Shown: in pieces, positions 1 through 64,000 of the stretch
Numbering within the stretch: position 1 is the first letter of the stretch
Layout of the letters: every line of letters begins with the position of its first letter
Source: Chitinophaga niabensis
GTDB lineage: Bacteria > Bacteroidota > Bacteroidia > Chitinophagales > Chitinophagaceae
NCBI RefSeq assembly: GCF_039545795.1
Contig: NZ_CP154260.1
Location: forward strand, 5,151,001-5,215,000
DNA length: 64,000 nt
Direction of reading: 5' to 3'
Made by a program: the position numbers and the translations under genes
Notes under the pieces: generated by a model
Databases searched by the model: none
What the model was told of the DNA's origin: nothing
Seen by the model: only the letters and a program-made list of their open reading frames with translations

Positions 1-1007
1 GTGATGGTTTCCACGCGGGTGGGGTCCAGATCAAAGATCCTTTGCACTGGTACCTCGTAGCCATCCAGGATAAAGGTGGGCAGGTTAGGATCGTTGCGTA
101 ACTGAGTGGGAGAAAGGGCTGCGCCATCATCCGGAAGTGTAACATCGCCAATGCCGGAACGGCCGCGAATATAAACCGGGTTGATGTTGTTGGGATCAGA
201 ACCCAGGCTGTTATTATCCAGTACTTTGAAAGAAGGATCAAAGATCTGAAGACTTCGCAGTATGTTATTCGGCGCTACTTTCAAGAGCTCTTCCCGTTTG
301 ATCGTGACAGCTGAACCGGTAAAATTGTTCTTATTGATATTGGAATAACCATTAACGATCACCTGGTTCATCTGGCTGTTGCTCGTTTCCAGCACAAGCT
401 CAATATTGATCACTTTACCAGAACCTGCTTTTACGTTATCATTCATCTCTGCTTTAACGGCAGAGACCACGTAACCGTTCGCCGTTTCACGTACGCCTAC
501 TTCAAGGGTTTCATAACCGATGCTGGAAATTTGCAGGATGGTACTCCGTTCGATGCTGAGCCGAAAGGATCCTTGTGCATCAGTGGTAGTGCCTGATTGC
601 GTTCCTTTCACCCGGATTGATACACCCGCCAGCAATTCACCTGAACGGGAACGGACTGTGCCCGTAACAATCGCCGGCTGAACAACAGCCGCCACGGCCG
701 TTTGACTGGGCGGCAGTGCCTTACGCGAAAGAAAGATATTTTTTCCGCGGAGGCGATAAGTAATACCCTGGTCCTTAAATACAAGGTTGAGGAACTGTTC
801 TACCGGAAGCTTCTCAACGGATAGGGAAACCGGCTTTGAAGAAGTGAGGATGCTCCTGTCGCCGGAGATCACATGACCTGTCTGTTCTTCGATCACCTGG
901 AACACTTCTTTCATGGCAATGTCCTTACCCGAGAACGTGATAGTCTGGGACATAGCAGATAGGTGAACCAGGAGAAGAACAGCAATTAATAACGCTGTTA
1001 ATCTCAT
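1..1007 (-). CDS. SusC/RagA-family TonB-dependent outer membrane receptor, N-terminal part
   Basis: Only the first 335 or so codons lie in the window; the gene runs off the left edge. The product should be an outer membrane transporter that imports oligosaccharides or similar ligands, energised by TonB. A signal peptide starts MRLTALLIAVLLLVHLSAM. It is followed by an STN (secretin/TonB N-terminal) domain at about residues 20-95, a carboxypeptidase-regulatory-like beta-sandwich (about 115-200) and the start of the plug (about 225 on; VIVNGY, then a VYIRGRSGIG-type segment). The STN domain is known in receptors that signal to a FecR anti-sigma factor, and fecR and an ECF sigma gene lie directly upstream in the same direction (53 bp gap). 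A SusD partner would be expected beyond the window. The substrate cannot be told. Confidence 0.93.
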   Translation of the reverse strand, partial: MRLTALLIAVLLLVHLSAMSQTITFSGKDIAMKEVFQVIEEQTGHVISGDRSILTSSKPVSLSVEKLPVEQFLNLVFKDQGITYRLRGKNIFLSRKALPPSQTAVAAVVQPAIVTGTVRSRSGELLAGVSIRVKGTQSGTTTDAQGSFRLSIERSTILQISSIGYETLEVGVRETANGYVVSAVKAEMNDNVKAGSGKVINIELVLETSNSQMNQVIVNGYSNINKNNFTGSAVTIKREELLKVAPNNILRSLQIFDPSFKVLDNNSLGSDPNNINPVYIRGRSGIGDVTLPDDGAALSPTQLRNDPNLPTFILDGYEVPVQRIFDLDPTRVETI

Positions 1008-1060
1008 GTCAGCACTGTTTTGATTTTTGGTTGCGGCTTATAAAAAGCCTGTTGAAATGC

Positions 1061-2281
1061 TTATTGAACTCCTGTAATAGTTAGATTTCTTCCTTCCAGT
1101 TTGAAACGAACTCCCCAATCTTTCAAACCATCCATAAAATCAAGTAACGAGAGGTTCCTGCTCACTTTTCCAAAAAAAGTCTTGACAGGAATTCCTTTTT
1201 CGAAAACGACTTCTACATCATACCAACGTTCTACCTCACGCATTAATTCCTCCAGTGTGAGATCGTCAAGGTTGAAATAACCGTCTTTCCACCCCATCAC
1301 GTTTTTGATATTGGCATTATGAACAACTGTGATGGATTGTACAACGTGTACCTGCTTTATTTGCGCCTGCTGGCCGGGTTTCAGTACTACACCATTTCCA
1401 TGCCCCTCCTGTTCCGGTATCTGTATCCTGACGCTTCCTGTCAACAATGTTGTGCGAAGTATTTTCTCGTTAGCATAGGCATTGATATTAAAACTCGTAC
1501 CCAGTACATCTATTGTAGCGCGTTGGCTGACTGTTACATGAAAGGGCATTTCCGCATCTTTCTTTACCTCGAAATACACTTCTCCGGTTACTTCAACACT
1601 CCGCTTCGGCCCGTTAAATGCCGTAGGGAAGCGGATAGAACTTGCCGCATTCAACCAGGCCTTTGAACTATCGGGTAATAAAAGCTGATAGATCTTACCT
1701 TTGGGTGTTGATAAAGTATTGTAAAGAACGCTATCTGCAGCATTATTACCGGCATAGGAAAGCAGTCCTCCCTGCTTTGTTATCCGGGTGTTTCCCTGTT
1801 TTGCCACAGCGCCATCCATAGTATCGTCCAGGACAATTTCCTTTCCGTCAGCAAGCTTTAATACAGCACCCTGAGATGCCGGTTGGCTGCTGCGTATTGT
1901 TTGCGTCACTGTAGTTTCAGCGATCCTGCTACTCTTTTCATGTATATTCCACCAGACAAACGCTCCCACCAGTATTAACAATGAAGCAGCAACAGCGGTA
2001 AATCTTCGCAGGTTAAACCACCTGATGTTTATAATTTTTTTATTGGCCTGCCCGTTAAACGAAACCGCTTCTTTTATTTTACTATAAACGATCTCCTTAC
2101 TTGTCTCATATTCCGTTAATGTTGAAGCCAGGGCCTTTTCGTCCGTAAATTGCCGGAAGAAACGCTGGTGGTCTTCAGATTGCTGAACCCATTTGTCCAA
2201 TTCCTGTTTTTCCTGATCGTTCAATTCATCATTAAGATGCTTGGCAATCAGATCGGAAATAACTTTCGATATTTCGTTCAT
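1061..2281 (-). CDS. FecR-family anti-sigma factor
   Basis: Inner-membrane anti-sigma factor of 406 aa that relays the ligand state of the SusC receptor to the ECF sigma factor. The N-terminal cytoplasmic part (about 1-85) is a short helical sigma-binding region. One transmembrane helix follows (about 90-112). The periplasmic part holds the FecR domain (about 190-290, with the GEVYFEV motif) and a C-terminal DUF4974-like domain (about 330-405, ending LEGRNLTITGVQ). This is the normal Bacteroidota length and order. It sits between the sigma gene and susC, the classic trans-envelope signalling arrangement, and is probably co-transcribed or co-regulated with them. Confidence 0.93.
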   Translation of the reverse strand: MNEISKVISDLIAKHLNDELNDQEKQELDKWVQQSEDHQRFFRQFTDEKALASTLTEYETSKEIVYSKIKEAVSFNGQANKKIINIRWFNLRRFTAVAASLLILVGAFVWWNIHEKSSRIAETTVTQTIRSSQPASQGAVLKLADGKEIVLDDTMDGAVAKQGNTRITKQGGLLSYAGNNAADSVLYNTLSTPKGKIYQLLLPDSSKAWLNAASSIRFPTAFNGPKRSVEVTGEVYFEVKKDAEMPFHVTVSQRATIDVLGTSFNINAYANEKILRTTLLTGSVRIQIPEQEGHGNGVVLKPGQQAQIKQVHVVQSITVVHNANIKNVMGWKDGYFNLDDLTLEELMREVERWYDVEVVFEKGIPVKTFFGKVSRNLSLLDFMDGLKDWGVRFKLEGRNLTITGVQ

Positions 2282-2389
2282 AAAACCAATAGTTGAAAAG
2301 TGTAAAACAGGACAGTGGACTGAATTAGTTGGCTTTAATTCCCCCTTGCGTATATATAACCCGCAAAGGGTCCTGTTTGTCCCGAACGG

Positions 2390-2977
2390 TTAAAAAAAAT
2401 AATAGAGGCTTAAGGTAAAGCCCATTGGTGTGGTCCTGCTCAGGAAAATCATTCTGACCGACTTTATTGCAATGGACTTGGCGTTGCGGACTGTTTTTTC
2501 ACTTATTTGGAGCATGTCGGCGATTTCCTGGTTATTATATCCCTGGTAATAAGATAGGTTTAGAATATTCTTATAATAGTCCGGCAGCTTTTCTACTTCT
2601 TCCCGGATCCGGGTGATTAATTCAGATTCAATTTCAGAAAAGAGGATGGACGTTTGTTCAGAGGCGGTAAAATCGCTGATCTGCTGATCAATTGCGGACC
2701 GGGCCTTTTGGTCCCGCAAAAAATTAAAGCACTTGTTCCGCGCATTTAAAAAGAGGAAGGCGCGAAGATTTTTGTAGGAATCCAGCGTTTCTTTTTTTTC
2801 CCACAACAGGATAAAAAGCTGTGCTGTCATGTCCCTTGCATCCTCGATAGTAGGCAGGAGATACTTGCAGAATGAGAAAATATTATTGTAAAAATGATTG
2901 TAAACGACGGTAAAAGCCGATTCATCCCCACTTTTAAAATTTAATATGGTGTCATTGTCAAGTTCAATAATTGACAT
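2390..2977 (-). CDS. ECF RNA polymerase sigma factor (FecI-like)
   Basis: A 195-aa sigma-70 factor of the ECF class. Region 2 spans about residues 20-90 (AFTVVYNHFYNNIFSFCKY through NARNKCFNFLRDQ). Region 4, with its helix-turn-helix, spans about 130-185 (LPDYYKNILNLSYYQGYNNQ, then EIADMLQISEKTVRNA). There is no region 1.1 or 3, as usual for ECF factors. It should direct transcription of the downstream susC(D) genes when released by the neighbouring FecR protein. The 108-bp gap to fecR holds an imperfect inverted repeat around 2343-2371 of unknown meaning. Confidence 0.93.
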   Translation of the reverse strand: MSIIELDNDTILNFKSGDESAFTVVYNHFYNNIFSFCKYLLPTIEDARDMTAQLFILLWEKKETLDSYKNLRAFLFLNARNKCFNFLRDQKARSAIDQQISDFTASEQTSILFSEIESELITRIREEVEKLPDYYKNILNLSYYQGYNNQEIADMLQISEKTVRNAKSIAIKSVRMIFLSRTTPMGFTLSLYYFF

Positions 2978-3085
2978 AAAACCGTTGTTGATATTAGCCC
3001 TAACTTATCAAGATGCAAAAATCGCTCTTTTGCCTTGAAATATACATAGTTACGGCTGCATTATATTGAATTCCCGAAAAAAGCC

Positions 3086-4399
3086 TTATTCTTCTATCAT
3101 TTCCAATATCTTTTCATTCTCAATGATCACCATGCCATGACGGTCGTTGGTAATCCCCGCCGTGAGTGTATATGGATACCGTGGCACGCTTCCCTCCATT
3201 ATTGTTGGGAGGTAAGAAAACTGCAGGTTGTCGCAATCTTCCTTCAGGCTGTCGCCAACTTCAATAATATGGGTTGAAATAACAAAAAAACTGTTACGAT
3301 ATGTAGAAAATTCTTTAGTAACTGCCAGCGTTGCATCATAAGCATCTTTTACGTTGGTGCCTTTAAAAAGCTCGTCAAAAATGACCACCAGGTCATTACC
3401 TTTAGCTACTTCCTCTGCTACTTTCTTTACCCGCAGCACTTCTGCATAAAAATGGCTGTAACCGAGGTTTAGATTGTCCGGTACATTGATCGATGTATAG
3501 AGCCCGTCCCTTACGGAAAACAACATGTCCTTTGCAGCTACGGGAAATCCCATATGGGCAAGGTAAACGGCTATACCCAGCGACTTCATAAAAGTGGATT
3601 TACCGGCCATATTCGCACCTGTCAGAAAAAGAACGTTCTGATCTTCCTGCAAGCTAAGCGGATTAGTCACCGCTTTTTCCAGAGCCGGATGGCTTAATGC
3701 AGTGGTCCGGAAAATATTCTTCTCCTTTGGAAGGGCCTGTGCATAAGAGAAGTTCCGGGCACGGGCTACATTACTTACCGCTATATAAACGTCCAGGTGA
3801 TAAATGAAATCAAGTATGTTTTCCATTTCCTCCCGAAGTACATGGCGGATGAGGTGATCATACCGCGCCAGCTGGAACAGGCCATATTGCTGATTGTTCC
3901 GCGCCTCCCGCAGCCATTTCATCCGGGGATCACTGAAGATGCTCCTGATGGCCTCAAATTGCCCTGTTAAAGGATAGTCATTTGTTTTTTGCAGAAAATC
4001 CTGTAAGGTGTTTAATATCTCAATAGTTGCGAGGAGTCCGTTCTCCAAAAGGCCATACTGTTCATCCTTCACCGCCATATGCAGTGCCTTCTTTCTCAAA
4101 AGCTCCCCGGCAACCATCAGAAACGAACTTCCGGTTCCTCCGGCCAGGTATGCTTCTGCTACCTGAAATACCGGTTTGTTAAACGGAAACAATAGTTTTC
4201 TCTCGTGAAAATATTGAAACACCTGGCTACGGCTGTTAATAGCAGCAGGATCAGATAGTGGATGATTAAACATCGTATCCAACAGCTTTTCCCCGCCCCT
4301 TGTTTGCGTACCATTAAAGAGGCTGAATAACGATTGATGGCTAAACTTTCCTGTTATATTCAGATCGTCCAATGTTTGCTTATCCGTTATGAAACTCAT
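3086..4399 (-). CDS. MutS-like ATPase, short form (paralogue of the preceding gene)
   Basis: A 437-aa protein of the MutS family ATPases that lacks the N-terminal mismatch-recognition and connector domains of true MutS. Residues 1-230 look like part of the lever/clamp region. Residues 240-437 form the ABC-type ATPase with Walker A (GANMAGKSTFMK), signature region (NLGYSHFYAEVLRVKK), Walker B (VVIFDELFKGTN) and switch histidine (STHII). It overlaps the upstream paralogue by 20 bp, so the two are probably translated together and could form a heterodimer; that is inference. A role in canonical mismatch repair is not supported. The substrate, perhaps a DNA joint or branch structure, is unknown. 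Confidence 0.85.
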   Translation of the reverse strand: MSFITDKQTLDDLNITGKFSHQSLFSLFNGTQTRGGEKLLDTMFNHPLSDPAAINSRSQVFQYFHERKLLFPFNKPVFQVAEAYLAGGTGSSFLMVAGELLRKKALHMAVKDEQYGLLENGLLATIEILNTLQDFLQKTNDYPLTGQFEAIRSIFSDPRMKWLREARNNQQYGLFQLARYDHLIRHVLREEMENILDFIYHLDVYIAVSNVARARNFSYAQALPKEKNIFRTTALSHPALEKAVTNPLSLQEDQNVLFLTGANMAGKSTFMKSLGIAVYLAHMGFPVAAKDMLFSVRDGLYTSINVPDNLNLGYSHFYAEVLRVKKVAEEVAKGNDLVVIFDELFKGTNVKDAYDATLAVTKEFSTYRNSFFVISTHIIEVGDSLKEDCDNLQFSYLPTIMEGSVPRYPYTLTAGITNDRHGMVIIENEKILEMIEE

Positions 4400-5741
4400 G
4401 TGCTGCAGTTTTTTGTAGTTTCTTTTTCCCCTTTTTCAAAATATCCAATATTCCTTCGTTGTTGATGATCACCATTCCATGTCTGTCGCCGGTAATACCT
4501 TGTTCCAATGTATAGGTATATTCGGGATGATGGCCGACCATTCGGGTAGGCAGGTAAACAAAATTGATGTTAGGGCATTTTTCTTTCAGCACTTCACCAG
4601 CCTCAATAATATGCGTTGAGATAACGAAAATACTCTTCTTCTTTTTTGCGAAGGCAGTTGTAATAGCAATCGTGGCCTCATATGCATCCTTTACATTCGT
4701 TCCGCGAAACAGTTCATCAAAAACAATAAACAGATCTTTCTTCGTACTCAGCTCATGGGCCATCTTTTTTACCCGTAATACTTCCGCATAGAAGTGGCTG
4801 GCTCCCATACCCAGATTGTCCGGCAGATTGATGGTCGTGTAAACACCATCAAGTACGGTAAATTCCATCTTCTTTGCCGCTACAGGGAACCCCGCATGCG
4901 CCAGAAACATGGCAATGCTGAGTGATTTCATGAAAGTGGATTTACCCGCCATGTTAGCGCCGGTAAGAAAGATTACATTACTATCTGTGGTGATATTGAT
5001 CGTGTTTGGCACCGCGTTTTTTACCTGGGGATGGTACACTCCTTCCAGTTTCAGCAGATCTTGCTGGCCTCCGGGCAAGGCTTTTGGAAAAACAAAATTC
5101 CGCTCATTCGCCACTTTTGCAATCGACAGGTATACATCCAGATAAAAAATAAGTCTCAACAGCTTTTCAACCAGGGTCCTGTGTCTAAAACGCAGGATTA
5201 CATCAAACTCTGCGATCTGTGCGTGCGACAGCTTTCCTGTGCTCTGATGAATTACAGTGAAGGCAGGATTGTCAAGAATTACGAGCATTTCTTCCTTTTC
5301 CGTTTTATAAAAACTGCTCGTACCCAGTTCCTTTATAAATTCCCGTGCATTCCTCATCAGATCCACCAGAGCTTCCACACCCTTATAGATCAGGTGTGTA
5401 TCAACGTTCATAGCCACCATATTCGTCAGCTTCCGCGCCAGTGAATTTTCCTGCATTGACAGTTTGGAGCGTTCATCGGTGTTGGCAAGATATGGGGTAA
5501 TCAGATCAAAGTCTGCGCTATTAAAAGGGAACGGGATATTCAAAGCCGCAAATGACTGGATAATACCACTGCGTTTGTTAATAGCCTCACTATCGGAAAG
5601 CGGATACCGGAACATTTCTTCCAAAATCGCCGTGCCCCCTCTTGTAGAGCAGCGATTGAAAATGTTGAAAATGGAATCTCCGCCATGTTTACCGAAGATA
5701 TTCAGATCTTCCAGTGTTTGTTTATCTGTAGTAAATAACAT
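4380..5741 (-). CDS. MutS-like ATPase, short form
   Basis: First gene of a two-gene MutS-like operon; about 453 aa. Its N-terminus (LFTTDKQTLEDLNIFGKHGG) aligns with that of the downstream paralogue (SFITDKQTLDDLNITGKFSH), so I prefer the ATG at 5741; an in-frame ATG at 5777 would add 12 residues. ATPase motifs are all present: Walker A GANMAGKSTFMK, signature GMGASHFYAEVLRVKK, Walker B FIVFDELFRGTN and STHII. No mismatch-binding domain (no FxE motif) and no Smr nuclease domain is seen, which separates it from MutS1 and MutS2. It has a unique basic C-terminal tail (KKGKKKLQKTAAHEF). Its function is unassigned beyond a DNA-associated ATPase. Confidence 0.85.
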   Translation of the reverse strand: MLFTTDKQTLEDLNIFGKHGGDSIFNIFNRCSTRGGTAILEEMFRYPLSDSEAINKRSGIIQSFAALNIPFPFNSADFDLITPYLANTDERSKLSMQENSLARKLTNMVAMNVDTHLIYKGVEALVDLMRNAREFIKELGTSSFYKTEKEEMLVILDNPAFTVIHQSTGKLSHAQIAEFDVILRFRHRTLVEKLLRLIFYLDVYLSIAKVANERNFVFPKALPGGQQDLLKLEGVYHPQVKNAVPNTINITTDSNVIFLTGANMAGKSTFMKSLSIAMFLAHAGFPVAAKKMEFTVLDGVYTTINLPDNLGMGASHFYAEVLRVKKMAHELSTKKDLFIVFDELFRGTNVKDAYEATIAITTAFAKKKKSIFVISTHIIEAGEVLKEKCPNINFVYLPTRMVGHHPEYTYTLEQGITGDRHGMVIINNEGILDILKKGKKKLQKTAAHEFHNG

Positions 5742-5908
5742 GTGCTTTTTTTGAATATAGTAGCTAATATCTGACATATTTTCGGAAATGGTTAGCCGGT
5801 CATAATATTTTCGGTTACTGTTGATCCCTGAAATAGTGAGGAAACGGGTAATGCTGCGGGAGTAAACTGACAGGACACAGGTGCAGATAAGCGCCGGGTG
5901 GAGGGGTA

Positions 5909-6000
5909 AACAAACTCATACTATGAACGAGTGAAACCCGCTACCATAGGGCTAAAGATAACAAAAAAACAGTTAAGGGGAAGCGATATTACTCCCCTAT
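5909..6000. repeat. Left boundary repeat (putative att site)
   Basis: About 80% identical by eye, with one gap, to 19400-19490. Identical blocks include tgaaacccgctacca, catactatgaac and cgatattact. On the minus strand the copy ends in GGG-GAG-TAA-TATCG, matching the GGG-AAG-TAA-TATCG at the mnmE stop codon in the right copy. It therefore looks like a displaced mnmE 3' end and downstream flank. The divergence suggests that one copy came with the element from another species, or that the insertion is old. Confidence 0.7.
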
Positions 6001-6351
6001 ATAGAAAGTGGAAATCATTGCTTTCAAATACCTACATTCAAAAAAATACATTGGAGACACCTGGCCTCTAATAATACCACTGTGGCCCTCAATCGCCAAT
6101 CCGTCCATTACGCTGTTGGTACAGTTATCCACCACAGCTGTGCTCACAAGAACTGGAGCAAAAACAGGGGAACTTGCTCCCGCTTTAAACCCAAAGTATT
6201 TCTACATTTATGACTAATTTAGATTGTCGAATTTCCCCTGTGACGATATACATCCAAAAACAAGAGTCTGGACAAATTGAATAGCAATTATTGGATTCGG
6301 AATGTGTTGGATTTAGAATTGCTTTGTCTGCCTCATAAAAAAATCTTCTAT
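6001..6351. other. Non-coding stretch inside the left island end
   Basis: No convincing gene. On the minus strand an open frame runs from about 6210 to 6003 and ends exactly at the GGGGAGTAA of the left repeat. It has no good start and I do not recognise its product; it may be a remnant of a gene truncated by integration. The plus-strand 69-codon frame over the same bases looks like chance. Confidence 0.3.
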
Positions 6352-7314
6352 ATGTCTACAAGCCGCAAAGAATTTATTCGCAATTCATTTCTGCTCGCCG
6401 GAGCGGCAGGGTTCAATATACCATTGCCATCGGAGTTAAACGAGAAAAGATTGTCCAATGCAGAGGGTGACCGGCTGGTTCTATTGGGCACTCACGGCGG
6501 CCCTTTCATTCGCTCTTATATGCAAACCCCTTCCGCTAACCTTACTGTATATAAAAACATCCCCTTTGTCATTGATACTGGGTATGGCACAACATTTAAA
6601 CTGAAAGAAGCCAGTATCAATTTGTCAACGTTGAAATATATTTTCATTACACATCTCCATTCCGACCACTATCTTGACCTTGGCCCGTTATTATACAATG
6701 CCTGGATAGCAGGGTTAGCCGAACCAATAAATGTTTACGCACCTGCTGGTATACGTCCTTTGCTGAACGCTTATTGGGAATCGAACCGCTTTGATATTGA
6801 CGCAAGAATTAAAGACGAAGGACGGCCAGACATAAGAAATCTTGTAATAGCCCATGAGATTGCAGAAGGCATACAGATAGCACACCCGGATTTTGAAATC
6901 AGTGCTATAAAAAACATACACCCTCCTATTGATGCCAGTTATGCATTCAAATTTAAACTCGGCAAAAAGATCATTGTTTTTTCGGGAGATACAGCCTATC
7001 ATCCGGCGTTAGCAACTTTTGCTTCCGGGGCCGACTATCTTATTCATGAAGTGATGTATGGTCCTGCTGTTGATGAAATGGCCAAGAGACGCCCCAATGC
7101 TACTAAATTAATTGCGAGCATCAAATCGCATCATACATCAGCAGAAGATGCTGGCCGTATAGCTAAAGCAGCGAATGTAAAAACGCTTATTCTAAATCAC
7201 TTTGTTCCTCCTGATGACAAATCGCTAAACAGCCAGGTTTGGATTGATGCAGTGCGCAATACTTTTACGGGGGTTATTATTGTTGGAAAGGACCTGCAGC
7301 AATTTAATTTCTAA
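6352..7314 (+). CDS. Exported metallo-beta-lactamase-fold hydrolase (RNase Z-like)
   Basis: About 320 aa. I chose the ATG that begins MSTSRKEFIRNSFLLAGAAG because it gives a twin-arginine-like or Sec signal peptide (RK rather than RR); a TTG further upstream would add 25 unlikely residues. The metallo-beta-lactamase motif HLHSDH lies at residues 101-106, with a later GDT (about 228) and HF near the C-terminus, as in the RNase Z/AtsA branch that binds two zinc ions. Known relatives include arylsulfatase-type and ribonuclease Z-like hydrolases; the export signal argues against tRNA processing. It lies upstream of an AraC regulator and an epimerase on the same strand, which suggests a small metabolic cluster. 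The substrate is unknown. Confidence 0.85.
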   Translation: MSTSRKEFIRNSFLLAGAAGFNIPLPSELNEKRLSNAEGDRLVLLGTHGGPFIRSYMQTPSANLTVYKNIPFVIDTGYGTTFKLKEASINLSTLKYIFITHLHSDHYLDLGPLLYNAWIAGLAEPINVYAPAGIRPLLNAYWESNRFDIDARIKDEGRPDIRNLVIAHEIAEGIQIAHPDFEISAIKNIHPPIDASYAFKFKLGKKIIVFSGDTAYHPALATFASGADYLIHEVMYGPAVDEMAKRRPNATKLIASIKSHHTSAEDAGRIAKAANVKTLILNHFVPPDDKSLNSQVWIDAVRNTFTGVIIVGKDLQQFNF

Positions 7315-7411
7315 ATAAATCCATGGTCAGGTTTTCGTTTACTGGTAGCCGTTACTTCCCGATACAAAAGTCCCTGCGTGCTTAACAATATATCCTTTAA
7401 ATTTGCTGAAT

Positions 7412-8272
7412 ATGCGGAACAGTACCTCCTTTCTTTACAAACTCAGGCAAAACGACAAACTTCCGATCCGGATCGTTTCTCCTGAGTTCGGCCACCTGTC
7501 ACCATTGGAGGCAGCTGACTACGATGCTCCGCGGCACACGCCGTACTACCTTTTCCTGTTTATGCTGGTTGGACGTAGTGGGCACAACATAGATTTGCAG
7601 CAGTATGAAGCAGGCGACAACGAGTTGATATTTGTGATGCCACACCAGGTCCATGATCAGCCAGTAATGGAGCAAGGCGCCAATTTTTTGAAAATCGGCT
7701 TTGATGAAAGCTGTTTATCCCTGTTACCAAAGCAATATCCTTTTCTGATCGATCCGCTAAATAATCAGAAAGTGAATTTTGAACCATCTGCAGCACTAAG
7801 GGTGAAAGCCATTTTCGCTATCCTGCTTGATCTGTTAAAATATTGGCATACTGAACCTGATCTGATCCTCGCGCATCTGAACAGCTTGCTTACTGAGATC
7901 AATATGGCTTATTTCATGGCTCACCAAAATCCCCCGGACGGTAAACTTTCTAAGTTTATGGCCTTTAAGGCATTCGTAGAACATCACCTGACGAACCATT
8001 ACAGTATCAGCAGGATCGCCCGGCAATTGGGTGTTAATACCAATGGGTTATATCAGATCGTCAAACACTATTCCGGGCTTTCACCAAAAGAGTTCATCAA
8101 CAAGCGGCTGATCCTGGAAGCAAGGCGACGTATCAGCTATGCCGAAAGAACATCGATCAAAGAACTGGCTTACGGGTTAGGTTTTAACGATCCGGAATAC
8201 TTTTCCCGCCTTTTTAAAAAAATCACGGGGCAAACAATTGCCCAATTTTCTAAGGATTTGTCAGGGAACTAA
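7412..8272 (+). CDS. AraC-family transcriptional regulator
   Basis: About 286 aa, starting at the ATG of MRNSTSFLYKL. The N-terminal half (about 15-150) has the pattern of an AraC cupin ligand-binding domain. The C-terminal 100 residues hold the two helix-turn-helix motifs of the HTH_18 domain (ISRIARQLGVNTNGLYQIVK, then IKELAYGLGFNDPEYFSRLF, then KKITGQT). A cytoplasmic DNA-binding activator of neighbouring genes is the usual role. It lies 64 bp before the epimerase gene, so that gene is the likeliest target or partner; the inducer is unknown. Confidence 0.93.
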   Translation: MRNSTSFLYKLRQNDKLPIRIVSPEFGHLSPLEAADYDAPRHTPYYLFLFMLVGRSGHNIDLQQYEAGDNELIFVMPHQVHDQPVMEQGANFLKIGFDESCLSLLPKQYPFLIDPLNNQKVNFEPSAALRVKAIFAILLDLLKYWHTEPDLILAHLNSLLTEINMAYFMAHQNPPDGKLSKFMAFKAFVEHHLTNHYSISRIARQLGVNTNGLYQIVKHYSGLSPKEFINKRLILEARRRISYAERTSIKELAYGLGFNDPEYFSRLFKKITGQTIAQFSKDLSGN

Positions 8273-8336
8273 TGCTATTTATCCGGCTTGTTTAAAAGGG
8301 CAGCTCCGACTTTTGTTCAAGATAAAATTCAAAAAA

Positions 8337-9167
8337 ATGAAAGAACAAAAAGGAGCAATATTGGTAACCGGCGGGACCGGCCTGGTTGGCACGCGCCTGT
8401 TGCCACGACTTATCAATGCTGGTTTTGATTGCCGCGCACTGATGCGTGGCAAAAAAGAAGCCCCGGCCGGAACAATGGTTGTGGAAGGCGATCTGTTCGC
8501 CCCTGTCTCACTAGCCCAGGCAGCGAAGGGTGTTTCAGCGATCATTCATTTAGCAGCCGTATTCCGGTCACCCGATACAGATCTGATCTGGAAGAGTAAC
8601 CTGGAGGGAACCCGTAACCTGATAGCCGCAGCGAAAACACATGCACCTGATGCACGTTTCATTTTTGCCAGTACCAGTCATGTCTATAGCGTAAATAATC
8701 CGCATCCCGGCCGTGAGGAAGATGAAGTTACCCCCCAGCATGCCTATCCGGCCAGTAAGGTTGCGGCAGAAAATGAACTGCGGGGGAGCGGGCTTAACTG
8801 GTCAATTCTCCGGTTCCCATTTGTGTACGGAGATGGCGACGGGCATCTTGAAGCATTACCTCAGCATGTGGCCGCTGCAAAGTTTCACCCCGCCATGAGA
8901 ATGAGCACCATTCACCACCGCGATATCTACAGCGCTATCAGCATGGCGTTGAATGGCGTTATGGACAGCCGCACTGTGAACATAGCCGATGAAGCCCCTA
9001 CATCGCTCTACGAGTTATTGCGGCTTACGGGCAACACAATGGAGTCATCGTCAGAACCTTTGGTTAACCCCTGGTATCTCCATTCCGATAGTTCACTTGC
9101 CAGAAGCCTGGGCTTTCAACCAGTGATCAGAACCGTTTATCAGGCCGCACAAGAGCATCTGCTCTAA
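8337..9167 (+). CDS. NAD(P)-dependent epimerase/dehydratase (extended SDR)
   Basis: 276 aa from the ATG of MKEQKGAILVTGG; longer upstream frames overlap the AraC gene and lack family similarity. It has a Rossmann fold with the TGGTGLVG nucleotide-binding motif at residues 9-18, a conserved STSH segment (active-site Ser/Thr), and the catalytic Tyr-Lys pair in YPASK. The length fits extended short-chain dehydrogenases that act on nucleotide sugars or small aldehydes. It is probably co-expressed with the upstream AraC gene. Base composition is like the host chromosome rather than the AT-rich half of the island. The substrate cannot be told. Confidence 0.9.
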   Translation: MKEQKGAILVTGGTGLVGTRLLPRLINAGFDCRALMRGKKEAPAGTMVVEGDLFAPVSLAQAAKGVSAIIHLAAVFRSPDTDLIWKSNLEGTRNLIAAAKTHAPDARFIFASTSHVYSVNNPHPGREEDEVTPQHAYPASKVAAENELRGSGLNWSILRFPFVYGDGDGHLEALPQHVAAAKFHPAMRMSTIHHRDIYSAISMALNGVMDSRTVNIADEAPTSLYELLRLTGNTMESSSEPLVNPWYLHSDSSLARSLGFQPVIRTVYQAAQEHLL

Positions 9168-9184
9168 TGTCATCGGAAAATGAA

Positions 9185-9228
9185 AACCGGAAGATGCCGC
9201 TCTATTCATGGGGCGGCATCTTCCGGTT
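9185..9228 (+). terminator. Strong hairpin downstream of the epimerase gene
   Basis: A perfect 16-bp stem (aaccggaagatgccgc with gcggcatcttccggtt) and a 12-nt loop, starting 18 bp after the stop codon. No T-run follows, so it may act in RNA stability or as a boundary rather than as a classical intrinsic terminator. Confidence 0.6.
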
Positions 9229-9229
9229 G

Positions 9230-9325
9230 GGGCTGAGGCCATACTTTTTGATAAAGCTCTTTGTAAAATTGCTTTGTGAACCGAATTCTGCTATATATGC
9301 GGCGGCGGCCAACCTGGGGAGGTAA
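9230..9325 (-). pseudogene. Remnant of an AraC-type HTH gene (C-terminal fragment)
   Basis: On the minus strand an open stretch reads LPRLAAAAYIAEFGSQSNF followed by TKSFIKKYGLSP, the hallmark of the second helix-turn-helix of AraC proteins (AEFGSQSNFTKSF, KKYGLSP). There is no start, no N-terminal domain and no recognition of the frame on either side. The reading ends in the hairpin at 9185-9228. This is a decayed copy of a second AraC regulator, unrelated in frame and strand to the intact one at 7412. Confidence 0.7.
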
Positions 9326-9540
9326 AAAATAAATCAGGGGAAAAATTAGAGAATCCTCTGGAAGTGATGCCTGATAGGCATTACGTTAGTAAACAAAGAA
9401 AAGTACATGCAAATAAAGAAAGTCCTTACTTGCCAATACAGAAAGTAAAAACATGCGCGGAGCATGAATTCTATTCCACCGCGTAACAAACAGGAAACAG
9501 GCTGGGAGAAATCAGGGATAATAAATTCATCGCTCTGTTC
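9326..9540. other. Non-coding junction between two parts of the island
   Basis: No gene or clear signal. Base composition shifts here from the chromosome-like left part to the AT-rich right part of the island, which is consistent with a junction between independently acquired blocks. Confidence 0.4.
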
Positions 9541-11817
9541 TCACGTAACCGGCTTTGACAACCAATCATGTATTTCCTCAATAAAAGAAAGTTCATCATT
9601 AGTAACATAATACGTATGTGAATTTTCATTACGTATTCTATTTAACTGCACCAACCATGAAGTTTTTGCATCCTTATTACCTCCTACACCTGGTTTCGCA
9701 TACATTCCATCAAAAAGTCTCTGCCAGTTCTTTAGGATTATTTCACGATAATTGATCAAATGCAGTTGATCCCAAGGCTCCTTTTCATCCTCATCATCCT
9801 CAATTTCCAGATTCTTCTTTGCTGCTATACTGATGGCATCTGAATACACTTTTTCGGGAAGCCCCTTTTTGAACCAAAGCTTACCAAATTCAGCTTCAAG
9901 TTTTTCGCGAATCCTGTTTTTTAAAAATTCGCTTTCAATCTCTCTTATTAGCCGAAACGCTGCCTCATTATTCTCCTTCTCCTCTTTCATGAGGTATTCA
10001 TCCAACCCCTTATATTCAATATCCGGATGATCCGTTCTCATAGCAACTTGTAACGTTCGCCAATACTTTGCATCTCCGGGAGTACCATAGGAGGTTTTGA
10101 GCTCAGTCGATTTTTGTTCATCAAGATCTTTAAAGAAATGAATTAATGTATCTAAATATGTTGTTAACTCCTCAAAAATACTTTTGGGCGATCTTAGCTC
10201 TTCCAGTCTTCCTTGTTTCTGCAAGTGATTCACTAAATCATTTAACAATAATGTAATGCCATAAAACCCTTTATTGATAACTATGATATTTCCCTCTTGT
10301 TCCCATAAGTCTTCCAAACTAGCCTTTATATAACCGAAACATCGAATAAGAAAATCAGACAAGTTTTTATACGTCTTCTCGATATCACCGGTATAAAAAG
10401 TACCAAGCGTTTCAATTTCATTTTTCTTTACTTTCCCTAGAAAATCTGATCTATTCAATGCCAAATTGATGTGCTCAGTCGTGATAATTCGTTTATCTTC
10501 CCCTATTGAAATCTTTCCAAAAAAGGGAGAAGCCCGATTTTCTCCAAGATTAATAGCAATCTTTGATTTCAGAGCCTTCATTTGCTCAAGATAGCTGTCA
10601 GAATCCCAAAGTAAATCTGCGTCTAGTGTGTTTCTAAGATCCTTTGACACTGCCTTTTGGTTTTCGTTTATCTGCATAAACAACCTAACCTGCTCTGACC
10701 TGTCAATATTGACTAACGCTACAACTGGAATAGAATTCGTAAACTTATATTGAGAGTTAGCATATCCGTAAAGGCGATGTTGTCCATCAATGATAAATGC
10801 GGTTTTATATTTCTTCGGCAAGTACAAAATACCGACTCTTGATATTGCGTTCTCAACTTGAGTATTACTAGGCTGAAAAACTAATCTCTTATTCTTCTCA
10901 GTTACTATATTAATAATAATCGAATTGGGGAAATACCCTTTTTTATCTTCTATAAATGAATGAATTTCTTTGAGCCTTCCTTTCTTAATTAGTCGTTGGT
11001 ATGTTGGCATCATATTCTCGTTCGCTTTATTTCTATGCAACACAAATCCGATCTTCAAAAGCTTATCTGGCTCAATTGAAAAGGAGTAATATGTATGCCC
11101 TCCCATTTTCCCTTCAATTGCAGGAATCCTATTGTCCATATCAGGAATCTCTTGCCCTGAGAATAACGTTCCGAGCAACTGATACCTTGCTGCAATCCCA
11201 ATCTGAGAGTGTAAATCGTAGTAGTAGTCGATAACCTCTTCTGAAAAATGTACACCGTCAATATTCTTCAACCTAGATTCATCAATTTCAGAGAGTCCCA
11301 ATCTGCTGGTCGCAAGAACATACTTAAACTTTGGTTTCTTTGCAGGAAACAATGCACAAATAGTATTAATTAAACCCTGCTTCTTACTTTTCATTGCTTC
11401 TAGTTCCTTCTTGAAGTCACCTATCTTATCTTTGTTTGAGGATCTACATTCAACTATCAAAACGGTTTCATCGTCTTTAGCAAAGACATCGATTTGTTGC
11501 GTTAAAGAGGTATTCTTTTTATCGTATGGAAGATGAAAATGCCTGTCTTTATTCATCAGATTAAAGCCTAGCATCGCAAAAAGCGACCAAACCTTATCCT
11601 CAAAAGCTATATCAGATGGCTTAGGTTTGTATATTTTGGTCACAGTTTTTAATTCAGCCTTAATATGCCATCCAGCTAAAATTTTCTCCTCTAGTACTGT
11701 AGAGTTATTGGGGTGACTTTCATTATAAAAATCCGATCTCCTTAATTTTAACTCCTTCCCAATATCATTCCCCGACAAAAGCCTACTCATTAATTTAATT
11801 TGCAACTCTTCAGTCAT
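9541..11817 (-). CDS. DGQHR-domain protein with PD-(D/E)XK-like N-terminus and HEPN-like C-terminus
   Basis: A large cytoplasmic protein of 758 aa, apparently of three parts. Residues about 65-175 resemble a restriction-endonuclease fold (AFEDKVWSLFAMLGF, then D110 and the pair E123-x-R125 in VLIVECRSS; arginine stands where lysine is usual). Residues about 225-400 hold a DGQHR domain (FIIDGQHRLYGY at 342-353, then QVRLFMQINENQKAV), the family that includes the phosphorothioation repressor DndB. Residues about 610-755 are helical and end in R729-N-E-N-S-H734, the Rx4H motif of HEPN ribonucleases (Swt1-like). Its ATG overlaps the stop of the methyltransferase gene (TAATG), so translation is coupled. 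I infer the effector of a DNA-modification defence system; the activity is unproven. Confidence 0.8.
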   Translation of the reverse strand: MTEELQIKLMSRLLSGNDIGKELKLRRSDFYNESHPNNSTVLEEKILAGWHIKAELKTVTKIYKPKPSDIAFEDKVWSLFAMLGFNLMNKDRHFHLPYDKKNTSLTQQIDVFAKDDETVLIVECRSSNKDKIGDFKKELEAMKSKKQGLINTICALFPAKKPKFKYVLATSRLGLSEIDESRLKNIDGVHFSEEVIDYYYDLHSQIGIAARYQLLGTLFSGQEIPDMDNRIPAIEGKMGGHTYYSFSIEPDKLLKIGFVLHRNKANENMMPTYQRLIKKGRLKEIHSFIEDKKGYFPNSIIINIVTEKNKRLVFQPSNTQVENAISRVGILYLPKKYKTAFIIDGQHRLYGYANSQYKFTNSIPVVALVNIDRSEQVRLFMQINENQKAVSKDLRNTLDADLLWDSDSYLEQMKALKSKIAINLGENRASPFFGKISIGEDKRIITTEHINLALNRSDFLGKVKKNEIETLGTFYTGDIEKTYKNLSDFLIRCFGYIKASLEDLWEQEGNIIVINKGFYGITLLLNDLVNHLQKQGRLEELRSPKSIFEELTTYLDTLIHFFKDLDEQKSTELKTSYGTPGDAKYWRTLQVAMRTDHPDIEYKGLDEYLMKEEKENNEAAFRLIREIESEFLKNRIREKLEAEFGKLWFKKGLPEKVYSDAISIAAKKNLEIEDDEDEKEPWDQLHLINYREIILKNWQRLFDGMYAKPGVGGNKDAKTSWLVQLNRIRNENSHTYYVTNDELSFIEEIHDWLSKPVT

Positions 11818-12641
11818 TATAGAACGGTATTAGTGAAAACAAATTCATTCGTTTGACCTCTTTTTGAATTAACGCCTCCGATTAAACTGGCTCTATTCAG
11901 AATTAACTTCTTATCACCTTTTTCAAAAATATTATCAATGGTTGCATGCGCAGCATTAGTGAGAATATAATAGGCGCCTTTTCGCTTTATTATGTCAATC
12001 AATTGGCTTAAACGAATTTGATCATCAAGCGAAAAAATTTTTTCATTGTATTTAATAAATCCATTATTGTTATGGGACACAGTGTACGGGGGGTCAAGAA
12101 ATACTAAATCACAACGTTTTATCTGCTTTGAAATGTTGAAAAAGTCACTCGTTTCAATTGAGGCGTTTTTTAGGGAGCTTTGAACATTTAATAAGTTCTC
12201 TCTATCAAGAAAACCTTTTTTCCTAAACCCGTAAGGCACATTATAAACTCCTTTGAGGTTAACCCTATAAATACCATTAAAAGATGTTTGATTTAAGTAT
12301 ATGAATTTGGCTGCTCTTTTTACGGAAGATTTATATTCCCTTTCACGAATCTTATAATAATCCTCTTCTGTATTAGCAAACGTTTCCAAAACACGAATTA
12401 CAGCACGTGCATCTTTCTTGACTGCTTGATATGTTTCAATGAGGTCGCTGTTTAAATCGGATAAGTATGCATGACCGTTAGGTTGCAAATAAAAATAAGT
12501 GGCTGCACCACCTAAAAATGGTTCAAAATAATTATTAAAGCTACTTTCCTTTACTTTTATCAAATGCTTAATAAGCCAAGTTTTCCCTCCGGCCCATCGT
12601 AAAAAGGGTTTTGCTAACAAATCGCTACTGGAAGAAATCAT
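11817..12641 (-). CDS. Dam-family DNA adenine-N6 methyltransferase
   Basis: 274 aa, the normal length for class D12 (alpha) adenine methyltransferases such as Dam. It transfers a methyl group from S-adenosylmethionine to adenine in a short DNA site. Visible motifs are FLRWAGGK near residues 13-20, the SAM-binding FEPFLGGAA (39-47), NQTSFNGIYR (117-126) and catalytic FLDPPYT (181-187). Recognition could be GATC or another sequence; it cannot be read from the protein by eye. It is the first gene of a two-gene unit with the DGQHR fusion gene. The base composition is AT-rich, unlike the flanking chromosome, which fits horizontal transfer. Confidence 0.93.
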   Translation of the reverse strand: MISSSSDLLAKPFLRWAGGKTWLIKHLIKVKESSFNNYFEPFLGGAATYFYLQPNGHAYLSDLNSDLIETYQAVKKDARAVIRVLETFANTEEDYYKIREREYKSSVKRAAKFIYLNQTSFNGIYRVNLKGVYNVPYGFRKKGFLDRENLLNVQSSLKNASIETSDFFNISKQIKRCDLVFLDPPYTVSHNNNGFIKYNEKIFSLDDQIRLSQLIDIIKRKGAYYILTNAAHATIDNIFEKGDKKLILNRASLIGGVNSKRGQTNEFVFTNTVL

Positions 12642-12811
12642 ATGGTGAAATATAGGTATACGTTAACATTCACGTAATATAAACCGTTTTACAAATTCGC
12701 GCAAATTTTTTCTTCAAACGTGCTAGTAATTCAACACGTTATGCGTGGTATTTGCCAGTTATCTTTTACGTCCTAGAAAATAATGGTGAGAATAATTATT
12801 ATGAAGTAGTT

Positions 12812-13180
12812 TTAGACGGAGGGAGCAGTTCTCTCCCAAAATGCAAAGCATTCCTTACATAAGCGCTCGTATAACGTTGTATTTGAGTGAATGACTTCAA
12901 AAGTTAAGAAAGAAAATTTCTTTACATACCATCGCGCAAAGCCCGGCCCAGGAAAATCGCCGACTTTAACCAATACATTTAATAGGGGTCGCCCTGCCTC
13001 AAATTCTTCCTCGCCGATATCAGTGAGTTCTTTTAAATAGGCAGGTTCATACTTCCTTTTTTCACGATTGTATGCATACCCCGCATTACGAGCAAGTTCT
13101 TTATAAGTAATGGTCTCCTTCTTTTTGGCACATTCAACCAAACACTCGTACATAAATTGCTTTCTTTCTTGATTTGCCAT
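12812..13180 (-). CDS. Hypothetical protein upstream of the methyltransferase
   Basis: 122 aa from the ATG of MANQERKQFMYEC; a TTG five codons upstream is possible. Residues 24-35 (ETITYKELARNAGY) and a later PLLNVLVKVGDFPGPGF look like a compact globular domain with a helix-turn-helix-like start. I do not recognise the family firmly. It lies on the same strand as the methyltransferase but 170 bp upstream, so it is not clearly in the same operon. Confidence 0.6.
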   Translation of the reverse strand: MANQERKQFMYECLVECAKKKETITYKELARNAGYAYNREKRKYEPAYLKELTDIGEEEFEAGRPLLNVLVKVGDFPGPGFARWYVKKFSFLTFEVIHSNTTLYERLCKECFAFWERTAPSV

Positions 13181-13294
13181 CTCTTTTTGGGACAAATCTA
13201 AGAAGTGGTAGATATATTAGTGGAGCCGTGTGAAAATTGATGAAGATATTATTGTATATTAATATATTATCAATAATAAATAAATACTATTTTA

Positions 13295-13534
13295 TTATCT
13301 AATGATAAATGTTACTGTATTTGCGATTGGTGCCTCTAATTCAGAATCGTCATAAGTAAGTTTCTTCACCTTTTCTAGTTTATCATAGGGGGAAGGACGC
13401 AAGCGGCAGTGAATAGTGAAATTAACCGCCCTTACTTCTGCGCCTAGAGCACTTATTTGGCAAAGACATTCTTTCAATATCTGCTCTATTTCCTGCTTCT
13501 CCGGAATACAAGCATCTTGATCTTTAATCAACAT
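13295..13534 (-). CDS. Hypothetical small protein
   Basis: 79 aa, no recognised domain. It has a predicted helical first half (EKQEIEQILKECLCQISALG) and a beta-rich second half ending in TVTFIIR. It follows the 87-aa gene after only 3 bp and therefore belongs to the XRE regulator operon (13295-14162). Confidence 0.55.
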   Translation of the reverse strand: MLIKDQDACIPEKQEIEQILKECLCQISALGAEVRAVNFTIHCRLRPSPYDKLEKVKKLTYDDSELEAPIANTVTFIIR

Positions 13535-13537
13535 AAA

Positions 13538-13801
13538 CTAAATTCTATAGTGAGTATTAGGATTTCCATCAGTAGGGAATAATGAAGGCGATAACTGGAA
13601 TAAAGCATGCATCAACTCTGACGCAGATTCATAAAAGAAAAGCATATCAGCTCTTTTAGCTCCGTCCCACGAATCTGCAATATCACTTTCCATAGCTCCG
13701 TTCAGGAGTTCCCACAACATGGCCTTAACGGATTCCGGGTTTTCATAGCAATCAATAAACCGCTTTATTGTTTTCAGGTGCTTTTCCATGTCTTTACTCA
13801 T
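13538..13801 (-). CDS. Hypothetical small protein in an XRE-regulator operon
   Basis: 87 aa, mostly helical (MEKHLKTIKRFIDCYENPES and FYESASELMHALFQL). No known domain was recognised. Its start overlaps the end of the upstream XRE gene by 8 bp, which indicates translational coupling. It could be a partner of the regulator, for example in a toxin-antitoxin-like or phage-type control unit, but nothing in the sequence proves this. Confidence 0.55.
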   Translation of the reverse strand: MSKDMEKHLKTIKRFIDCYENPESVKAMLWELLNGAMESDIADSWDGAKRADMLFFYESASELMHALFQLSPSLFPTDGNPNTHYRI

Positions 13802-14162
13802 TAAGGGGGCCGCTTTGCACTGCTATCTTCAAAATACTCACAAGCTCTTGGTTTCTTTCCTCCAGCCGCGCAATTCTCGTTTCATAATCGTTTTTATCCC
13901 CAATTCCCTGGCGCTGCAGTATTGAGTTAATAATAAACGTTGTGTTAAATCGAATTAACGCCTCAAACGGTATTTCAAAAACCTCTGCCACCTGTTCAAT
14001 CCGTTTTGGGGTCAACAATGTCTTTCCGGTTTCCAAATCATGATATGCAGTGTTACTGATTCTCATTTTAGCTGCGACATATGACTGGGTGAAGTTGCTC
14101 ACGAGCCTGATTGTCCGAATCAGGCTGGCTAACTTCTCGTTGAAGTCTCGGTTCTTTTTCAT
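13794..14162 (-). CDS. XRE-family helix-turn-helix regulator
   Basis: 122 aa. An XRE/Cro HTH lies at about residues 10-65 (LIRTIRLVSNFTQSYVAAKM, then ISNTAYHDLETGKTLLTPKR), followed by a short coiled-coil-like tail (ETRIARLEERNQELVSILK). It heads a three-gene operon with two unknown small proteins. A dimeric repressor acting on its own promoter is the usual role; no clear operator palindrome was seen in the upstream gap. Confidence 0.85.
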   Translation of the reverse strand: MKKNRDFNEKLASLIRTIRLVSNFTQSYVAAKMRISNTAYHDLETGKTLLTPKRIEQVAEVFEIPFEALIRFNTTFIINSILQRQGIGDKNDYETRIARLEERNQELVSILKIAVQSGPLNE

Positions 14163-14387
14163 AGTGAAACATTGAAGTCAAACTCAATGCTAATACATGG
14201 GCCCACTATTAGCTGTCAATGTTCATTTTCAGGGGTTTTTGTTTATGAAGGAGGAAAACCGTCTCAAAAGAACAATGCAAACAAAATACAGCATAAACCT
14301 CCTGGGTTACCTTAGATGAAAGGCATATGTAACCTTCCTACATGCATTTATAATGAACAACATTTACGGAAAATTATTCCGGGAAAT

Positions 14388-14417
14388 AAAAAAGCCGGGT
14401 AGAATTCCTCCCCCGGC
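14388..14417 (-). terminator. Intrinsic terminator after the 141-aa membrane protein gene
   Basis: Reading the minus strand, a GC-rich stem (gccggg with cccggc, 12-nt loop) is followed by six T residues, 24 bp after the stop codon of the membrane protein gene. Confidence 0.75.
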
Positions 14418-14441
14418 GAAAACTAGGTCGATCTTTGATTG

Positions 14442-14867
14442 TTAAACTTCTTCTTCCTCCGGCCTATCTGTCAGTCGCATTATAAGAGCCGTCACGAATA
14501 AAGACAGGCTTATAAATGCAGTGAAATACACTCCGAAGCTCAATTCATGTAAACCTCCCACCACGCTACCGAAAACCGAATTGGCGGCAACCTGACGCAA
14601 AAATGTGCGCACATCATTTATGTAGTAGATAAGCACGCACAGATTGATAAATCCGGCAAGCATGGCCCCCCATAGCTTCGCATTCTCATCAAGGGGCATA
14701 AGCAAGAGAATGATTGAAATCCCGAAAATCAAGGCACAGATCTTCCCATATAACACACTTATCCCCGATAGTGAATCATTCATAGGTAATGATGCCCATG
14801 GCATGAACACGCTTAAAAGTCCCAGATTCGTTACAATTGATAATAAAACAATCTTTTTGTTTGTCAT
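14442..14867 (-). CDS. Hypothetical four-helix membrane protein
   Basis: About 141 aa from the ATG of MTNKKIVLLSIV; an upstream in-frame ATG at 14948 would place the start across the divergent regulatory gap and is unlikely. Four hydrophobic segments are visible (about 6-22, 40-58, 65-84 and 110-132), ending in an acidic tail (DRPEEEEV). No family is recognised. It is transcribed divergently from a small XRE regulator, with a 16-bp operator-like palindrome between them, so it may be that regulator's target. Confidence 0.6.
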   Translation of the reverse strand: MTNKKIVLLSIVTNLGLLSVFMPWASLPMNDSLSGISVLYGKICALIFGISIILLLMPLDENAKLWGAMLAGFINLCVLIYYINDVRTFLRQVAANSVFGSVVGGLHELSFGVYFTAFISLSLFVTALIMRLTDRPEEEEV

Positions 14868-14901
14868 AGAGGTAAAAGTTTTAATGAATATATGAATTAT
14901 T

Positions 14902-14917
14902 CCTATACCTGTATAGG
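14902..14917. promoter_or_regulatory. Perfect palindrome, likely operator
   Basis: Sequence cctatacctgtatagg: 7-bp arms around a 2-bp centre. It lies in the 92-bp gap between the divergent XRE gene and membrane protein gene, a position where an HTH regulator dimer would control both. Confidence 0.55.
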
Positions 14918-14959
14918 AGAATGATTTACAGCATTTCATTTCTTGCATGCCAGATTCTC

Positions 14960-15199
14960 ATGGCTGAAAACAAGAAAAGTGATATTGACCTGTATATCGT
15001 AAATAAAGTCCGGGAAATCCGGCTACAGAAGGGTATTACTCAAACCGAGATAGCATATCACCTCAATCTCTCCATTGGTTTCATCGGTCACATCGAAAGC
15101 CCGAAGTTCAGGGCAAAATATAACACTCTCCACCTCAACGAATTAGCAAAATTATTCAACTGTTCGCCTCGTGACTTCTGGCCTGAAGCCGCTCTTTAA
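14960..15199 (+). CDS. Small XRE-family DNA-binding protein
   Basis: 79 aa from the ATG of MAENKKSDIDLY; an alternative ATG at 14921 directly follows an aggaga sequence and would add 13 residues. The XRE helix-turn-helix covers about residues 18-70 (VREIRLQKGITQTEIAYHLN, then LSIGFIGHIES). No second domain is present. It is divergent from the membrane protein gene and converges on the integrase operon, 4 bp from its end. It is probably an autoregulator acting at the palindrome in the shared gap. Confidence 0.85.
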   Translation: MAENKKSDIDLYIVNKVREIRLQKGITQTEIAYHLNLSIGFIGHIESPKFRAKYNTLHLNELAKLFNCSPRDFWPEAAL

Positions 15200-15203
15200 T
15201 CGC

Positions 15204-15532
15204 TTATCGCATGAGAGCCGTGGCATTTTTCTCAATTTCTGCGTTATCCCGGGCAGGATTTCGCTTTAAAAAATCTACTACATCATCTAAATCGAAATAA
15301 ATCATCTTCCCGAACGGCTGTAAAATCTGATCTTTCCTCCTGATGTCAACTGGTAAGCATAATTTTTACTAATGCCTGCATATTGACAAAATTCTTCCAG
15401 TGTAAGCACTTTCTTATTCAGAAGCAATGCCTTTTTAATTTCCCGAAGCTCTTCAAGTATTGTGTTTTCCAATTTTTCATACGTTATATGCGATCTTTTT
15501 ACGATTTCAGAATTTAATGATTTTATATTCAA
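15204..15532 (-). pseudogene. Frameshifted HTH_17/excisionase-like gene
   Basis: The first part reads 76 codons and ends RFYSRSGR-stop. After a -1 shift (one missing base) near 15310-15314, the same strand continues GKMIYFDLDDVVDFLKRN and ends at a TAA at 15204. The joined product, about 110 aa, has the usual layout of HTH_17 DNA-binding proteins found with Bacteroidota integrases (VLTLEEFCQYAGISKNYAYQ then LTSGGKI, then K-x-IYFD). The start is a TTG overlapping the integrase stop by 4 bp (TTGA). It is either a true pseudogene, a sequencing error, or, less likely, programmed frameshifting; no canonical slippery heptamer is seen. Confidence 0.75.
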
Positions 15533-16677
15533 TGCGCGAACAGCTCGGGAATTCTACCGGCCGCCTCAATCTTCTTTTTATCAATGACCTTTGCATATAT
15601 CTCTGTAGTCTTCAAATGTTTATGCCCCAGCAGCTTTGATACCGTGTATATATCTGTGTTCATACTTAACTGAAGGGTTGCAAAGGAATGGCGTGCGCAG
15701 TGAAAGGTTATTTTCTTCGTGATGCCGGCAGCCATCACCCACTCTCTCAACCGGATATTATGCCATGCGCTGTACATCAATCCTTCAAAAATTAAAGATT
15801 CCGGCATACCCCGCTCTCCCGTAAACTTTACCGCCTGATCTGTAATTGGCAATATTTCCGCCCCTTTTGTCTTCTGCTGGATAAACTGTATATGCCACCC
15901 CTCTCCTTCACTGAATTTCAGTTGCTGCCATGTTAATGATTTCACATCGGAGAATCGCAAGCCAGTTAAGGCGCTGAACAGAAAAGCGTTCTTCAGGATA
16001 GGAATTTCACATTGCGTATTCACTAAAAGCTGCAACTCCTCAAAGGTTAGGTATTGACGATGAGTATCGCCGGCTTTTATCCCTTTTACACGGGCAACCG
16101 GATTTTCTTTTAACAGCCTGCTGTTAAAGGCTTCCTTTATGGCAGTACGGACCTTGTTAAAGTATGAGAGGGCAGTGTTCTGGGCCAAAGCGCGCTCTTT
16201 ATTTCCCCGCCTTGCCTTACAAGTCAAGAGGTATTCCTTAAATCGCTCAAGAAACAGATCATCAACCTGGTTCATGGTGAGATCTTTCCCGCTACAAAAG
16301 GTTACAAGGTGCCGATATGTGCTGAGCCAGTTTCCGTAATTACCCTCCGACTCGTGCTTTTTCTCAGTGAGCTGCTTAAAATACTCAAGGAAGCTCACTT
16401 TTCCCATTACATTACTTACAAAACCGTGCTGACTGCTTTGTGCCGCAAGTATCTTCTTCGCCTTAATCGCCTCTGCCAGCGCAAGCGTTTCCTTGTTATG
16501 ATCACGCTGAAGCTGATTCTTAGGCTTCTCATACAAGAAAAGATTCAGAGATTCATACTCCCGTGGACGCTCCGCACCGTAGTAATATGCAAGAAACAGG
16601 GTAATTTTACGAACCCTCCCGTTTTTCTCGCTGGCCTCGGATAACTTGCTTTTTCTCTTTAAAAGGTAAATCTTCAT
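15529..16677 (-). CDS. Tyrosine-type site-specific recombinase (integrase)
   Basis: 382 aa, full length. An N-terminal arm-binding region lies at about 1-90 and a SAM-like core-binding domain at about 95-195. The catalytic domain spans about 205-375 with all expected residues: R241 (TGLRFSD), K269, H326 and R329 (HCARHSFA), H352 (LGHKHLKTTEIY) and nucleophile Y361. It should catalyse integration and excision of the island at the mnmE 3' end. It is followed at once by an HTH gene that would be a natural excision factor or regulator but is frameshifted. It sits about 2.8 kb from the right boundary. Confidence 0.95.
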   Translation of the reverse strand: MKIYLLKRKSKLSEASEKNGRVRKITLFLAYYYGAERPREYESLNLFLYEKPKNQLQRDHNKETLALAEAIKAKKILAAQSSQHGFVSNVMGKVSFLEYFKQLTEKKHESEGNYGNWLSTYRHLVTFCSGKDLTMNQVDDLFLERFKEYLLTCKARRGNKERALAQNTALSYFNKVRTAIKEAFNSRLLKENPVARVKGIKAGDTHRQYLTFEELQLLVNTQCEIPILKNAFLFSALTGLRFSDVKSLTWQQLKFSEGEGWHIQFIQQKTKGAEILPITDQAVKFTGERGMPESLIFEGLMYSAWHNIRLREWVMAAGITKKITFHCARHSFATLQLSMNTDIYTVSKLLGHKHLKTTEIYAKVIDKKKIEAAGRIPELFAH

Positions 16678-17244
16678 GGAAAATCGCTTTTTTGGTTACG
16701 AATTGTTATGCGACTTTCCGCTGACTTTTTCGATCAAGCAACAGTTACCACGATAATAGCGGGTTTCAAAAGGCAATTAATAATCTAGGCACTTTCCCTA
16801 TCAGAAAGTATTCGGATTTTGATGGTGGCTTTACGGAAATTTTCCCTTTTATGCAACAACCTGGGGAGATATACTCAGAATTCTTTCAAACTGATATTTC
16901 GTTGAAGGCAGATAAAATTTTGCGAGATTCATCATTATCTCACAATTGATTATTCTTGCTTCATTATGCAATTGATGCGGGCAAACCTGAAAATACGCAT
17001 GCTCGTTTTTACCCTTGCCAAATGCATTTTTTTCGCTTAAACATATTTTCCGATACATTCACCTACTTAACGGGAGATCATTGAAAAAAGTGAGGTTTCT
17101 ATACGTAAGAATCACGTTTGGGTTCAAAAGGATGATTTTCATATTGAGATCAACAGAAAACGCGTGAAATAACTACTTCACTCTCTTGTTTTTTTCAGAA
17201 AAATTTCGTTTTTTTTTATTTAGAGAATATATATAATAAGAATC
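16678..17244. other. AT-rich non-coding region upstream of the integrase
   Basis: No gene is convincing; a 69-codon minus-strand frame at 16849-17058 has no recognisable content. The 12-mer tagcgggtttca at 16757-16768 also occurs, inverted, in both island boundary repeats, so this stretch may hold integrase-binding sites. Confidence 0.4.
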
Positions 17245-17406
17245 ATAATTAAGAATACGAAGGTATTCTTAATTATTCCTTTAAGAGAAATAAGCGTAGC
17301 TAACGCTCCACTCATTTCTCTATCTTCTTTTTATATTCTTTATTATATAATAGTATAAGAGAAGAAAGAATAAAGTACGAACACGAAGTGTGAGTATTTT
17401 ATTCTT
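17245..17406. other. Cluster of three hairpins in non-coding DNA
   Basis: Three inverted repeats follow one another. (a) 14-bp arms, ataattaagaatac at 17245-17258 paired with 17263-17276, loop gaag. (b) agagaaat/atttctct at 17284-17291 and 17314-17321, enclosing agcgt/acgct. (c) aagaataaagtac at 17366-17378 paired, with one mismatch, with 17394-17406, enclosing acac-gaa-gtgt. No open frame covers them. They could be a structured RNA, an origin or recombination structure, or stacked terminators. Confidence 0.5.
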
Positions 17407-17487
17407 ATGCAACATTCAAAAAAAATTTAAACTCTCCCGTGCTTTATCCTTCTTTTGAAGTTAACCGGAGGTCAGGTGTTATTAAAA

Positions 17488-17597
17488 TTCACCTTTGCAT
17501 AACGCGAATTTTCGATTTTCACTTCAATCTTGTGTATTACATCCAGAAAACGATTTGAAACGAAAAAATCGATGTTTACGACAGTTAAAACTACGTT
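17488..17597. repeat. Island repeat R1, upstream of the SUKH-like gene
   Basis: Roughly two-thirds identical by eye to 18391-18500. The best conserved parts are the start (tcaccttt, then gaattttcgatt) and the end (gatttgaa, cgaaaaaa, cgatgttta). A shorter third copy of the first part lies at 19323-19398. The three copies lie around the last cargo genes of the island. Confidence 0.6.
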
Positions 17598-17646
17598 TAT
17601 TCATATCTTGAATCTCTAAAGATTAAAAAAATACCGATAGGCATCA

Positions 17647-18378
17647 ATGAATAAGCTCATTACACGATATATGTCAGGAGAGTACGATAAAGTGTGGAAG
17701 GAAATCGAAAACACTGATATTCAGCATCTTGACATGATTCACGCAGATGATATACGAGCCGTATTGCGGGAGACGTTTTCCAGGGTTGCCTATAACCTTC
17801 AAATTATCTACAAAGCCTTGACCGATATCGGCTATCATTTTGCCTCCGATCACCCTCTTGTGGCACCAGATAGCAATACTGGTGCTAGACTTACAAAGAT
17901 TCAAGAGGCTGTAAGCTCATTCGGCCATATTCCGGAGTCGTTAAAATATTTCTATGAAATCGTAGGAAGCTGTGATTTTACGTGGAACGCATACGCCAGC
18001 TCACCAATCTGGGAATACTCCGATCCCTTGCAGATATCTGGGATACAGGAATTATCTGAATATGTTTCCGATGGTGACTGGGCAGAGTATATAGAGGAAT
18101 TAAAGGCAGAGACTACTGACATGGTACCATATGTTGAGCTCTCCGCCGACTTTTACCATAAAGACAATGTCAGTGGGGGACAAGCATATTCCATTGCAAT
18201 CAATCCATATCCTTCCGTTGATTCCAAACTCCTGTTTGAGGAACGGAATACAACGTTCATTAATTATTTGAGAATCAGCATAAATAATTGCGGCTTTTCA
18301 AGAATCGACAAGATACAACGTATTGAAAGCCTAGACAGCTTTCTAAAAACTGTGAAGCCTCAACTTAAACCCTTTTAA
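17647..18378 (+). CDS. Hypothetical protein, SMI1/KNR4 (SUKH)-like
   Basis: 243 aa. The middle part (about 80-125) reads LTKIQEAVSSFGHIPESLKY then FYEIVGSCDFTW, the pattern of SUKH/SMI1-KNR4 domains (a small helix-rich lead, then LP/IPES...YYxxxG). Other regions, including a C-terminal segment ending LKTVKPQLKPF, are not assigned. SUKH proteins are best known as immunity proteins against contact-dependent or polymorphic toxins. No toxin gene is next to it, so an orphan immunity gene is one reading. It is flanked by diverged direct repeats (R1 and R2), like a mobile cassette. The family call is tentative. Confidence 0.6.
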   Translation: MNKLITRYMSGEYDKVWKEIENTDIQHLDMIHADDIRAVLRETFSRVAYNLQIIYKALTDIGYHFASDHPLVAPDSNTGARLTKIQEAVSSFGHIPESLKYFYEIVGSCDFTWNAYASSPIWEYSDPLQISGIQELSEYVSDGDWAEYIEELKAETTDMVPYVELSADFYHKDNVSGGQAYSIAINPYPSVDSKLLFEERNTTFINYLRISINNCGFSRIDKIQRIESLDSFLKTVKPQLKPF

Positions 18379-18390
18379 ATCCTGTATTCG

Positions 18391-18500
18391 GAATCACCTT
18401 TCCATCACGGGAATTTTCGATTCTTAAATTCAGCACGGCCATTTACCCCGGGAAATGATTTGAAGCGAAAAAACCGATGTTTACAACGGTAAATAAACGC
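18391..18500. repeat. Island repeat R2, downstream of the SUKH-like gene
   Basis: Second copy of the repeat at 17488-17597, same orientation, about 900 bp further on. It separates the SUKH-like gene from the next, oppositely oriented gene. Confidence 0.6.
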
Positions 18501-18511
18501 ATCTTTCTATC

Positions 18512-18805
18512 TCACTTGTCATCAAGAATACTCCCATTCTTAATACTCACGTACTTATCACTGATTGCATTCCAAATATTCTTCATAATATCCTCGCCGC
18601 GCTCTTCAATCCATCCAGATGATTCCCAAGTCTGATTCTGGGTTTCAAATATGAAATAAACCGGTAAATTAATTACCTCATGAAGATTACCCGTTGCTCT
18701 CACGAAGGAAACATCAAATCTATATTTTCCATCTACTTTTGTCATTTCTACTTCAAAAGGATGATCATAACCATCCCAATGAAAAGTTAAGATATCGTTG
18801 TGCAT
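18512..18805 (-). CDS. Hypothetical small protein
   Basis: 97 aa from the ATG of MHNDILTFHWDGY; a GTG four codons upstream is possible. It is mostly beta-stranded in pattern (FEVEMTKVDGKYRFDVSFV) with a final amphipathic helix. No signal peptide, membrane segment or known domain was recognised. It lies between island repeats R2 and R3 on the strand opposite to the SUKH-like gene. Confidence 0.55.
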   Translation of the reverse strand: MHNDILTFHWDGYDHPFEVEMTKVDGKYRFDVSFVRATGNLHEVINLPVYFIFETQNQTWESSGWIEERGEDIMKNIWNAISDKYVSIKNGSILDDK

Positions 18806-18858
18806 ACTTTTTCCCACTAATTTACATTGTGGCGAGGAAATGTGTTGTGATTCGTATG

Positions 18859-19230
18859 TTAATGCGATATTTTCTCATCCAGCATCTTGCGTTCAAACAA
18901 ATGCTTCTTCCCTGCCTTGCTGCTTGAAATAACGCCCTCTTTCACCCACCGGCGGAGCGTAACCGGTGTAATATTCAAAAGCAAAGCCGCTTCCTTCAAC
19001 GTAAGGTAAGGCTTCCCCTCAAACCGGTGCCAATCCACCTTCTGATGCTTTAACCGAAAATCGGGTGTTTCCGCCGCCTTAACGGCTAATTCGACCTTTG
19101 AATTACGCTCCTTCCGCTTATATCCCTTCTGATTGCATCGATGCGAACAATACCGGGTATGTATTGTCTTCGCTATAAACTCCTGCTTACAGTACTCACA
19201 CGTTTTATTGACCCTGATACTACTTGCCAT
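18859..19230 (-). CDS. Zinc-ribbon helix-turn-helix DNA-binding protein (excisionase-like)
   Basis: About 123 aa from the ATG of MASSIRVNKTCEYC; a longer frame from 19278 lacks support. An N-terminal zinc ribbon has C11-x2-C14 and C28-x3-C32 (CEYC and YCSHRC). A linker rich in charged residues follows, then an HTH_17/MerR-like DNA-binding domain (LTLKEAALLLNITPVTLRRW, then VKEGVISSSKAGKKHLF). Proteins with this HTH occur as excisionases or regulators in Bacteroidota integrative elements. It is the last gene before the right boundary. A pair of 19-bp direct repeats lies 43-81 bp upstream of its start and is a likely self-binding site. Confidence 0.8.
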   Translation of the reverse strand: MASSIRVNKTCEYCKQEFIAKTIHTRYCSHRCNQKGYKRKERNSKVELAVKAAETPDFRLKHQKVDWHRFEGKPYLTLKEAALLLNITPVTLRRWVKEGVISSSKAGKKHLFERKMLDEKISH

Positions 19231-19272
19231 AAATCCCCGGGTTTGGTTACAAATCGAAAAGGAAGAAAAAGG

Positions 19273-19311
19273 TATCATTGCGTATCATACCTTATCATTG
19301 AGTATCATACC
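19273..19311. repeat. Two tandem 19-bp repeats upstream of the zinc-ribbon HTH gene
   Basis: Units tatcattgcgtatcatacc and tatcattgagtatcatacc, period 20 bp, one mismatch. Each contains the near-palindromic pair atcat/atgat spaced about one helical turn apart. Likely operator or recombination accessory sites for the adjacent HTH protein. Confidence 0.6.
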
Positions 19312-19322
19312 GTACCATAATC

Positions 19323-19398
19323 TCCCCTTTTCGTAACACGAATTCCCGAACTTTTATTTTCGTAACAAACGAGTGACAAGAAAAACGTAAACAAAGGC
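19323..19398. repeat. Island repeat R3, partial copy
   Basis: The first 30 bp (cccctttt, then cgtaacacgaattcccgaa) match the beginning of R1 and R2; the rest is shorter and more diverged. It abuts the right boundary repeat. Confidence 0.45.
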
Positions 19399-19399
19399 A

Positions 19400-19490
19400 A
19401 ACAAACCCATACTATGAACAACTGAAACCCGCTACCACCGCACTAAAGACAACAAAACAACAACTAAAGAAAACGATATTACTTCCCGAT
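19400..19490. repeat. Right boundary repeat (putative att site, overlapping the mnmE end)
   Basis: Partner of 5909-6000. It includes the last codons of mnmE (GGG-AAG-TAA on the minus strand) and about 80 bp downstream. Integration here leaves an intact mnmE reading frame ending FCIGK. Confidence 0.7.
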
Positions 19491-20855
19491 GCAAAACTTC
19501 GAAAATATATAATCCAACCGATCCTCATTCGTCACCTCACCAGCAATATCCGCCAAGTAAAACAAACATCTCCTGATATCCAGTGCTAACAAATCCCCCG
19601 GCAATCCCTCATCCATCCCTCGTTTCACATCCTGCAAAGAAGAAAACACTTCCTGCAAAGCCGTATAATGGCGCACGTTAGTAATGATCGTATTCTCTGT
19701 GTTGATAGAACCTCCCATCACCGCAGCCACCAATCGCTCCTTCAAAGCATCAACGAGAGAATGCTCTTTCGCTGAGATAAAGAGTATCCCCGGAATAGAT
19801 GCAAACTTCGCGGCAGCATCCGCAAGTAGATCCACTTTATTTCCCACAAGCAGGTAAGAAATTCCCTCCGCCTCAAATGAAGCCACCTGTGCAAGAACAT
19901 CAGCAACAGACAACTCCGCCACGTCAAACAAATACACCACAATCCCTGCTTCCCGCATCTTCTCCAAAGACTTCGCCACTCCTATACTCTCAATCAGATC
20001 AGAACTTTCGCGTATCCCTGCAGTATCTATCAACCGAAAAAGTATACCTCCTATATTCAATACCTCCTCAATCGTATCGCGGGTAGTACCGGCAATATCA
20101 CTCACAATAGCACGGTTCTCATTCAGTAATGTATTCAGCAAAGTAGACTTGCCCGCATTAGGCCGTCCGATGATAGCGGTATTCACACCATTCTTGATCA
20201 CGTTTCCTGCTTTAAAGGATCTAACCAGTTGAGAAACCTCCACCAACGCAGCTTCAACCAATTGATACAATGCAGAACGGTCCGCAAACTCCACATCCTC
20301 CTGGCTGAAATCCAATTCCAGTTCAATGAGAGCAGAGAACCTGATCAACTGTTCCCGCAATGCCTGCAGCTCACGGGAAAAACCTCCCCGCATTTGCTGT
20401 ATAGCCGTCTGATGAGATGCAGCTGTATTACTGGCAATCAGGTCTGCCACAGACTCCGCCTGTGTAAGATCCAGTTTGCCATTGAGAAATGCCCTTTGCG
20501 TAAATTCCCCCGGCTTAGCCATTCGAGCCCCAGATGCTACACACGCCTCAACAATCTGCGCCTGTATATAAGGTGAGCCATGGCACGAAATCTCCACTAC
20601 CTCTTCCCCCGTATAGGAGCGGGGAGCGTGATACAAACTAACCACCACCTCATCAATAACCTTCCCTTCAAAGTGCAATCCCCCAAAATGCAGGGTATGC
20701 CCGGGCTGCGCAGCTAAATCCTTAGAAGGAAATAGCTTATCCGTAATAGCGATAGCAGCAGTCCCGCTCAAACGGATCACTGCAATAGCCCCAATCCCTG
20801 GCGCAGTCGCAATCGCAACTATCGTATCATCATGACCTCCTAACTTTCCAATCAT
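19479..20855 (-). CDS. mnmE: tRNA uridine-5-carboxymethylaminomethyl modification GTPase MnmE
   Basis: 458 aa, normal family length. With MnmG it installs the (carboxymethyl)aminomethyl group at the wobble uridine of certain tRNAs, in the cytoplasm. The N-terminal tetrahydrofolate-binding domain is at about 1-125, followed by a helical domain. The inserted GTPase domain (about 220-385) has P-loop GRPNAGKST (230-238), DIAGTTRD, DTAG (277-280) and NKVD. The C-terminal catalytic motif FCIGK is intact (cysteine five residues before... the stop-adjacent CxGK). The 3' end is the attachment site of the island. No operon partner is adjacent. Confidence 0.97.
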   Translation of the reverse strand: MIGKLGGHDDTIVAIATAPGIGAIAVIRLSGTAAIAITDKLFPSKDLAAQPGHTLHFGGLHFEGKVIDEVVVSLYHAPRSYTGEEVVEISCHGSPYIQAQIVEACVASGARMAKPGEFTQRAFLNGKLDLTQAESVADLIASNTAASHQTAIQQMRGGFSRELQALREQLIRFSALIELELDFSQEDVEFADRSALYQLVEAALVEVSQLVRSFKAGNVIKNGVNTAIIGRPNAGKSTLLNTLLNENRAIVSDIAGTTRDTIEEVLNIGGILFRLIDTAGIRESSDLIESIGVAKSLEKMREAGIVVYLFDVAELSVADVLAQVASFEAEGISYLLVGNKVDLLADAAAKFASIPGILFISAKEHSLVDALKERLVAAVMGGSINTENTIITNVRHYTALQEVFSSLQDVKRGMDEGLPGDLLALDIRRCLFYLADIAGEVTNEDRLDYIFSKFCIGK

Positions 20856-21281
20856 GCATCGAAATTAAATAAAATTCCCCACCGGCATATATTCGACCAG
20901 CACGATAACCAATAACTACCAACCCTAAAGACAAAAACTACATTGCTTAAGCCACACCAGCCTCACTCCCTTTCAGTAAACAAAGTAACTCGGTCTGTGT
21001 TTCCTCAAATAAAACCTAACCACATTCCCTACCAACAGCACCCTAATGGAGCTACAGACTCTTAATCAGTAGTTTTGGCAATCTCAACTCTCCACAGCAC
21101 CAGAGCCCCCCTAAACAAAAAATCCTCTACCAGCAGAGCTGCCTGGTAAAGAATATCTCTGCTACTATGGCTGTAATCAAACCTCCCCGTACCAAACCAA
21201 ACATCCAGTGCCCCCAAACAAAAAGAACTCCCCACCGGTTGCCTAACGTAAAACCAAATAACCACCACGGTCAGCCCCCCC
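20856..21281. other. Intergenic region between tonB and mnmE
   Basis: No supported gene; a 73-codon minus-strand frame (21062-21283) has no recognisable content and starts within the terminator flank. The region must hold the mnmE promoter on the minus strand, but no clear TAnnTTTG box was identified. Confidence 0.35.
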
Positions 21282-21318
21282 AAAAAAAATTCCCCGCCAG
21301 CTAACTGGCAGGGAATAT
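21282..21318 (-). terminator. Intrinsic terminator of the exbB-exbD-exbD-tonB operon
   Basis: On the minus strand a stem formed by attccctgccag and ctggcggggaat (one G-T pair) around a short loop is followed by eight T residues, 26 bp after the tonB stop. Confidence 0.85.
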
Positions 21319-21343
21319 ATTTCTACTAGCGTGAGACTAATAA

Positions 21344-22183
21344 TTACTGATCTTGCAAAGTGAACCTGATCGGCAGGTTGAACTGCACAGATACCTGGCG
21401 TCCGTTCTGCTTACCTGGTTTCCACTTCGGCATTTTCTTCACCACGCGGATGGCTTCTTCTTCAAGACCACCACCTTTGGGTGCACCTACGGTTTTCACA
21501 TCCTTGATCTGACCTTCTGAGTCAACCACAAAGGATACGAAAATGGTACCGAAGATACCGTTCTCTGTTGCCAGATGCGGATAACGGATGTTATTGCTCA
21601 GGTACTTGTTGAGCGCATCGTCACCACCAGGGAAGGTTGGAGGTTGCTCCACAAATGTGAAGATCTCTTCCTTCGGCGGCGGAGGTGGTGCTTCTACCAC
21701 ACCGGTACCTTTACTGTCATTGATCAATCCTGGGTCGATACCGTTCGGGTCACCTTCTACTGTTTTAGTAGATACGGCTTTATCCTTGATCTCGTCCAGT
21801 TTAACCAATTCTTCTTCCGCTTTTACTTCTTCATCTTTCTTGATCACCGGCGGCGTGAATTGCACTGATGGCTTCACTGGCGGCGGTGGAGCAGGTGGCG
21901 GTGGAGGGGGAGGTGGCGTTTTCGGATCGTCCGGTAACTTCACGTCCTCCAATTTAATATCTTCAACTACAGGCTTCAGGTTTTTATCGCCGTCCTTAGC
22001 ACTCAGGTTAATATAAACCAGGTAAGAACCAACGATCAATAATGCCAGAGCAGCTGTACCTAAGATGGAATTCCGCACGCGCTTGTCGTACTTCTTGCGA
22101 AGCTCATAAGCACCGTAGTTCTTGTTCCTGTCTTCGAACAGGATGTCAAGAAAATCGGCCTTAAGGATTTTAGCTGAATCCAT
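21344..22183 (-). CDS. tonB: Energy transducer TonB
   Basis: 279 aa. It links the proton-motive-force motor ExbB/ExbD in the inner membrane to TonB-dependent outer membrane receptors such as the SusC protein in this window. A cytoplasmic N-terminus with the Bacteroidota motif NKNYGAYELRKKYDKR (about 20-35) precedes one membrane helix (about 40-58). A proline-rich periplasmic spacer follows (about 85-110, long runs of P), then the TonB C-terminal domain (about 195-279; PTFPGGDDALNKYLSNNIRYP and VKKMPKWKPGKQNG). It is last in the exbB-exbD-exbD-tonB operon. Confidence 0.95.
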   Translation of the reverse strand: MDSAKILKADFLDILFEDRNKNYGAYELRKKYDKRVRNSILGTAALALLIVGSYLVYINLSAKDGDKNLKPVVEDIKLEDVKLPDDPKTPPPPPPPPAPPPPVKPSVQFTPPVIKKDEEVKAEEELVKLDEIKDKAVSTKTVEGDPNGIDPGLINDSKGTGVVEAPPPPPKEEIFTFVEQPPTFPGGDDALNKYLSNNIRYPHLATENGIFGTIFVSFVVDSEGQIKDVKTVGAPKGGGLEEEAIRVVKKMPKWKPGKQNGRQVSVQFNLPIRFTLQDQ

Positions 22184-22229
22184 GATACATGTTTATTGAT
22201 GGATGCAAAAAATTAGTTTTTCCATAAAT

Positions 22230-22817
22230 CTACTGGATCCCGTTAGAGGTTTCAGTAGACTTGATCCATTGCTTGTCCTGGTCGCTGATATCCACCGTTG
22301 CATAACGTTGGATACGGTTGATAGCCATTTCATCCAATAAATCTACAAAGTTCTTATATGTAGAGCCATCATCTGCTTTGATAATGACAACCACATCTTC
22401 AGGTTCTCCTTTATAGTTACGTAATCTTGCCACTTCATCGCGTTTTTTGATGATCACATCACGGATGCCACTGGTATTTGAAAACGTAGTTGCTTTAAAG
22501 AAGTCCGGGTTGCTGGAGGCATTGGGGTCTTGCGCCAATCCCTCGTAGTAGTAAACCTGGTCTTTCTTACCTAAGAGGATCGTGAGGGCAGTGCTCTCTT
22601 TCACTTTGTTCTGCTCTTCCTCCTTCTCCGTTTCCTTAGGCATGATCAGATCCATGGTCTTGGGCTTAGACATCGTAGTCGTCAACATGAAGAAAGTGAT
22701 CAGGAGAAACCCCAGATCCACCATCGGAGTCATGTCAACACGAGTCGAAAGTTTCTTCGATTTCGTCCCTTTGTCATGTTTCCCACCACCCTTACTACTG
22801 GTATCCATTTCGGCCAT
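22230..22817 (-). CDS. ExbD/TolR-family biopolymer transport protein (second copy)
   Basis: 195 aa. Inner-membrane proton-channel component of the TonB energising complex. A lysine-rich N-terminus leads to VDMTPMVDLGFLLITFFMLT, which carries the conserved membrane aspartate of ExbD (D in MVDLGFLL), then a periplasmic domain that is longer than in proteobacterial ExbD. Two tandem exbD genes are typical of Bacteroidota. It lies 34 bp after the first exbD and 46 bp before tonB. Confidence 0.93.
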   Translation of the reverse strand: MAEMDTSSKGGGKHDKGTKSKKLSTRVDMTPMVDLGFLLITFFMLTTTMSKPKTMDLIMPKETEKEEEQNKVKESTALTILLGKKDQVYYYEGLAQDPNASSNPDFFKATTFSNTSGIRDVIIKKRDEVARLRNYKGEPEDVVVIIKADDGSTYKNFVDLLDEMAINRIQRYATVDISDQDKQWIKSTETSNGIQ

Positions 22818-22851
22818 GGTAGCAAATTTTTAGTGTTTTGAATATTTTTTA

Positions 22852-23520
22852 CTACTGCTTGTCCTGTTCCTGTTGCTCAAATATGGCAGCAGCAGAACCA
22901 GCCGGTTTAGCCTCAAGGTTGGTTACCAGATTCAGTTTCTGGATCTTCTTCTCTTTGAAGGTATCCAGGATCTTCTTGATAACCGGATAAGGCGTATCAT
23001 TATCTGCCTTTATACAGTATTTCAGTTTGTTGGCATTACCTACAGTGGCAACCTGCGCTGAACGTGCATAATCGATCCAGATAGCGAGTTCATTATTGGT
23101 AGAATCCATGGGAATACCTGTTTCCACTTTTGAATTCTTCCTTTCGTCAGCCGTCATATCCAGTACCTTTTTCAGGTTCTTGAAGTCTGTACCAACGCTT
23201 GAACCTACCATGAAGTTCCGGATTTCTTTATCCTCCAGGCCCAACTTGAAATTTGTATTCAGGTCTTCTATAAGCTGCTTTCTTTTAGGCTGGCCGTCCA
23301 TACTGAAAAACACTCTGCCATCCTTGTCCACTGTTAAAAGTATCACATCGGAATCCGGCAGTAATTGTGTGTTGATAGAAGACGGAGTAACCACAGCCAC
23401 CGGTTCGTCCGGTTTGAACTTGGTCGCCAGCATGAAGAAAGTCAGCAACAGGAAGGCCACATCACACATCGCAGTCATGTCGATGAGTGTGCTTTTCCTG
23501 GGCATTTTTATCTTTGGCAT
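22852..23520 (-). CDS. ExbD/TolR-family biopolymer transport protein (first copy)
   Basis: 222 aa. It starts MPKIKMPRKS and has the single transmembrane segment with the conserved aspartate in DMTAMCDVAFLLLTFFML (about 14-31), then a periplasmic ExbD domain with an extra C-terminal part ending in EQQEQDKQ. Partner of ExbB and TonB. The two ExbD proteins differ enough to suggest a hetero-assembly, but this cannot be proven from sequence. Confidence 0.93.
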   Translation of the reverse strand: MPKIKMPRKSTLIDMTAMCDVAFLLLTFFMLATKFKPDEPVAVVTPSSINTQLLPDSDVILLTVDKDGRVFFSMDGQPKRKQLIEDLNTNFKLGLEDKEIRNFMVGSSVGTDFKNLKKVLDMTADERKNSKVETGIPMDSTNNELAIWIDYARSAQVATVGNANKLKYCIKADNDTPYPVIKKILDTFKEKKIQKLNLVTNLEAKPAGSAAAIFEQQEQDKQ

Positions 23521-23589
23521 CTTTACTCCTTTTTTTGGTTCACTTAATTAGATTCAATCCTGCGCTAATTCCACAATATAATTTACGAA

Positions 23590-24441
23590 TTATTTGTGGT
23601 TAGCAGCGAATGATTGTGTCAAAGTAAAGCCAGATTCGTCAATAGCGTAAGTGATGCTATCGATATTGGTAGTAAAGTAGTTGTACATGATGATCGCTAC
23701 AGCGGAAGTACCGATACCTAAAGCCGTGTTAATCAATGCTTCAGAGATACCAAGTGCCAGCTGTGCAGAATCCGGAGCACCAGTGTTGGACATAGAGGCG
23801 AACGCCTTGATCATCCCCAATACCGTACCGAACAGACCCAACAGGGTAGCTACAGAAGCGATAGTTGACAGGAACACCAGGTTTTTCTCCATCATTGGCA
23901 GTTCCAATGCGGTAGTTTCCTCAATTTCATTCTTAATGGTCAGGATCTTTTGATCAGTATCCAGCTCGGTATTGCTGATCATTTCCTTGTACTTCTTCAG
24001 ACCAGCTTTCAGAACGTTACCAACTGAACCTTTTTGTTTGTCGCACTCAGCCAGAGCCGCGTCAACATTCTTGTTAGCCAGGTGGTATTGTACTTTACGT
24101 ACCAGCTCAGAACCACTGAATTTGCCTTTAGCTTTCGCCAGGTACAGGAAACGCTCAATTACGAAAGTCAGACAGATCAACAAGGTAGAGATCAGGATAG
24201 GCACAATAACACCACCTTTGTGTACAGTACCAAACCATTTGCCGATACCTGCTTCAACTGGGTGATTGTCCGGATTACCGCCTTGAAAGTTTGCGCTGTT
24301 TCCTAACACGAAAATGTAGAAGATGTACCCAATTGCGATACAAATAGGTACAGCGAGAATAGCGAATAAGTTAGACGACTTGGTCGCTTGATGAGAAGTT
24401 TTGGCAGCAGCTGCAGTCACAGTTGTTTTAGTCTCAGCCAT
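23590..24441 (-). CDS. exbB: MotA/TolQ/ExbB proton channel family protein
   Basis: 283 aa inner-membrane protein, first gene of the TonB-energising operon. It has an N-terminal hydrophobic segment (about 25-48), a second (about 80-100), and the paired MotA/TolQ/ExbB helices in the C-terminal half (LVFLSTIASVATLLGLFGTV, then LGMIKAF, and ALINTALGIGTSAVAIIMYN). The conserved TLLGLFGTVLGM motif is present. It conducts protons with ExbD to power TonB. The long upstream gap (539 bp) must contain the operon promoter. Confidence 0.95.
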   Translation of the reverse strand: MAETKTTVTAAAAKTSHQATKSSNLFAILAVPICIAIGYIFYIFVLGNSANFQGGNPDNHPVEAGIGKWFGTVHKGGVIVPILISTLLICLTFVIERFLYLAKAKGKFSGSELVRKVQYHLANKNVDAALAECDKQKGSVGNVLKAGLKKYKEMISNTELDTDQKILTIKNEIEETTALELPMMEKNLVFLSTIASVATLLGLFGTVLGMIKAFASMSNTGAPDSAQLALGISEALINTALGIGTSAVAIIMYNYFTTNIDSITYAIDESGFTLTQSFAANHK

Positions 24442-24980
24442 GTTGATTGAATTTTAGTGTTAAAGATTAAACTGTTTGTTTGTTAGTAATTAAGATTTAG
24501 ATCATTATTTTCAAAAACATCACAATAAGCGGCTAATAATCAGTGATTCACAAAGTTATAAGCCTTACTCAAAAAAACAAGTGCCACTCAAAAATTTAAC
24601 TATCTACACAAAAGCCCTATCCGTAGAGCCTTTCCAATCTACACATTTTTTGAGCAAACACTTTAAATAAACAAAAAAGATAATGTTGTTCTTACTGTCC
24701 TACCCCCCTTTGCCGCTTAAAAACGGAATCGATTGATATTTTTCAAAGTTGGACGCACAATTTAAGAAAAAATTCAAATGTTCCAACAGAAATTTTAAAA
24801 CTTCACTTTTCCGCTATCAGCTTCATTAACAGCACGGTCTCCCCCGGCAATTTACCCCTTTTTCTTTCCGTTCTTACTGCTTTTCTCTCTTTTATGGATT
24901 TTGTTCTTTTATATAGACGGTTATCCTTTTCTTTGCCCCCATCTATAATCTGTTCAAATCAAAAAAAACCAACATCTCAA
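24442..24980. other. Divergent intergenic region, exbB and metalloprotease promoters
   Basis: AT-rich, no open frame of substance. It should hold both divergent promoters. On the minus strand a TAATCTTT resembling the Bacteroidetes -7 box lies about 25 bp upstream of exbB, one base short of consensus. Short inverted copies of ctcaaaaa/tttttgag occur near 24560-24660. Nothing else is recognised. Confidence 0.35.
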
Positions 24981-27542
24981 ATGCATTTACAACCCAGAAT
25001 GACCGCTGTCCTGGCAGGTATGATGTGCGCAACCTGTTTGCTCACAACCGCCCCGGCAGAGGCGCAGCGTAAGAAAAAAGAGAGCACTCCCGTACCTGCT
25101 GCCACTCCCGCAAAAGACACTACAGCCCGCCCGCCCATGATGGGACCCGGCGGACCTAAACCAGGACCTAAAAAGTTCTCCGAAGTGATCACGCCAAAGG
25201 CCAAAGCTGATTCCGGCATGTTCAATGTCTATAAACTGGACGACAAGTTCTTCGTAGAAATACCTGACAGACTGCTCGGCAGAGACATCCTGGTAGTGAA
25301 CCGCATTTCCAAATCAGCCGCAGACACACGTGTAGGCATGATGGGCTTCGGCGGAGACCAGATCAATGAAAATGTGATCCGCTTCGAAAAAGGCCCCAAC
25401 AACCGCATCTTCCTTAAAAATATCTCTTTCTCTGAAAGATCTAAGGATTCCACCCAGCCGATGTTCAATTCTGTGATGAATTCCAACATCCAGCCCATTG
25501 CCGCTTCTTTTGACATCAAAGCATTTTCCAAAGACAACAACGGCTCTGTACTTGATTTCACAGATTACATCAATAGCGATAACGACATCCTCTATTTTGA
25601 TGGTAGCCTGAAATCCGCGCTGAAACTGGGTATGCCGCAGTCTGATAAATCCTACATCCAGGATGTACGCTCCTATCCTGAGAACCTGGAGATCAAAACG
25701 GTTAAAACCTATTCCAAAAGTGGCGGCCCCGCAGGTCCTGGCATGCCTCCTTCCCCAGGTGGCAACGCAACCCTGGAACTGAACAGTTCCCTGGTAATGT
25801 TACCTGCTGTTCCCATGCAGCCCCGTTATTTTGATCCCCGTGTTGGTTTCTTCGCTACCAGCCTTACTGACTTTGATGCAGATCCACAAGGTGTAAAAAG
25901 ACTCTCTATGATCACCCGCTGGCGCCTTGAACCTAAAGCGGAAGACATGGAGAAATTCCGCAAAGGCGAACTGGTAGAACCAAAGAAACAGATCGTATTC
26001 TACATTGATCCCGCTACCCCCGCTAAATGGCGTAAATACCTGATCCAGGGTGTGAACGACTGGCAGGGTGCTTTCGAGCAGGCTGGTTTCAAAAACGCGA
26101 TCGTAGCTAAAATGGCCCCCACTCCCCAGGAAGATTCTACCTGGAGCCTGGAAGATGCCCGTTATTCTGCTATCGTATACAAACCTTCTGAAGTTCCTAA
26201 CGCCAGCGGCCCTCATGTACATGATCCCCGCTCCGGCGAAATCCTGGAAAGCCACATCAACTGGTACCATAACGTAATGCGCCTGCTGCGTAACTGGTAT
26301 TTCATCCAGGCTTCTCCTAACGATGACCGCGCACGTAAAATGCAGTTTGATGATGAACTGATGGGCGAACTGATCCGCTTTGTATCTTCTCACGAAGTAG
26401 GTCATACTTTAGGTCTCCGTCACAACTTCGGCTCCAGCTCCGCCTACCCGGTTGAAAAACTGCGTGATAAAGAATGGGTGAAGAAGAACGGCCACGCTGC
26501 TTCTATCATGGACTATGCACGTTTCAACTATATCGCACAACCTGGTGACGGTATCACAGGAGCAGACCTTTATCCCCGGATCAATTTCTACGATAAATGG
26601 GCCATCGAATGGGGTTACAAACTGATCCCCGGTACAGATGCTGATTCAGAAAAGAAAACCCTGAACCAGTGGACCATCAACCGCCTGCAGGACAAGAAAT
26701 TCTGGTTCGGTACAGAAACCAATCCGGATGATCCCCGTTCCCAGAACGAAGACCTTGGCGATGATGCGATGAAAGCCAGCGCTTATGGTATCAAAAACCT
26801 GCAACGCATTGTTCCTAACCTCATGGCCTGGACCCGCCAGGAAGGAGAAGGATATAATAACCTGGATGAATTGTACAAAGAAGTATACGGTCAGTATTTC
26901 CGCTACATAGGCCATGTTGCCAAAAACATCGGCGGTATCTACGAAACACCTAAAACCGTAGAACAAAGTGGTGCTATCTATGAAATCGTGCCTAAAGCCA
27001 AACAAAAAGAAGCCGTACAGTTCTTACAGACTAACCTCTTCACCACTCCAACATGGCTGGTGAACAAGGATATCTACAGCCGTATCAAGGCCAGCCCTGT
27101 TACCACTATCCAGTCTATGCAGGAATCTGCCCTCGGCCGTTTACTGAGCACCAACACGCTCCAGAAAATGCTGAATGCGGAAGCGGTAGAAAGCAACACC
27201 TATACCGTTACGGAATACATGAACGACCTGAAAAAAGGTATTTTCAGCGAGATCTATACCCGTAAACCAATAGACATCTATAGAAGGAACCTGCAAAAAG
27301 CATACATCACCAGCCTCACCAACCTCCTGAAAGCTCCGGAAGTTCCCGCTGGCCTGCCTGCTGCCTTTGCATCTATGTTCCCGAATCCAACTAAAACAGA
27401 CGTTACCAGCGTTGCCCGCGCAACCCTCGTACCATTACGTACGGAGATCCGTAACGCAGCTGCCGGCGCAGCAGACAATCTGAGCCGTTATCACCTGCAG
27501 GACCTTGCTGAACGTATCAGCGTAGCCCTGGATCCTAAATAA
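24981..27542 (+). CDS. Exported zinc-dependent metalloprotease (DUF5117/DUF5118 type)
   Basis: About 853 aa from the ATG of MHLQPRMTAVLAGMMCATCL, which gives a signal peptide ending near APAEAQ; an in-frame ATG 29 codons upstream gives no better one. A proline/glycine-rich segment follows, then the DUF5118 and DUF5117 regions (about 60-440). The metzincin zinc site SSHEVGHTLGLRHNFG lies at about residues 470-485: two histidines and glutamate of HExxH plus the third histidine. The Met-turn may be SIMDYARFNY. The C-terminal DUF4953-like part is full length. It is likely periplasmic or cell-surface; the substrates are unknown. It is monocistronic, with a strong terminator downstream. Confidence 0.9.
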   Translation: MHLQPRMTAVLAGMMCATCLLTTAPAEAQRKKKESTPVPAATPAKDTTARPPMMGPGGPKPGPKKFSEVITPKAKADSGMFNVYKLDDKFFVEIPDRLLGRDILVVNRISKSAADTRVGMMGFGGDQINENVIRFEKGPNNRIFLKNISFSERSKDSTQPMFNSVMNSNIQPIAASFDIKAFSKDNNGSVLDFTDYINSDNDILYFDGSLKSALKLGMPQSDKSYIQDVRSYPENLEIKTVKTYSKSGGPAGPGMPPSPGGNATLELNSSLVMLPAVPMQPRYFDPRVGFFATSLTDFDADPQGVKRLSMITRWRLEPKAEDMEKFRKGELVEPKKQIVFYIDPATPAKWRKYLIQGVNDWQGAFEQAGFKNAIVAKMAPTPQEDSTWSLEDARYSAIVYKPSEVPNASGPHVHDPRSGEILESHINWYHNVMRLLRNWYFIQASPNDDRARKMQFDDELMGELIRFVSSHEVGHTLGLRHNFGSSSAYPVEKLRDKEWVKKNGHAASIMDYARFNYIAQPGDGITGADLYPRINFYDKWAIEWGYKLIPGTDADSEKKTLNQWTINRLQDKKFWFGTETNPDDPRSQNEDLGDDAMKASAYGIKNLQRIVPNLMAWTRQEGEGYNNLDELYKEVYGQYFRYIGHVAKNIGGIYETPKTVEQSGAIYEIVPKAKQKEAVQFLQTNLFTTPTWLVNKDIYSRIKASPVTTIQSMQESALGRLLSTNTLQKMLNAEAVESNTYTVTEYMNDLKKGIFSEIYTRKPIDIYRRNLQKAYITSLTNLLKAPEVPAGLPAAFASMFPNPTKTDVTSVARATLVPLRTEIRNAAAGAADNLSRYHLQDLAERISVALDPK

Positions 27543-27564
27543 CCATCAAACACCAAATAAAAGC

Positions 27565-27605
27565 AAAGGGGCTGTCTCAATCTTTCTTTTGAGACAGCCC
27601 CTTTT
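27565..27605 (+). terminator. Intrinsic terminator of the metalloprotease gene
   Basis: A perfect stem (aaaggggctgtctcaa with ttgagacagcccctttt) closes on an 8-10 nt pyrimidine loop and is followed by T residues, 22 bp after the stop codon. The A/T flanks make it usable on both strands. Confidence 0.85.
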
Positions 27606-27614
27606 AATTTCCTT

Positions 27615-27735
27615 AATGGCCTCGTTCGGCCTTGTATTGGCCTTGTAACGGCCTTGCACGGCCTCTAGCCGGCCTCGTACGGCCTTGCAACGGCCTCTAA
27701 CCGGCCTTAATCCGCCATTCTACGGCCTTTCTTCT
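27615..27735. repeat. Short GGCC repeat with 10-11 bp period, about 11 units
   Basis: Units such as ggcctcgttc, ggccttgtatt, ggccttgcac and ggcctctaacc follow one another without gaps, alternating 10 and 11 bp. The last two units are degenerate. Directly beyond lie two copies of ttatagtaagg (to about 27760) and three of acataggct (to about 27812). The whole block fills the gap before the end of the HPP gene. Confidence 0.75.
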
Positions 27736-27814
27736 TTGTTATAGTAAGGTTATAGTAAGGAATGCCTGACATAGGCTTCACATAGGCTCAGTGTTCTCCT
27801 CACATAGGCTCAGA

Positions 27815-28378
27815 TCAGAACCATTTCCCATTGGCCGGGTAACTCCTGTGCCCCGGAATGTTATTAACAATAAAAGCGATCAATAGCAGGATAAACACCC
27901 CCGATGCTACAGGACTCAGCACATACAGAAAGCCCAAAGCCCGGATCTTGGCACTCCCGGCTACTGCCAGCAAAGCCGTAGCCCCTCCGGGAGGATGTAC
28001 TGTTTTGGTCACCTGCATTACCACAATGGAACAGGCAACTGCCAAAGCCCCTGCCAGCCACTCGTATTCCGGCCAGGGTATCAGCATACAAACACTTACC
28101 CCTGTAATGGCACTCAATAGATGCCCTCCTATCAGGTTCCGGGGTTGGGCCAGCGGACTTTGGGTATGCCCGTAGATCAGCACGGCAGATGCCCCAAAAG
28201 ACCCCAATACAAAGAGATTATCCCTTACCGGCAGGTAGTATTGATTCAAAAAGCCGATCAGCCCTACACCCAGGAAAGCCCCCAGAAAAGACCACGCGAT
28301 ATCCTTTTTATCCACCAGCGTTTCCCGGTAGATCACATACCGGGCAATCCGGTAAGTTCTCTTGATACGATGTTTCAT
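27815..28378 (-). CDS. HPP-family integral membrane protein
   Basis: 187 aa from the ATG of MKHRIKRTYRIARYV; the frame extends upstream to 28465 but overlaps the divergent LacI gene there. Four to five hydrophobic segments are visible. The HPP signature is present (KTVHPPGGATALLA), with the upstream QPRNLIGGHLLSA motif. Family members are plant and bacterial membrane proteins; some have been linked to nitrite transport. No partner gene indicates the substrate. A TACTTTTG box (28386-28393, minus strand) right upstream could be the -7 promoter element, giving a very short leader. Confidence 0.88.
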   Translation of the reverse strand: MKHRIKRTYRIARYVIYRETLVDKKDIAWSFLGAFLGVGLIGFLNQYYLPVRDNLFVLGSFGASAVLIYGHTQSPLAQPRNLIGGHLLSAITGVSVCMLIPWPEYEWLAGALAVACSIVVMQVTKTVHPPGGATALLAVAGSAKIRALGFLYVLSPVASGVFILLLIAFIVNNIPGHRSYPANGKWF

Positions 28379-28385
28379 TTGCCTG

Positions 28386-28393
28386 CAAAAGTA
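28386..28393 (-). promoter_or_regulatory. Putative -7 promoter box of the HPP gene
   Basis: Minus strand TACTTTTG fits the Bacteroidetes TAnnTTTG consensus. It ends 8 bp from the chosen ATG. No good -33 element is seen. Confidence 0.35.
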
Positions 28394-28443
28394 GCGCCTA
28401 TGAATAAAATTTCTTAATATCGTCCCTAAATCCACGGCCAAAA

Positions 28444-29475
28444 TTGAAAGATCGTCAGAATACAAATAAAATTACCATCTACGACATAGCCCAGGCCCTT
28501 AACCTGAGCGCCTCCACTGTTTCGAGAGCATTACAGAATAACCCGCTGATCAATGAGGAAACCAGGTCTAAAGTGCAGGGAATGGCTGCGGAAATGGGAT
28601 ATGTGCCCAATTGGATAGCCTCCAGTCTTCGTAAAAAACGCTCTAACATTATAGGCCTGATCGTTCCGCGCACCAGCATGTACTTTCAAAGCACAGCTAT
28701 CAGCGGCATCCAGCACGAAGCCCATAAATATGGTTTCAGCATTGTGATCGGGCAGTCAGATGAAACAGTGGCCATGGAAAAAGAACTGGTGCATACCTTC
28801 TTCTCCCTCCGGGTGGATGGCTTGCTGGCAGTATCTTCTATGTTCACCATCAACTTTGACCATTTTTCTCCATTTATCAAAAACAATATTCCACTGGTAT
28901 TCTATGACCGCGTACCTACGGATTTCCCAGGGTACAGCATTACCGGTGACGATTTTAAAGGAGGTTTCCTGGCCACCGAACACCTGATCAAACAAGGATG
29001 CAAACGCATCGCTCATTTCTCCGGGGTTCTGACCTGCAACCTTTACCAACAGCGGCTGGCAGGCTATAAAGCTGCGCTTGCCAAATACAAGATCCCTTAC
29101 GATGAATCGCTCATCCATGTGCATAACCTCACACTGGATGCAGCAGGTGAAGCAGCCCGGCAGATCTTTGCCAGCGGAAATATCCCGGACGGCATGTTCT
29201 CTGCCAACGATACTTCCGCCGTAGCCTTCATCCAGGAAGCACGTAAAGTGGGGATCAAAGTACCGGAACAGGTAAAAGTAGTGGGTTACTCCAACGACCT
29301 TTCTTCCCGCATTATCAGTCCCTCGCTCACTACTATTGAGCAATCAGGGTATAAAATGGGAGAAAAAGCCGTAGAAACACTGGTGCAGTTAATTAACTAT
29401 GACGAAAAGATCAAAGTCACAAAAAATTTCGTGTTCGAGGTTGAGTTGATACAACGGGAATCCTCTATGATTTGA
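28444..29475 (+). CDS. LacI-family transcriptional regulator
   Basis: 343 aa with a TTG start; no in-frame ATG precedes the HTH. The LacI helix-turn-helix is at about 9-60 (KITIYDIAQALNLSASTVSR, then ALQNNPLINEETRSKV). It is followed by the hinge and a periplasmic-binding-protein-like sugar domain (about 65-340; NIIGLIVPR, PLVFYDRVP, GMFSANDTSAVAF). It normally represses or activates genes for carbohydrate use. The lipoprotein gene lies 23 bp downstream, and fucosidase and mannosidase genes lie beyond on the other strand, making glycan metabolism a plausible regulon; that is inference. Confidence 0.93.
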   Translation: MKDRQNTNKITIYDIAQALNLSASTVSRALQNNPLINEETRSKVQGMAAEMGYVPNWIASSLRKKRSNIIGLIVPRTSMYFQSTAISGIQHEAHKYGFSIVIGQSDETVAMEKELVHTFFSLRVDGLLAVSSMFTINFDHFSPFIKNNIPLVFYDRVPTDFPGYSITGDDFKGGFLATEHLIKQGCKRIAHFSGVLTCNLYQQRLAGYKAALAKYKIPYDESLIHVHNLTLDAAGEAARQIFASGNIPDGMFSANDTSAVAFIQEARKVGIKVPEQVKVVGYSNDLSSRIISPSLTTIEQSGYKMGEKAVETLVQLINYDEKIKVTKNFVFEVELIQRESSMI

Positions 29476-29498
29476 CTATCTAAAAAACCTACAACTTT

Positions 29499-30317
29499 AT
29501 GAAAAGTAAACACCTTTTACTGGCCCTTCCTATGCTGGCCTTTATTTCATGTAACAGGGATATTTATGTCCCCAACCAGGTGAATGCACCACTACTGAAA
29601 GAAAAAAACGAATTCAAAGCCAATTTGTCCCTTTCCAACTGGCAGGCAGCTTATGCTGTTTCTGACAACATTGCGATCATGGTGAATGGGCAATATGTTT
29701 CACGTGCTTTCTGGTTCGACAATAATGACAGTGATAGCGATGATGATGATCTGTTTGTGGATAAAAACACACGCGGTGGGCTTCTTGAAGGAGGCGTGGG
29801 TTTCTTCAAAGCCCTTGACACTAAGCAGCGTGCTGTATTTGATGTGTATGCAGGTTACGGAAATGGTGCTTTCAAAACGCTGGAAGGCGCTTACAGCTCA
29901 GCTCCCGCCGGTACTACCAAACTTGATTACCAGTTGCGCACACAGTTCCACAAGTTCTTTGTACAACCCAGCTTTGGCTTATCGCACAAAGTAGTGGAAG
30001 CAGCTTTCACACCACGCTTTTCCATTGTTAAGTTCTATAATCAAACAATGGGGGTAAAAGCTTTCGAAAACGACACACAACGCCGCGATAATTTTCTGCG
30101 CCTTGGAGATAATGCAGTGCCTTTCTTTGAGCCTGCCTTTACAGTACGCGTAGGATACCGCTATGTTAAATTCCATGCACAGCTGATGTTCTCAGTGCCG
30201 ATGAATGATGAAACCTATAGCGGTTACGATGTAAATGATTACTTCCAGCCGGTATCTTTCCAAACCGGGGTTTCATTGAACTTCGGAGATTGGGTTAAGA
30301 AATCAGGAAAGAGATAA
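29499..30317 (+). CDS. Lipoprotein with beta-barrel-like repeats, unknown function
   Basis: 272 aa. The signal peptide ends in the lipobox AFISC (Cys at about 18), so it is probably lipid-anchored. The rest alternates short beta strands and turns, with aromatic residues at regular spacing (NIAIMVNGQYVSRAFWF, FDVYAGYGNGAFKTL, YVKFHAQLMFSV), the look of an outer-membrane beta-barrel or porin-like family. A very acidic insert, NDSDSDDDDLFVD, lies at about 77-89 and could bind cations. It follows the LacI gene closely. No family name is certain. Confidence 0.7.
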   Translation: MKSKHLLLALPMLAFISCNRDIYVPNQVNAPLLKEKNEFKANLSLSNWQAAYAVSDNIAIMVNGQYVSRAFWFDNNDSDSDDDDLFVDKNTRGGLLEGGVGFFKALDTKQRAVFDVYAGYGNGAFKTLEGAYSSAPAGTTKLDYQLRTQFHKFFVQPSFGLSHKVVEAAFTPRFSIVKFYNQTMGVKAFENDTQRRDNFLRLGDNAVPFFEPAFTVRVGYRYVKFHAQLMFSVPMNDETYSGYDVNDYFQPVSFQTGVSLNFGDWVKKSGKR

Positions 30318-30320
30318 ACA

Positions 30321-30437
30321 AAAAGGGGGTGTCTCAAAAGTAATTTTAACTTGATTTTACCCGGGTACCTGATGGAGAGAATCTTCGTTTACGCGATTCT
30401 CAAACTCATCAAATTACTTTTGAGACGCCCCCTTTTT
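30321..30437. repeat. Long inverted repeat containing the CGGGTACCTG element
   Basis: The arms (gggggtgtctcaaaagtaat and attacttttgagacgccccc, nearly perfect) enclose about 65 bp. The enclosed part has acccgggtacctgatg and, 20 bp later, cgtttacgcgattctcaa. A related core lies at 60057-60102 and a fragment at 53639-53651. The whole lies between convergent genes and could serve as a two-way terminator, with T-runs at both ends. Confidence 0.7.
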
Positions 30438-31844
30438 TTATGCTTTTATCTTAATAGCTACCGCATGTTTCAACGGTACTGAAGGCATTTTCACCTCTAT
30501 CATTCCATCTGCTTCCTTCCAGCTGAGTTTTCCTTTTCCACCCAGCAGTTCCATCTTAGTGCCTTTCTTCAAAGTAATACCACCAAAACGAACTACAGCA
30601 GGCAGGCTCTCGTTTTTATCCAGTAAATAGATCGCATACAGCGTACCATCTTTCTTTTGGGTGAAACATACTTTCCCGTCTTTATAAGGAGCTACGGAAC
30701 GGGTACCATAAATAGCATCGCCATTCACATTCATCCACTGGCCGATACTATCCAGTTTCCGGTAAGCTTCATCATGCCATTTACCATCGGGGCCAGGGCC
30801 AATATTCAGCAGGTAGTTACCTCCCTTTGCTACAATATCCACCAGGTTATGAATGAGTACATTCACGCTTTTGTATTGATCATTGGGAACATAAGACCAG
30901 GAACCGCCCATGGTCATACATGTTTCCCAGGGATAATCCAGCGGCTTTTCAGGGATAGATTGTTCCGGCGTACGATAATTCTCATAAGGCCCATGCACAC
31001 TGCGGTCTACTACAATAAGACCAGGCTGGTGTTTACGTGCCATACTAGCAATTGCCGGCATATTGATGTCCTGGTCCTGCGGAGGTGTTTTGCTCCAGGA
31101 GAGGGATTCTTTTGTTTGCATGCTCAATGGCCTGACCCAGCCACCATCCAGCCAAAGGATATCAACTTTGCCATAACCCGTCATCAGTTCTTCGATCTGT
31201 TTGTAGGTGAAATCGCTGAACTGTTTCCAAAGCTCCGGGTACTTGCTGATCTCATAACTGGGGTTACGGTCTTTAGGCGGGAAGTAAGACCACCAGTAGG
31301 AATTCACATGCCAGTCCGGCTTGGAAAAATAAGCGCCGATGTGAATGCCTTCTTTACGGAATGCATTAAATGTTTCCTTCGTTACATCTGCGCGGGGATC
31401 TTTGCTGAAAGGAACATTGGGTGCAGTGATCTTGTAATCTGATTGTTTGGTATCAAACATGTTGAAACCATCATGGTGTTTAGTGGTGAACACCATGTAC
31501 TTCATACCCGCTCTTTTTGCTGCAGCAGCCCATTTGGCGGGATCAAAGCTCACCGGGTTGAAAGTGTTGGGCAAGGCCTCATACTTTTGCTTGTATTCAT
31601 AGTAAGGAATACCGGCAGGTTTGCGTTGCGTCCAGCCTTCGTCTTCTGGACAAAGGCTCCAGGATTCCACGATGCCCCATTGGGAATAAGTACCCCAGTG
31701 CATCATCAACCCGAACTTCCAGTCCTGCCACTGGTCCAGTTTTTCCAGAACAGCGGGATCTGTTTCTTTTACATAGGGCTCATGCTGAGCCTGGGAAATA
31801 AGGCCTGCCATGAGAAGGCAGCCTGTTAAGAAAGTTTTCTTCAT
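30438..31844 (-). CDS. Alpha-L-fucosidase (GH29)
   Basis: 468 aa with a signal peptide (MKKTFLTGCLLMAGLISQAQ). The GH29 catalytic (beta/alpha)8 domain runs from about 30 to 370: KFGLMMHWGTYSQWG at the start, FTTKHHDGFNMFDTKQSDYK, and the nucleophile aspartate D233 in ILWLDGGW. A short C-terminal beta domain follows (about 380-468). It releases terminal L-fucose from glycans, in the periplasm or at the surface. It follows the GH2 gene by 11 bp on the same strand, so the two enzymes probably act together on a host or plant glycan. Confidence 0.95.
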   Translation of the reverse strand: MKKTFLTGCLLMAGLISQAQHEPYVKETDPAVLEKLDQWQDWKFGLMMHWGTYSQWGIVESWSLCPEDEGWTQRKPAGIPYYEYKQKYEALPNTFNPVSFDPAKWAAAAKRAGMKYMVFTTKHHDGFNMFDTKQSDYKITAPNVPFSKDPRADVTKETFNAFRKEGIHIGAYFSKPDWHVNSYWWSYFPPKDRNPSYEISKYPELWKQFSDFTYKQIEELMTGYGKVDILWLDGGWVRPLSMQTKESLSWSKTPPQDQDINMPAIASMARKHQPGLIVVDRSVHGPYENYRTPEQSIPEKPLDYPWETCMTMGGSWSYVPNDQYKSVNVLIHNLVDIVAKGGNYLLNIGPGPDGKWHDEAYRKLDSIGQWMNVNGDAIYGTRSVAPYKDGKVCFTQKKDGTLYAIYLLDKNESLPAVVRFGGITLKKGTKMELLGGKGKLSWKEADGMIEVKMPSVPLKHAVAIKIKA

Positions 31845-31855
31845 TGTTTCACTGT

Positions 31856-34387
31856 TTATTCTTTACACGCATTGCCCAGGTGCATAATGCGTAATTGTTC
31901 TCTTACTGTAGCCGCCGTTAGTTTTGTTCTTACCTGGATCGTCTTTTCGCCTATTGGTAACAGATCAAAATAATTGTCTGAGAAATGCGCGGTATCATCC
32001 TTTTCCAGCATCAGGCAAACATTTCTTGCCAGTTGGCCGGTAGTGTTCAACCTTATACTGATCAACCCATCCTTTTCAGTAACATCGGTAGTGATCACCG
32101 CTTTTGGTAAGGGCATTTGTTTAGCCGGAACAAAGTAAAACACATTCTCTGTAAGGAACTTGTGGTTAGTTAACAGTTTAGAATACAATATTACCCTTGT
32201 ACTGTCTGCTCCCTTCAGGATGTCTGCGATATCAATGCTGTGTTCCACAGCGCTGGAGTTAGCTTTTACTTTAACCGGACTGCTTTTCTGCCAGATGACT
32301 TTACCTTCCACATCCATCAGTTGTAATTCCAGCTGCAGGGAGGTTTCTTCCAGCCCATCATTTACCACATAGGTTTTGATCTTTCCTTCTTCTTTCACTG
32401 TACTGATCAGTACCGGTTCATAAGCTTTCTTCACAAAATAATGCATGGCCTTCCAGCGTCCGTAATAATCGATCCCGCTCCAGGAAGCACCGGGCCAGCA
32501 ATCATTGAGCTGCCAGTATAAAGAACCCATGCAGAAAGGCATAGCCCTGCGATGTGCTTCCATGCCTATTTTCATCCCTTCTGCCTGTAATACCTGGCTG
32601 AGATAAAGGAAGGAAGGGAAATCTTTCGGCTCTTTATAATAGTGGTCCATGTAAGTTTTAATGGCTGCATTGCCACGTGTGAAGCTTTTCTGATGCGATT
32701 GCATCACAAAGGAATTGATATCCCATTGTGAAGGATCTGCATATTTCCGCACGGTATGGATATCCGGGAAAGACTGAAAACCATATTCACTCATAAACCG
32801 CGGCACATGTGTATTAAATGCTTCAAACCATTCCATCCCATGCCATACACCCCAGTAGTGATTATCCCCATGGCGGAAATCTTCGGCTTTACCCCAGTTG
32901 CTGATGGGTGAGGATGGAAAATAAAACCGCCCCGGGTCCAGTTTTTTTACTTCATCCCGTAAGAGTTTTACAAATAAGGTATCATAGCCTTTCAGTAATT
33001 CCATCCATTGTGCATCGGAGTAAGCATAACCATCTTTCCAGCCCCAGTTCTTAATGGCCACGGCAATTTCATTATTGCCACACCAGAGCGCCAGCGAAGG
33101 ATGATTACGTAAACGGGTGATGTTATACTGTGTTTCTTCTTTTACCTGTTGCAGGAAGTTTTTATCAGAAGGATAGAAGGTACAGGCAAACATAAAATCC
33201 TGCCATACCAGTATGCCCTGTTCATCTGCCAGGTCATAGAACTGATCGTTTTCATAGATCCCCCCGCCCCATACACGTACCATGTTAAAGTTGGCTTCCT
33301 TCATATCCTTAAAGAGCTGAACATACCGCCCTGGTGTTACTCTTGGCAGGAAATTATCAGCGGGGATATAATTGGCGCCCTTCATGAAAACAGGATGCCC
33401 GTTCACTTTCACGAAGAAACTTGTGCCCATGTTATCTGCTTCGTTCACTACTTCTATCGTACGTAAACCAATGCGTTGTTGTTTGGTTTGCAGTGTATCC
33501 TTTCCACTCATTACAGCCACTTCCACTGGATATAGTTTCTGTGCACCTAATCCGTTAGGCCACCAGCGTTGCGGTTTGCTGATCACAAAAGGGATGTTTA
33601 CCTGTTGTTTGCCGGCTGCCAGTTTTTTGCTGATCTGCTTCGTTTCAAAATCTCCTTTCACCAGCAGTGTATAGATCCCCGCCTGCTGCACGTCCAGTGT
33701 AAGTGTGGCATCCAATGTTGCCTGTTCATCTGTGAGTTGCTGCTGGCGGATCCAGCTATCCCGGAGGTTTACTTTGCTCCAGGTTTTGAGATAGATGGGT
33801 CGCCAGATGCCACTGGTCACGAGGCGCGGCCCCCAGTCCCATCCATAATGATAAGGTGCTTTACGGGCATGCACACTCAAGGGAATATCACTGGCATCAT
33901 TGCCTGCGGGATAGACCAGCCTGTCCTGCAGGAACTTCGGCATGTCATGCGCAATGGGACTGTGAAATAAAATGCGTAGCTGGTTGTTGCCGGGTTTTAA
34001 ATATTTCTTTAACGGCAATTCCTTTCCCACGAACATATTCATGGCTTTTCCGATCAGCACATTATTCAGGTAGATGTCTGCGTAAGTGTCCAGCCCTGTA
34101 AATTCAAGTGAGGCCATATCAGCGGCGGGCACGGAGAAATTGCATCGGTATTCCCAATCCTTTTTGTCTATCCATTGTACACCTTTTTCATTGGCACCTT
34201 GAAATGGGTCAGGAATAAGTTGATGGGAAAGCAGGTCTGTATGCACCGTTCCCGGCACTTTGGCTGTTCTCCAAACATTCTCATCCAAACGCCGGAATTC
34301 CCATCCGGTGTTCAGTTCTATCTTCTTTTGCGCAAATGCCGTTATTGGCAGGACCGCCAGTAACAGGCTCCATAGTAATCTCCCCAT
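31856..34387 (-). CDS. Beta-mannosidase (GH2)
   Basis: 843 aa from the ATG of MGRLLWSLLLAVLPITAFAQ (signal peptide). The in-frame ATG at 34426 would overlap a divergent small gene. It has a galactose-binding-like sugar-binding N-terminal domain (WRTAKVPGTVHTDLLSHQLI), immunoglobulin-like domains, and the GH2 TIM barrel with acid/base glutamate in LWCGNNEIAVA and nucleophile glutamate in FMSEYGFQSFP. It removes beta-1,4-linked mannose from the non-reducing end of N-glycan cores or mannans. It is paired with the fucosidase, which points to complex glycan breakdown. Confidence 0.94.
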   Translation of the reverse strand: MGRLLWSLLLAVLPITAFAQKKIELNTGWEFRRLDENVWRTAKVPGTVHTDLLSHQLIPDPFQGANEKGVQWIDKKDWEYRCNFSVPAADMASLEFTGLDTYADIYLNNVLIGKAMNMFVGKELPLKKYLKPGNNQLRILFHSPIAHDMPKFLQDRLVYPAGNDASDIPLSVHARKAPYHYGWDWGPRLVTSGIWRPIYLKTWSKVNLRDSWIRQQQLTDEQATLDATLTLDVQQAGIYTLLVKGDFETKQISKKLAAGKQQVNIPFVISKPQRWWPNGLGAQKLYPVEVAVMSGKDTLQTKQQRIGLRTIEVVNEADNMGTSFFVKVNGHPVFMKGANYIPADNFLPRVTPGRYVQLFKDMKEANFNMVRVWGGGIYENDQFYDLADEQGILVWQDFMFACTFYPSDKNFLQQVKEETQYNITRLRNHPSLALWCGNNEIAVAIKNWGWKDGYAYSDAQWMELLKGYDTLFVKLLRDEVKKLDPGRFYFPSSPISNWGKAEDFRHGDNHYWGVWHGMEWFEAFNTHVPRFMSEYGFQSFPDIHTVRKYADPSQWDINSFVMQSHQKSFTRGNAAIKTYMDHYYKEPKDFPSFLYLSQVLQAEGMKIGMEAHRRAMPFCMGSLYWQLNDCWPGASWSGIDYYGRWKAMHYFVKKAYEPVLISTVKEEGKIKTYVVNDGLEETSLQLELQLMDVEGKVIWQKSSPVKVKANSSAVEHSIDIADILKGADSTRVILYSKLLTNHKFLTENVFYFVPAKQMPLPKAVITTDVTEKDGLISIRLNTTGQLARNVCLMLEKDDTAHFSDNYFDLLPIGEKTIQVRTKLTAATVREQLRIMHLGNACKE

Positions 34388-34415
34388 AAACTTAAATTTA
34401 ACGATCTTTGCAGTA

Positions 34416-34583
34416 ATGAAAAGCATCTGGCGCCAGATATTGGAATATCTCTACATCCGCAAGCGGGACAAGTCCCAGCCGGTGAACACCAACACCAAAC
34501 TCATGCATGGCATGAACAGGATCTCGATCATCATGTTCCTGATCGCGATAATTATCATTATTATTAAATTGATCAGGCGATAA
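34416..34583 (+). CDS. Small membrane protein (DUF6728-like)
   Basis: 55 aa, starting MKSIWRQILEYLYIRKRD. A conserved-looking basic front (KRDKSQPVNTNTKLMHGMNR) leads into one hydrophobic helix (ISIIMFLIAIIIIIIKLIRR). I recall this pattern as the small Bacteroidota family DUF6728. Its function is unknown; it is probably in the inner membrane. It is divergent from the mannosidase gene with a 28-bp gap, which supports the shorter mannosidase start. Confidence 0.72.
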   Translation: MKSIWRQILEYLYIRKRDKSQPVNTNTKLMHGMNRISIIMFLIAIIIIIIKLIRR

Positions 34584-34643
34584 GGGCAGGAAGCAGTTAT
34601 AAAATCTACAATCGCTTACACGGTAAACGGCAGGAAGTAGTTG

Positions 34644-35744
34644 TTACCGTACAAAATCCACAATTGCTTCCGCAGCCTTGCGGGAAGCAGTGCCATCACC
34701 CAGGAGGGTCCACAGCACGGAATAATCCGCTTTCATTTGCTGTTGGCGGGCTTCGTCTTTTAACAGAAGCGTTAATTCTTTCAGGAGATTTTCTTCCGTG
34801 AGGTCATGCTGGATCAGCTCCTTCACAACAGGCTTATCCATGATCAGGTTCACGAGGGAGATATATTTTACTTTGATCAGGTATTTGGCGAAGAAATAAG
34901 ATACCGGGCTGCCTTTATAACAAACCACTTCCGGCACGCCGAATAAAGCAGTTTCCAAAGTAGCCGTACCGGATGTAACCAATGCAGCAGAAGCTTGCAA
35001 TAAAAGCGGATAGGTTTGCCCTTTTACCACAGATACATTGGGGTAGGCGCTGGTAAATTCTTTGATGAAGCTATCTTCCAGGCTGGGGGCCTGTGCCATG
35101 ATAAACTGGTATTCCGGAAAATACCGCGCCATAGACAGCATCACAGGCAGCTTTTCTTTTACTTCCTGTTTACGGCTGCCGGGCAATAAAGCAATCACGG
35201 GTTTATCTGAGAAAGGATGTGCAGGGGGAGCCTCCTTTGCGGCTTTCACCACTTCTATCAAGGGATGCCCTACATATTCCACTTCAAAATCCCATTTACG
35301 GTAGAAATCTTTTTCAAATGGCAGGATCACCAGCATTTTGTCCACGATGGTCTTGATCTTTTTCACACGCCCTTCTTTCCAGGCCCATACCTGCGGACTG
35401 ATGTAATATACCACTTTGAGGCCCTGTTGTTTTGCCCATTCGGCAATGCGGAGGTTAAAACCGGGATAATCTATTAATACCAGTACATCCGGCTGATAAG
35501 CCAGGATATCTTTCTTACAGATGTCCAGGTTCTTAAAGATAGTGCGCAGGTTCATCACCACTTCAATGAAGCCCATGAAAGCCAGGTCGCGGTAATGTTT
35601 TACTACAGTAGCGCCTGCCTGTTCCATCATATCACCTCCCCAGCAACGGATATCAGCAGTTGTATCCAACTGTTTGATCTGTTTGATAAGGTTGCTTCCA
35701 TGCAGGTCTCCGGAGGCTTCGCCAGCTATGATGTAGTACTTCAC
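34644..35744 (-). CDS. lpxB: Lipid-A-disaccharide synthase
   Basis: 366 aa with a GTG start that overlaps the stop of the preceding gene (TAGTG). It condenses UDP-2,3-diacylglucosamine with lipid X to form the lipid A disaccharide at the inner membrane. Family hallmarks are KYYIIAGEASGDLHGSNLIK at the N-terminus, RCWGGDMMEQAG, PALLPGSRKQEVKEKLP-type motif (IALLPGSRKQEVKEKLP) and LVTSGTATLETALFGVPEVV. The length is normal. It is last in a run with surE and a small membrane protein. Confidence 0.96.
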   Translation of the reverse strand: MKYYIIAGEASGDLHGSNLIKQIKQLDTTADIRCWGGDMMEQAGATVVKHYRDLAFMGFIEVVMNLRTIFKNLDICKKDILAYQPDVLVLIDYPGFNLRIAEWAKQQGLKVVYYISPQVWAWKEGRVKKIKTIVDKMLVILPFEKDFYRKWDFEVEYVGHPLIEVVKAAKEAPPAHPFSDKPVIALLPGSRKQEVKEKLPVMLSMARYFPEYQFIMAQAPSLEDSFIKEFTSAYPNVSVVKGQTYPLLLQASAALVTSGTATLETALFGVPEVVCYKGSPVSYFFAKYLIKVKYISLVNLIMDKPVVKELIQHDLTEENLLKELTLLLKDEARQQQMKADYSVLWTLLGDGTASRKAAEAIVDFVR

Positions 35745-36046
35745 TAAATTATTTTAAGCAGCAAGATAACGATTGCGTATAACAATGTGATCAGGAAAAT
35801 GCCCCTTGCTGTGAGGTCAAGGCGTACGCGGGTATACAGGTAGAAGACGATACCATTGGCCAGCAGGCAGATGCTGATCACCTTTGGGATCAGGTGTTTG
35901 TTGTTCTTCAGCATAACGAGGAACTCACCTATTCCGAGGTCCCGGGGCAGGAAGACCGCTAAATAGTATATAAAAAAAGCTACCGCCGGGGTCAGTAAAC
36001 CCAACAGAATGCCCAGTGATAGTTTGTCTTGTTTTAACATGTTCAT
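35744..36046 (-). CDS. Small three-helix membrane protein between surE and lpxB
   Basis: 100 aa with hydrophobic segments at about 11-33, 52-70 and 80-100 (LLGLLTPAVAFFIYYLAVFL and GIFLITLLYAIVILLLKII). An alternative ATG is two codons in. No domain is recognised. It shares one base with lpxB and lies 12 bp after surE, so it is co-translated with both. A role near lipid A synthesis is guessed from position only. Confidence 0.75.
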   Translation of the reverse strand: MNMLKQDKLSLGILLGLLTPAVAFFIYYLAVFLPRDLGIGEFLVMLKNNKHLIPKVISICLLANGIVFYLYTRVRLDLTARGIFLITLLYAIVILLLKII

Positions 36047-36058
36047 AGGATTATTGGA

Positions 36059-36829
36059 TCAGAAGCTCCATTCAGCTTCCAGTTTTTTCTTGAGTCGGTA
36101 ATCAGTGAGATCAAACTGCACCGGTACAATAGACGTGTAACCGTTTTCCAATGCCCATACATCTGTATCTTCTCCTGTATCCTGGTTCTTGAATTCACCG
36201 GTGAGCCAGTAATACTTTTTACCGGTAGGATCACGGCGTTCATCAAACTCTTCTACCCATTTGGCATTTGCCTGGCGGCTCATGCGGATGCCCTTGTATT
36301 GATTTGCGTCCACATCCGGGATATTCACATTGAACAGGGTATGCGGAGGCAGCTCTGTTTCCAGCATCTTCTTCGTTACTATTTCTGCCACCTGTTTGCA
36401 GGTGCTCATATCAGCATCGTAAGAATAATTCAGGAAAGAAAACCCTACAGAGGGAATACCTTCTATGGCTGCTTCCATTGCTGCAGACATGGTACCGGAA
36501 TAAATGATATTGATAGAATGATTAGCACCATGGTTGATCCCGCTCACACAGAGGTCCGGCGTACGGTCCAGGATCTTGTCCCTTGCCAGTTTCACACAAT
36601 CTACCGGTGTACCGGAACAGGTCCATGCTTCAATCCCCTCAAAGATCTTCACTTCACTGAGGCGTAAAGGAAATCCCAGTGTAATAGCGTGCCCTTTGCC
36701 CGATTGCGGGCTGTCCGGCGCTACCACTACTATTTTACCAAGCGGCTGCACGGCTTCTATCAATGTACGTATGCCCGGTGACGTTATGCCATCATCATTA
36801 GTGACCAGTATAAGCTTCTCCTTCTTCAC
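36059..36829 (-). CDS. surE: 5'/3'-nucleotidase SurE
   Basis: 256 aa with a GTG start. Metal-dependent phosphatase for nucleoside monophosphates, linked to stress survival. The SurE motif ILVTNDDGITSPGIRTL opens the protein (metal-binding DD), then VVAPDSPQSGKGHAITL, VDCVKLARD, and SGINHGANHSINIIYSGTMS carrying the second metal ligand region. It is the first gene of surE-orf-lpxB. A TAAATTTG box (36847-36854) upstream on the same strand could be its -7 element. Confidence 0.95.
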   Translation of the reverse strand: MKKEKLILVTNDDGITSPGIRTLIEAVQPLGKIVVVAPDSPQSGKGHAITLGFPLRLSEVKIFEGIEAWTCSGTPVDCVKLARDKILDRTPDLCVSGINHGANHSINIIYSGTMSAAMEAAIEGIPSVGFSFLNYSYDADMSTCKQVAEIVTKKMLETELPPHTLFNVNIPDVDANQYKGIRMSRQANAKWVEEFDERRDPTGKKYYWLTGEFKNQDTGEDTDVWALENGYTSIVPVQFDLTDYRLKKKLEAEWSF

Positions 36830-36846
36830 CTTTTTACTTTTATCAG

Positions 36847-36854
36847 CAAATTTA
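36847..36854 (-). promoter_or_regulatory. Putative -7 promoter box of surE
   Basis: Minus strand TAAATTTG, 18 bp upstream of the GTG start, fits TAnnTTTG. No matching -33 box is seen, and the ABC permease gene ends just upstream, so readthrough is also possible. Confidence 0.35.
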
Positions 36855-36865
36855 CAATTCCTTCT

Positions 36866-37648
36866 CTAGAGATCTGCTTTCTTAATTTTCCTCCAGGAAA
36901 GGAAGTTGAACAGCGCGATATAGAACAAGGCAACAAGTACGTATTGGGTATTCGATGGCGGCGTATGGCCTTGCTGAGCCAGCTTACGCGGAAAACTGGA
37001 CAATCCCGGTATCAGCCTGTCTGTACTTTCCAGGGGAAGAAATGATCCCAGGTGGCGCAATACTTTATAATCCAGGATACCGGCAATCACAAATTCTCCT
37101 ACATACGCATACATGATATAAATGGCAATAGCAATACCGGCCCTTTTCATATATACGCCCAGGAAGAAGGCCAGCGAGAGGTAAGCCAGGCTTTGTATGA
37201 GCGCGTAGAAAATATAAATGATATTTTCAGAAGCATCTCCTGTACCGTTCTTTAAGCCGAAGATAAATGCCGTTACTGTTATCAGCAATGTAATAAACAG
37301 TGTAGTGGTGATCAGCACGCCAAATTTTGCAGTAATGTATTGATCCCGGCTCCAGCCATCAATGATGTTCTGGCGAACCGTACGGAAGTTGTTCTCATTG
37401 GTCAGGAAGATGATCAGCATGATGCCCATTACAGGTGTTACCATACTGGCTACCCATGCAGCAGTATCCCATACTCTTGGAAAAGCAAAAGGAGAACCGA
37501 GCAATAAGCTCACTTCCTTTGTTTGAGATACGAAGCTTTCAATCGCAATATTTAACAAGGGTACTGCAACGAAAAATAAGATGGTGAGTATCCAGAAGGT
37601 GCGATAAGCTTTTACCTTCATCCACTCTATATTCAACAGTTGTATCAT
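36866..37648 (-). CDS. ABC-2 type transporter permease
   Basis: 260 aa with six hydrophobic segments (for example IPFWILTILFFVAVPLLNIA-like near 18-36, VTPVMGIMLIIFLTNEN near 90, and a last one at 230-250). The motif NNFRTVRQNIIDGWSRDQYI is typical of permeases of the Gld/ABC-2 class in Bacteroidota. It forms an exporter with the ATPase encoded 9 bp upstream. The substrate is unknown. Confidence 0.88.
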   Translation of the reverse strand: MIQLLNIEWMKVKAYRTFWILTILFFVAVPLLNIAIESFVSQTKEVSLLLGSPFAFPRVWDTAAWVASMVTPVMGIMLIIFLTNENNFRTVRQNIIDGWSRDQYITAKFGVLITTTLFITLLITVTAFIFGLKNGTGDASENIIYIFYALIQSLAYLSLAFFLGVYMKRAGIAIAIYIMYAYVGEFVIAGILDYKVLRHLGSFLPLESTDRLIPGLSSFPRKLAQQGHTPPSNTQYVLVALFYIALFNFLSWRKIKKADL

Positions 37649-37656
37649 GATTGTGA

Positions 37657-38553
37657 TCAGTTATTGGTTAATTCCATGAAGCGCGCTTCCAGGCTCTTCC
37701 GTTTAGTGGTAAGGTAGTTCAGCGTAACGCCCTGTTCAAAGCAATGCCTGTTGATCTGCTCAGCCGTTTTGCTCTCTGTAAACATCACCTGGAAACTGCC
37801 GTTGTGGCGCCGGATGGATTTAACACCAGGCAGTGCGTTCAACACACTTTCCAGTCTGGCAAGGTCTGCAGCGGAAATTTCCACCATGTCTTCATCAGAC
37901 AATACTTCATCCACATGCCCTGTGGTAATTAATTCACCTTTCTTTAAGATCGCTACGTGGTTACATACTTTCTCCACTTCATCCAGCATATGACTGGCCA
38001 TGATCACCGTAGTACCGGTTTCTCCCAACTGGCGGATCAGATCCCTGATCTCTGCAATACCTGCAGGATCCAGTCCATTTGTAGGTTCATCCAGTAACAG
38101 TACTTCCGGTTTTCCCAGTATGGCATTGGCTATTGCAAGCCGCTGCTTCATACCCAAAGAGAAGGTGCTGAATTTGGAGTCTTTTCTTTCCCAGAGGTTG
38201 GCGATCTTCAGCACACGTTCAATATCATCTGCACCACGGCCTTTAATTGCTGCCGTGATCTGAAGATTACGTACTGCTGAATAATAGTGGTAGAAGTTAG
38301 GGGTCTCCAGCAAAGTACCGATCCGCTTGCGCTGATCGTGATGGGTAGACTGGCCAAACCAGCTGTAGGTGCCGGAGTTGGCTTTCAGAACATCCATGAT
38401 GATACCTAATAAAGTGGTTTTGCCACTGCCATTAGGACCCAGGATGCCAAAAACACTTCCTGCAGGCACATCAAAGGAAACTCCTTTTAATGCCTGAATA
38501 GGGCCATAGTTCTTGTAGATCTGGTGCAGGGACAGGATTTGCGTATTTTCCAA
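37657..38553 (-). CDS. ABC transporter ATP-binding protein
   Basis: 298 aa with a TTG start (LENTQILSLHQIYKNYGPIQ). It has Walker A GILGPNGSGKTTL, signature FSLGMKQRLAIANA, Walker B EVLLLDEPTNGLDP and switch histidine MASHML. A C-terminal extension (about 225-298) is typical of the ABC-2 exporter ATPases. It energises the permease encoded next. Confidence 0.93.
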   Translation of the reverse strand: MENTQILSLHQIYKNYGPIQALKGVSFDVPAGSVFGILGPNGSGKTTLLGIIMDVLKANSGTYSWFGQSTHHDQRKRIGTLLETPNFYHYYSAVRNLQITAAIKGRGADDIERVLKIANLWERKDSKFSTFSLGMKQRLAIANAILGKPEVLLLDEPTNGLDPAGIAEIRDLIRQLGETGTTVIMASHMLDEVEKVCNHVAILKKGELITTGHVDEVLSDEDMVEISAADLARLESVLNALPGVKSIRRHNGSFQVMFTESKTAEQINRHCFEQGVTLNYLTTKRKSLEARFMELTNN

Positions 38554-38586
38554 TTTGGTTTATATTATAATTAATGCAATATATAA

Positions 38587-40986
38587 TTAATTCCTGAGTG
38601 GTTTGCCTGTTTTGAGCATACTTTGTAATCTTTCAAGGGTTTTGCGCTCTCCGCAAAGGCTCAGGAAAGCCTCTCTTTCCAGGTCCAGCAAGTATTGTTC
38701 GCTCACAAGTGAAGCTTCTGTTAAATCTCCGCCGCACATCACATAAGCCAGTTTCTGGGCAATTTTAACATCGTAATCGGAGATGTAGTTGCCGGTTTTC
38801 ATACCGTTGATACCAGCGAACATAGCGCCCAGGGCAGAACGGCCCAATACTTTGATGTCTGTTCTTTCAACAGGGCGGGTATATCCTGCATCTGCCAGTT
38901 CTATCGCTTTTTCCTTGGCATCTGCAATAACACGGCTCAGGTTCAGGCTCACGCTATCAATCCCCTGTCTTAAAATACCCAGCTCTATGGCTTCCTGTGC
39001 AGAAGTGGCCACTTTTGCCTGACCTATCAGCAGGAACTTATCCTGTAACACAACGTTCTCCACCAATCCCTCTTTGTATTCATCTGAAGCCCGGAGGGTC
39101 ATTTCCTTAGTACCGCCGCCACCGGGGATCAGGCCTACGCCCAATTCCACCAGGCCAATATAGGTTTCGGCAGCTGCCTGTACTTTATCTGCGTGCATGC
39201 TCATTTCACAACCACCCCCTAAAGTAAGGCCGTGTGGAGCCACCACTACGGGAATGGAAGAATAGCGGATGCGCATGGTGCTTTTCTGGAAAAGGCGGAT
39301 GGCCATATCCAGCTCATCATATTCCTGCTCAGCCGCCAGCATGAAGATCATGCCCACATTGGCTCCTGCGGAGAAATTGGTACCGTCATTACCGATCACC
39401 AGTCCGCGGAAGTCTTTCTCCGCGCGGTCAATGGCTTTATGTAAACCTTCCAGTACTTCCCCGCCAATGGAATTCATTTTCGTTTTCCATTCAATGTTCA
39501 GGATACCATCGCCCAGGTCATAGAGATTGCAGGCGCTGTTCTTCCATACAACATTACCCGCATAGTTTTCAAGGATGATGAAACTATCCGAACCGGGAAT
39601 TTGCTTGTAGCCTTTGGAGGCCAGGTCGTAATAATATTTTTTACCATTCTCTATTTTGTAGAATTGCTTCACACCGGCTGCCAGCATCTCTCCTACCCAG
39701 GGTGCTACTGTTAGTCCTTTATCTGTTACCGTTTTAGCGCCTGCTTCTATACCCAGCAGGTCCCAGGTTTCAAAAGCGCCTATTTCCCAGCCGAAACCTG
39801 CTTTCATGGCATCATCCACTTTGTAGAGATCGTCTGCTATTTCAGGAACGCGGTTAGAGATATAGGAAAACAGGTGTGCATGAAAAAGCTGGTAGAATTG
39901 CCCTGCTTTATCTGATGCAGCTGCAAGTGCTTTGATCCTTTGTTTCAGGTCCTCAATAGGTTTGGCCGCTTCTATGCTGGCAAACTTCGGTTTTTGCTTG
40001 GGACCGTATTCCATGGTCTGGAGGTTCAGCGTAAGGATCTCCTTGCCGCCTTCTCCTTTTGTTTTTTTGTAGAAGCCCTGCCCGGTTTTATCGCCCAGCC
40101 AGTTGTTCTCCACCACCTTTTGCAGGAATGGCGGGATCTCCATGATCTTGCGCGCTTCGTCATTCGGACAGTTATCCGCAACTCCTTTGGCTACCTTTAC
40201 GAGGGTATCTATGCCTACCACATCCGCTGTGCGGAAAGTAGCAGATTTAGGTCTTCCTATCACCGGCCCTGTCAGTGCATCCACTTCATCTATTCCCAAT
40301 CCCATTTCCTGCATGATGTGGAAGATGGCCATGATGGAGAATACGCCAACACGGTTGGCAATGAAAGCCGGCGTGTCTTTACAGAGTACAGTGGTTTTTC
40401 CGAGATACAGATCGCCGTAATGTAACAGAAAATCCACGATGGCGGGATCTGTATGGGGAGTGGGTATGATCTCCAGCAAACGCAGGTAACGTGGCGGGTT
40501 GAAGAAGTGTGTACCGCAGAAGTGTTTCTTAAAATCTTCGCTACGGCCTTCTGCCATCAGGTGAATGGGAATGCCGGATGTATTGGAAGTGATCAGGGTA
40601 CCGGGTTTCCGGAATTGTTCCACCTGTTCGAATACTTTCTTTTTGATGTCCAGGTTCTCTACCACAACTTCTATCACCCAGTCACAATCGGCAATGCCTT
40701 TCATGTTATCGGTAAAGTTACCGGTGGTGATGAGGTGAGCAGCAGATTTAGTAAAAAGCGGGGAGGGATTGGATTTGATGGCTGCCTGCAACGCATCATT
40801 CACAATCCGGTTCTTTACGGCCGGGTGCTCTACCGTTAATCCTTTAGCCTTTTCAGCGTCGTTGGGTTCTTTCGGCGCTATATCCAGCAACAATACTTTT
40901 ACACCTATTCCGGCAAAATGACAGGCAATCCGGGAGCCCATCACACCGGAACCGAGCACAGCTATTTTATTGATCCTTCTTTGCAT
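38587..40986 (-). CDS. Bifunctional 3-hydroxyacyl-CoA dehydrogenase/enoyl-CoA hydratase (FadN-like)
   Basis: 799 aa, a fatty acid beta-oxidation enzyme. The order is dehydrogenase first, hydratase last, as in FadN of Bacillus and unlike FadB of E. coli. The NAD-binding motif VLGSGVMGSRIACHFAG is at about 10-26, VIEVVVENLDIKK at about 106-118 and the dehydrogenase C-terminal domain (PAFIANRVGVFSIMA) at about 205. The crotonase domain occupies about 480-680 (IGNDGTNFSAGANVGM and oxyanion region LTLGGGCEMSMHADKV). It oxidises 3-hydroxyacyl-CoA with NAD and hydrates enoyl-CoA in the cytoplasm. No thiolase is adjacent. Confidence 0.93.
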   Translation of the reverse strand: MQRRINKIAVLGSGVMGSRIACHFAGIGVKVLLLDIAPKEPNDAEKAKGLTVEHPAVKNRIVNDALQAAIKSNPSPLFTKSAAHLITTGNFTDNMKGIADCDWVIEVVVENLDIKKKVFEQVEQFRKPGTLITSNTSGIPIHLMAEGRSEDFKKHFCGTHFFNPPRYLRLLEIIPTPHTDPAIVDFLLHYGDLYLGKTTVLCKDTPAFIANRVGVFSIMAIFHIMQEMGLGIDEVDALTGPVIGRPKSATFRTADVVGIDTLVKVAKGVADNCPNDEARKIMEIPPFLQKVVENNWLGDKTGQGFYKKTKGEGGKEILTLNLQTMEYGPKQKPKFASIEAAKPIEDLKQRIKALAAASDKAGQFYQLFHAHLFSYISNRVPEIADDLYKVDDAMKAGFGWEIGAFETWDLLGIEAGAKTVTDKGLTVAPWVGEMLAAGVKQFYKIENGKKYYYDLASKGYKQIPGSDSFIILENYAGNVVWKNSACNLYDLGDGILNIEWKTKMNSIGGEVLEGLHKAIDRAEKDFRGLVIGNDGTNFSAGANVGMIFMLAAEQEYDELDMAIRLFQKSTMRIRYSSIPVVVAPHGLTLGGGCEMSMHADKVQAAAETYIGLVELGVGLIPGGGGTKEMTLRASDEYKEGLVENVVLQDKFLLIGQAKVATSAQEAIELGILRQGIDSVSLNLSRVIADAKEKAIELADAGYTRPVERTDIKVLGRSALGAMFAGINGMKTGNYISDYDVKIAQKLAYVMCGGDLTEASLVSEQYLLDLEREAFLSLCGERKTLERLQSMLKTGKPLRN

Positions 40987-41065
40987 GTTTTCCAGCTTTT
41001 GATCCTTGAATTTAGCATTTTTTGCGTAGGTACGGTGGAAGGAATGCAGGTTTATACATAAAAAA

Positions 41066-41091
41066 AGCGCGCTGGTACAAAACAGCGCGCT
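41066..41091 (-). terminator. Intrinsic terminator of metG
   Basis: The stem agcgcgctg/cagcgcgct with an 8-nt loop is followed on the minus strand by seven T residues, 24 bp beyond the metG stop. Confidence 0.88.
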
Positions 41092-41114
41092 CTATATTTT
41101 CAAATAAATTAAGA

Positions 41115-43202
41115 TCAACTCACGCCACTCCCAGGAGCCACAGCATCCGCAGGGTTCACAAATACCAAACGCCCGTCTTTATCTTCTGCCATGAGTATCA
41201 TCCCCTGGCTTTCAATACCTTTCATTTTCCGGGGGGCCAGGTTGGCCACCAGCGTTACCTGTGTGCCTACTATCGCTTCCGGCGCATAATGCATGGCAAT
41301 ACCGGAAACCACGGTACGCTGCTCTGTACCCAGGTCTATGGTGAGTTTCAGTAATTTATCAGCTTTCGCTACTTTTTCCGCCGCGATGATCGTTCCTACT
41401 TTCAATTCCAGCTTCGCAAAATCATCGTATTGAATTTCAGGTTTTGCTTCTTTTACAGGAACAGCGGGTGTTGGTGTTTGCTGCGTCTGTGCAGCAGCAG
41501 ACTGCTTTAATCCTGCATGCAGTTTATCCACCTGGGCTTTCACCTGGTCATCTTCTACTTTCTTAAACAGCAATTCAGGTGCACGCAGGGAATATCCCAC
41601 ACTCACCAGTTTCATACTGCCGGCGTTTTCCCATTCCAGTATCCTGTCCACCACTTTCAGCATATGGCAGATCTTCTGTGCGGTGAAGGGCAGGAAAGGA
41701 TTGATGAAGATTGCCAGGTTAGCCGTTAACTGCAGGCAAACGTGCAGGCAGTTATCGATCTTTTCCTGGTTTTCTGCCTGTAGTTCCGGCGTTTTTGCCA
41801 GGATCCAGGGTTGTTTTTCCTGCAAATAGCGGTTCCCTTCCCGCGCCACATTCATCACTTCATTCAGTGCATCGCGGAAACGGTAGTTCTCGATGGAATC
41901 GGAGATCTTAGCTTTTGCTTCCTGCAGCATGGCAAAGATGGCATCGTCTGCCGCATCTTTTACGCCGGCATGCATAGCCGGTACTTTTCCGCCGCAAAGT
42001 TTGTGCATCAGCACCATGGTGCGATTCACAAAGTTGCCGAAGTTAGCTACCAGCTCATTGTTATTGCGGTCCTGGAAATCTTTCCAGGTAAAGTCATTAT
42101 CCTTTGTTTCAGGCGCAGTAGTGCAGAGCACATAACGCAGAATATCCTGCTGATCAGGGAAGTCCTTGATATAGTCATGTACCCATACAGCCCAGTTGCG
42201 GGAAGTGGATACTTTTTCTCCTTCAATGTTCAGGAACTCGTTGGCAGGCACATTGTCCGGCAACACAAATCCGCCATGTGCTTTGAGCATTGCGGGGAAA
42301 ATGATACAGTGGAACACAATGTTATCCTTACCAATGAAATGGACCAGGCGGGTATCTTCTTTACACCAGTAGTCTGCCCATTGATCCGTCAATTCTTTGG
42401 TGGCAGAGATGTAACCGATAGGCGCATCAAACCATACGTACAGCACTTTTCCTTCTGCATCTTTCAATGGCACTTTGATACCCCAGTTACTGTCGCGCGT
42501 CATGGCTCTGCTATGCAGGCCGCTATCCAGCCAGCTTTTACATTGGCCATATACGTTATTCTTCCATTCCTGGTGCCCTTCAATGATGTATTCTTTCAGC
42601 CAGGGTTCATAATTTTGAAGGGGCATGTACCAGTGTTTGGTTTTCTTTTTCACGGGTACGGCATCGCTGAGTGCGGAACGTGGGTTAATGAGTTCTTCCG
42701 GGCTGAGGGAAGTACCGCAGCGTTCGCACTGGTCGCCATATGCCCTGTCGTTACCGCAATTAGGGCAGGTGCCGATAATATAGCGGTCTGCCAGGAACAC
42801 CTGTTTTATTTCATCAAAGTATTGTTCGGATTCCTTTTCTTCAAAAAGGCCGTCATTATACATTTTTGAAAAGAAATCAGCGGCGGTCTGGTGATGTACC
42901 TGGTTGGAGGTACGGGAAAATATATCGAAAGAGATGCCCATGGCATCAAAACTTTCCTTGATAACTGCGTGGTATTTGTCTACAATGTCCTGTGGATTTA
43001 CATTCTCCTGCATGGCCTTGATGGTAATGGGAACGCCATGTTCATCCGTACCGCAAACGAATTTCACGTCTGTTTTCTTTGCCCTTAAATACCGGACGTA
43101 AATGTCAGCCGGGAGATAACATCCTGCCAGGTGCCCGATATGAACGGGACCATTTGCGTATGGTAAGGCGGCTGTAACCAGGTATCTGTTAAAATGTTTC
43201 AT
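41115..43202 (-). CDS. metG: Methionine-tRNA ligase
   Basis: 695 aa from the ATG of [18 protein letters not shown]. Class I synthetase that charges tRNA-Met. It has the HIGH motif PVHIGHLAG, a zinc-binding knuckle [18 protein letters not shown] and the KMSKS-equivalent EKVSTSRNW. An anticodon-binding helical domain follows (about 400-540). The C-terminal OB-fold tRNA-binding domain (about 595-695; [20 protein letters not shown]) is fused in the same chain, as is common in Bacteroidota. A Bacteroidetes-type promoter lies about 80 bp upstream of the start. Confidence 0.97.
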
Positions 43203-43279
43203 ATTGCTTATATCCTTCCGGAAATTATCTTTACTTTGACCGGGTAGTATGTTAAATCTATACAACCTTCCTGAATCAG

Positions 43280-43314
43280 CAAAGGTAAACTAAAGCGCAT
43301 TAGAATGATCAAAA
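43280..43314 (-). promoter_or_regulatory. Promoter of metG
   Basis: On the minus strand TTTTG (43310-43314) is followed after 22 bp by TACCTTTG (43280-43287), a good match to the Bacteroidetes -33/-7 elements. Transcription would start about 70 nt before the metG ATG. It overlaps the start of the divergent S66 peptidase gene. Confidence 0.6.
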
Positions 43315-44216
43315 TTCCCCCTTATCTGAAAAAAGGCGACCTGATAGGTATCACATGCCCCAGTAGTAAAATGGAACTCTTCGCCGCCGAGTATGCCGCC
43401 AGTGTTATTGAATCCTGGGGATTCAGGGTACACCTGGGTATTACCGTAGGTACCAGCTTCCACAATTTCTCCGCGCCGGATGAATTACGGCTGGAAGAAT
43501 TACAGGATATGATGGACGATAAAGAGATGAAAGCCATCATATTCGGACGTGGCGGATATGGTATGATCTGTATCCTGGACCGCCTGAATTTTTCCCGTTT
43601 CCGCAAACACCCTAAATGGCTTTGTGGTTACAGTGATATCACTGCGCTGCATGCACACCTGTACCAGCGTTACAACATTGCCAGCATCCATTCCACCATG
43701 TGCAGCGGCATCACACTTTCCACCCGCGACAATATTTATGTGAACAGCCTCCGGGAAACGCTCATGGGCAAACGTAGTCAATATTCCTGCAGTCCTCACG
43801 CAATGAACCGGGAAGGGAAGGCAAAAGGCCCCCTGGTAGGTGGCAATCTTTCCCTGCTGGCCAATATATCCGGCTCCAAAAGCCAGGTAGACACAAAAGG
43901 AAAGATCCTGGTGCTGGAAGATATCGGCGAATACCGCTATAACGTGGACCGTATGATGTATAACCTTAAAAGGGCCGGCTGGCTGGATAAACTCGCCGGG
44001 CTGGTGATCGGTTCTTTCACGGATGCCCGTGAAATGGAGACTCCCTTCGGCCAAACGGAATACGAGATCATCAATAACCTGGTGAAGGAATTTGATTACC
44101 CGGTTTGCTTTAATTTCCCCCTGGGCCACCAGGAGCAGAACTTTGCCCTGAAATTAGGGGTAGAGCATGAATTGAAAGTGGGAGAAAAAGAAGTGAAACT
44201 GAAGTCGGCGGAGTGA
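43305..44216 (+). CDS. LD-carboxypeptidase (peptidase family S66)
   Basis: 303 aa with no signal peptide, so cytoplasmic. It removes the terminal D-alanine from murein tetrapeptides during peptidoglycan recycling, as LdcA does. It starts IPPYLKKGDLIGITCPSSKM. The GRGGYGMICILDRL and GYSDITALH motifs carry the catalytic serine, and later GLVIGSFTDA and the C-terminal PVCFNFPLGHQEQN carry the glutamate/histidine region. Normal length. Divergent from metG and probably monocistronic. Confidence 0.93.
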   Translation: MIKIPPYLKKGDLIGITCPSSKMELFAAEYAASVIESWGFRVHLGITVGTSFHNFSAPDELRLEELQDMMDDKEMKAIIFGRGGYGMICILDRLNFSRFRKHPKWLCGYSDITALHAHLYQRYNIASIHSTMCSGITLSTRDNIYVNSLRETLMGKRSQYSCSPHAMNREGKAKGPLVGGNLSLLANISGSKSQVDTKGKILVLEDIGEYRYNVDRMMYNLKRAGWLDKLAGLVIGSFTDAREMETPFGQTEYEIINNLVKEFDYPVCFNFPLGHQEQNFALKLGVEHELKVGEKEVKLKSAE

Positions 44217-44309
44217 GTTAGCTAAGGCTTTGCGGCAGAACGCATTTTGAAAAGCCCACCGCAGGCAGGTAAAAGAAAATGCCCTGCCACAGAATGAGCA
44301 TTGCCGCCT

Positions 44310-45128
44310 CTACTGCTTTAACACAGAATCCAGCTTGGTATGGAACAGCGGATAGTCATTCAGGTTATTATGCTGCCCGCCCCTGATGGTAACAAATTCA
44401 TCTCCTTTTTTGAAAAACTCCTCCAGTTTTTTCCCGGACTCATAGGGCACCGTGTTATCCTTGGTACCATGAAAAATGGTAATAGGCGCGGTGACCTTGG
44501 GAAGGAATTCATTGGTAGGCAATTTATAATCCAGCATCATCCCCACTGGGTAAATGGGTGCGGAAGAAAAAGCCACATCTTCCAGGTTATAATAGGGTGT
44601 TTCCAGTATCAGCCGTTTACAATCCCTTACGGAAGCCAGTTGTGCGGCAATCCCCGTTCCAATAGATCTCCCGTACAACACAATCTGCCAGGGTGCAAAA
44701 CGGGCACGGGCCACCCGGTACATCAGCAAAGCATCCTCATACAAAGCTGCTTCCGTTAATTCTCCCGTACTTTTCCCGAACTCCCGGTAATCCAATATCA
44801 GCACATCATAGCCATTACGGGTAAAATTGGGCATCAAAGGCGCATACCGGTTGATATTTTTCGCATTGCCATGAAAGTACAGCACCATGCCCCTGGCACG
44901 GCCGGAAGTTTTGAACAGCACCGCGCTGAGTTTCACTTTCTTATTAACGGGAATAAGTATTTCCTGGAAAGGGATATCAAATTTATACTGATAATTCGCC
45001 GGCAGTACTTCAGGATGAAAGAGCAGTTTATCCTGCACGAAATACAGAGCAATACCTCCCACCAGATACAGACCAATGGCCCATATCGCGAATTTCTTAA
45101 AGTACTTCTTCATGCTCAGTTTATCCAT
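44310..45128 (-). CDS. Membrane-anchored alpha/beta hydrolase
   Basis: 272 aa. One N-terminal hydrophobic helix (about 10-30) anchors a serine hydrolase domain: GMVLYFHGNAKNINRYAP (oxyanion region), YREFGKSTGELTE, nucleophile serine in VLYGRSIGTGIAAQLAS, aspartate in FHGTKDNTVPYESG and final histidine in RGGQHNNLND. It resembles the BEM46/YfhR group. A paralogue of the gene upstream, with an 11-bp gap. The substrate is unknown. Confidence 0.88.
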   Translation of the reverse strand: MDKLSMKKYFKKFAIWAIGLYLVGGIALYFVQDKLLFHPEVLPANYQYKFDIPFQEILIPVNKKVKLSAVLFKTSGRARGMVLYFHGNAKNINRYAPLMPNFTRNGYDVLILDYREFGKSTGELTEAALYEDALLMYRVARARFAPWQIVLYGRSIGTGIAAQLASVRDCKRLILETPYYNLEDVAFSSAPIYPVGMMLDYKLPTNEFLPKVTAPITIFHGTKDNTVPYESGKKLEEFFKKGDEFVTIRGGQHNNLNDYPLFHTKLDSVLKQ

Positions 45129-45139
45129 AAACCTTTTCT

Positions 45140-45928
45140 TTATTCCTGCAGGATGTCCCTGATAAATGCGTGATATTCAGGGAATGATGGCAGGTTGTTA
45201 TGCCGCCCGCCTTCTATTCTGATGAGTGTGATCCTGCGCGGGTTCAGCTTTTGCAAGTGTTCGCTGTGGCGGATAGGGATCAGCATGTCTTTGGTGCCAT
45301 GTATAATGTATGTGTGGCATTTTACTTTTTTGATCCAAAGATCAGTTCTCAGGTGATACCTTAAAACCCAGCGTAATGGCAGGATGGGTAAAAACCTTTT
45401 CACTACCCGGGCAAAACTGTAATACGGCGCATCCAGGATCAGGTACCGTGGTGTATTATCACTGGCCAGCCTGGTAGCAAAACCGCTTCCGATGCTGCGG
45501 CCATATACAAGAATATGATCTTCAGGATGCCGGGCACGGAGTGTATCGTATACAAACTGTGAATCGTTCAGCAGATCTGATTCTGTTCGTTTGCCGGTAC
45601 TTTTTCCAAAACCCCGGTAGTCTACCATCAGTACATCATATCCGTAACGCGTAAAGTCTTTCGCATATTTCCCCCAGCCTTTAATACTGCGGGAATTACC
45701 GTGGAAGTACAGGAGAATACCTTTAGGTTTTCCCACTTTAAAATGTAATCCATTGATACGTACACCGGGCGCCACTTCAAAGAACAATTCCTCAAAAGGC
45801 TGATCATACCTGAACTCAAAATCAGGCCGCAGCTTTTCCGGTTTAAAAATAAACCGCTCCTGTATGAGGTAAGCCAGTATCATTAACAGGATGTAACCCG
45901 CAATGATGTATATGATGGTAGGAGACAT
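45140..45928 (-). CDS. Membrane-anchored alpha/beta hydrolase (paralogue)
   Basis: 262 aa, same architecture as the downstream gene: anchor helix at about 5-22, YFHGNSRSIKGWGKYAKDFT, YRGFGKSTGKRTESD, nucleophile in VYGRSIGSGFATRLAS, IHGTKDMLIPIRHSE and GGRHNNLPS. The two genes are a tandem duplication that has diverged. It follows the ThiF-like gene by only 2 bp, so all three belong to one operon. Confidence 0.88.
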   Translation of the reverse strand: MSPTIIYIIAGYILLMILAYLIQERFIFKPEKLRPDFEFRYDQPFEELFFEVAPGVRINGLHFKVGKPKGILLYFHGNSRSIKGWGKYAKDFTRYGYDVLMVDYRGFGKSTGKRTESDLLNDSQFVYDTLRARHPEDHILVYGRSIGSGFATRLASDNTPRYLILDAPYYSFARVVKRFLPILPLRWVLRYHLRTDLWIKKVKCHTYIIHGTKDMLIPIRHSEHLQKLNPRRITLIRIEGGRHNNLPSFPEYHAFIRDILQE

Positions 45929-45930
45929 GC

Positions 45931-46737
45931 TTAATCTTCCACATCCGGCACAATTTCGAGCCCATACTCGTCTGCTGTGAGCAAACCTCTCTCTTTCACT
46001 GCTGCAACAGCTGCACGGTCCGGATACAGGTCATTCAGTTCAAATTTCTGATGCAGGTAATTGAAGGTCTGGATCCTGGCAGCAAGACCGGGAACACCTG
46101 CCAGGTATTTGATGATCTCATTCACGATCAGTAATGCCGTGGCGCCATGCGTTGAACCCAATGCACCGGCATCAAAATTCCTGAAATCATCTACCAGCAT
46201 TTCACCGCAACGGTAAGAAGCAGAACGCTCTCCGCTATCCTGCATCATATTGAAACCTCCCCACCAGGCGATCCAGTTATGCACTTCCGCCACCACAAAA
46301 GGTTTATCCATTTGCAGGCAGGCATCATTCACAATCTGGTGTGTAGCGCGGTGTTGCGAACAATCGATGATCAGGTCGAAACCTTCAAAGATCTGTTTCG
46401 CGTTTTCAGGTTTTACCTGTAAGAGGAAAGGGTAATGTTTGTTCCAGGGATTGAGGGAGAACAATCTGCTGGCCGCCATCTTCGCTTTGTGTTTGCGAAG
46501 GTCCTGCATATTATACAAAGGCTGGCGGTGCAGGTCTTCTTCCAGTATCACACCATAGTCCGCGATACCGATCACGCCAACGCCTGCTGCGCTGAGGTAT
46601 TGTATCACAGGGCTGCCCAGCCCTCCTGCGCCGATCACCAGGATACGGGCAGTTTTTAATTTCTCCTGCATATTGATTCCCATACCAGGTACGGCAATGG
46701 GATGCTTATATCTTGACAATTCTTTTTCTGACAGCAT
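45931..46737 (-). CDS. ThiF/MoeB/HesA-family adenylyltransferase
   Basis: 268 aa, an E1-like enzyme that adenylates the C-terminus of a small sulfur-carrier protein (ThiS or MoaD type). It has the nucleotide-binding motif RILVIGAGGLGSPVIQYLSA at about 30-50, the D-x-x-D/R region IADYGVILEEDLHRQPL, and a mid-protein FDLIIDCSQHRATHQIVNDA. The usual zinc-binding CxxC pairs of MoeB are not seen, and there is no rhodanese domain. No carrier-protein gene is adjacent, so the thiamin or molybdopterin choice is open. It is first in an operon with two hydrolases. Confidence 0.88.
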   Translation of the reverse strand: MLSEKELSRYKHPIAVPGMGINMQEKLKTARILVIGAGGLGSPVIQYLSAAGVGVIGIADYGVILEEDLHRQPLYNMQDLRKHKAKMAASRLFSLNPWNKHYPFLLQVKPENAKQIFEGFDLIIDCSQHRATHQIVNDACLQMDKPFVVAEVHNWIAWWGGFNMMQDSGERSASYRCGEMLVDDFRNFDAGALGSTHGATALLIVNEIIKYLAGVPGLAARIQTFNYLHQKFELNDLYPDRAAVAAVKERGLLTADEYGLEIVPDVED

Positions 46738-46771
46738 TGTTTCTTTTACTCTTACAAAGATAGAAGGTTTT

Positions 46772-48133
46772 TTAGTCCTGTGGAAACTCCAATGTAAAGC
46801 GGCTGCCCTTTCCCAGTATACTTTCTACCCTGATCTTTCCCTTGTGTGCATCCACGATCGCCTTCACATAACTCAGTCCAAGCCCGAAGCCTTTTACGTT
46901 ATGTACATTGCCTGTATGTGCGCGGTAGAACTTCTCGAAAATCCTGTTCACAGTATCCCTGCTCATACCAATACCATTATCCGCGATGGAGATCACCAGG
47001 TTCTTTCGTGTATTGGTAGTAGATATCCTCACTTCCAGGTTGTCTTTCGAGTATTTGATAGCGTTATCTAAAAGGTTGAAGATGAGGTTGGAAAAGTGTA
47101 CTTCATCTGCTTTGATAATAGGCTGATGTGCATTCAGTTGCAGATGCACTTTACCATTCTTGCCATCCAGTTGTAACTGCAGGTTCTCTACCGTACTGGA
47201 AATCAGCTGATGTACATCTATGGGTTGCAGGTTGAGCGACAGTTCATCTTTCTCGAGTAAAGCAGATTGCAGGATGGATTCAACCTGTTTGTTCATGCGT
47301 TTATTCTCTTCTTTGATGATGCCGGAGAAGTAGCGGATCTTGTCCTTGTTATCCATTACTTTTTCATTCCCGATAGCATCGATAGCCAGGGAAATGGTTG
47401 CCAGCGGGGTTTTCAGCTCATGCGTCATGTTGTTGATGAAATCCCCTTTGATCTCGGAAAGTTTTTTCTGGCCCAGCATGGTACGGATAGTTAAGGCGAA
47501 GGCAGTAACAATGATGGCCGTGAACAAGATCCCGCCGGAGATCATCCAGCCCATGTATTTAAACACTTTGAAACTGGAGGAAGGAACAAAAACATATAGC
47601 TGTCCCGATTCCGGGGTAATAGGAATAGCGTTGTAAGCGAGTGAGGCAATGAACTGATGATACAACGCAGAGTCTTCACTGCTTTTGGCCAGGCGTTCCG
47701 TGAAACCGGGAGATACCAGTTGGTAGTACCCATTCTCCACGATACCGAATTCAAACACGGTATCCAGCTTCCTGTCCTTCATGGCGTTCTTCAGCATGTC
47801 CGTTACTTCCTTGGGGTCAAAGAGCACGCTTACCGGTTCGTTAGTACGGAAAAGCCGGTCGTTGTTATTAATCGGAGGCAGGCCCAGGCCACTGGAAGAG
47901 CCTTCCTGTTTAAAGCGCTGTAATTGAATGCGGCTGTGATTGATAGGAACAGAGAGGCGTTCCATCATTTCTTTGGCCACCTGGTCCACTGCTTCGGACA
48001 TTTTCTGTTCCTTTTCTTCTTTCTTGATGTGGGCGGCACTGTTGATCCAACTGTACTGAATGTAGATAATCCCCAACAGGGACAGCGTGATGAGTGCAAT
48101 TATAACAGGAAATATCTTTCTAAGTGGCAACAT
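46772..48133 (-). CDS. Sensor histidine kinase
   Basis: 453 aa from the ATG of MLPLRKIFPVIIALIT. An N-terminal membrane helix (about 8-26) and a second (about 195-218) flank a periplasmic sensor region of about 170 aa. The kinase core has the phospho-acceptor histidine in NMTHELKTPLATISLAI, N-box NLLDNAIKYS, G1 ISIADNGIGMS and G2 GFGLGLSYVKAI. No HAMP domain is obvious. No response regulator gene is adjacent in the window, so the partner is not identified. Confidence 0.92.
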   Translation of the reverse strand: MLPLRKIFPVIIALITLSLLGIIYIQYSWINSAAHIKKEEKEQKMSEAVDQVAKEMMERLSVPINHSRIQLQRFKQEGSSSGLGLPPINNNDRLFRTNEPVSVLFDPKEVTDMLKNAMKDRKLDTVFEFGIVENGYYQLVSPGFTERLAKSSEDSALYHQFIASLAYNAIPITPESGQLYVFVPSSSFKVFKYMGWMISGGILFTAIIVTAFALTIRTMLGQKKLSEIKGDFINNMTHELKTPLATISLAIDAIGNEKVMDNKDKIRYFSGIIKEENKRMNKQVESILQSALLEKDELSLNLQPIDVHQLISSTVENLQLQLDGKNGKVHLQLNAHQPIIKADEVHFSNLIFNLLDNAIKYSKDNLEVRISTTNTRKNLVISIADNGIGMSRDTVNRIFEKFYRAHTGNVHNVKGFGLGLSYVKAIVDAHKGKIRVESILGKGSRFTLEFPQD

Positions 48134-48312
48134 GTTAGCTTCAAATAAACGATAAATATAGGCAAAATCCACCCCTTTCAAACTAATTGCTATAGCAACC
48201 ATGATACAAAATTAAACCCCTGAAAGCCTTATCCGGCCTAACACCTGATAAAAAACATTACTTTAACGTAATTTTAACGGGGAATTATTACTGTAATTGC
48301 TGTCAGTTTCCA

Positions 48313-48476
48313 TAACTTTGCATCGTTATCTGGTACCAAATTTGATACGTAAGATAACATATAAACAAGCTAATAAACTTTCTACATACATCGATGTGGA
48401 TTCGTTCCATAAGCGATTTAGATTTTGGTTGATAAAATGGTAAGGGATCTGTCTAGGTCCCTTTTACTTTTTTACC
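48313..48476 (+). ncRNA. Candidate small RNA with its own promoter and terminator
   Basis: TAACTTTG (48313-48320) fits the -7 consensus. It is followed by a hairpin (gttatct ... agataac, 48325-48358) and, at 48440-48468, an imperfect terminator-like stem (gtaaggga with tcccttttac) and a T-rich tail. The only open frame is 12 codons (from 48394). It lies between the divergent kinase gene and yqgE. No known family is recognised. Confidence 0.4.
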
Positions 48477-48520
48477 CCTTTCTTACCTAAAAAATAACGC
48501 CCGGTTTGCATTTTGTTGGT

Positions 48521-48528
48521 TAAATTTG
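48521..48528 (+). promoter_or_regulatory. Putative -7 promoter box of the YqgE gene
   Basis: TAAATTTG, 22 bp upstream of the ATG, fits TAnnTTTG. A TTTG at 48505-48508 is closer than the usual -33 distance. Confidence 0.4.
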
Positions 48529-48550
48529 GTTAGAGCTTAAGGAAATAGGT

Positions 48551-49102
48551 ATGGATACACTTGCGCCAGGCATATTGTTGATCGCGGACCCCTTTCTGAA
48601 AGATCCGAATTTCGCCAGAACAGTGATCCTGCTCTGCGAACATCAGGAAGAAGGGAGTTTCGGCTTTGTGGTGAACAAGCAGTTTGACCAGAAGCTGGAC
48701 GATCTTATCTCCAATGTCTTTGTCCCCAACATCCCCGTTTATCTCGGCGGCCCCGTTCAAATGGATACTATTCACTTTATTCACCAGATGCCTGATCTCA
48801 TAGAGGGAGGCTTTGAAGTATTTCCCGGTATTTTCTGGGGAGGTGATTTTGATGCGGTGGTGAACCTGGTGAATTCCCAGCAGCTGGACCTTCAGAAGAT
48901 CAAATTCTTTGTAGGGTATTCCGGCTGGAGCAGTGGGCAGCTGGAAGGTGAGATGAACGAAAAGAGCTGGATCTTATCCTCTGTGAATACGCCTATCCTG
49001 TTCCTGGAGAATGATCAGGAGATCTGGCGGCAGGCTTTGCGGCGAATGGGGAACAATTTTGCCATGATGGCTAATTTCCCGATAGATCCAACATTGAACT
49101 GA
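48551..49102 (+). CDS. YqgE/AlgH family protein
   Basis: 183 aa, DUF179. Visible motifs are APGILLIADPFLKDPNFART at the start, VILLCEHQEEGSFGFVVNK, VYLGGPVQMDTIHFIH and FFVGYSGWSSGQLEGEM; all are typical of the family. Structures of relatives are known, but the biochemical role is not settled. It is cytoplasmic and monocistronic here, followed by tandem terminator-like repeats. Confidence 0.94.
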   Translation: MDTLAPGILLIADPFLKDPNFARTVILLCEHQEEGSFGFVVNKQFDQKLDDLISNVFVPNIPVYLGGPVQMDTIHFIHQMPDLIEGGFEVFPGIFWGGDFDAVVNLVNSQQLDLQKIKFFVGYSGWSSGQLEGEMNEKSWILSSVNTPILFLENDQEIWRQALRRMGNNFAMMANFPIDPTLN

Positions 49103-49124
49103 GAAAGCTGTGAATACATATACC

Positions 49125-49330
49125 AAAGCTGCCCTGCGGGGTGGCTTTTTTATTTTAAGACATGTCAAGCTGGGGCGTTTTAACCTGCAGGATGCGGGGG
49201 TGTTTTTCTTTTAAAGCTGCCCTGTGGGTGGCCTTTTTATATTTTAAGACATGTCAAAGCTGGGGCGTTTTTAACCTGCCGTGTTTTCCCTTTAAAGCTG
49301 CCCTACGGGCAGCTTTTTAAAACTAGTTCA
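49125..49330 (+). repeat. Tandem terminator-like repeats after YqgE
   Basis: Two full units (starting 49125 and 49213, about 88 and 81 bp) and a third partial one (49294) each begin aaagctgccct and form a G/C stem followed by T residues. The units share ttttaagacatgtcaa and gctggggcgttttaacctgc segments. Further stem-like gcaggcggttttc sequence follows to 49400. Confidence 0.75.
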
Positions 49331-49411
49331 ATGCCAGGATAGCTTTTCAAAGCCAGCCGCAGGCGGTTTTCTTATTTCAAAAAAGCCCCCCGCAGGGCAT
49401 TGCCTAAAAAA

Positions 49412-49439
49412 AACGTCCTCCGATCACCCGGAGGACGTT
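49412..49439 (-). terminator. Intrinsic terminator of atpDC
   Basis: On the minus strand aacgtcctccggg and cggaggacgtt form an 11-bp stem with a 4-6 nt loop, followed by eight T residues, 30 bp beyond the atpC stop. Confidence 0.88.
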
Positions 49440-49468
49440 CCAATATAATATGCTTCTTAAACAGCGTT

Positions 49469-49720
49469 TTAAAACGCAACAGCGCCTTCAACCAGCACAG
49501 TAGCCTTATTGTTCAACACCTCTACAAAGCCGCCGTCTATCGTGTAATGCGAAGCCTGGCTCTTATCTTTCAGCACCTTCATCTTACCCTTACCCAGGGC
49601 AGCGATCAAAGGAGCGTGACGGTCCAATACCTCAAAAGAACCATCTACTCCCGGCAGCTGGATGCCATATACTTCACCTGTGTACAGCTTTTTTTCCGGT
49701 GTTAATATTTCCAATAACAT
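49469..49720 (-). CDS. atpC: ATP synthase F1 subunit epsilon
   Basis: 83 aa from the ATG of MLLEILTPEKKLYTGEV; the upstream extension to 49792 overlaps atpD and is not used. Only the N-terminal beta-sandwich domain is present (LPGVDGSFEVLDRHAPLIAA, then ALGKGKMKV); the C-terminal helical hairpin found in E. coli epsilon is missing, as is normal in Bacteroidota. It is part of the central stalk of F1. It lies 22 bp after atpD. Confidence 0.93.
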   Translation of the reverse strand: MLLEILTPEKKLYTGEVYGIQLPGVDGSFEVLDRHAPLIAALGKGKMKVLKDKSQASHYTIDGGFVEVLNNKATVLVEGAVAF

Positions 49721-49742
49721 GTTTCTAGTTTTTGAGTGAACC

Positions 49743-51331
<1,589 letters not shown>

Positions 51332-51449
51332 TTATGCCGGCAGGTTTTGGGGTGATTTTCGTCAGTTTTGGCCAAATTGTTAAGCCTGATCAATTAGTTA
51401 TAATATGTAAGTCCCGCTGATTAATTTAGCGTCCTCCAAACTCTTTAGC

Positions 51450-52667
51450 ATGAATGATAAGCAAGCATTAGACCGCCGGGACTTTCTCGGCTCCATCACA
51501 AAAGCAGGGATCCTGAGTGCCGTTGGCCTGGCCCCTGTTGCCAAAGCTGCTGCCAGTTTTGTAGAAGCACCGCTGGCAGGAGAGCACAAATTCCTCTGCC
51601 CTCCTTACCTGCAAAACCCTGCCCCCACCGGCATGACCATTATGTGGCTGAGCAATAAACAATGCTACAGCTGGGTGGAATTCGGGGAAACAGCTGCTTT
51701 AGGCACCACCGCCAACAATTCCAAAGAAGGGCTGGTAGATGCTTACGACCGGATCCACCGCATCCGGCTGGAGAAACTCAAGCCCAATACCACCTATTAC
51801 TACCAGATCAAATCCAAAGAGATCACGGAGTTTCAGCCGTATAAACTCACTTACGGGGAAACCATCAGTTCCGATACCTTCAGTTTCAAAACCCCGGAAG
51901 CCAATCCCAAAGAGGTTTCCTGGCTGGTGATGAACGATATTCACGACCGCCCGAAAAGCATTCCGCACCTGATGGGGCTGAACAAAGACCCTTACGACTT
52001 TGTGTTCTTTAATGGCGATATATTTGATTACCAGGAAGATGAGCAGCAGATCATTGATCACCTGCTGATCCCTGCAGGGGATTCCTTCGCCTCCGTTAAA
52101 CCCTTCATTTTCACCAGGGGCAACCATGAAACCCGCGGTAAATTCCGCCGGGAGCTGGGAAACTACTTCGATGGGAACTATGCCTTTGCGCAAACCTGGG
52201 GACCGGTACATTTTACAGTGCTGGATACCGGGGAAGATAAAGAAGACACCCATCCCGTATATGCCGGTATCGTGAATTTCGACCAATACCGGATAGAACA
52301 GGCTGAGCGCTTAAAGGAGATTGTGAAAACCCCAGCCTTCAAAAAGGCGAAGTTCCGGGTGGTGATGATGCATATTCCCCATTATTATTCCGGGGACTGG
52401 CATGGGCCGATGGAATGCAGGAAACACTTCGGGCCTATCTTTGAAGCTAATAAGATAGACCTGTTCCTGGCAGGGCACACACACAGGTTTGGGATCCATC
52501 AGCCTGTTCCAGGGCAACACTCCTACCCGATTGTGATCGGCGGAGGGCCAAAAGATGGTAACCGCACCCTGATCAAAGTGCATGCTACGCAGAAAGACCT
52601 GAAACTGGTAATGTTGAAGGATGATGGGTCTGAGGTAGGGAAAGTAGAATTGAAAAGTAAACGGTAA
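51450..52667 (+). CDS. Tat-exported metallophosphoesterase (purple-acid-phosphatase type)
   Basis: 405 aa. A twin-arginine signal (DRRDFLGSITKAG) is at about 8-20. A fibronectin-III-like N-terminal domain (about 45-145; PTGMTIMWLSNKQ, TTYYYQIKS) precedes the calcineurin-like phosphoesterase domain with metal-ligand motifs MNDIHD, FFNGDIFD, TRGNHETRG, MMHIPHYY and LAGHTHRFG. It should hydrolyse phosphomonoesters or diesters in the periplasm. Monocistronic; the substrate is unknown. Confidence 0.92.
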   Translation: MNDKQALDRRDFLGSITKAGILSAVGLAPVAKAAASFVEAPLAGEHKFLCPPYLQNPAPTGMTIMWLSNKQCYSWVEFGETAALGTTANNSKEGLVDAYDRIHRIRLEKLKPNTTYYYQIKSKEITEFQPYKLTYGETISSDTFSFKTPEANPKEVSWLVMNDIHDRPKSIPHLMGLNKDPYDFVFFNGDIFDYQEDEQQIIDHLLIPAGDSFASVKPFIFTRGNHETRGKFRRELGNYFDGNYAFAQTWGPVHFTVLDTGEDKEDTHPVYAGIVNFDQYRIEQAERLKEIVKTPAFKKAKFRVVMMHIPHYYSGDWHGPMECRKHFGPIFEANKIDLFLAGHTHRFGIHQPVPGQHSYPIVIGGGPKDGNRTLIKVHATQKDLKLVMLKDDGSEVGKVELKSKR

Positions 52668-52755
52668 AGGAAGATTGCAAAGTAACATCATTCCAATTTA
52701 CAAAGCGACAGCCAAAGCGAGAGTAGAGGCAGAAGTAGTTTTGCGGAATAATTGT

Positions 52756-52763
52756 TACTTTTG
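52756..52763 (+). promoter_or_regulatory. Putative -7 promoter box of the zeta-toxin-like module
   Basis: TACTTTTG, 21 bp upstream of the first ATG of the two-gene module, fits TAnnTTTG. The -33 element is not clear. Confidence 0.5.
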
Positions 52764-52784
52764 CAATAGTCTAAGATATCAGTT

Positions 52785-53024
52785 ATGGCCAGGAAAGCAA
52801 TTCATACAGCAGCTGCCCCAACCCCTAGTCTTGAAGCACGACTCAAATCAGTGTTGAAAAGAACATTGCGAAGCCATGCCCGCAAGGATATTCCGGTTGT
52901 ATACAAAGATCAGAGATGTAAACGTCCCAACGAGTTCATTCATGAATATCCTGATGGCAGAACATTCCTCATTCGTCAAAGCCGTAACACCTCCAATGAG
53001 ACTGTTTTACGCCAGTTAAAATAG
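52785..53024 (+). CDS. Small protein upstream of a zeta-toxin-like gene (candidate antitoxin)
   Basis: 79 aa, basic, starting MARKAIHTAAAPTPSLEARL. No HTH or known antitoxin domain is recognised; a short beta-rich part (KRPNEFIHEYPDGRTFLIRQ) is the best-defined segment. It stops 3 bp before the zeta-like gene, so the two are translated as a unit. Position and size suggest an antitoxin or regulator; the sequence alone does not show it. Confidence 0.65.
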   Translation: MARKAIHTAAAPTPSLEARLKSVLKRTLRSHARKDIPVVYKDQRCKRPNEFIHEYPDGRTFLIRQSRNTSNETVLRQLK

Positions 53025-53027
53025 TTT

Positions 53028-53636
53028 ATGCCCCAATTGTTCATCGTAGCAGGTCCTAATGGGGCAGGGAAAAGCCTTTTTTCAGCTGAATTGACGACCA
53101 CTGATTTTGAGGTATTTGATGGAGATAAGCATATGGCTGCACTCAAAGCAAAGTTTCCTGAAACAGGCAGTGATGTGCTGGACAATTTTGTTAATGAGGA
53201 TATTTTCAAATCAGCTAAGGAGAAAGCTATAGCCGCAAATGGAAATTTTGCTTTTGAAACAAACTTCAGCTCTGAAGACCCTTTATATTCCATGAGAGCA
53301 TTTAAAGCTGCAGGATACCGGATAAATTTGGTATTCATAGGTATTAATTCCATAGAAGAATGTATTCAGCGGGTATCAATAAGAGTAAAGGCCGGTGGTC
53401 ATAAAGTACCTGAAGATGCTATCATCTATAATTTTAAGGCTGGACATGCTAACCTATGCAGATATTTTAAGGAATTTGATTCCGTAACCTTATATGATAA
53501 TGCCATTCCCGGGGATAATACAATGCGTATTCCAGAGAAGGTTTTTTATTGGGAAAAAGGGGAGATCATATTTACTGCTAAACGCCTTCCCCTTTGGGTG
53601 CAAAAATTTATCAAGGCAACAAAAATTTCCAAATAG
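53028..53636 (+). CDS. Zeta-toxin-family P-loop kinase
   Basis: 202 aa. Walker A at residues 8-16 (AGPNGAGKS), a substrate-loop aspartate in EVFDGDKH, the conserved FAFETNFSS, and an arginine-rich lid (IQRVSIRVKAGGHKVPEDAI). This is the pattern of the zeta/PezT group, which phosphorylate UDP-N-acetyl sugars and so poison cell-wall synthesis; many chromosomal relatives are not proven toxins. It is second in a two-gene module with a 79-aa protein that could neutralise it. The base composition is a little more AT-rich than that of the neighbours. Confidence 0.85.
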   Translation: MPQLFIVAGPNGAGKSLFSAELTTTDFEVFDGDKHMAALKAKFPETGSDVLDNFVNEDIFKSAKEKAIAANGNFAFETNFSSEDPLYSMRAFKAAGYRINLVFIGINSIEECIQRVSIRVKAGGHKVPEDAIIYNFKAGHANLCRYFKEFDSVTLYDNAIPGDNTMRIPEKVFYWEKGEIIFTAKRLPLWVQKFIKATKISK

Positions 53637-53638
53637 CA

Positions 53639-53651
53639 ACCCGGGTACCTG
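53639..53651. repeat. Fragment of the CGGGTACCTG element
   Basis: The 13-mer acccgggtacctg matches the core of the inverted-repeat element at 30321-30437 and overlaps the core at 60057. It lacks the arms and the rest of the core. Confidence 0.45.
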
Positions 53652-53790
53652 TCAAAAAACAGCGCTCTGCCATCTTAATTACCCCCTAAAAAGCCTGTTG
53701 CCCCGTAGTAAACCCGGGGTTGTCTCATGGTTGAGCCATAGATGCCTCAGGATTTCCGGTCAAATCCGGCAATTCCGGCCAAAACGGCCA

Positions 53791-54396
53791 TCACTTCGTT
53801 GGCACACAAGCCCAGGGATCCGGATCATTCACCGCCGCTTTCTTATCCACAGACCAGCAGAAATTCAAGGGCTGGCTGGTTACACTCACCAGTTTGATAT
53901 TCACCTTCACTCCCTTCCGGCTATTGGAAGCCTGAACAGACTGTGCCCCCTTCTCCGGGATATTATGCACGGTATAATTCTCTGTTTTGAACACATTCCC
54001 GTTACCCCGGAGATACTCCACTTTCACCACTGCATTGTCCAAAGGATATTCCGTTTGATTCCGCACCGTGATCTGGAGGTCCTTAATGCCTCCCAGGAAT
54101 CCTGTCTTATAATCGCCCGTATTCACAGAGATATACTGTTTCCAGTTTTTGCGGAAATACTCCCGCCTGTCCACAAACTTCCCTTCCACCTGGTGCTGCA
54201 TATCTTTCCGGTCCGCAATCTGCTGTGCAGTGCGGCTGCTCAGGGTTAACCTGTTCTGCAGGTCCCTGTTCTCATTGATAAGGCGCTCGTTTTCCCGAAG
54301 TACTTTAGATACTGCCCTGCGATCCCTGTAAGCGCTGACCGCGAGGATTATGACCATAAAGCCGCACATAACAGGGATGATCCATCTTTGACTCAT
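53791..54396 (-). CDS. Single-pass membrane protein, unknown
   Basis: 201 aa: one N-terminal helix (IPVMCGFMVIILAVSAYRD, about 6-24), a coiled-coil-like segment (SKVLRENERLINENRDLQNR, about 30-49), then a soluble domain with beta-sandwich character (LGGIKDLQITVRNQTEYPLD). The C-terminal domain is probably periplasmic. No family name. It lies downstream of the efflux operon on the same strand but after a 69-bp gap. Confidence 0.75.
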   Translation of the reverse strand: MSQRWIIPVMCGFMVIILAVSAYRDRRAVSKVLRENERLINENRDLQNRLTLSSRTAQQIADRKDMQHQVEGKFVDRREYFRKNWKQYISVNTGDYKTGFLGGIKDLQITVRNQTEYPLDNAVVKVEYLRGNGNVFKTENYTVHNIPEKGAQSVQASNSRKGVKVNIKLVSVTSQPLNFCWSVDKKAAVNDPDPWACVPTK

Positions 54397-54464
54397 ACAC
54401 TCTGTATAGAAAAAATAATGCCGGATTTCCTGCGAAACCCGGCACTGATCACACCTGGAGAAAA

Positions 54465-55937
54465 TTACTTTTCGTTATACTCGTACTTTATCTTTTCATT
54501 CTTTTCAAAATCATACAGTGTTAACCTGCGTACCGTGTAGTAGGCATTCCAGAAAGAAAGCAGCGCACTGATGTATCCGCGGCTGTTCTGGTCCTTCTCC
54601 TGCTGTGCAAGGTTCAGGTCTGTAATAGAGATCTTGCCAATGAGATAACGCTGTTTGGTGATCTCATACCGCAGTTGCGCAATGGTATCTGCTTTGGCAG
54701 CACTCGCCACTAATCTTTTCTGGATATTGAACTGTTGCGTTTGCAGGTAGATCTCCTGTTCAAAGATCCTTTCATCCTGCTGGATATCAATCTCTGCAAG
54801 ATCGCGGTTGGCCTTAGCCTGACGGACCCTGTTACGGGCACGGCCCCAATCCATGATAGGAATAGAAACGCCTACAGACAGATTTTGTTGTACATCACCA
54901 CCTGAATAAGCATTCTTCAGTAATATATCGTTGTTGGAACGGCCCAGTGTTGCACCCAGGTTAAACTCATATCCGTTACTTCCTCTTGCCTGTGCCACAC
55001 TTTGTTCCGCTTCCAGCCTTCTTCTTCTGAAACTCAATACGGCCTGGCGGTTAGTACTGGCTTCTGCCGATGCTTTATCCAGCGGCACATCAAACAAAGG
55101 AATAGTATTTGGCGCCACCAGGGCTATTTCTGCATCTTTCGGCATGTTCAAAAAACGTTTCAGCTCCTGGTAAGCCACCTCTTTTGATATGATCGCCTGA
55201 TCAAGGTTATTGCGTGCATTGAGTAAGCTCAGCTCAATCTGCAGCAATTCGTTCTCTGCAATTTTACCAAGGTCGTAACGGCCTTTGGAAATTTTATACA
55301 GCGTATCCGTATTCTCCACATTCAGTTGCAGGATCTTCACCTGCACCTGTGCGCCCAATGCCCTGAAGAAATAATCAGAAGCATCCAGCGCTACCCTTTC
55401 CAGGTCTTCAATGTACTGGCGTTTACTTTCTTCATACAATACAGGAGAGATCTTTTGTGCCCAGCGGTAAGCATTGTACATGATCGAAGGCTGATCATAC
55501 CTGATAGAGAAAGGGGTGGCCAGGAATGACTTCTTGCTTTCCGGGGAGAACTGATCGTTCCGGGTAAGATCAGAACGAAAAGAAAACGTACCGCCCGTCC
55601 AGGGTACCTGTTGACGCAAACCCAGGCCCAGTGAAGTAACAGAAGTAGAACGGCGGCGGAATTCGCTGGGGCCGTTAGGTTGTTGTACTTCTACTGTTTC
55701 ACCCAAAAAGCTGCTGTAATTATCTATACCCAATACCAGTTGCGGCATCTGGCCTGATCTGAAATAACGGTAGGCATACATCGAATTCAAAGCCCTGCTT
55801 TGAGCACGGTAATAGGAAGGGGAACTTTTCTGCGCAATGCCTATCACATCATTCAGTACAAGGGATTGCTGCGCAGAACATATAGAAATAGAAGCACTGC
55901 ACAGGATGCAGGCTGATAAAAACTTTAATCTAAGCAT
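54465..55937 (-). CDS. TolC-family outer membrane efflux protein
   Basis: 490 aa from the ATG of MLRLKFLSACILCSASISIC (signal peptide). Two outer membrane efflux protein repeats of long amphipathic helices are visible (SYYRAQSRALNSMYAYRYF... and AKNRDLAEIDIQQDER-type segments). It forms the outer membrane channel of the tripartite exporter encoded with the permease and adaptor genes. Its ATG overlaps the permease stop by 8 bp, showing coupling. Confidence 0.9.
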   Translation of the reverse strand: MLRLKFLSACILCSASISICSAQQSLVLNDVIGIAQKSSPSYYRAQSRALNSMYAYRYFRSGQMPQLVLGIDNYSSFLGETVEVQQPNGPSEFRRRSTSVTSLGLGLRQQVPWTGGTFSFRSDLTRNDQFSPESKKSFLATPFSIRYDQPSIMYNAYRWAQKISPVLYEESKRQYIEDLERVALDASDYFFRALGAQVQVKILQLNVENTDTLYKISKGRYDLGKIAENELLQIELSLLNARNNLDQAIISKEVAYQELKRFLNMPKDAEIALVAPNTIPLFDVPLDKASAEASTNRQAVLSFRRRRLEAEQSVAQARGSNGYEFNLGATLGRSNNDILLKNAYSGGDVQQNLSVGVSIPIMDWGRARNRVRQAKANRDLAEIDIQQDERIFEQEIYLQTQQFNIQKRLVASAAKADTIAQLRYEITKQRYLIGKISITDLNLAQQEKDQNSRGYISALLSFWNAYYTVRRLTLYDFEKNEKIKYEYNEK

Positions 55938-57285
55938 GGCGTAAACATTCAATTGGGTTCTGGTTAGCCGCTTTCCGTGCCGGAGAGATCCCAAAGATCA
56001 ATCCTACAGAAGAGGCCAGTACAAAAGATAATAAGATGGAAATAGCGGAAATGATGGTTTTGATATCGGCCACTTTATCTACAATGTAAGCGCCGAGCAC
56101 GCCCAGCAGGATACCGATCACACCTCCGCAAAGACTGATCAGCACTGCTTCAAACAGGAACTGCATCACAATGTCTCTCTTCTGCGCACCTAATGCCATG
56201 CGGATCCCTATCTCTTTTGTACGTTCCAGTACAGAAGCCAGCATAATGTTCATGATACCAATACCGCCTACCAGCAGGGAGATCCCGGCAATGGCACTGA
56301 GTACGATATTAAATACATCTTTTGTTTTCTGCTGCTGCTTCAGTAATTGTTCCGGAATGGTCACTTCAAAATCCATTACATCACTATGCCTGCGTTTCAG
56401 CATGCGGCTGATGATCCCCGCAGATTCTGTGAGCTGTTCAGGCTGATGTACTTTCACGATCAGCTGATCCAGTTGATGCGTGGCATTTGAACTTCCACCA
56501 TCGTTGTTATTATTTCCTCCATCATCTTCAAACCAGCTGCGGTGTTCAATGCGGATGGCAGGATTCTTATATCTTACCAGCGTGGTTTGAATAGGTACAT
56601 AAATATCCATGTTGTAATCACGGATCCCCAGGTTTTCCTTTGTAGCACTGCTGATCAGCTTTTCATCTGTTACAGCGATCACCTTCAGCCATTGCGCACC
56701 GCATTTCAGTGACTTGCCAATGGGATCTTCAGAGATAAAGAATTTTCTTTTCACACCTGCGCCGATGATACATACGCCTTCCCCTCCTGTCAGCTGTGTT
56801 TCATTAAACATCTTTCCCTGGGAAAGACCAATGTTATTCAGTGAAAAAAATGCAGGCTCCACACCTACCATTTTCAAACGTTTACTTTTTCCGTTGTAGA
56901 TAACATCGTGTTCAATGAACATCTCCGGGCTGATGGCATCTACCGTGCTCAGCATCCTTTGAATACTGTGTGCATCCTGCAGGCTGAGGCCTTTTGAGAA
57001 TTTGGTTTTATCATCACTCTCCTGTGCTTTCGGTTTCTGCCCTCCTTCATCCTCTTCCTTTTTTATCTCCGCAGGTTTGATCACAATGTTATTTACCCCT
57101 ACCAGTTTCATCTGGTTCATGATCTCTTCTTTGGCTCCTCTTCCGATGGCCAGCATGGCTATCACAGCGCCTACGCCAAAGATGATGCCCAATGCGGTGA
57201 GAAAGGACCGCAGCCTGTTGGCCACGAGCGAATCCAGCGCAATGGTGAGATTGTTCATATTACGGGCTCCCCATAATTTTTGCAT
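55930..57285 (-). CDS. MacB-like ABC transporter permease (no ATPase domain)
   Basis: 451 aa; an alternative ATG lies nine codons in (MNNLTIALDSLVANR). It has an N-terminal transmembrane helix (FLTALGIIFGVGAVIAMLAI), a large periplasmic MacB-type domain (about 50-315) and a C-terminal FtsX domain with three helices (VLSAIAGISLLVGGIGIMNI, then MLASVLERTKEIGIRMALGA). In E. coli MacB an ATPase domain is fused in front; here it is absent, and no separate ATPase gene is in the operon. It works with the adaptor and TolC genes on either side. Substrates may be lipids, peptides or drugs. Confidence 0.9.
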   Translation of the reverse strand: MQKLWGARNMNNLTIALDSLVANRLRSFLTALGIIFGVGAVIAMLAIGRGAKEEIMNQMKLVGVNNIVIKPAEIKKEEDEGGQKPKAQESDDKTKFSKGLSLQDAHSIQRMLSTVDAISPEMFIEHDVIYNGKSKRLKMVGVEPAFFSLNNIGLSQGKMFNETQLTGGEGVCIIGAGVKRKFFISEDPIGKSLKCGAQWLKVIAVTDEKLISSATKENLGIRDYNMDIYVPIQTTLVRYKNPAIRIEHRSWFEDDGGNNNNDGGSSNATHQLDQLIVKVHQPEQLTESAGIISRMLKRRHSDVMDFEVTIPEQLLKQQQKTKDVFNIVLSAIAGISLLVGGIGIMNIMLASVLERTKEIGIRMALGAQKRDIVMQFLFEAVLISLCGGVIGILLGVLGAYIVDKVADIKTIISAISILLSFVLASSVGLIFGISPARKAANQNPIECLRHA

Positions 57286-57301
57286 GTGACTGGTTTTCGG
57301 G

Positions 57302-58564
57302 TTATTTAAGGAGAACGATTTTACTATCTTTTGCAGAGGCAGGTTCGGCCATCAACACTTTATCTCCTGCTTCCAGGCCTTTTTCCACGATCACTTCTTC
57401 ATCATTGCTTTTGCCCAGTTTCACTTCTCTTTTTTCAATGCTATTACCTCTCCGCTGGTAAACAAAACTGTGTGTTTTGTCCCCCACCTTTTCGCTGAAC
57501 ACCGCTTCCAGTGGAATGATGATCTTATTGGGCACTTCGTTGATGAGGATATTATTGGAAGTGGTCATCCCGGGTTTGAGGATGGAATCCACTTTTTCCA
57601 GTTTGATCAATACTTCAAATACTTTGGCGTTGGAACCAGGGCGGTTTTCACCAATATTGGCCACAGAAGTAACAATACCGCTCAGTTTTACAGCCGGGAA
57701 GGCATCCAGCCCCATGGTAACTTTTTGTTCTTTTTTGATCTTACTGATGTCTACCTCATTGATATAGGTTTTAGACATCATACTGGAAAGGTCTGGCAAC
57801 ATGGCCAGGCGGGGGTCCCAGGAACGGATGGCAGAACCTGCTTTTTTCTTTCCACCTGCACTATAATCTATGATATAAACCAGCAGTCCGTTTTTGGGTG
57901 CGGTGATCCTGAATTTATCACGCAGCTCTACCAGGTTGGCTACCTGCTCCTGTTTACGTTTTACTTCCCGGCCGGCCTGGTCCATTTTAGCAGAGGCCTG
58001 GCGTTGCTGGATCTTGTATTTTTCACCCAGCTGGTTAAGGTCCCGCTGCGCTTTCTCCAGGTCCAGTTCCGCCTGTTTGATGGTGGCTGGCGGTTCATAT
58101 TTACTCAGTTCCAGCGCCAGTCTTTTCTGGTCCATCTGGAATTTGAGGTTGGTGATGGCATCTCTTGATTCCCGCATCTGAAGGGTAGTATCAAGGGAAG
58201 TCTGGGAGAGCGTAGTAATGGCCCTGTCCAGCTCCAGCTGCACATCCCCGATCTTTTTATTGACAATGGCGGGGTCCAGGGTCGCGATGTAATCTCCTTC
58301 TTTTACCGTGATGCCTTCTGCGGCCATGTCCTGGATCTTGATCTCTTCATAGATCTGATTAGACTGTAATCCGCTGGGGGCTTGAATGTAGACGGTATTT
58401 TCGGCCATTAGTTCTCCAGGGCTCACAACAATATCCTTGAAATTACCTTTCTTTACCTCTGCAGTAATGTCTATGCCAGCGGGTTTATTGGCAAATACGT
58501 AGTAAACCACTACAAGGCAAACAACGAGCAGCGCGGCGAGTAGCCACCATTTTTTTCTAAACAT
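57302..58564 (-). CDS. Efflux periplasmic adaptor (MacA/HlyD-like)
   Basis: 420 aa. Anchored by an N-terminal helix (WWLLAALLVVCLVVVYYVFA). It has a lipoyl/barrel-sandwich domain with a long alpha-helical hairpin insertion (about 100-205; ELDLEKAQRDLNQLGEKYKI), then a beta-barrel domain and a membrane-proximal domain ending VEKGLEAGDKVLMAEP. It bridges the permease and the TolC channel. First gene of the three-gene exporter, 16 bp before the permease. Confidence 0.9.
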   Translation of the reverse strand: MFRKKWWLLAALLVVCLVVVYYVFANKPAGIDITAEVKKGNFKDIVVSPGELMAENTVYIQAPSGLQSNQIYEEIKIQDMAAEGITVKEGDYIATLDPAIVNKKIGDVQLELDRAITTLSQTSLDTTLQMRESRDAITNLKFQMDQKRLALELSKYEPPATIKQAELDLEKAQRDLNQLGEKYKIQQRQASAKMDQAGREVKRKQEQVANLVELRDKFRITAPKNGLLVYIIDYSAGGKKKAGSAIRSWDPRLAMLPDLSSMMSKTYINEVDISKIKKEQKVTMGLDAFPAVKLSGIVTSVANIGENRPGSNAKVFEVLIKLEKVDSILKPGMTTSNNILINEVPNKIIIPLEAVFSEKVGDKTHSFVYQRRGNSIEKREVKLGKSNDEEVIVEKGLEAGDKVLMAEPASAKDSKIVLLK

Positions 58565-58799
58565 AGGTCAATGAGTGTGTGATATAGAACAAGTGTGAAA
58601 TTGCGTAATACGATTAACAATTCTCTGGTATACTAACTGGCTGCCCTACTGGATGCAATTCATCCTCTTTTCCATAAAATTATACGAGGATTTCGTAACA
58701 AAATGTTAATTGTGATGAGAGATAATTTTAAAGGGATAAATCTGTATTAAGCTCACGATCAATTTTTTTAGACACTTATAACGGTCTCATATTAACTTT

Positions 58800-58807
58800 T
58801 ATTTTTG
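58800..58807 (+). promoter_or_regulatory. Putative -7 promoter box of the GNAT-like gene
   Basis: TATTTTTG right before the coding region. Transcription would start at about the annotated ATG, so either the transcript is nearly leaderless or translation begins at the second in-frame ATG (58822, MELILVNNEQ). Confidence 0.45.
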
Positions 58808-58812
58808 CACAA

Positions 58813-59985
58813 ATGCACCAGATGGAATTAATTCTTGTAAATAACGAACAAACAGCCCGGCAGTTCCTGGATGTACACGTTGTATTGAACAGATCGCATG
58901 CAGGCTGGATCAGGCCACTTGATAAGGATATCAATGCCGTGTTTGATCCTGCTACCAACAAAGCATTCCGTTTTGGTGAAGCCGTCAGGTGGATACTAAA
59001 AGACAGCAAAGGCCAGCTCATTGGGCGTATCGCGGCTTTTGTGAATAAGAAATATAAAACGAAAGGAGACGAACAACCTGTAGGCGGTATCGGTTTTTTT
59101 GACTGCATCAATAACCAGGAGGCAGCCAATCTTCTGTTTGATACTGCAAAAAACTGGCTTGCAGAGAAAGGTATGGGAGCAATGGATGGCCCTATCAATT
59201 TCGGAGACCGCGACCGCTGGTGGGGTTTACAGGTGGAAGGATTTGTGAACCCGCCCTATGGCATGAACTATAACCCGCCCTACTACCGGCAATTATTTGA
59301 AGCCTATGGCTTCCAGCTGTTCTTTAACCAATCCTGCTTTGCCATGAAAGTGAAAGACCAGGTGCAGGAGAAGTTTTATGAGCGGCACGACAGGCTGGCT
59401 AAAGATCCCAACTACTCCGCCCGGCATATCAGAAAAGACCAGCTGCAAAAGTTTGCCACTGATTTCAGCATCATTTACAATAAAGCCTGGGCCAGCCATG
59501 GCGGAGGAAAAGACATCACCAAAGAGCAGGCCTACCTCATCTTTAAAACCATGAAACCTGCCATGGATGAAAAGATCGTGTGGTTTGCCTATTATAAGGA
59601 TGAACCAATTGCCTGCTGGCTCAACCTCCCGGACCTGAACCAATACTTCAAACACATGAACGGCAAATTCGGCCTTCTGCAAAAATTGCAGTTTGTGTGG
59701 CTCCGCATGATAGGTGCCTGTAAGAAATTCACAGGCCTGGTATTTGGCGTGGTGCCGGAGTTCCAGGGGAAAGGGGTAGACGCTTTTATGATCATGGAAG
59801 GTGCAAAGATCATCCAGTACAAACTAGGTTATGAGGAATATGAAATGCAGTGGATAGGGGATTTCAACCCTAAGATGATCAATATCGCGGAAAGCCTGGG
59901 TGCCGGTGTAAGCCGGAGACTCATTACTTACCGTTACCTGTTCAACCGGGAGCAACCTTTCAAAAGGCATCCGATACTGAATTAA
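58813..59985 (+). CDS. GNAT-fold acyltransferase-like protein (YghO-like)
   Basis: 390 aa; the second ATG, three codons in (MELILVNNEQ), may be the true start. The N-terminal half has conserved NFGDRDRWWGLQVEGFVNPP (about 135-154). The C-terminal half resembles a GNAT acetyl-CoA-binding core (VVPEFQGKGVDAFMIMEGAK, with the Q/RxxGxG/A-like loop QGKGVDA). This family is common in Bacteroidota and uncharacterised in detail. It is cytoplasmic and monocistronic. The specific substrate is unknown. Confidence 0.78.
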   Translation: MHQMELILVNNEQTARQFLDVHVVLNRSHAGWIRPLDKDINAVFDPATNKAFRFGEAVRWILKDSKGQLIGRIAAFVNKKYKTKGDEQPVGGIGFFDCINNQEAANLLFDTAKNWLAEKGMGAMDGPINFGDRDRWWGLQVEGFVNPPYGMNYNPPYYRQLFEAYGFQLFFNQSCFAMKVKDQVQEKFYERHDRLAKDPNYSARHIRKDQLQKFATDFSIIYNKAWASHGGGKDITKEQAYLIFKTMKPAMDEKIVWFAYYKDEPIACWLNLPDLNQYFKHMNGKFGLLQKLQFVWLRMIGACKKFTGLVFGVVPEFQGKGVDAFMIMEGAKIIQYKLGYEEYEMQWIGDFNPKMINIAESLGAGVSRRLITYRYLFNREQPFKRHPILN

Positions 59986-60019
59986 GCGGAAGGCAATACC
60001 TGCTCCGGCTTAAAATACC

Positions 60020-60130
60020 TGGGGCCGACCAAAAAGTACTGGTCAGCCCCTTTTTATTCGGGTACCTGATGAAGACTCACATGCGTTTATGCAATTCTCA
60101 AGGCCCTCATTTTACTTTTTGGTCAACCGT
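60020..60130. repeat. Terminator hairpin plus CGGGTACCTG element (second copy)
   Basis: A short terminator-like hairpin (ggggccgacc with ggtcagcccc, then five T) lies at 60021-60055. The core ttcgggtacctgatgaagac and cgtttatgcaattctcaa follows. Outer arms gaccaaaaagta (60027-60038) and tactttttggtc (60113-60124) pair across it. The core is closely similar to 30359-30402. Confidence 0.65.
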
Positions 60131-60214
60131 TTTTTTATATCTCTTTGAAACATAGCATGTACGGGGTATATCCCGGAAAGTGGATTAATGTATATTGGGT
60201 GCTCGTTATTCAGA

Positions 60215-62362
60215 ATGTCCCAGCCTATGAGCAAACTTTTACATTACCCGCCGAATCCGGCGGAAATACCTGTTACGCTAACCCAACCAACCAGAGGCTA
60301 TACCACGCAGGTCATCAAAGTGATCGCTGGCCTTTTTGCATTTTTCCTGGTGTACCTGCTTTTAATGCTGAGCACGCTTGCACTCGCCGGAACCTTCATC
60401 TGGGGCGGCATCAGCCTGATCCATATAATGAAGGGCCATGGTGTTTACTCCTTTTTCTTTTACTTTATCGCAGCCATCATCATCTTATGGGGAGGCCTGC
60501 TCCTTTTCTTTCTTGTTAAATTTATCTTCACTCCATATAAAGACGAAGCGCACTACCGGGTACAAATACACGAAGAAGAACATCCCCGCCTTTTTGCCTT
60601 TATCCGCCAGCTAACAAAAGACATGCAAACCTCCATGCCCAAAAAGGTGTACATCAACCCGGAGGTAAACGCTGCTGTGTTCTATAATTCCAGCTTCCTG
60701 AGCATGTTCTGGCCTGTACGCAAAAACCTGGAAATAGGCCTGGGCCTGGTAAATACGGTACACCTGAGTGAATTTAAAATGGTGATTGCCCATGAACTCG
60801 GGCACTTCTCCCAACGCAGCACCAAACTGGGAAGTTATGTATATGCCATCCACAAAAGCATTTACAAAATGCTCTACCAGCGCCATTCCGGAGGAGGTAA
60901 ACTACTGGAGAGATGGGCGGACATTGCCCATACCATCAATATCTATAACGTGATCCCGCATGTTACACTCCTGCTGATGCAATTCATTCAAACTGTACTG
61001 GGTATGTTATACCAGCAGATCCACCGGCTGTATATGGGCCTTTCCCGGGAAATGGAGTTTCATGCAGATGCTGTTTCTGTAGCTGTGGCCGGCAGCCAGC
61101 CGGCTATCAATTCCATCCGCAGGCTCGCTTTGAGCAATCACTGTTATGCCTATTGCAGCAAACACCTCTCTGAAGCAGCAGAAAGGGATGCCTGTTTTGA
61201 GAACATCTACTCAGCACAAACAGCCCTGCTGCACTATATTTCAAACCATCATCAGCTCCGTATTGTAGATGGGCTGCCGGAAATATCTGATGAATACCTG
61301 GCCCGGACTATCAGCAGCCGCGTGCAGTATAAAGACCAGTGGGCCTCCCACCCTTCTGATGCAGAAAGGGAAGCACGCATCCTGGCCGCCAATGTAAAAG
61401 TGGAAATGGACACCACCAGCCCCTGGGTATTGTTCAACGATGCATCTGAATTACAGGAAAACATCACCCAAAACCTCTATGCAGAACGTTTCCCGGGAAG
61501 GCCGCCTGCCAGATACACAGAGTCTGCATCCGGGTTCATCAAAGACATTTCCCTGCTGCATACCCGCTACCGCTTTCCGGAGATCTTTGCAGGCTTTTAT
61601 AAGAACAGGCCCTTCCGCGATATCAAAGGACTCACAGCAGGTTTGCCCTTCAAAGGAGAAACCAAAGACCTTTATAATACTGCCATCACCACCAGGATCA
61701 AACGGTTCTTCCAGAACAAGATCGATCATGCCCTGCTGGTAGCCATCGCAGATAAACACATCGATACCCGGCACTTTGAGTTCGACAACCGGAAATATGA
61801 AAGGAGCGCCGCCCGCACACTGGCCATTTCCCTGGAAAAGGAAATTGAAGAACAAAGCGCCTGGCTGCAGCAATACGAGAAAGACCTTTACCAGTACCAT
61901 TTGTACATGGCAGAGCAAAAAAGCCTGGAAGCTGCTCAAACCTTCAGGGGTTTATATGATAATGTGCTCCTCCATCAGCGCAAAACCCGGGAGATGGAAT
62001 CCCAGGCCACCATGGTGATCCGACAGGTGCAGATCCTGTATAATATGGAAGACCAGCACCTGCATGCCCTGCTGGACCAGCTAAAGGCGGTTAAAAAAGA
62101 AGAAAAGGTACTGAAGCCCATGCTGGAGAATATGCTGGAAACGGCGGACATCCCGGCTGAACTGGACAATACCTTTGTGGAAGACACCCGCCGCTTCCTG
62201 GAAACCAATTATACCTACCTGCAGGAAAACGCTATCCACCAGGAAGAGATCGTACGCCTGTACCGCCTTACCCATCGTGCTGTGAGTAATTACACGGATG
62301 TTACTGAACTGCGTAAAAAAGACTACCTTGAATTCACGGCAGCACTGCTGGCCAGAAACTAA
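60215..62362 (+). CDS. M48-family membrane metallopeptidase
   Basis: About 715 aa from the ATG of MSQPMSKLLHYPPN; an ATG at 60188 is possible. Two membrane helices (about 38-62 and 85-112) precede the peptidase domain with the zinc motif VIAHELGHFSQRST (HExxH, about 195-208) and a downstream glutamate zinc ligand in SREMEFHADAVSV, as in HtpX/Ste24 enzymes. A long C-terminal helical region (about 430-715, with heptad-like RNQxx patterns such as KTREMESQATMVIRQVQILY) is an unusual addition to M48. It probably degrades misfolded membrane proteins; substrates unproven. Confidence 0.88.
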   Translation: MSQPMSKLLHYPPNPAEIPVTLTQPTRGYTTQVIKVIAGLFAFFLVYLLLMLSTLALAGTFIWGGISLIHIMKGHGVYSFFFYFIAAIIILWGGLLLFFLVKFIFTPYKDEAHYRVQIHEEEHPRLFAFIRQLTKDMQTSMPKKVYINPEVNAAVFYNSSFLSMFWPVRKNLEIGLGLVNTVHLSEFKMVIAHELGHFSQRSTKLGSYVYAIHKSIYKMLYQRHSGGGKLLERWADIAHTINIYNVIPHVTLLLMQFIQTVLGMLYQQIHRLYMGLSREMEFHADAVSVAVAGSQPAINSIRRLALSNHCYAYCSKHLSEAAERDACFENIYSAQTALLHYISNHHQLRIVDGLPEISDEYLARTISSRVQYKDQWASHPSDAEREARILAANVKVEMDTTSPWVLFNDASELQENITQNLYAERFPGRPPARYTESASGFIKDISLLHTRYRFPEIFAGFYKNRPFRDIKGLTAGLPFKGETKDLYNTAITTRIKRFFQNKIDHALLVAIADKHIDTRHFEFDNRKYERSAARTLAISLEKEIEEQSAWLQQYEKDLYQYHLYMAEQKSLEAAQTFRGLYDNVLLHQRKTREMESQATMVIRQVQILYNMEDQHLHALLDQLKAVKKEEKVLKPMLENMLETADIPAELDNTFVEDTRRFLETNYTYLQENAIHQEEIVRLYRLTHRAVSNYTDVTELRKKDYLEFTAALLARN

Positions 62363-62455
62363 AGAAACAGCCACCAGAGCGGGTTTGATTCTTTTCACTT
62401 TTTACTTTTTATTTTTTACTTTACTTTCGATCCCTGGAAAGGAGCGAATCCCATC

Positions 62456-64000
62456 ATGGAAAATTTTATAGTATCCGCCCGTAAATACCGTCCGCAGAAC
62501 TTCTCTACGGTAGTTGGGCAAGCCCATATAACAACAACACTTAAAAATGCCATCCGCAATAATCAGCTGGCGCATGCCTTCCTGTTTTGCGGACCGCGGG
62601 GAGTAGGTAAAACCACCTGTGCCCGTATCCTGGCTAAAACCATCAACTGTGAAAACCTCACCGCTGAAGGAGAAGCCTGTGATACCTGCGACTCCTGCCG
62701 GACTTTCAACGAAGGCAGTTCTTTTAATATCCATGAGCTGGATGCCGCCTCCAATAACTCGGTAGACGATATCCGTACCCTGGTGGACCAGGTGCGTTTT
62801 GCGCCACAGGCGGGCAAGTACAAGATCTATATCATAGATGAGGTACACATGCTCAGCTCATCCGCCTTCAACGCATTTCTGAAAACACTGGAAGAACCGC
62901 CTTCCTATGCCATATTCATCCTGGCCACCACGGAAAAGCACAAGATCCTGCCTACCATCCTGAGCCGGTGCCAGATCTTTGATTTTAAACGGATCACCAT
63001 CCAGGATACGGTGAACCACCTGCAGGAAATTGTGCAGAAAGAGCACATGACTGCAGAAGGAGATGCCCTGCACCTCATTGCCCAGAAAACAGATGGTTGT
63101 ATGAGGGATTCCCTCAGTACGCTGGACAAGATCGTGAGTTTCACAGGCGGGCAGCTCACCTATCAGAATACCCTTGAACACCTCAACATACTCGATTACG
63201 ATTACTTCTTTAAAGTGATGGAGTGTGTGCTGGTACAGGATATAGCCGGCGCCCTGCTCATTTTTGATGAGATCCTCCAGAAAGGATTTGAAGGGGATAA
63301 CTTCCTCGGCGGCTGGGCAGAATTCCTCCGGAACCTGCTGGTGTGTAAAGACGATAAAGTGCTGCACCTCATGGAAGTAAGCACCAATCTGAAAGACCGT
63401 TATAAACAAATGAGCGGCCGCATCAGTGCTGCTTATATCGTAACGGCCTTACACCTGCTCAACGAAACAGAGATCGGTTACCGCATGGCGCGGAATAAAA
63501 GGTTACATGTGGAAATGGCCCTTATCAGGTTATGTTACCTGCAACAGGCAGTGACCCTGGTAAGCAATGATCAGACCGGGGAGGTGGTAAAAAAAAACCT
63601 GATTCCTGAAGGAGCGCCGCAAAGACTGAGAGCCCCGCTGCCGCAGCCGATTTACGGTAAACCCGCTACTACAAAGACGATCACGCCTGAAGCACCGCGC
63701 TTAACGATAGAAGTGGAGAAACCAGCAGCTGCGAATACAGCTAATTCCGGCACTGCGCCTGCAAACAATGCAGCCACAGCCTATTCCGGCACAATACCGG
63801 CAAACAATGCGGGCACGGCCTATACCGGTAACCCCGCATCAGGTAATACAGGCACAGCTCCGGCTGCCTATTCCGGCACTACGCCATCTAACACAGGCAA
63901 CACTGCCAGACCCGCTACGCCCGCTCCCACTCCCCCAAAACCAACTACCCCCCAGACAAAACTCACCGGCCTTTCCGCCATGAGAGAAGCCCTGGCAGCC
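62456..64000 (+). CDS. dnaX: DNA polymerase III subunit gamma/tau, N-terminal part
   Basis: The first 515 codons are in the window; the gene runs off the right edge. Clamp-loader ATPase that loads the beta sliding clamp. It has Walker A CGPRGVGKTTCARILAKT (about 45-61), a four-cysteine zinc site (INCEN...CDTCDSC), Walker B IIDEVHMLSSSAFNAFLKTL (about 123-142) and SRC (LSRCQIF). From about residue 400 it passes into a proline/alanine/threonine-rich linker with short imperfect repeats of the SGT-xPANN kind, which is expected before the tau-specific C-terminus. Confidence 0.96.
   Translation, partial: MENFIVSARKYRPQNFSTVVGQAHITTTLKNAIRNNQLAHAFLFCGPRGVGKTTCARILAKTINCENLTAEGEACDTCDSCRTFNEGSSFNIHELDAASNNSVDDIRTLVDQVRFAPQAGKYKIYIIDEVHMLSSSAFNAFLKTLEEPPSYAIFILATTEKHKILPTILSRCQIFDFKRITIQDTVNHLQEIVQKEHMTAEGDALHLIAQKTDGCMRDSLSTLDKIVSFTGGQLTYQNTLEHLNILDYDYFFKVMECVLVQDIAGALLIFDEILQKGFEGDNFLGGWAEFLRNLLVCKDDKVLHLMEVSTNLKDRYKQMSGRISAAYIVTALHLLNETEIGYRMARNKRLHVEMALIRLCYLQQAVTLVSNDQTGEVVKKNLIPEGAPQRLRAPLPQPIYGKPATTKTITPEAPRLTIEVEKPAAANTANSGTAPANNAATAYSGTIPANNAGTAYTGNPASGNTGTAPAAYSGTTPSNTGNTARPATPAPTPPKPTTPQTKLTGLSAMREALAA
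63730..63960 (+). repeat. Low-complexity repeats inside dnaX
   Basis: Imperfect in-frame repeats coding for AYSGT, PANNA and GNTGTA-like units (about 40-50 bp each, five or so). They cause the P/A/T/N-rich linker between the ATPase and the tau tail. Confidence 0.6.

What the first reader, a model, noticed from the sequence alone, without database searches (positions are those of the whole stretch)
9541..12641. Two-gene DNA modification module: Dam-like methyltransferase coupled to a PD-(D/E)XK-like / DGQHR / HEPN-like fusion
Seen: the stop of a D12-class adenine methyltransferase overlaps the start of a 758-aa protein (TAATG). The second protein shows D110...E123-x-R125 in a restriction-like N-terminus, DGQHR at 344-348 and a C-terminal R729-x4-H734. 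Known: DGQHR is shared with DndB; HEPN Rx4-6H proteins are often RNases in defence; D12 enzymes mark DNA. Inference: a modification-guided defence system in which the fusion protein senses unmodified or foreign DNA and cuts DNA, RNA or both. I know of no described system with exactly this architecture. R125 in place of lysine may weaken the nuclease reading.
Basis: partly seen in the sequence, partly recalled or inferred. Interest (0 to 1): 0.85.

Follow-up and report, generated by a model that had tools for sequence, protein, structure and literature searches.

The report
DNA methylase paired with nuclease-switch fusion
A DNA-marking enzyme and a three-part fusion protein (DNA-cutting fold, ParB-like switch, RNA-cutting fold) form a conserved gene pair found in several bacterial phyla that looks like an undescribed type of restriction-modification defence.

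Summary
A 274-aa Dam/DpnM-type adenine methyltransferase (11817-12641, -) overlaps a 758-aa protein (9541-11817, -) by TAATG, with the stated motifs at the stated residues. Structure prediction supports PD-(D/E)XK, ParB/sulfiredoxin (DGQHR) and, less firmly, HEPN domains. Linkage is strong: 78 of 78 evaluable loci among the best 80 of 381 genome relatives carry a D12 methyltransferase on the same strand, 63 abutting upstream. Best reading: a methyltransferase-coupled, SspE/GmrSD-like NTP switch driving replaceable DNase and RNase outputs. Defence, methylation reading and cutting are inferred, not shown. Prior notice: a 2013 HEPN survey lists HEPN-ParB fusions and HEPN/ParB/methylase operons; my searches of the held papers found no description of this module.

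The parts
11817..12641 (-). Dam/DpnM-type D12 N6-adenine DNA methyltransferase, 274 aa
   Evidence: TIGR00571 6.2e-61, PF02086 4.1e-42; closest solved structure 2dpm, M.DpnII-1, 1e-42; only PF02086 match in the genome
12084..12095 (-). catalytic motif IV DPPY (residues 183-186) of the methyltransferase
   Evidence: DPPY in 72 of 72 partner methyltransferases compared
9541..11817 (-). 758-aa fusion protein: PD-(D/E)XK - ParB/Srx (DGQHR) - helical region - HEPN
11203..11619 (-). PD-(D/E)XK nuclease-fold domain (residues about 67-205)
11443..11490 (-). predicted DNase site D110...E123-C-R125
   Evidence: D, E and K/R all present in 62 of 83
10648..11127 (-). ParB/sulfiredoxin-fold DGQHR domain (residues about 231-390)
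10774..10788 (-). DGQHR motif (residues 344-348); with Q274-R275 and F380-x3-N384 the signature shared with GmrS
   Evidence: all three invariant in the 83-row alignment (DGQHR counted); motif triad described in PMC4619093
9541..10005 (-). HEPN-like domain (residues about 605-758)
9616..9633 (-). predicted RNase motif R729-x4-H734 (RNENSH)
   Evidence: R and H both present in 52 of 83, both absent in the other 31, never one alone, but only 2-3 independent changes on the tree
15529..16677 (-). tyrosine recombinase (integrase) beside the pair, probably of the island that carries it
   Evidence: PF13102 3.3e-24, PF00589 5.7e-20
9310..9324 (+). putative attachment-site repeat, island end 1 (CAACCTGGGGAGGTA)
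   Evidence: 14 of 15 match to 16857-16871; the pattern occurs only at these two places in the 7.2-Mb genome
16857..16871 (+). putative attachment-site repeat, island end 2 (CAACCTGGGGAGATA)
   Evidence: the stretch between is 38.2% GC against 44.3% (1-9309) and 46.6% (19479-64000), but 16872-19478 is low too, 37.7%

Best explanation
A two-gene, methyltransferase-coupled defence module on a probable mobile island. The Dam/DpnM-like enzyme marks host DNA with N6-methyladenine, most likely in GATC. The fusion protein is the effector. Its invariant ParB/sulfiredoxin-like DGQHR domain is an NTP-driven switch, working like the DGQQR domain of SspE and GmrSD, that responds to the methylation status of DNA or to failure of the methyltransferase. 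When tripped it licenses an N-terminal PD-(D/E)XK DNase and a C-terminal HEPN RNase to damage invader DNA and/or shut down the infected cell. Shown here: gene pair, predicted domains, motif states, linkage, partner changes. Inferred: modified base and site, NTP hydrolysis, sensing, cutting, defence.
For: Linkage: 78 of 78 evaluable loci have a D12-type methyltransferase on the same strand within about 4 kb; 63 abut upstream, 43 of these with overlapping genes (starts chosen by script). In an even sample of 395 Bacteroidota genomes the 3 full-length fusions (own; 64%, which is the genome of L018; 35%, new) all have it; 3 of 3 short DGQHR proteins have none within 1.5 kb. Folds supported. The GmrS/DGQHR signature QR, DGQHR, FxxxN is invariant in 83 of 83. 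In SspE the DGQQR arginine is essential for GTP hydrolysis, and recognition of phosphorothioate licenses the nuclease (PMC13251355, abstract and passages). Homologues sit in DpnII, Septu-like, McrBC-like and DISARM-like operons. The nine fusions with neither site complete are the only ones of 83 with DrmA/DrmB/NERD-helicase genes seen; 62 of the 74 others have at least 4.5 kb upstream to look in. The methyltransferase is the genome's only PF02086 gene.
Confidence: 0.5

Rival explanations
1. Classical type II-like restriction-modification: the fusion itself recognises and cuts unmethylated GATC with its PD-(D/E)XK domain; the methyltransferase protects the host; the HEPN part is accessory.
For: Methyltransferase and nuclease-fold gene in one overlapping operon; window site D110/E123/R125 complete; the partner is closest to M.DpnII.
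Against: DNase site incomplete in 21 of 83, 11 losses on the tree, in proteins that, where the neighbourhood is seen, mostly keep the methyltransferase (L007 does not); seven loci already hold DpnII; no domain of the fusion changes when the partner methyltransferase is of another D12 type, though that type's target is unknown.
Confidence: 0.2
2. PrrC-like guard: the fusion is kept silent by the working methyltransferase or restriction complex and kills or arrests the cell through HEPN (and DNase) when a phage disables modification or restriction.
For: HEPN domains linked with R-M were proposed to act so (PMC3710099, passages); fits presence beside a complete DpnII system with both fusion sites retained in the 5 of 7 class-B fusions that were aligned; fits lack of sequence reading by the fusion.
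Against: 31 of 83 lack the HEPN pair; most loci show no separate restriction enzyme to guard (the abutting-pair class is 63 of 78, nine of these with DISARM-like genes).
Confidence: 0.2
3. Modification accessory or regulator: like DndB or DpdB, the DGQHR protein controls or assists the DNA modification, and the end domains are mainly structural or DNA/RNA binding.
For: DGQHR relatives are reported in regulating or making modifications; the DGQHR-domain motifs are invariant while both end sites can be lost.
Against: Dam-type enzymes are not known to need a helper (recalled); R729/H734 lost only as a pair (2-3 independent events only); outside the DISARM-like clade no fusion lacks both sites (0 of 74; one-sided Fisher p 0.009 without phylogeny; only p 0.06 when counted on the tree).
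Confidence: 0.1

Closest known systems
SspE / GmrSD / BrxU (DUF262 + HNH)
   Same: ParB/sulfiredoxin-like domain with QR, DGQ(Q/H)R, FxxxN motifs coupled to a nuclease and tied to DNA modification (PMC4619093, PMC13251355, PMC12707154, passages)
   Different: DGQHR instead of DUF262 (GmrSD_N 11.4 bits, cut-off 33.2); PD-(D/E)XK and HEPN instead of HNH; an adenine methyltransferase as partner instead of phosphorothioate or modified cytosine
DndB, DpdB (DGQHR / PF14072 proteins)
   Same: Same DGQHR domain family (TIGR03187, PF14072)
   Different: Their models span 338-381 positions, i.e. no REase or HEPN ends (inferred from model length), and they act in sulfur or deazaguanine systems; scores here far below the equivalog cut-offs (DpdB 77.7 of 300; dnd_1 87.6 of 450)
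HEPN-ParB fusion 'Saro_3948' and MAE_28990 HEPN operons with ParB nuclease and DNA methylase (PMC3710099, Table 1, passages)
   Same: Swt1-type HEPN joined to ParB; HEPN, ParB and methylase in one operon. 'Saro' is the locus prefix of N. aromaticivorans, whose plasmid pNL1 holds relative L003; that Saro_3948 is that gene is likely, not verified (one search shows only newer tags)
   Different: The passages seen do not mention the N-terminal nuclease domain, the D12 partner, the DpnII/Septu/DISARM contexts or loss of active sites; the supplement was not seen
DpnII restriction-modification (DpnM, DpnII, DpnA)
   Same: Methyltransferase of DpnM type; seven relatives lie behind a DpnM-like and a DpnII-like gene, 6 of the 7 with a DpnA-like gene seen downstream
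   Different: No DpnII or DpnA gene beside the pair in the window; the fusion is an extra gene with no DpnII match
DISARM (DrmA, DrmB)
   Same: Nine relatives carry DrmA- and DrmB-like genes plus a NERD-helicase upstream
   Different: Dam-type methyltransferase and a DGQHR fusion with degraded nuclease sites; no such genes found in the window

Membership tests
Dam/DpnM D12 methyltransferase | Family score above the curated cut-off | tested here: met
   TIGR00571 206.4 bits against 114.85; PF02086 145 against 22
Dam/DpnM D12 methyltransferase | Catalytic DPPY motif | tested here: met
   residues 183-186
Dam/DpnM D12 methyltransferase | Methylates GATC | not testable with these tools
   closest to M.DpnII-1; the conserved NG(I/L)YR element is read as Dam-type from memory; activity unknown
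DGQHR / DndB domain family | Profile match and DGQHR, QR, FxxxN motifs | tested here: met
   TIGR03187 143 bits against 58.85; motifs 83 of 83
DpdB equivalog | Score above cut-off 300 | tested here: not met
   77.7 bits
DGQHR_dnd_1 (Dnd-associated) | Score above cut-off 450 | tested here: not met
   87.6 bits
GmrSD / SspE | DUF262 (GmrSD_N) domain above cut-off | tested here: not met
   11.4 bits against 33.2
GmrSD / SspE | NTP hydrolysis coupled to DNA cleavage | not testable with these tools
   needs biochemistry
PD-(D/E)XK nuclease | Fold | tested here: met
PD-(D/E)XK nuclease | D...ExK catalytic set | tested here: inconclusive
   window D, E, R present; complete in 62 of 83 relatives
HEPN RNase | Fold / profile | tested here: inconclusive
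HEPN RNase | R-x4-6-H motif | tested here: met
   R729-x4-H734 in the window; 52 of 83 in the family
Type II restriction-modification system | Linked methyltransferase | tested here: met
   78 of 78 evaluable loci
Type II restriction-modification system | Cleavage of the same unmethylated site | not testable with these tools
   needs biochemistry

The most novel reading that the evidence does not exclude
A general 'methyltransferase + DGQHR hub' immune platform: the ParB-like NTPase reads the state of an adenine-methylation system without itself reading the sequence, and passes the signal to interchangeable killers, either its own DNase and HEPN RNase or, where these have decayed, separate DISARM-like genes, with DpnII, Septu or McrBC as further partners. 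It would be an adenine-methylation counterpart of the phosphorothioate-sensing Ssp system.
Probability: 0.35. Interest if true: 0.85.

Novelty: new variant of a known kind. Interest (0 to 1): 0.68.

Why it matters
DGQHR proteins are mostly annotated by motif alone (as in the plasmid records). Here is a subfamily with a fixed kind of partner, whose partner swaps, natural loss of active sites and context changes separate the constant function (the ParB-like switch) from the replaceable ones (nucleases). That makes a testable case for how a plain methylation mark could be coupled to an NTP-gated, dual DNA/RNA defence, and links DpnII-type restriction, Septu, DISARM and the DndB family in one framework.

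Tried and rejected
Sequence search of the fusion against solved structures gave nothing usable, alone (best E 1.6) or as the A2 profile (best E 0.61). PADLOC matched the fusion only to DpdB through the shared domain (2.7e-22, residues 232-534) and weakly to PDC-M34B at the HEPN end. Other copies in close relatives: 0 of 147 other genomes at E <= 1e-20. Empty integration site: the left flank matches relative G004 at 88.7% up to 9182, but nothing beyond aligned in the 19.9 kb fetched, so the att repeats remain putative; the low GC also runs on past the second repeat to about 19478. Avoidance of GATC: none clear; the island has 21 sites against 25-26 expected, 1-9309 and 19479-64000 have more than expected, 16872-19478 has fewer (5 against 11). 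A conserved third gene of class A: none seen; clustering of neighbours put the methyltransferase in 77 loci, the next clusters in at most nine. Solved relatives of the divergent D12 enzyme: none for the one tried, L028, so its target is unknown and the argument that the fusion does not read sequence assumes that it is not GATC. Complementary loss of the two nuclease sites: suggestive only (one-sided p 0.009 ignoring phylogeny; p 0.06 on the tree). R729/H734 pair loss: only 2-3 independent pairs, no significance. Methyltransferase and fusion distances correlate (r 0.44, 72 loci, 0 of 1000 permutations as high), but shared descent alone could give this.

Rows dropped before counts: of the 80 genome loci (best 80 of 381 confirmed relatives; the other 301 were not seen) five were left out of alignment A2: L042, L062 and L089 (cut by contig ends), L027 (start region broken) and L054 (frameshifted). 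A2 has 83 rows: window, L001, L006-L011 and 75 genome loci; L003 and L004 were left out because they came from a collection not named as allowed in structure jobs; L005 is the same contig as L001; L012 and L013 match only partly. A3 has 82 rows (L040 dropped, short end). L016 and L062 are not evaluable for the upstream gene. 12 of the 74 fusions outside the DISARM-like clade have under 4.5 kb upstream, so DrmA there would be missed. Family profiles were run on representatives only: DpnII on L024 and L090; Drm genes on L064 and L080; Septu on L028; Pfam D12 on L024, L028 and L071; the rest by BLAST likeness to these. The trees were quick ones (LG+G4, no bootstrap).
Full report
WHAT IS THERE. 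The two ORFs and all stated motifs are present at the given coordinates. The first gene (11817-12641, minus) is a Dam-family D12 adenine methyltransferase, closest among solved structures to DpnM, M.DpnII-1 (E 1e-42). The second (9541-11817, minus) starts on the last base of its stop codon. The pair lies in a putative island of about 7.5 kb: a tyrosine recombinase at 15529-16677 and a 15-base repeat (14/15) at 9310 and 16857 whose pattern occurs nowhere else in the 7.2-Mb genome. GC is 38.2% inside against 44.3% and 46.6% in 1-9309 and 19479-64000, but the stretch 16872-19478 is low as well (37.7%), so the right end is unsure; no empty site was found. The gene is sporadic: 0 of 147 other close genomes hold it at E <= 1e-20, and 3 of 395 in an even phylum sample, own included, hold it full length. 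The methyltransferase is the genome's only PF02086 gene and the fusion its only PF14072 gene.

LINKAGE. A scan of one genome per species gave 381 confirmed relatives, of which the best 80 were returned. Two are cut by contig ends (L016, L062). Of the other 78, all have a D12-type methyltransferase on the same strand: 63 have a Dam-type gene abutting upstream (gap -71 to +67 with starts chosen by script; 43 overlap; 55 within 20 bases), 1 has it downstream, 7 lie in DpnII operons, 6 have a divergent D12 enzyme, 1 has McrBC-like genes between. Hosts span Bacteroidota, Bacillota, Actinomycetota, Ignavibacteriota, Spirochaetota and others. In the even phylum sample the three full-length fusions all have the methyltransferase (one of them is the genome of L018, so not new; the 35% one is); three short DGQHR proteins have none within 1.5 kb. 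Against: distant full-length relatives on plasmids and in a viral contig (27-31%; L003, L004, L007) have no methyltransferase but a radical-SAM gene close by, in L003 and L004 with a short DGQHR protein too; four others (L008-L011) have it downstream.

CONTEXTS. In L023, L024, L025, L027, L042, L083 and L090 the order is DpnM-like methyltransferase, DpnII endonuclease (PF04556 6e-97 and 1e-96 for the two scanned), fusion, then a DpnA-like methyltransferase in 6 of 7, L042 being cut. L028 and L031 carry PtuA/PtuB (Septu) genes with a divergent D12 enzyme (profiles run on L028; L031 by likeness); L092 an AAA_5 protein and an McrBC-family protein; nine Bacillota loci DrmA (4e-132), DrmB (7e-44) and a NERD-helicase upstream of the methyltransferase (each E-value for one representative). 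On the tree the divergent-D12 state needs 5 changes and the DpnII state 1.

WHAT IS CONSTANT AND WHAT IS NOT. In 83 aligned fusions DGQHR, Q274-R275 and F380/N384 are invariant. The DNase set D/E/(K,R) is complete in 62, the HEPN pair in 52; both in 40, DNase only 22, HEPN only 12, neither 9. R729 and H734 are present or absent together in every row, but this rests on 2-3 independent changes. DNase losses number 11 on the tree, HEPN losses 3-4. The nine with neither are the nine with DISARM-like genes: DrmA, DrmB and NERD-helicase were found in 9 of 9 and in none of the other loci, 62 of the 74 other aligned ones having at least 4.5 kb upstream. They are one clade, so one event; in one of them, L064, D and E remain and only the third residue is changed. 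Outside that clade no fusion lacks both (0 of 74), one-sided p 0.009 by Fisher without phylogeny, p 0.06 when losses are counted on branches: suggestive, not proven. The fusions beside DpnII (5 aligned), Septu (2) and McrBC (1) keep both sites. C124 and D115 (82 of 83) are better kept than E123 (65), so the N-terminal domain may also have a structural or binding role.

WHO READS THE SEQUENCE. If the fusion read the site, a change of methyltransferase should change a block of the fusion. L028 and L031 (divergent D12) are 75% and 74% identical to L029 (Dam type), spread over the domains as in Dam-Dam pairs of like distance. So either both methyltransferases mark the same site or the fusion does not read it. 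The former is not excluded.

MECHANISM. The DGQHR domain is homologous to DUF262 of GmrSD and shares its three motifs (PMC4619093, passages); in SspE the arginine of DGQQR is needed for GTP hydrolysis, and recognition of the host's phosphorothioate licenses cutting of unmodified DNA (PMC13251355, abstract and passages). By analogy, which is inference, the fusion would be an NTP-gated switch tied to adenine methylation with a DNase and an RNase as outputs. Rivals are plain GATC restriction, a PrrC-like guard of the modification system, and a DndB-like regulator; each keeps real probability.

WHAT IS KNOWN. A search of the held full-text library for 'DGQHR' found 6 papers, none of which by title or start of abstract describes this pair (passages of two of them read); further searches showed in their listings, and in the passages read of PMC10853773, PMC12839542, PMC5608340 and PMC12707154, no description of a methyltransferase + REase-DGQHR-HEPN module. 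The nearest prior notices are two table entries of the 2013 HEPN survey (PMC3710099, passages): Swt1-type HEPN fused to ParB (Saro_3948), and MAE_28990 HEPN in operon with ParB nuclease and methylase genes. No paper was read whole, supplements were not seen, and preprints and most subscription journals are not held, so absence from print is not established.

VERDICT. Real, conserved and probably a defence module; a new variant of modification-linked restriction, with the ParB-like switch rather than the nucleases as its constant core.

Noticed in passing
L003 11867-14487; L004 10347-12999; L007 10204-11439; L040 194-2651: Relatives of the fusion lie beside a radical-SAM gene (annotated in L003 and L004; L007 by 39-41% likeness; L040 by eye), in L003, L004 and L040 with a short DGQHR protein, and with ATP-binding and PIN-like genes close by in L003 and L004: possibly another modification chemistry in the methyltransferase's place. 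L040 also has a divergent D12 gene.
   Followed up: partly
L064, L074, L077, L078, L080, L082, L084, L086, L087, upstream of the methyltransferase: A DISARM-like set (DrmA, DrmB, NERD-helicase) with a Dam-type methyltransferase and a DGQHR fusion that lacks both complete nuclease sites.
   Followed up: partly
L028 4154-10346; L031 8001-14263: Septu-like PtuA/PtuB with a divergent D12 methyltransferase and the DGQHR fusion, in two different gene orders.
   Followed up: partly
L014 10951-12141; also L033 and L037 downstream of the fusion: A second, short DGQHR (DndB-family) gene lies within about 1 kb of the fusion in three class-A loci (PF14072 4e-12 for L014).
   Followed up: no
L001 4148-4999: The methyltransferase upstream of the fusion on this viral contig reads in two frames (97 and 175 aa ORFs), while the fusion is open full length but without the R-x4-H motif.
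   Followed up: no
window 17480-17517 and 18385-18422: 38-base direct repeat (82% identical) 905 bases apart, flanking the ORF 17647-18378, which has a weak HepT-like match (2.2e-4, under cut-off).
   Followed up: no
window 3086-5777: Two adjacent minus-strand ORFs, alike in sequence, that look like MutS-type ATPases (by eye, not searched).
   Followed up: no
window 1-64000: GATC is over-represented (385 against 225 expected by shuffling); 21 of the 385 lie in the island.
   Followed up: partly
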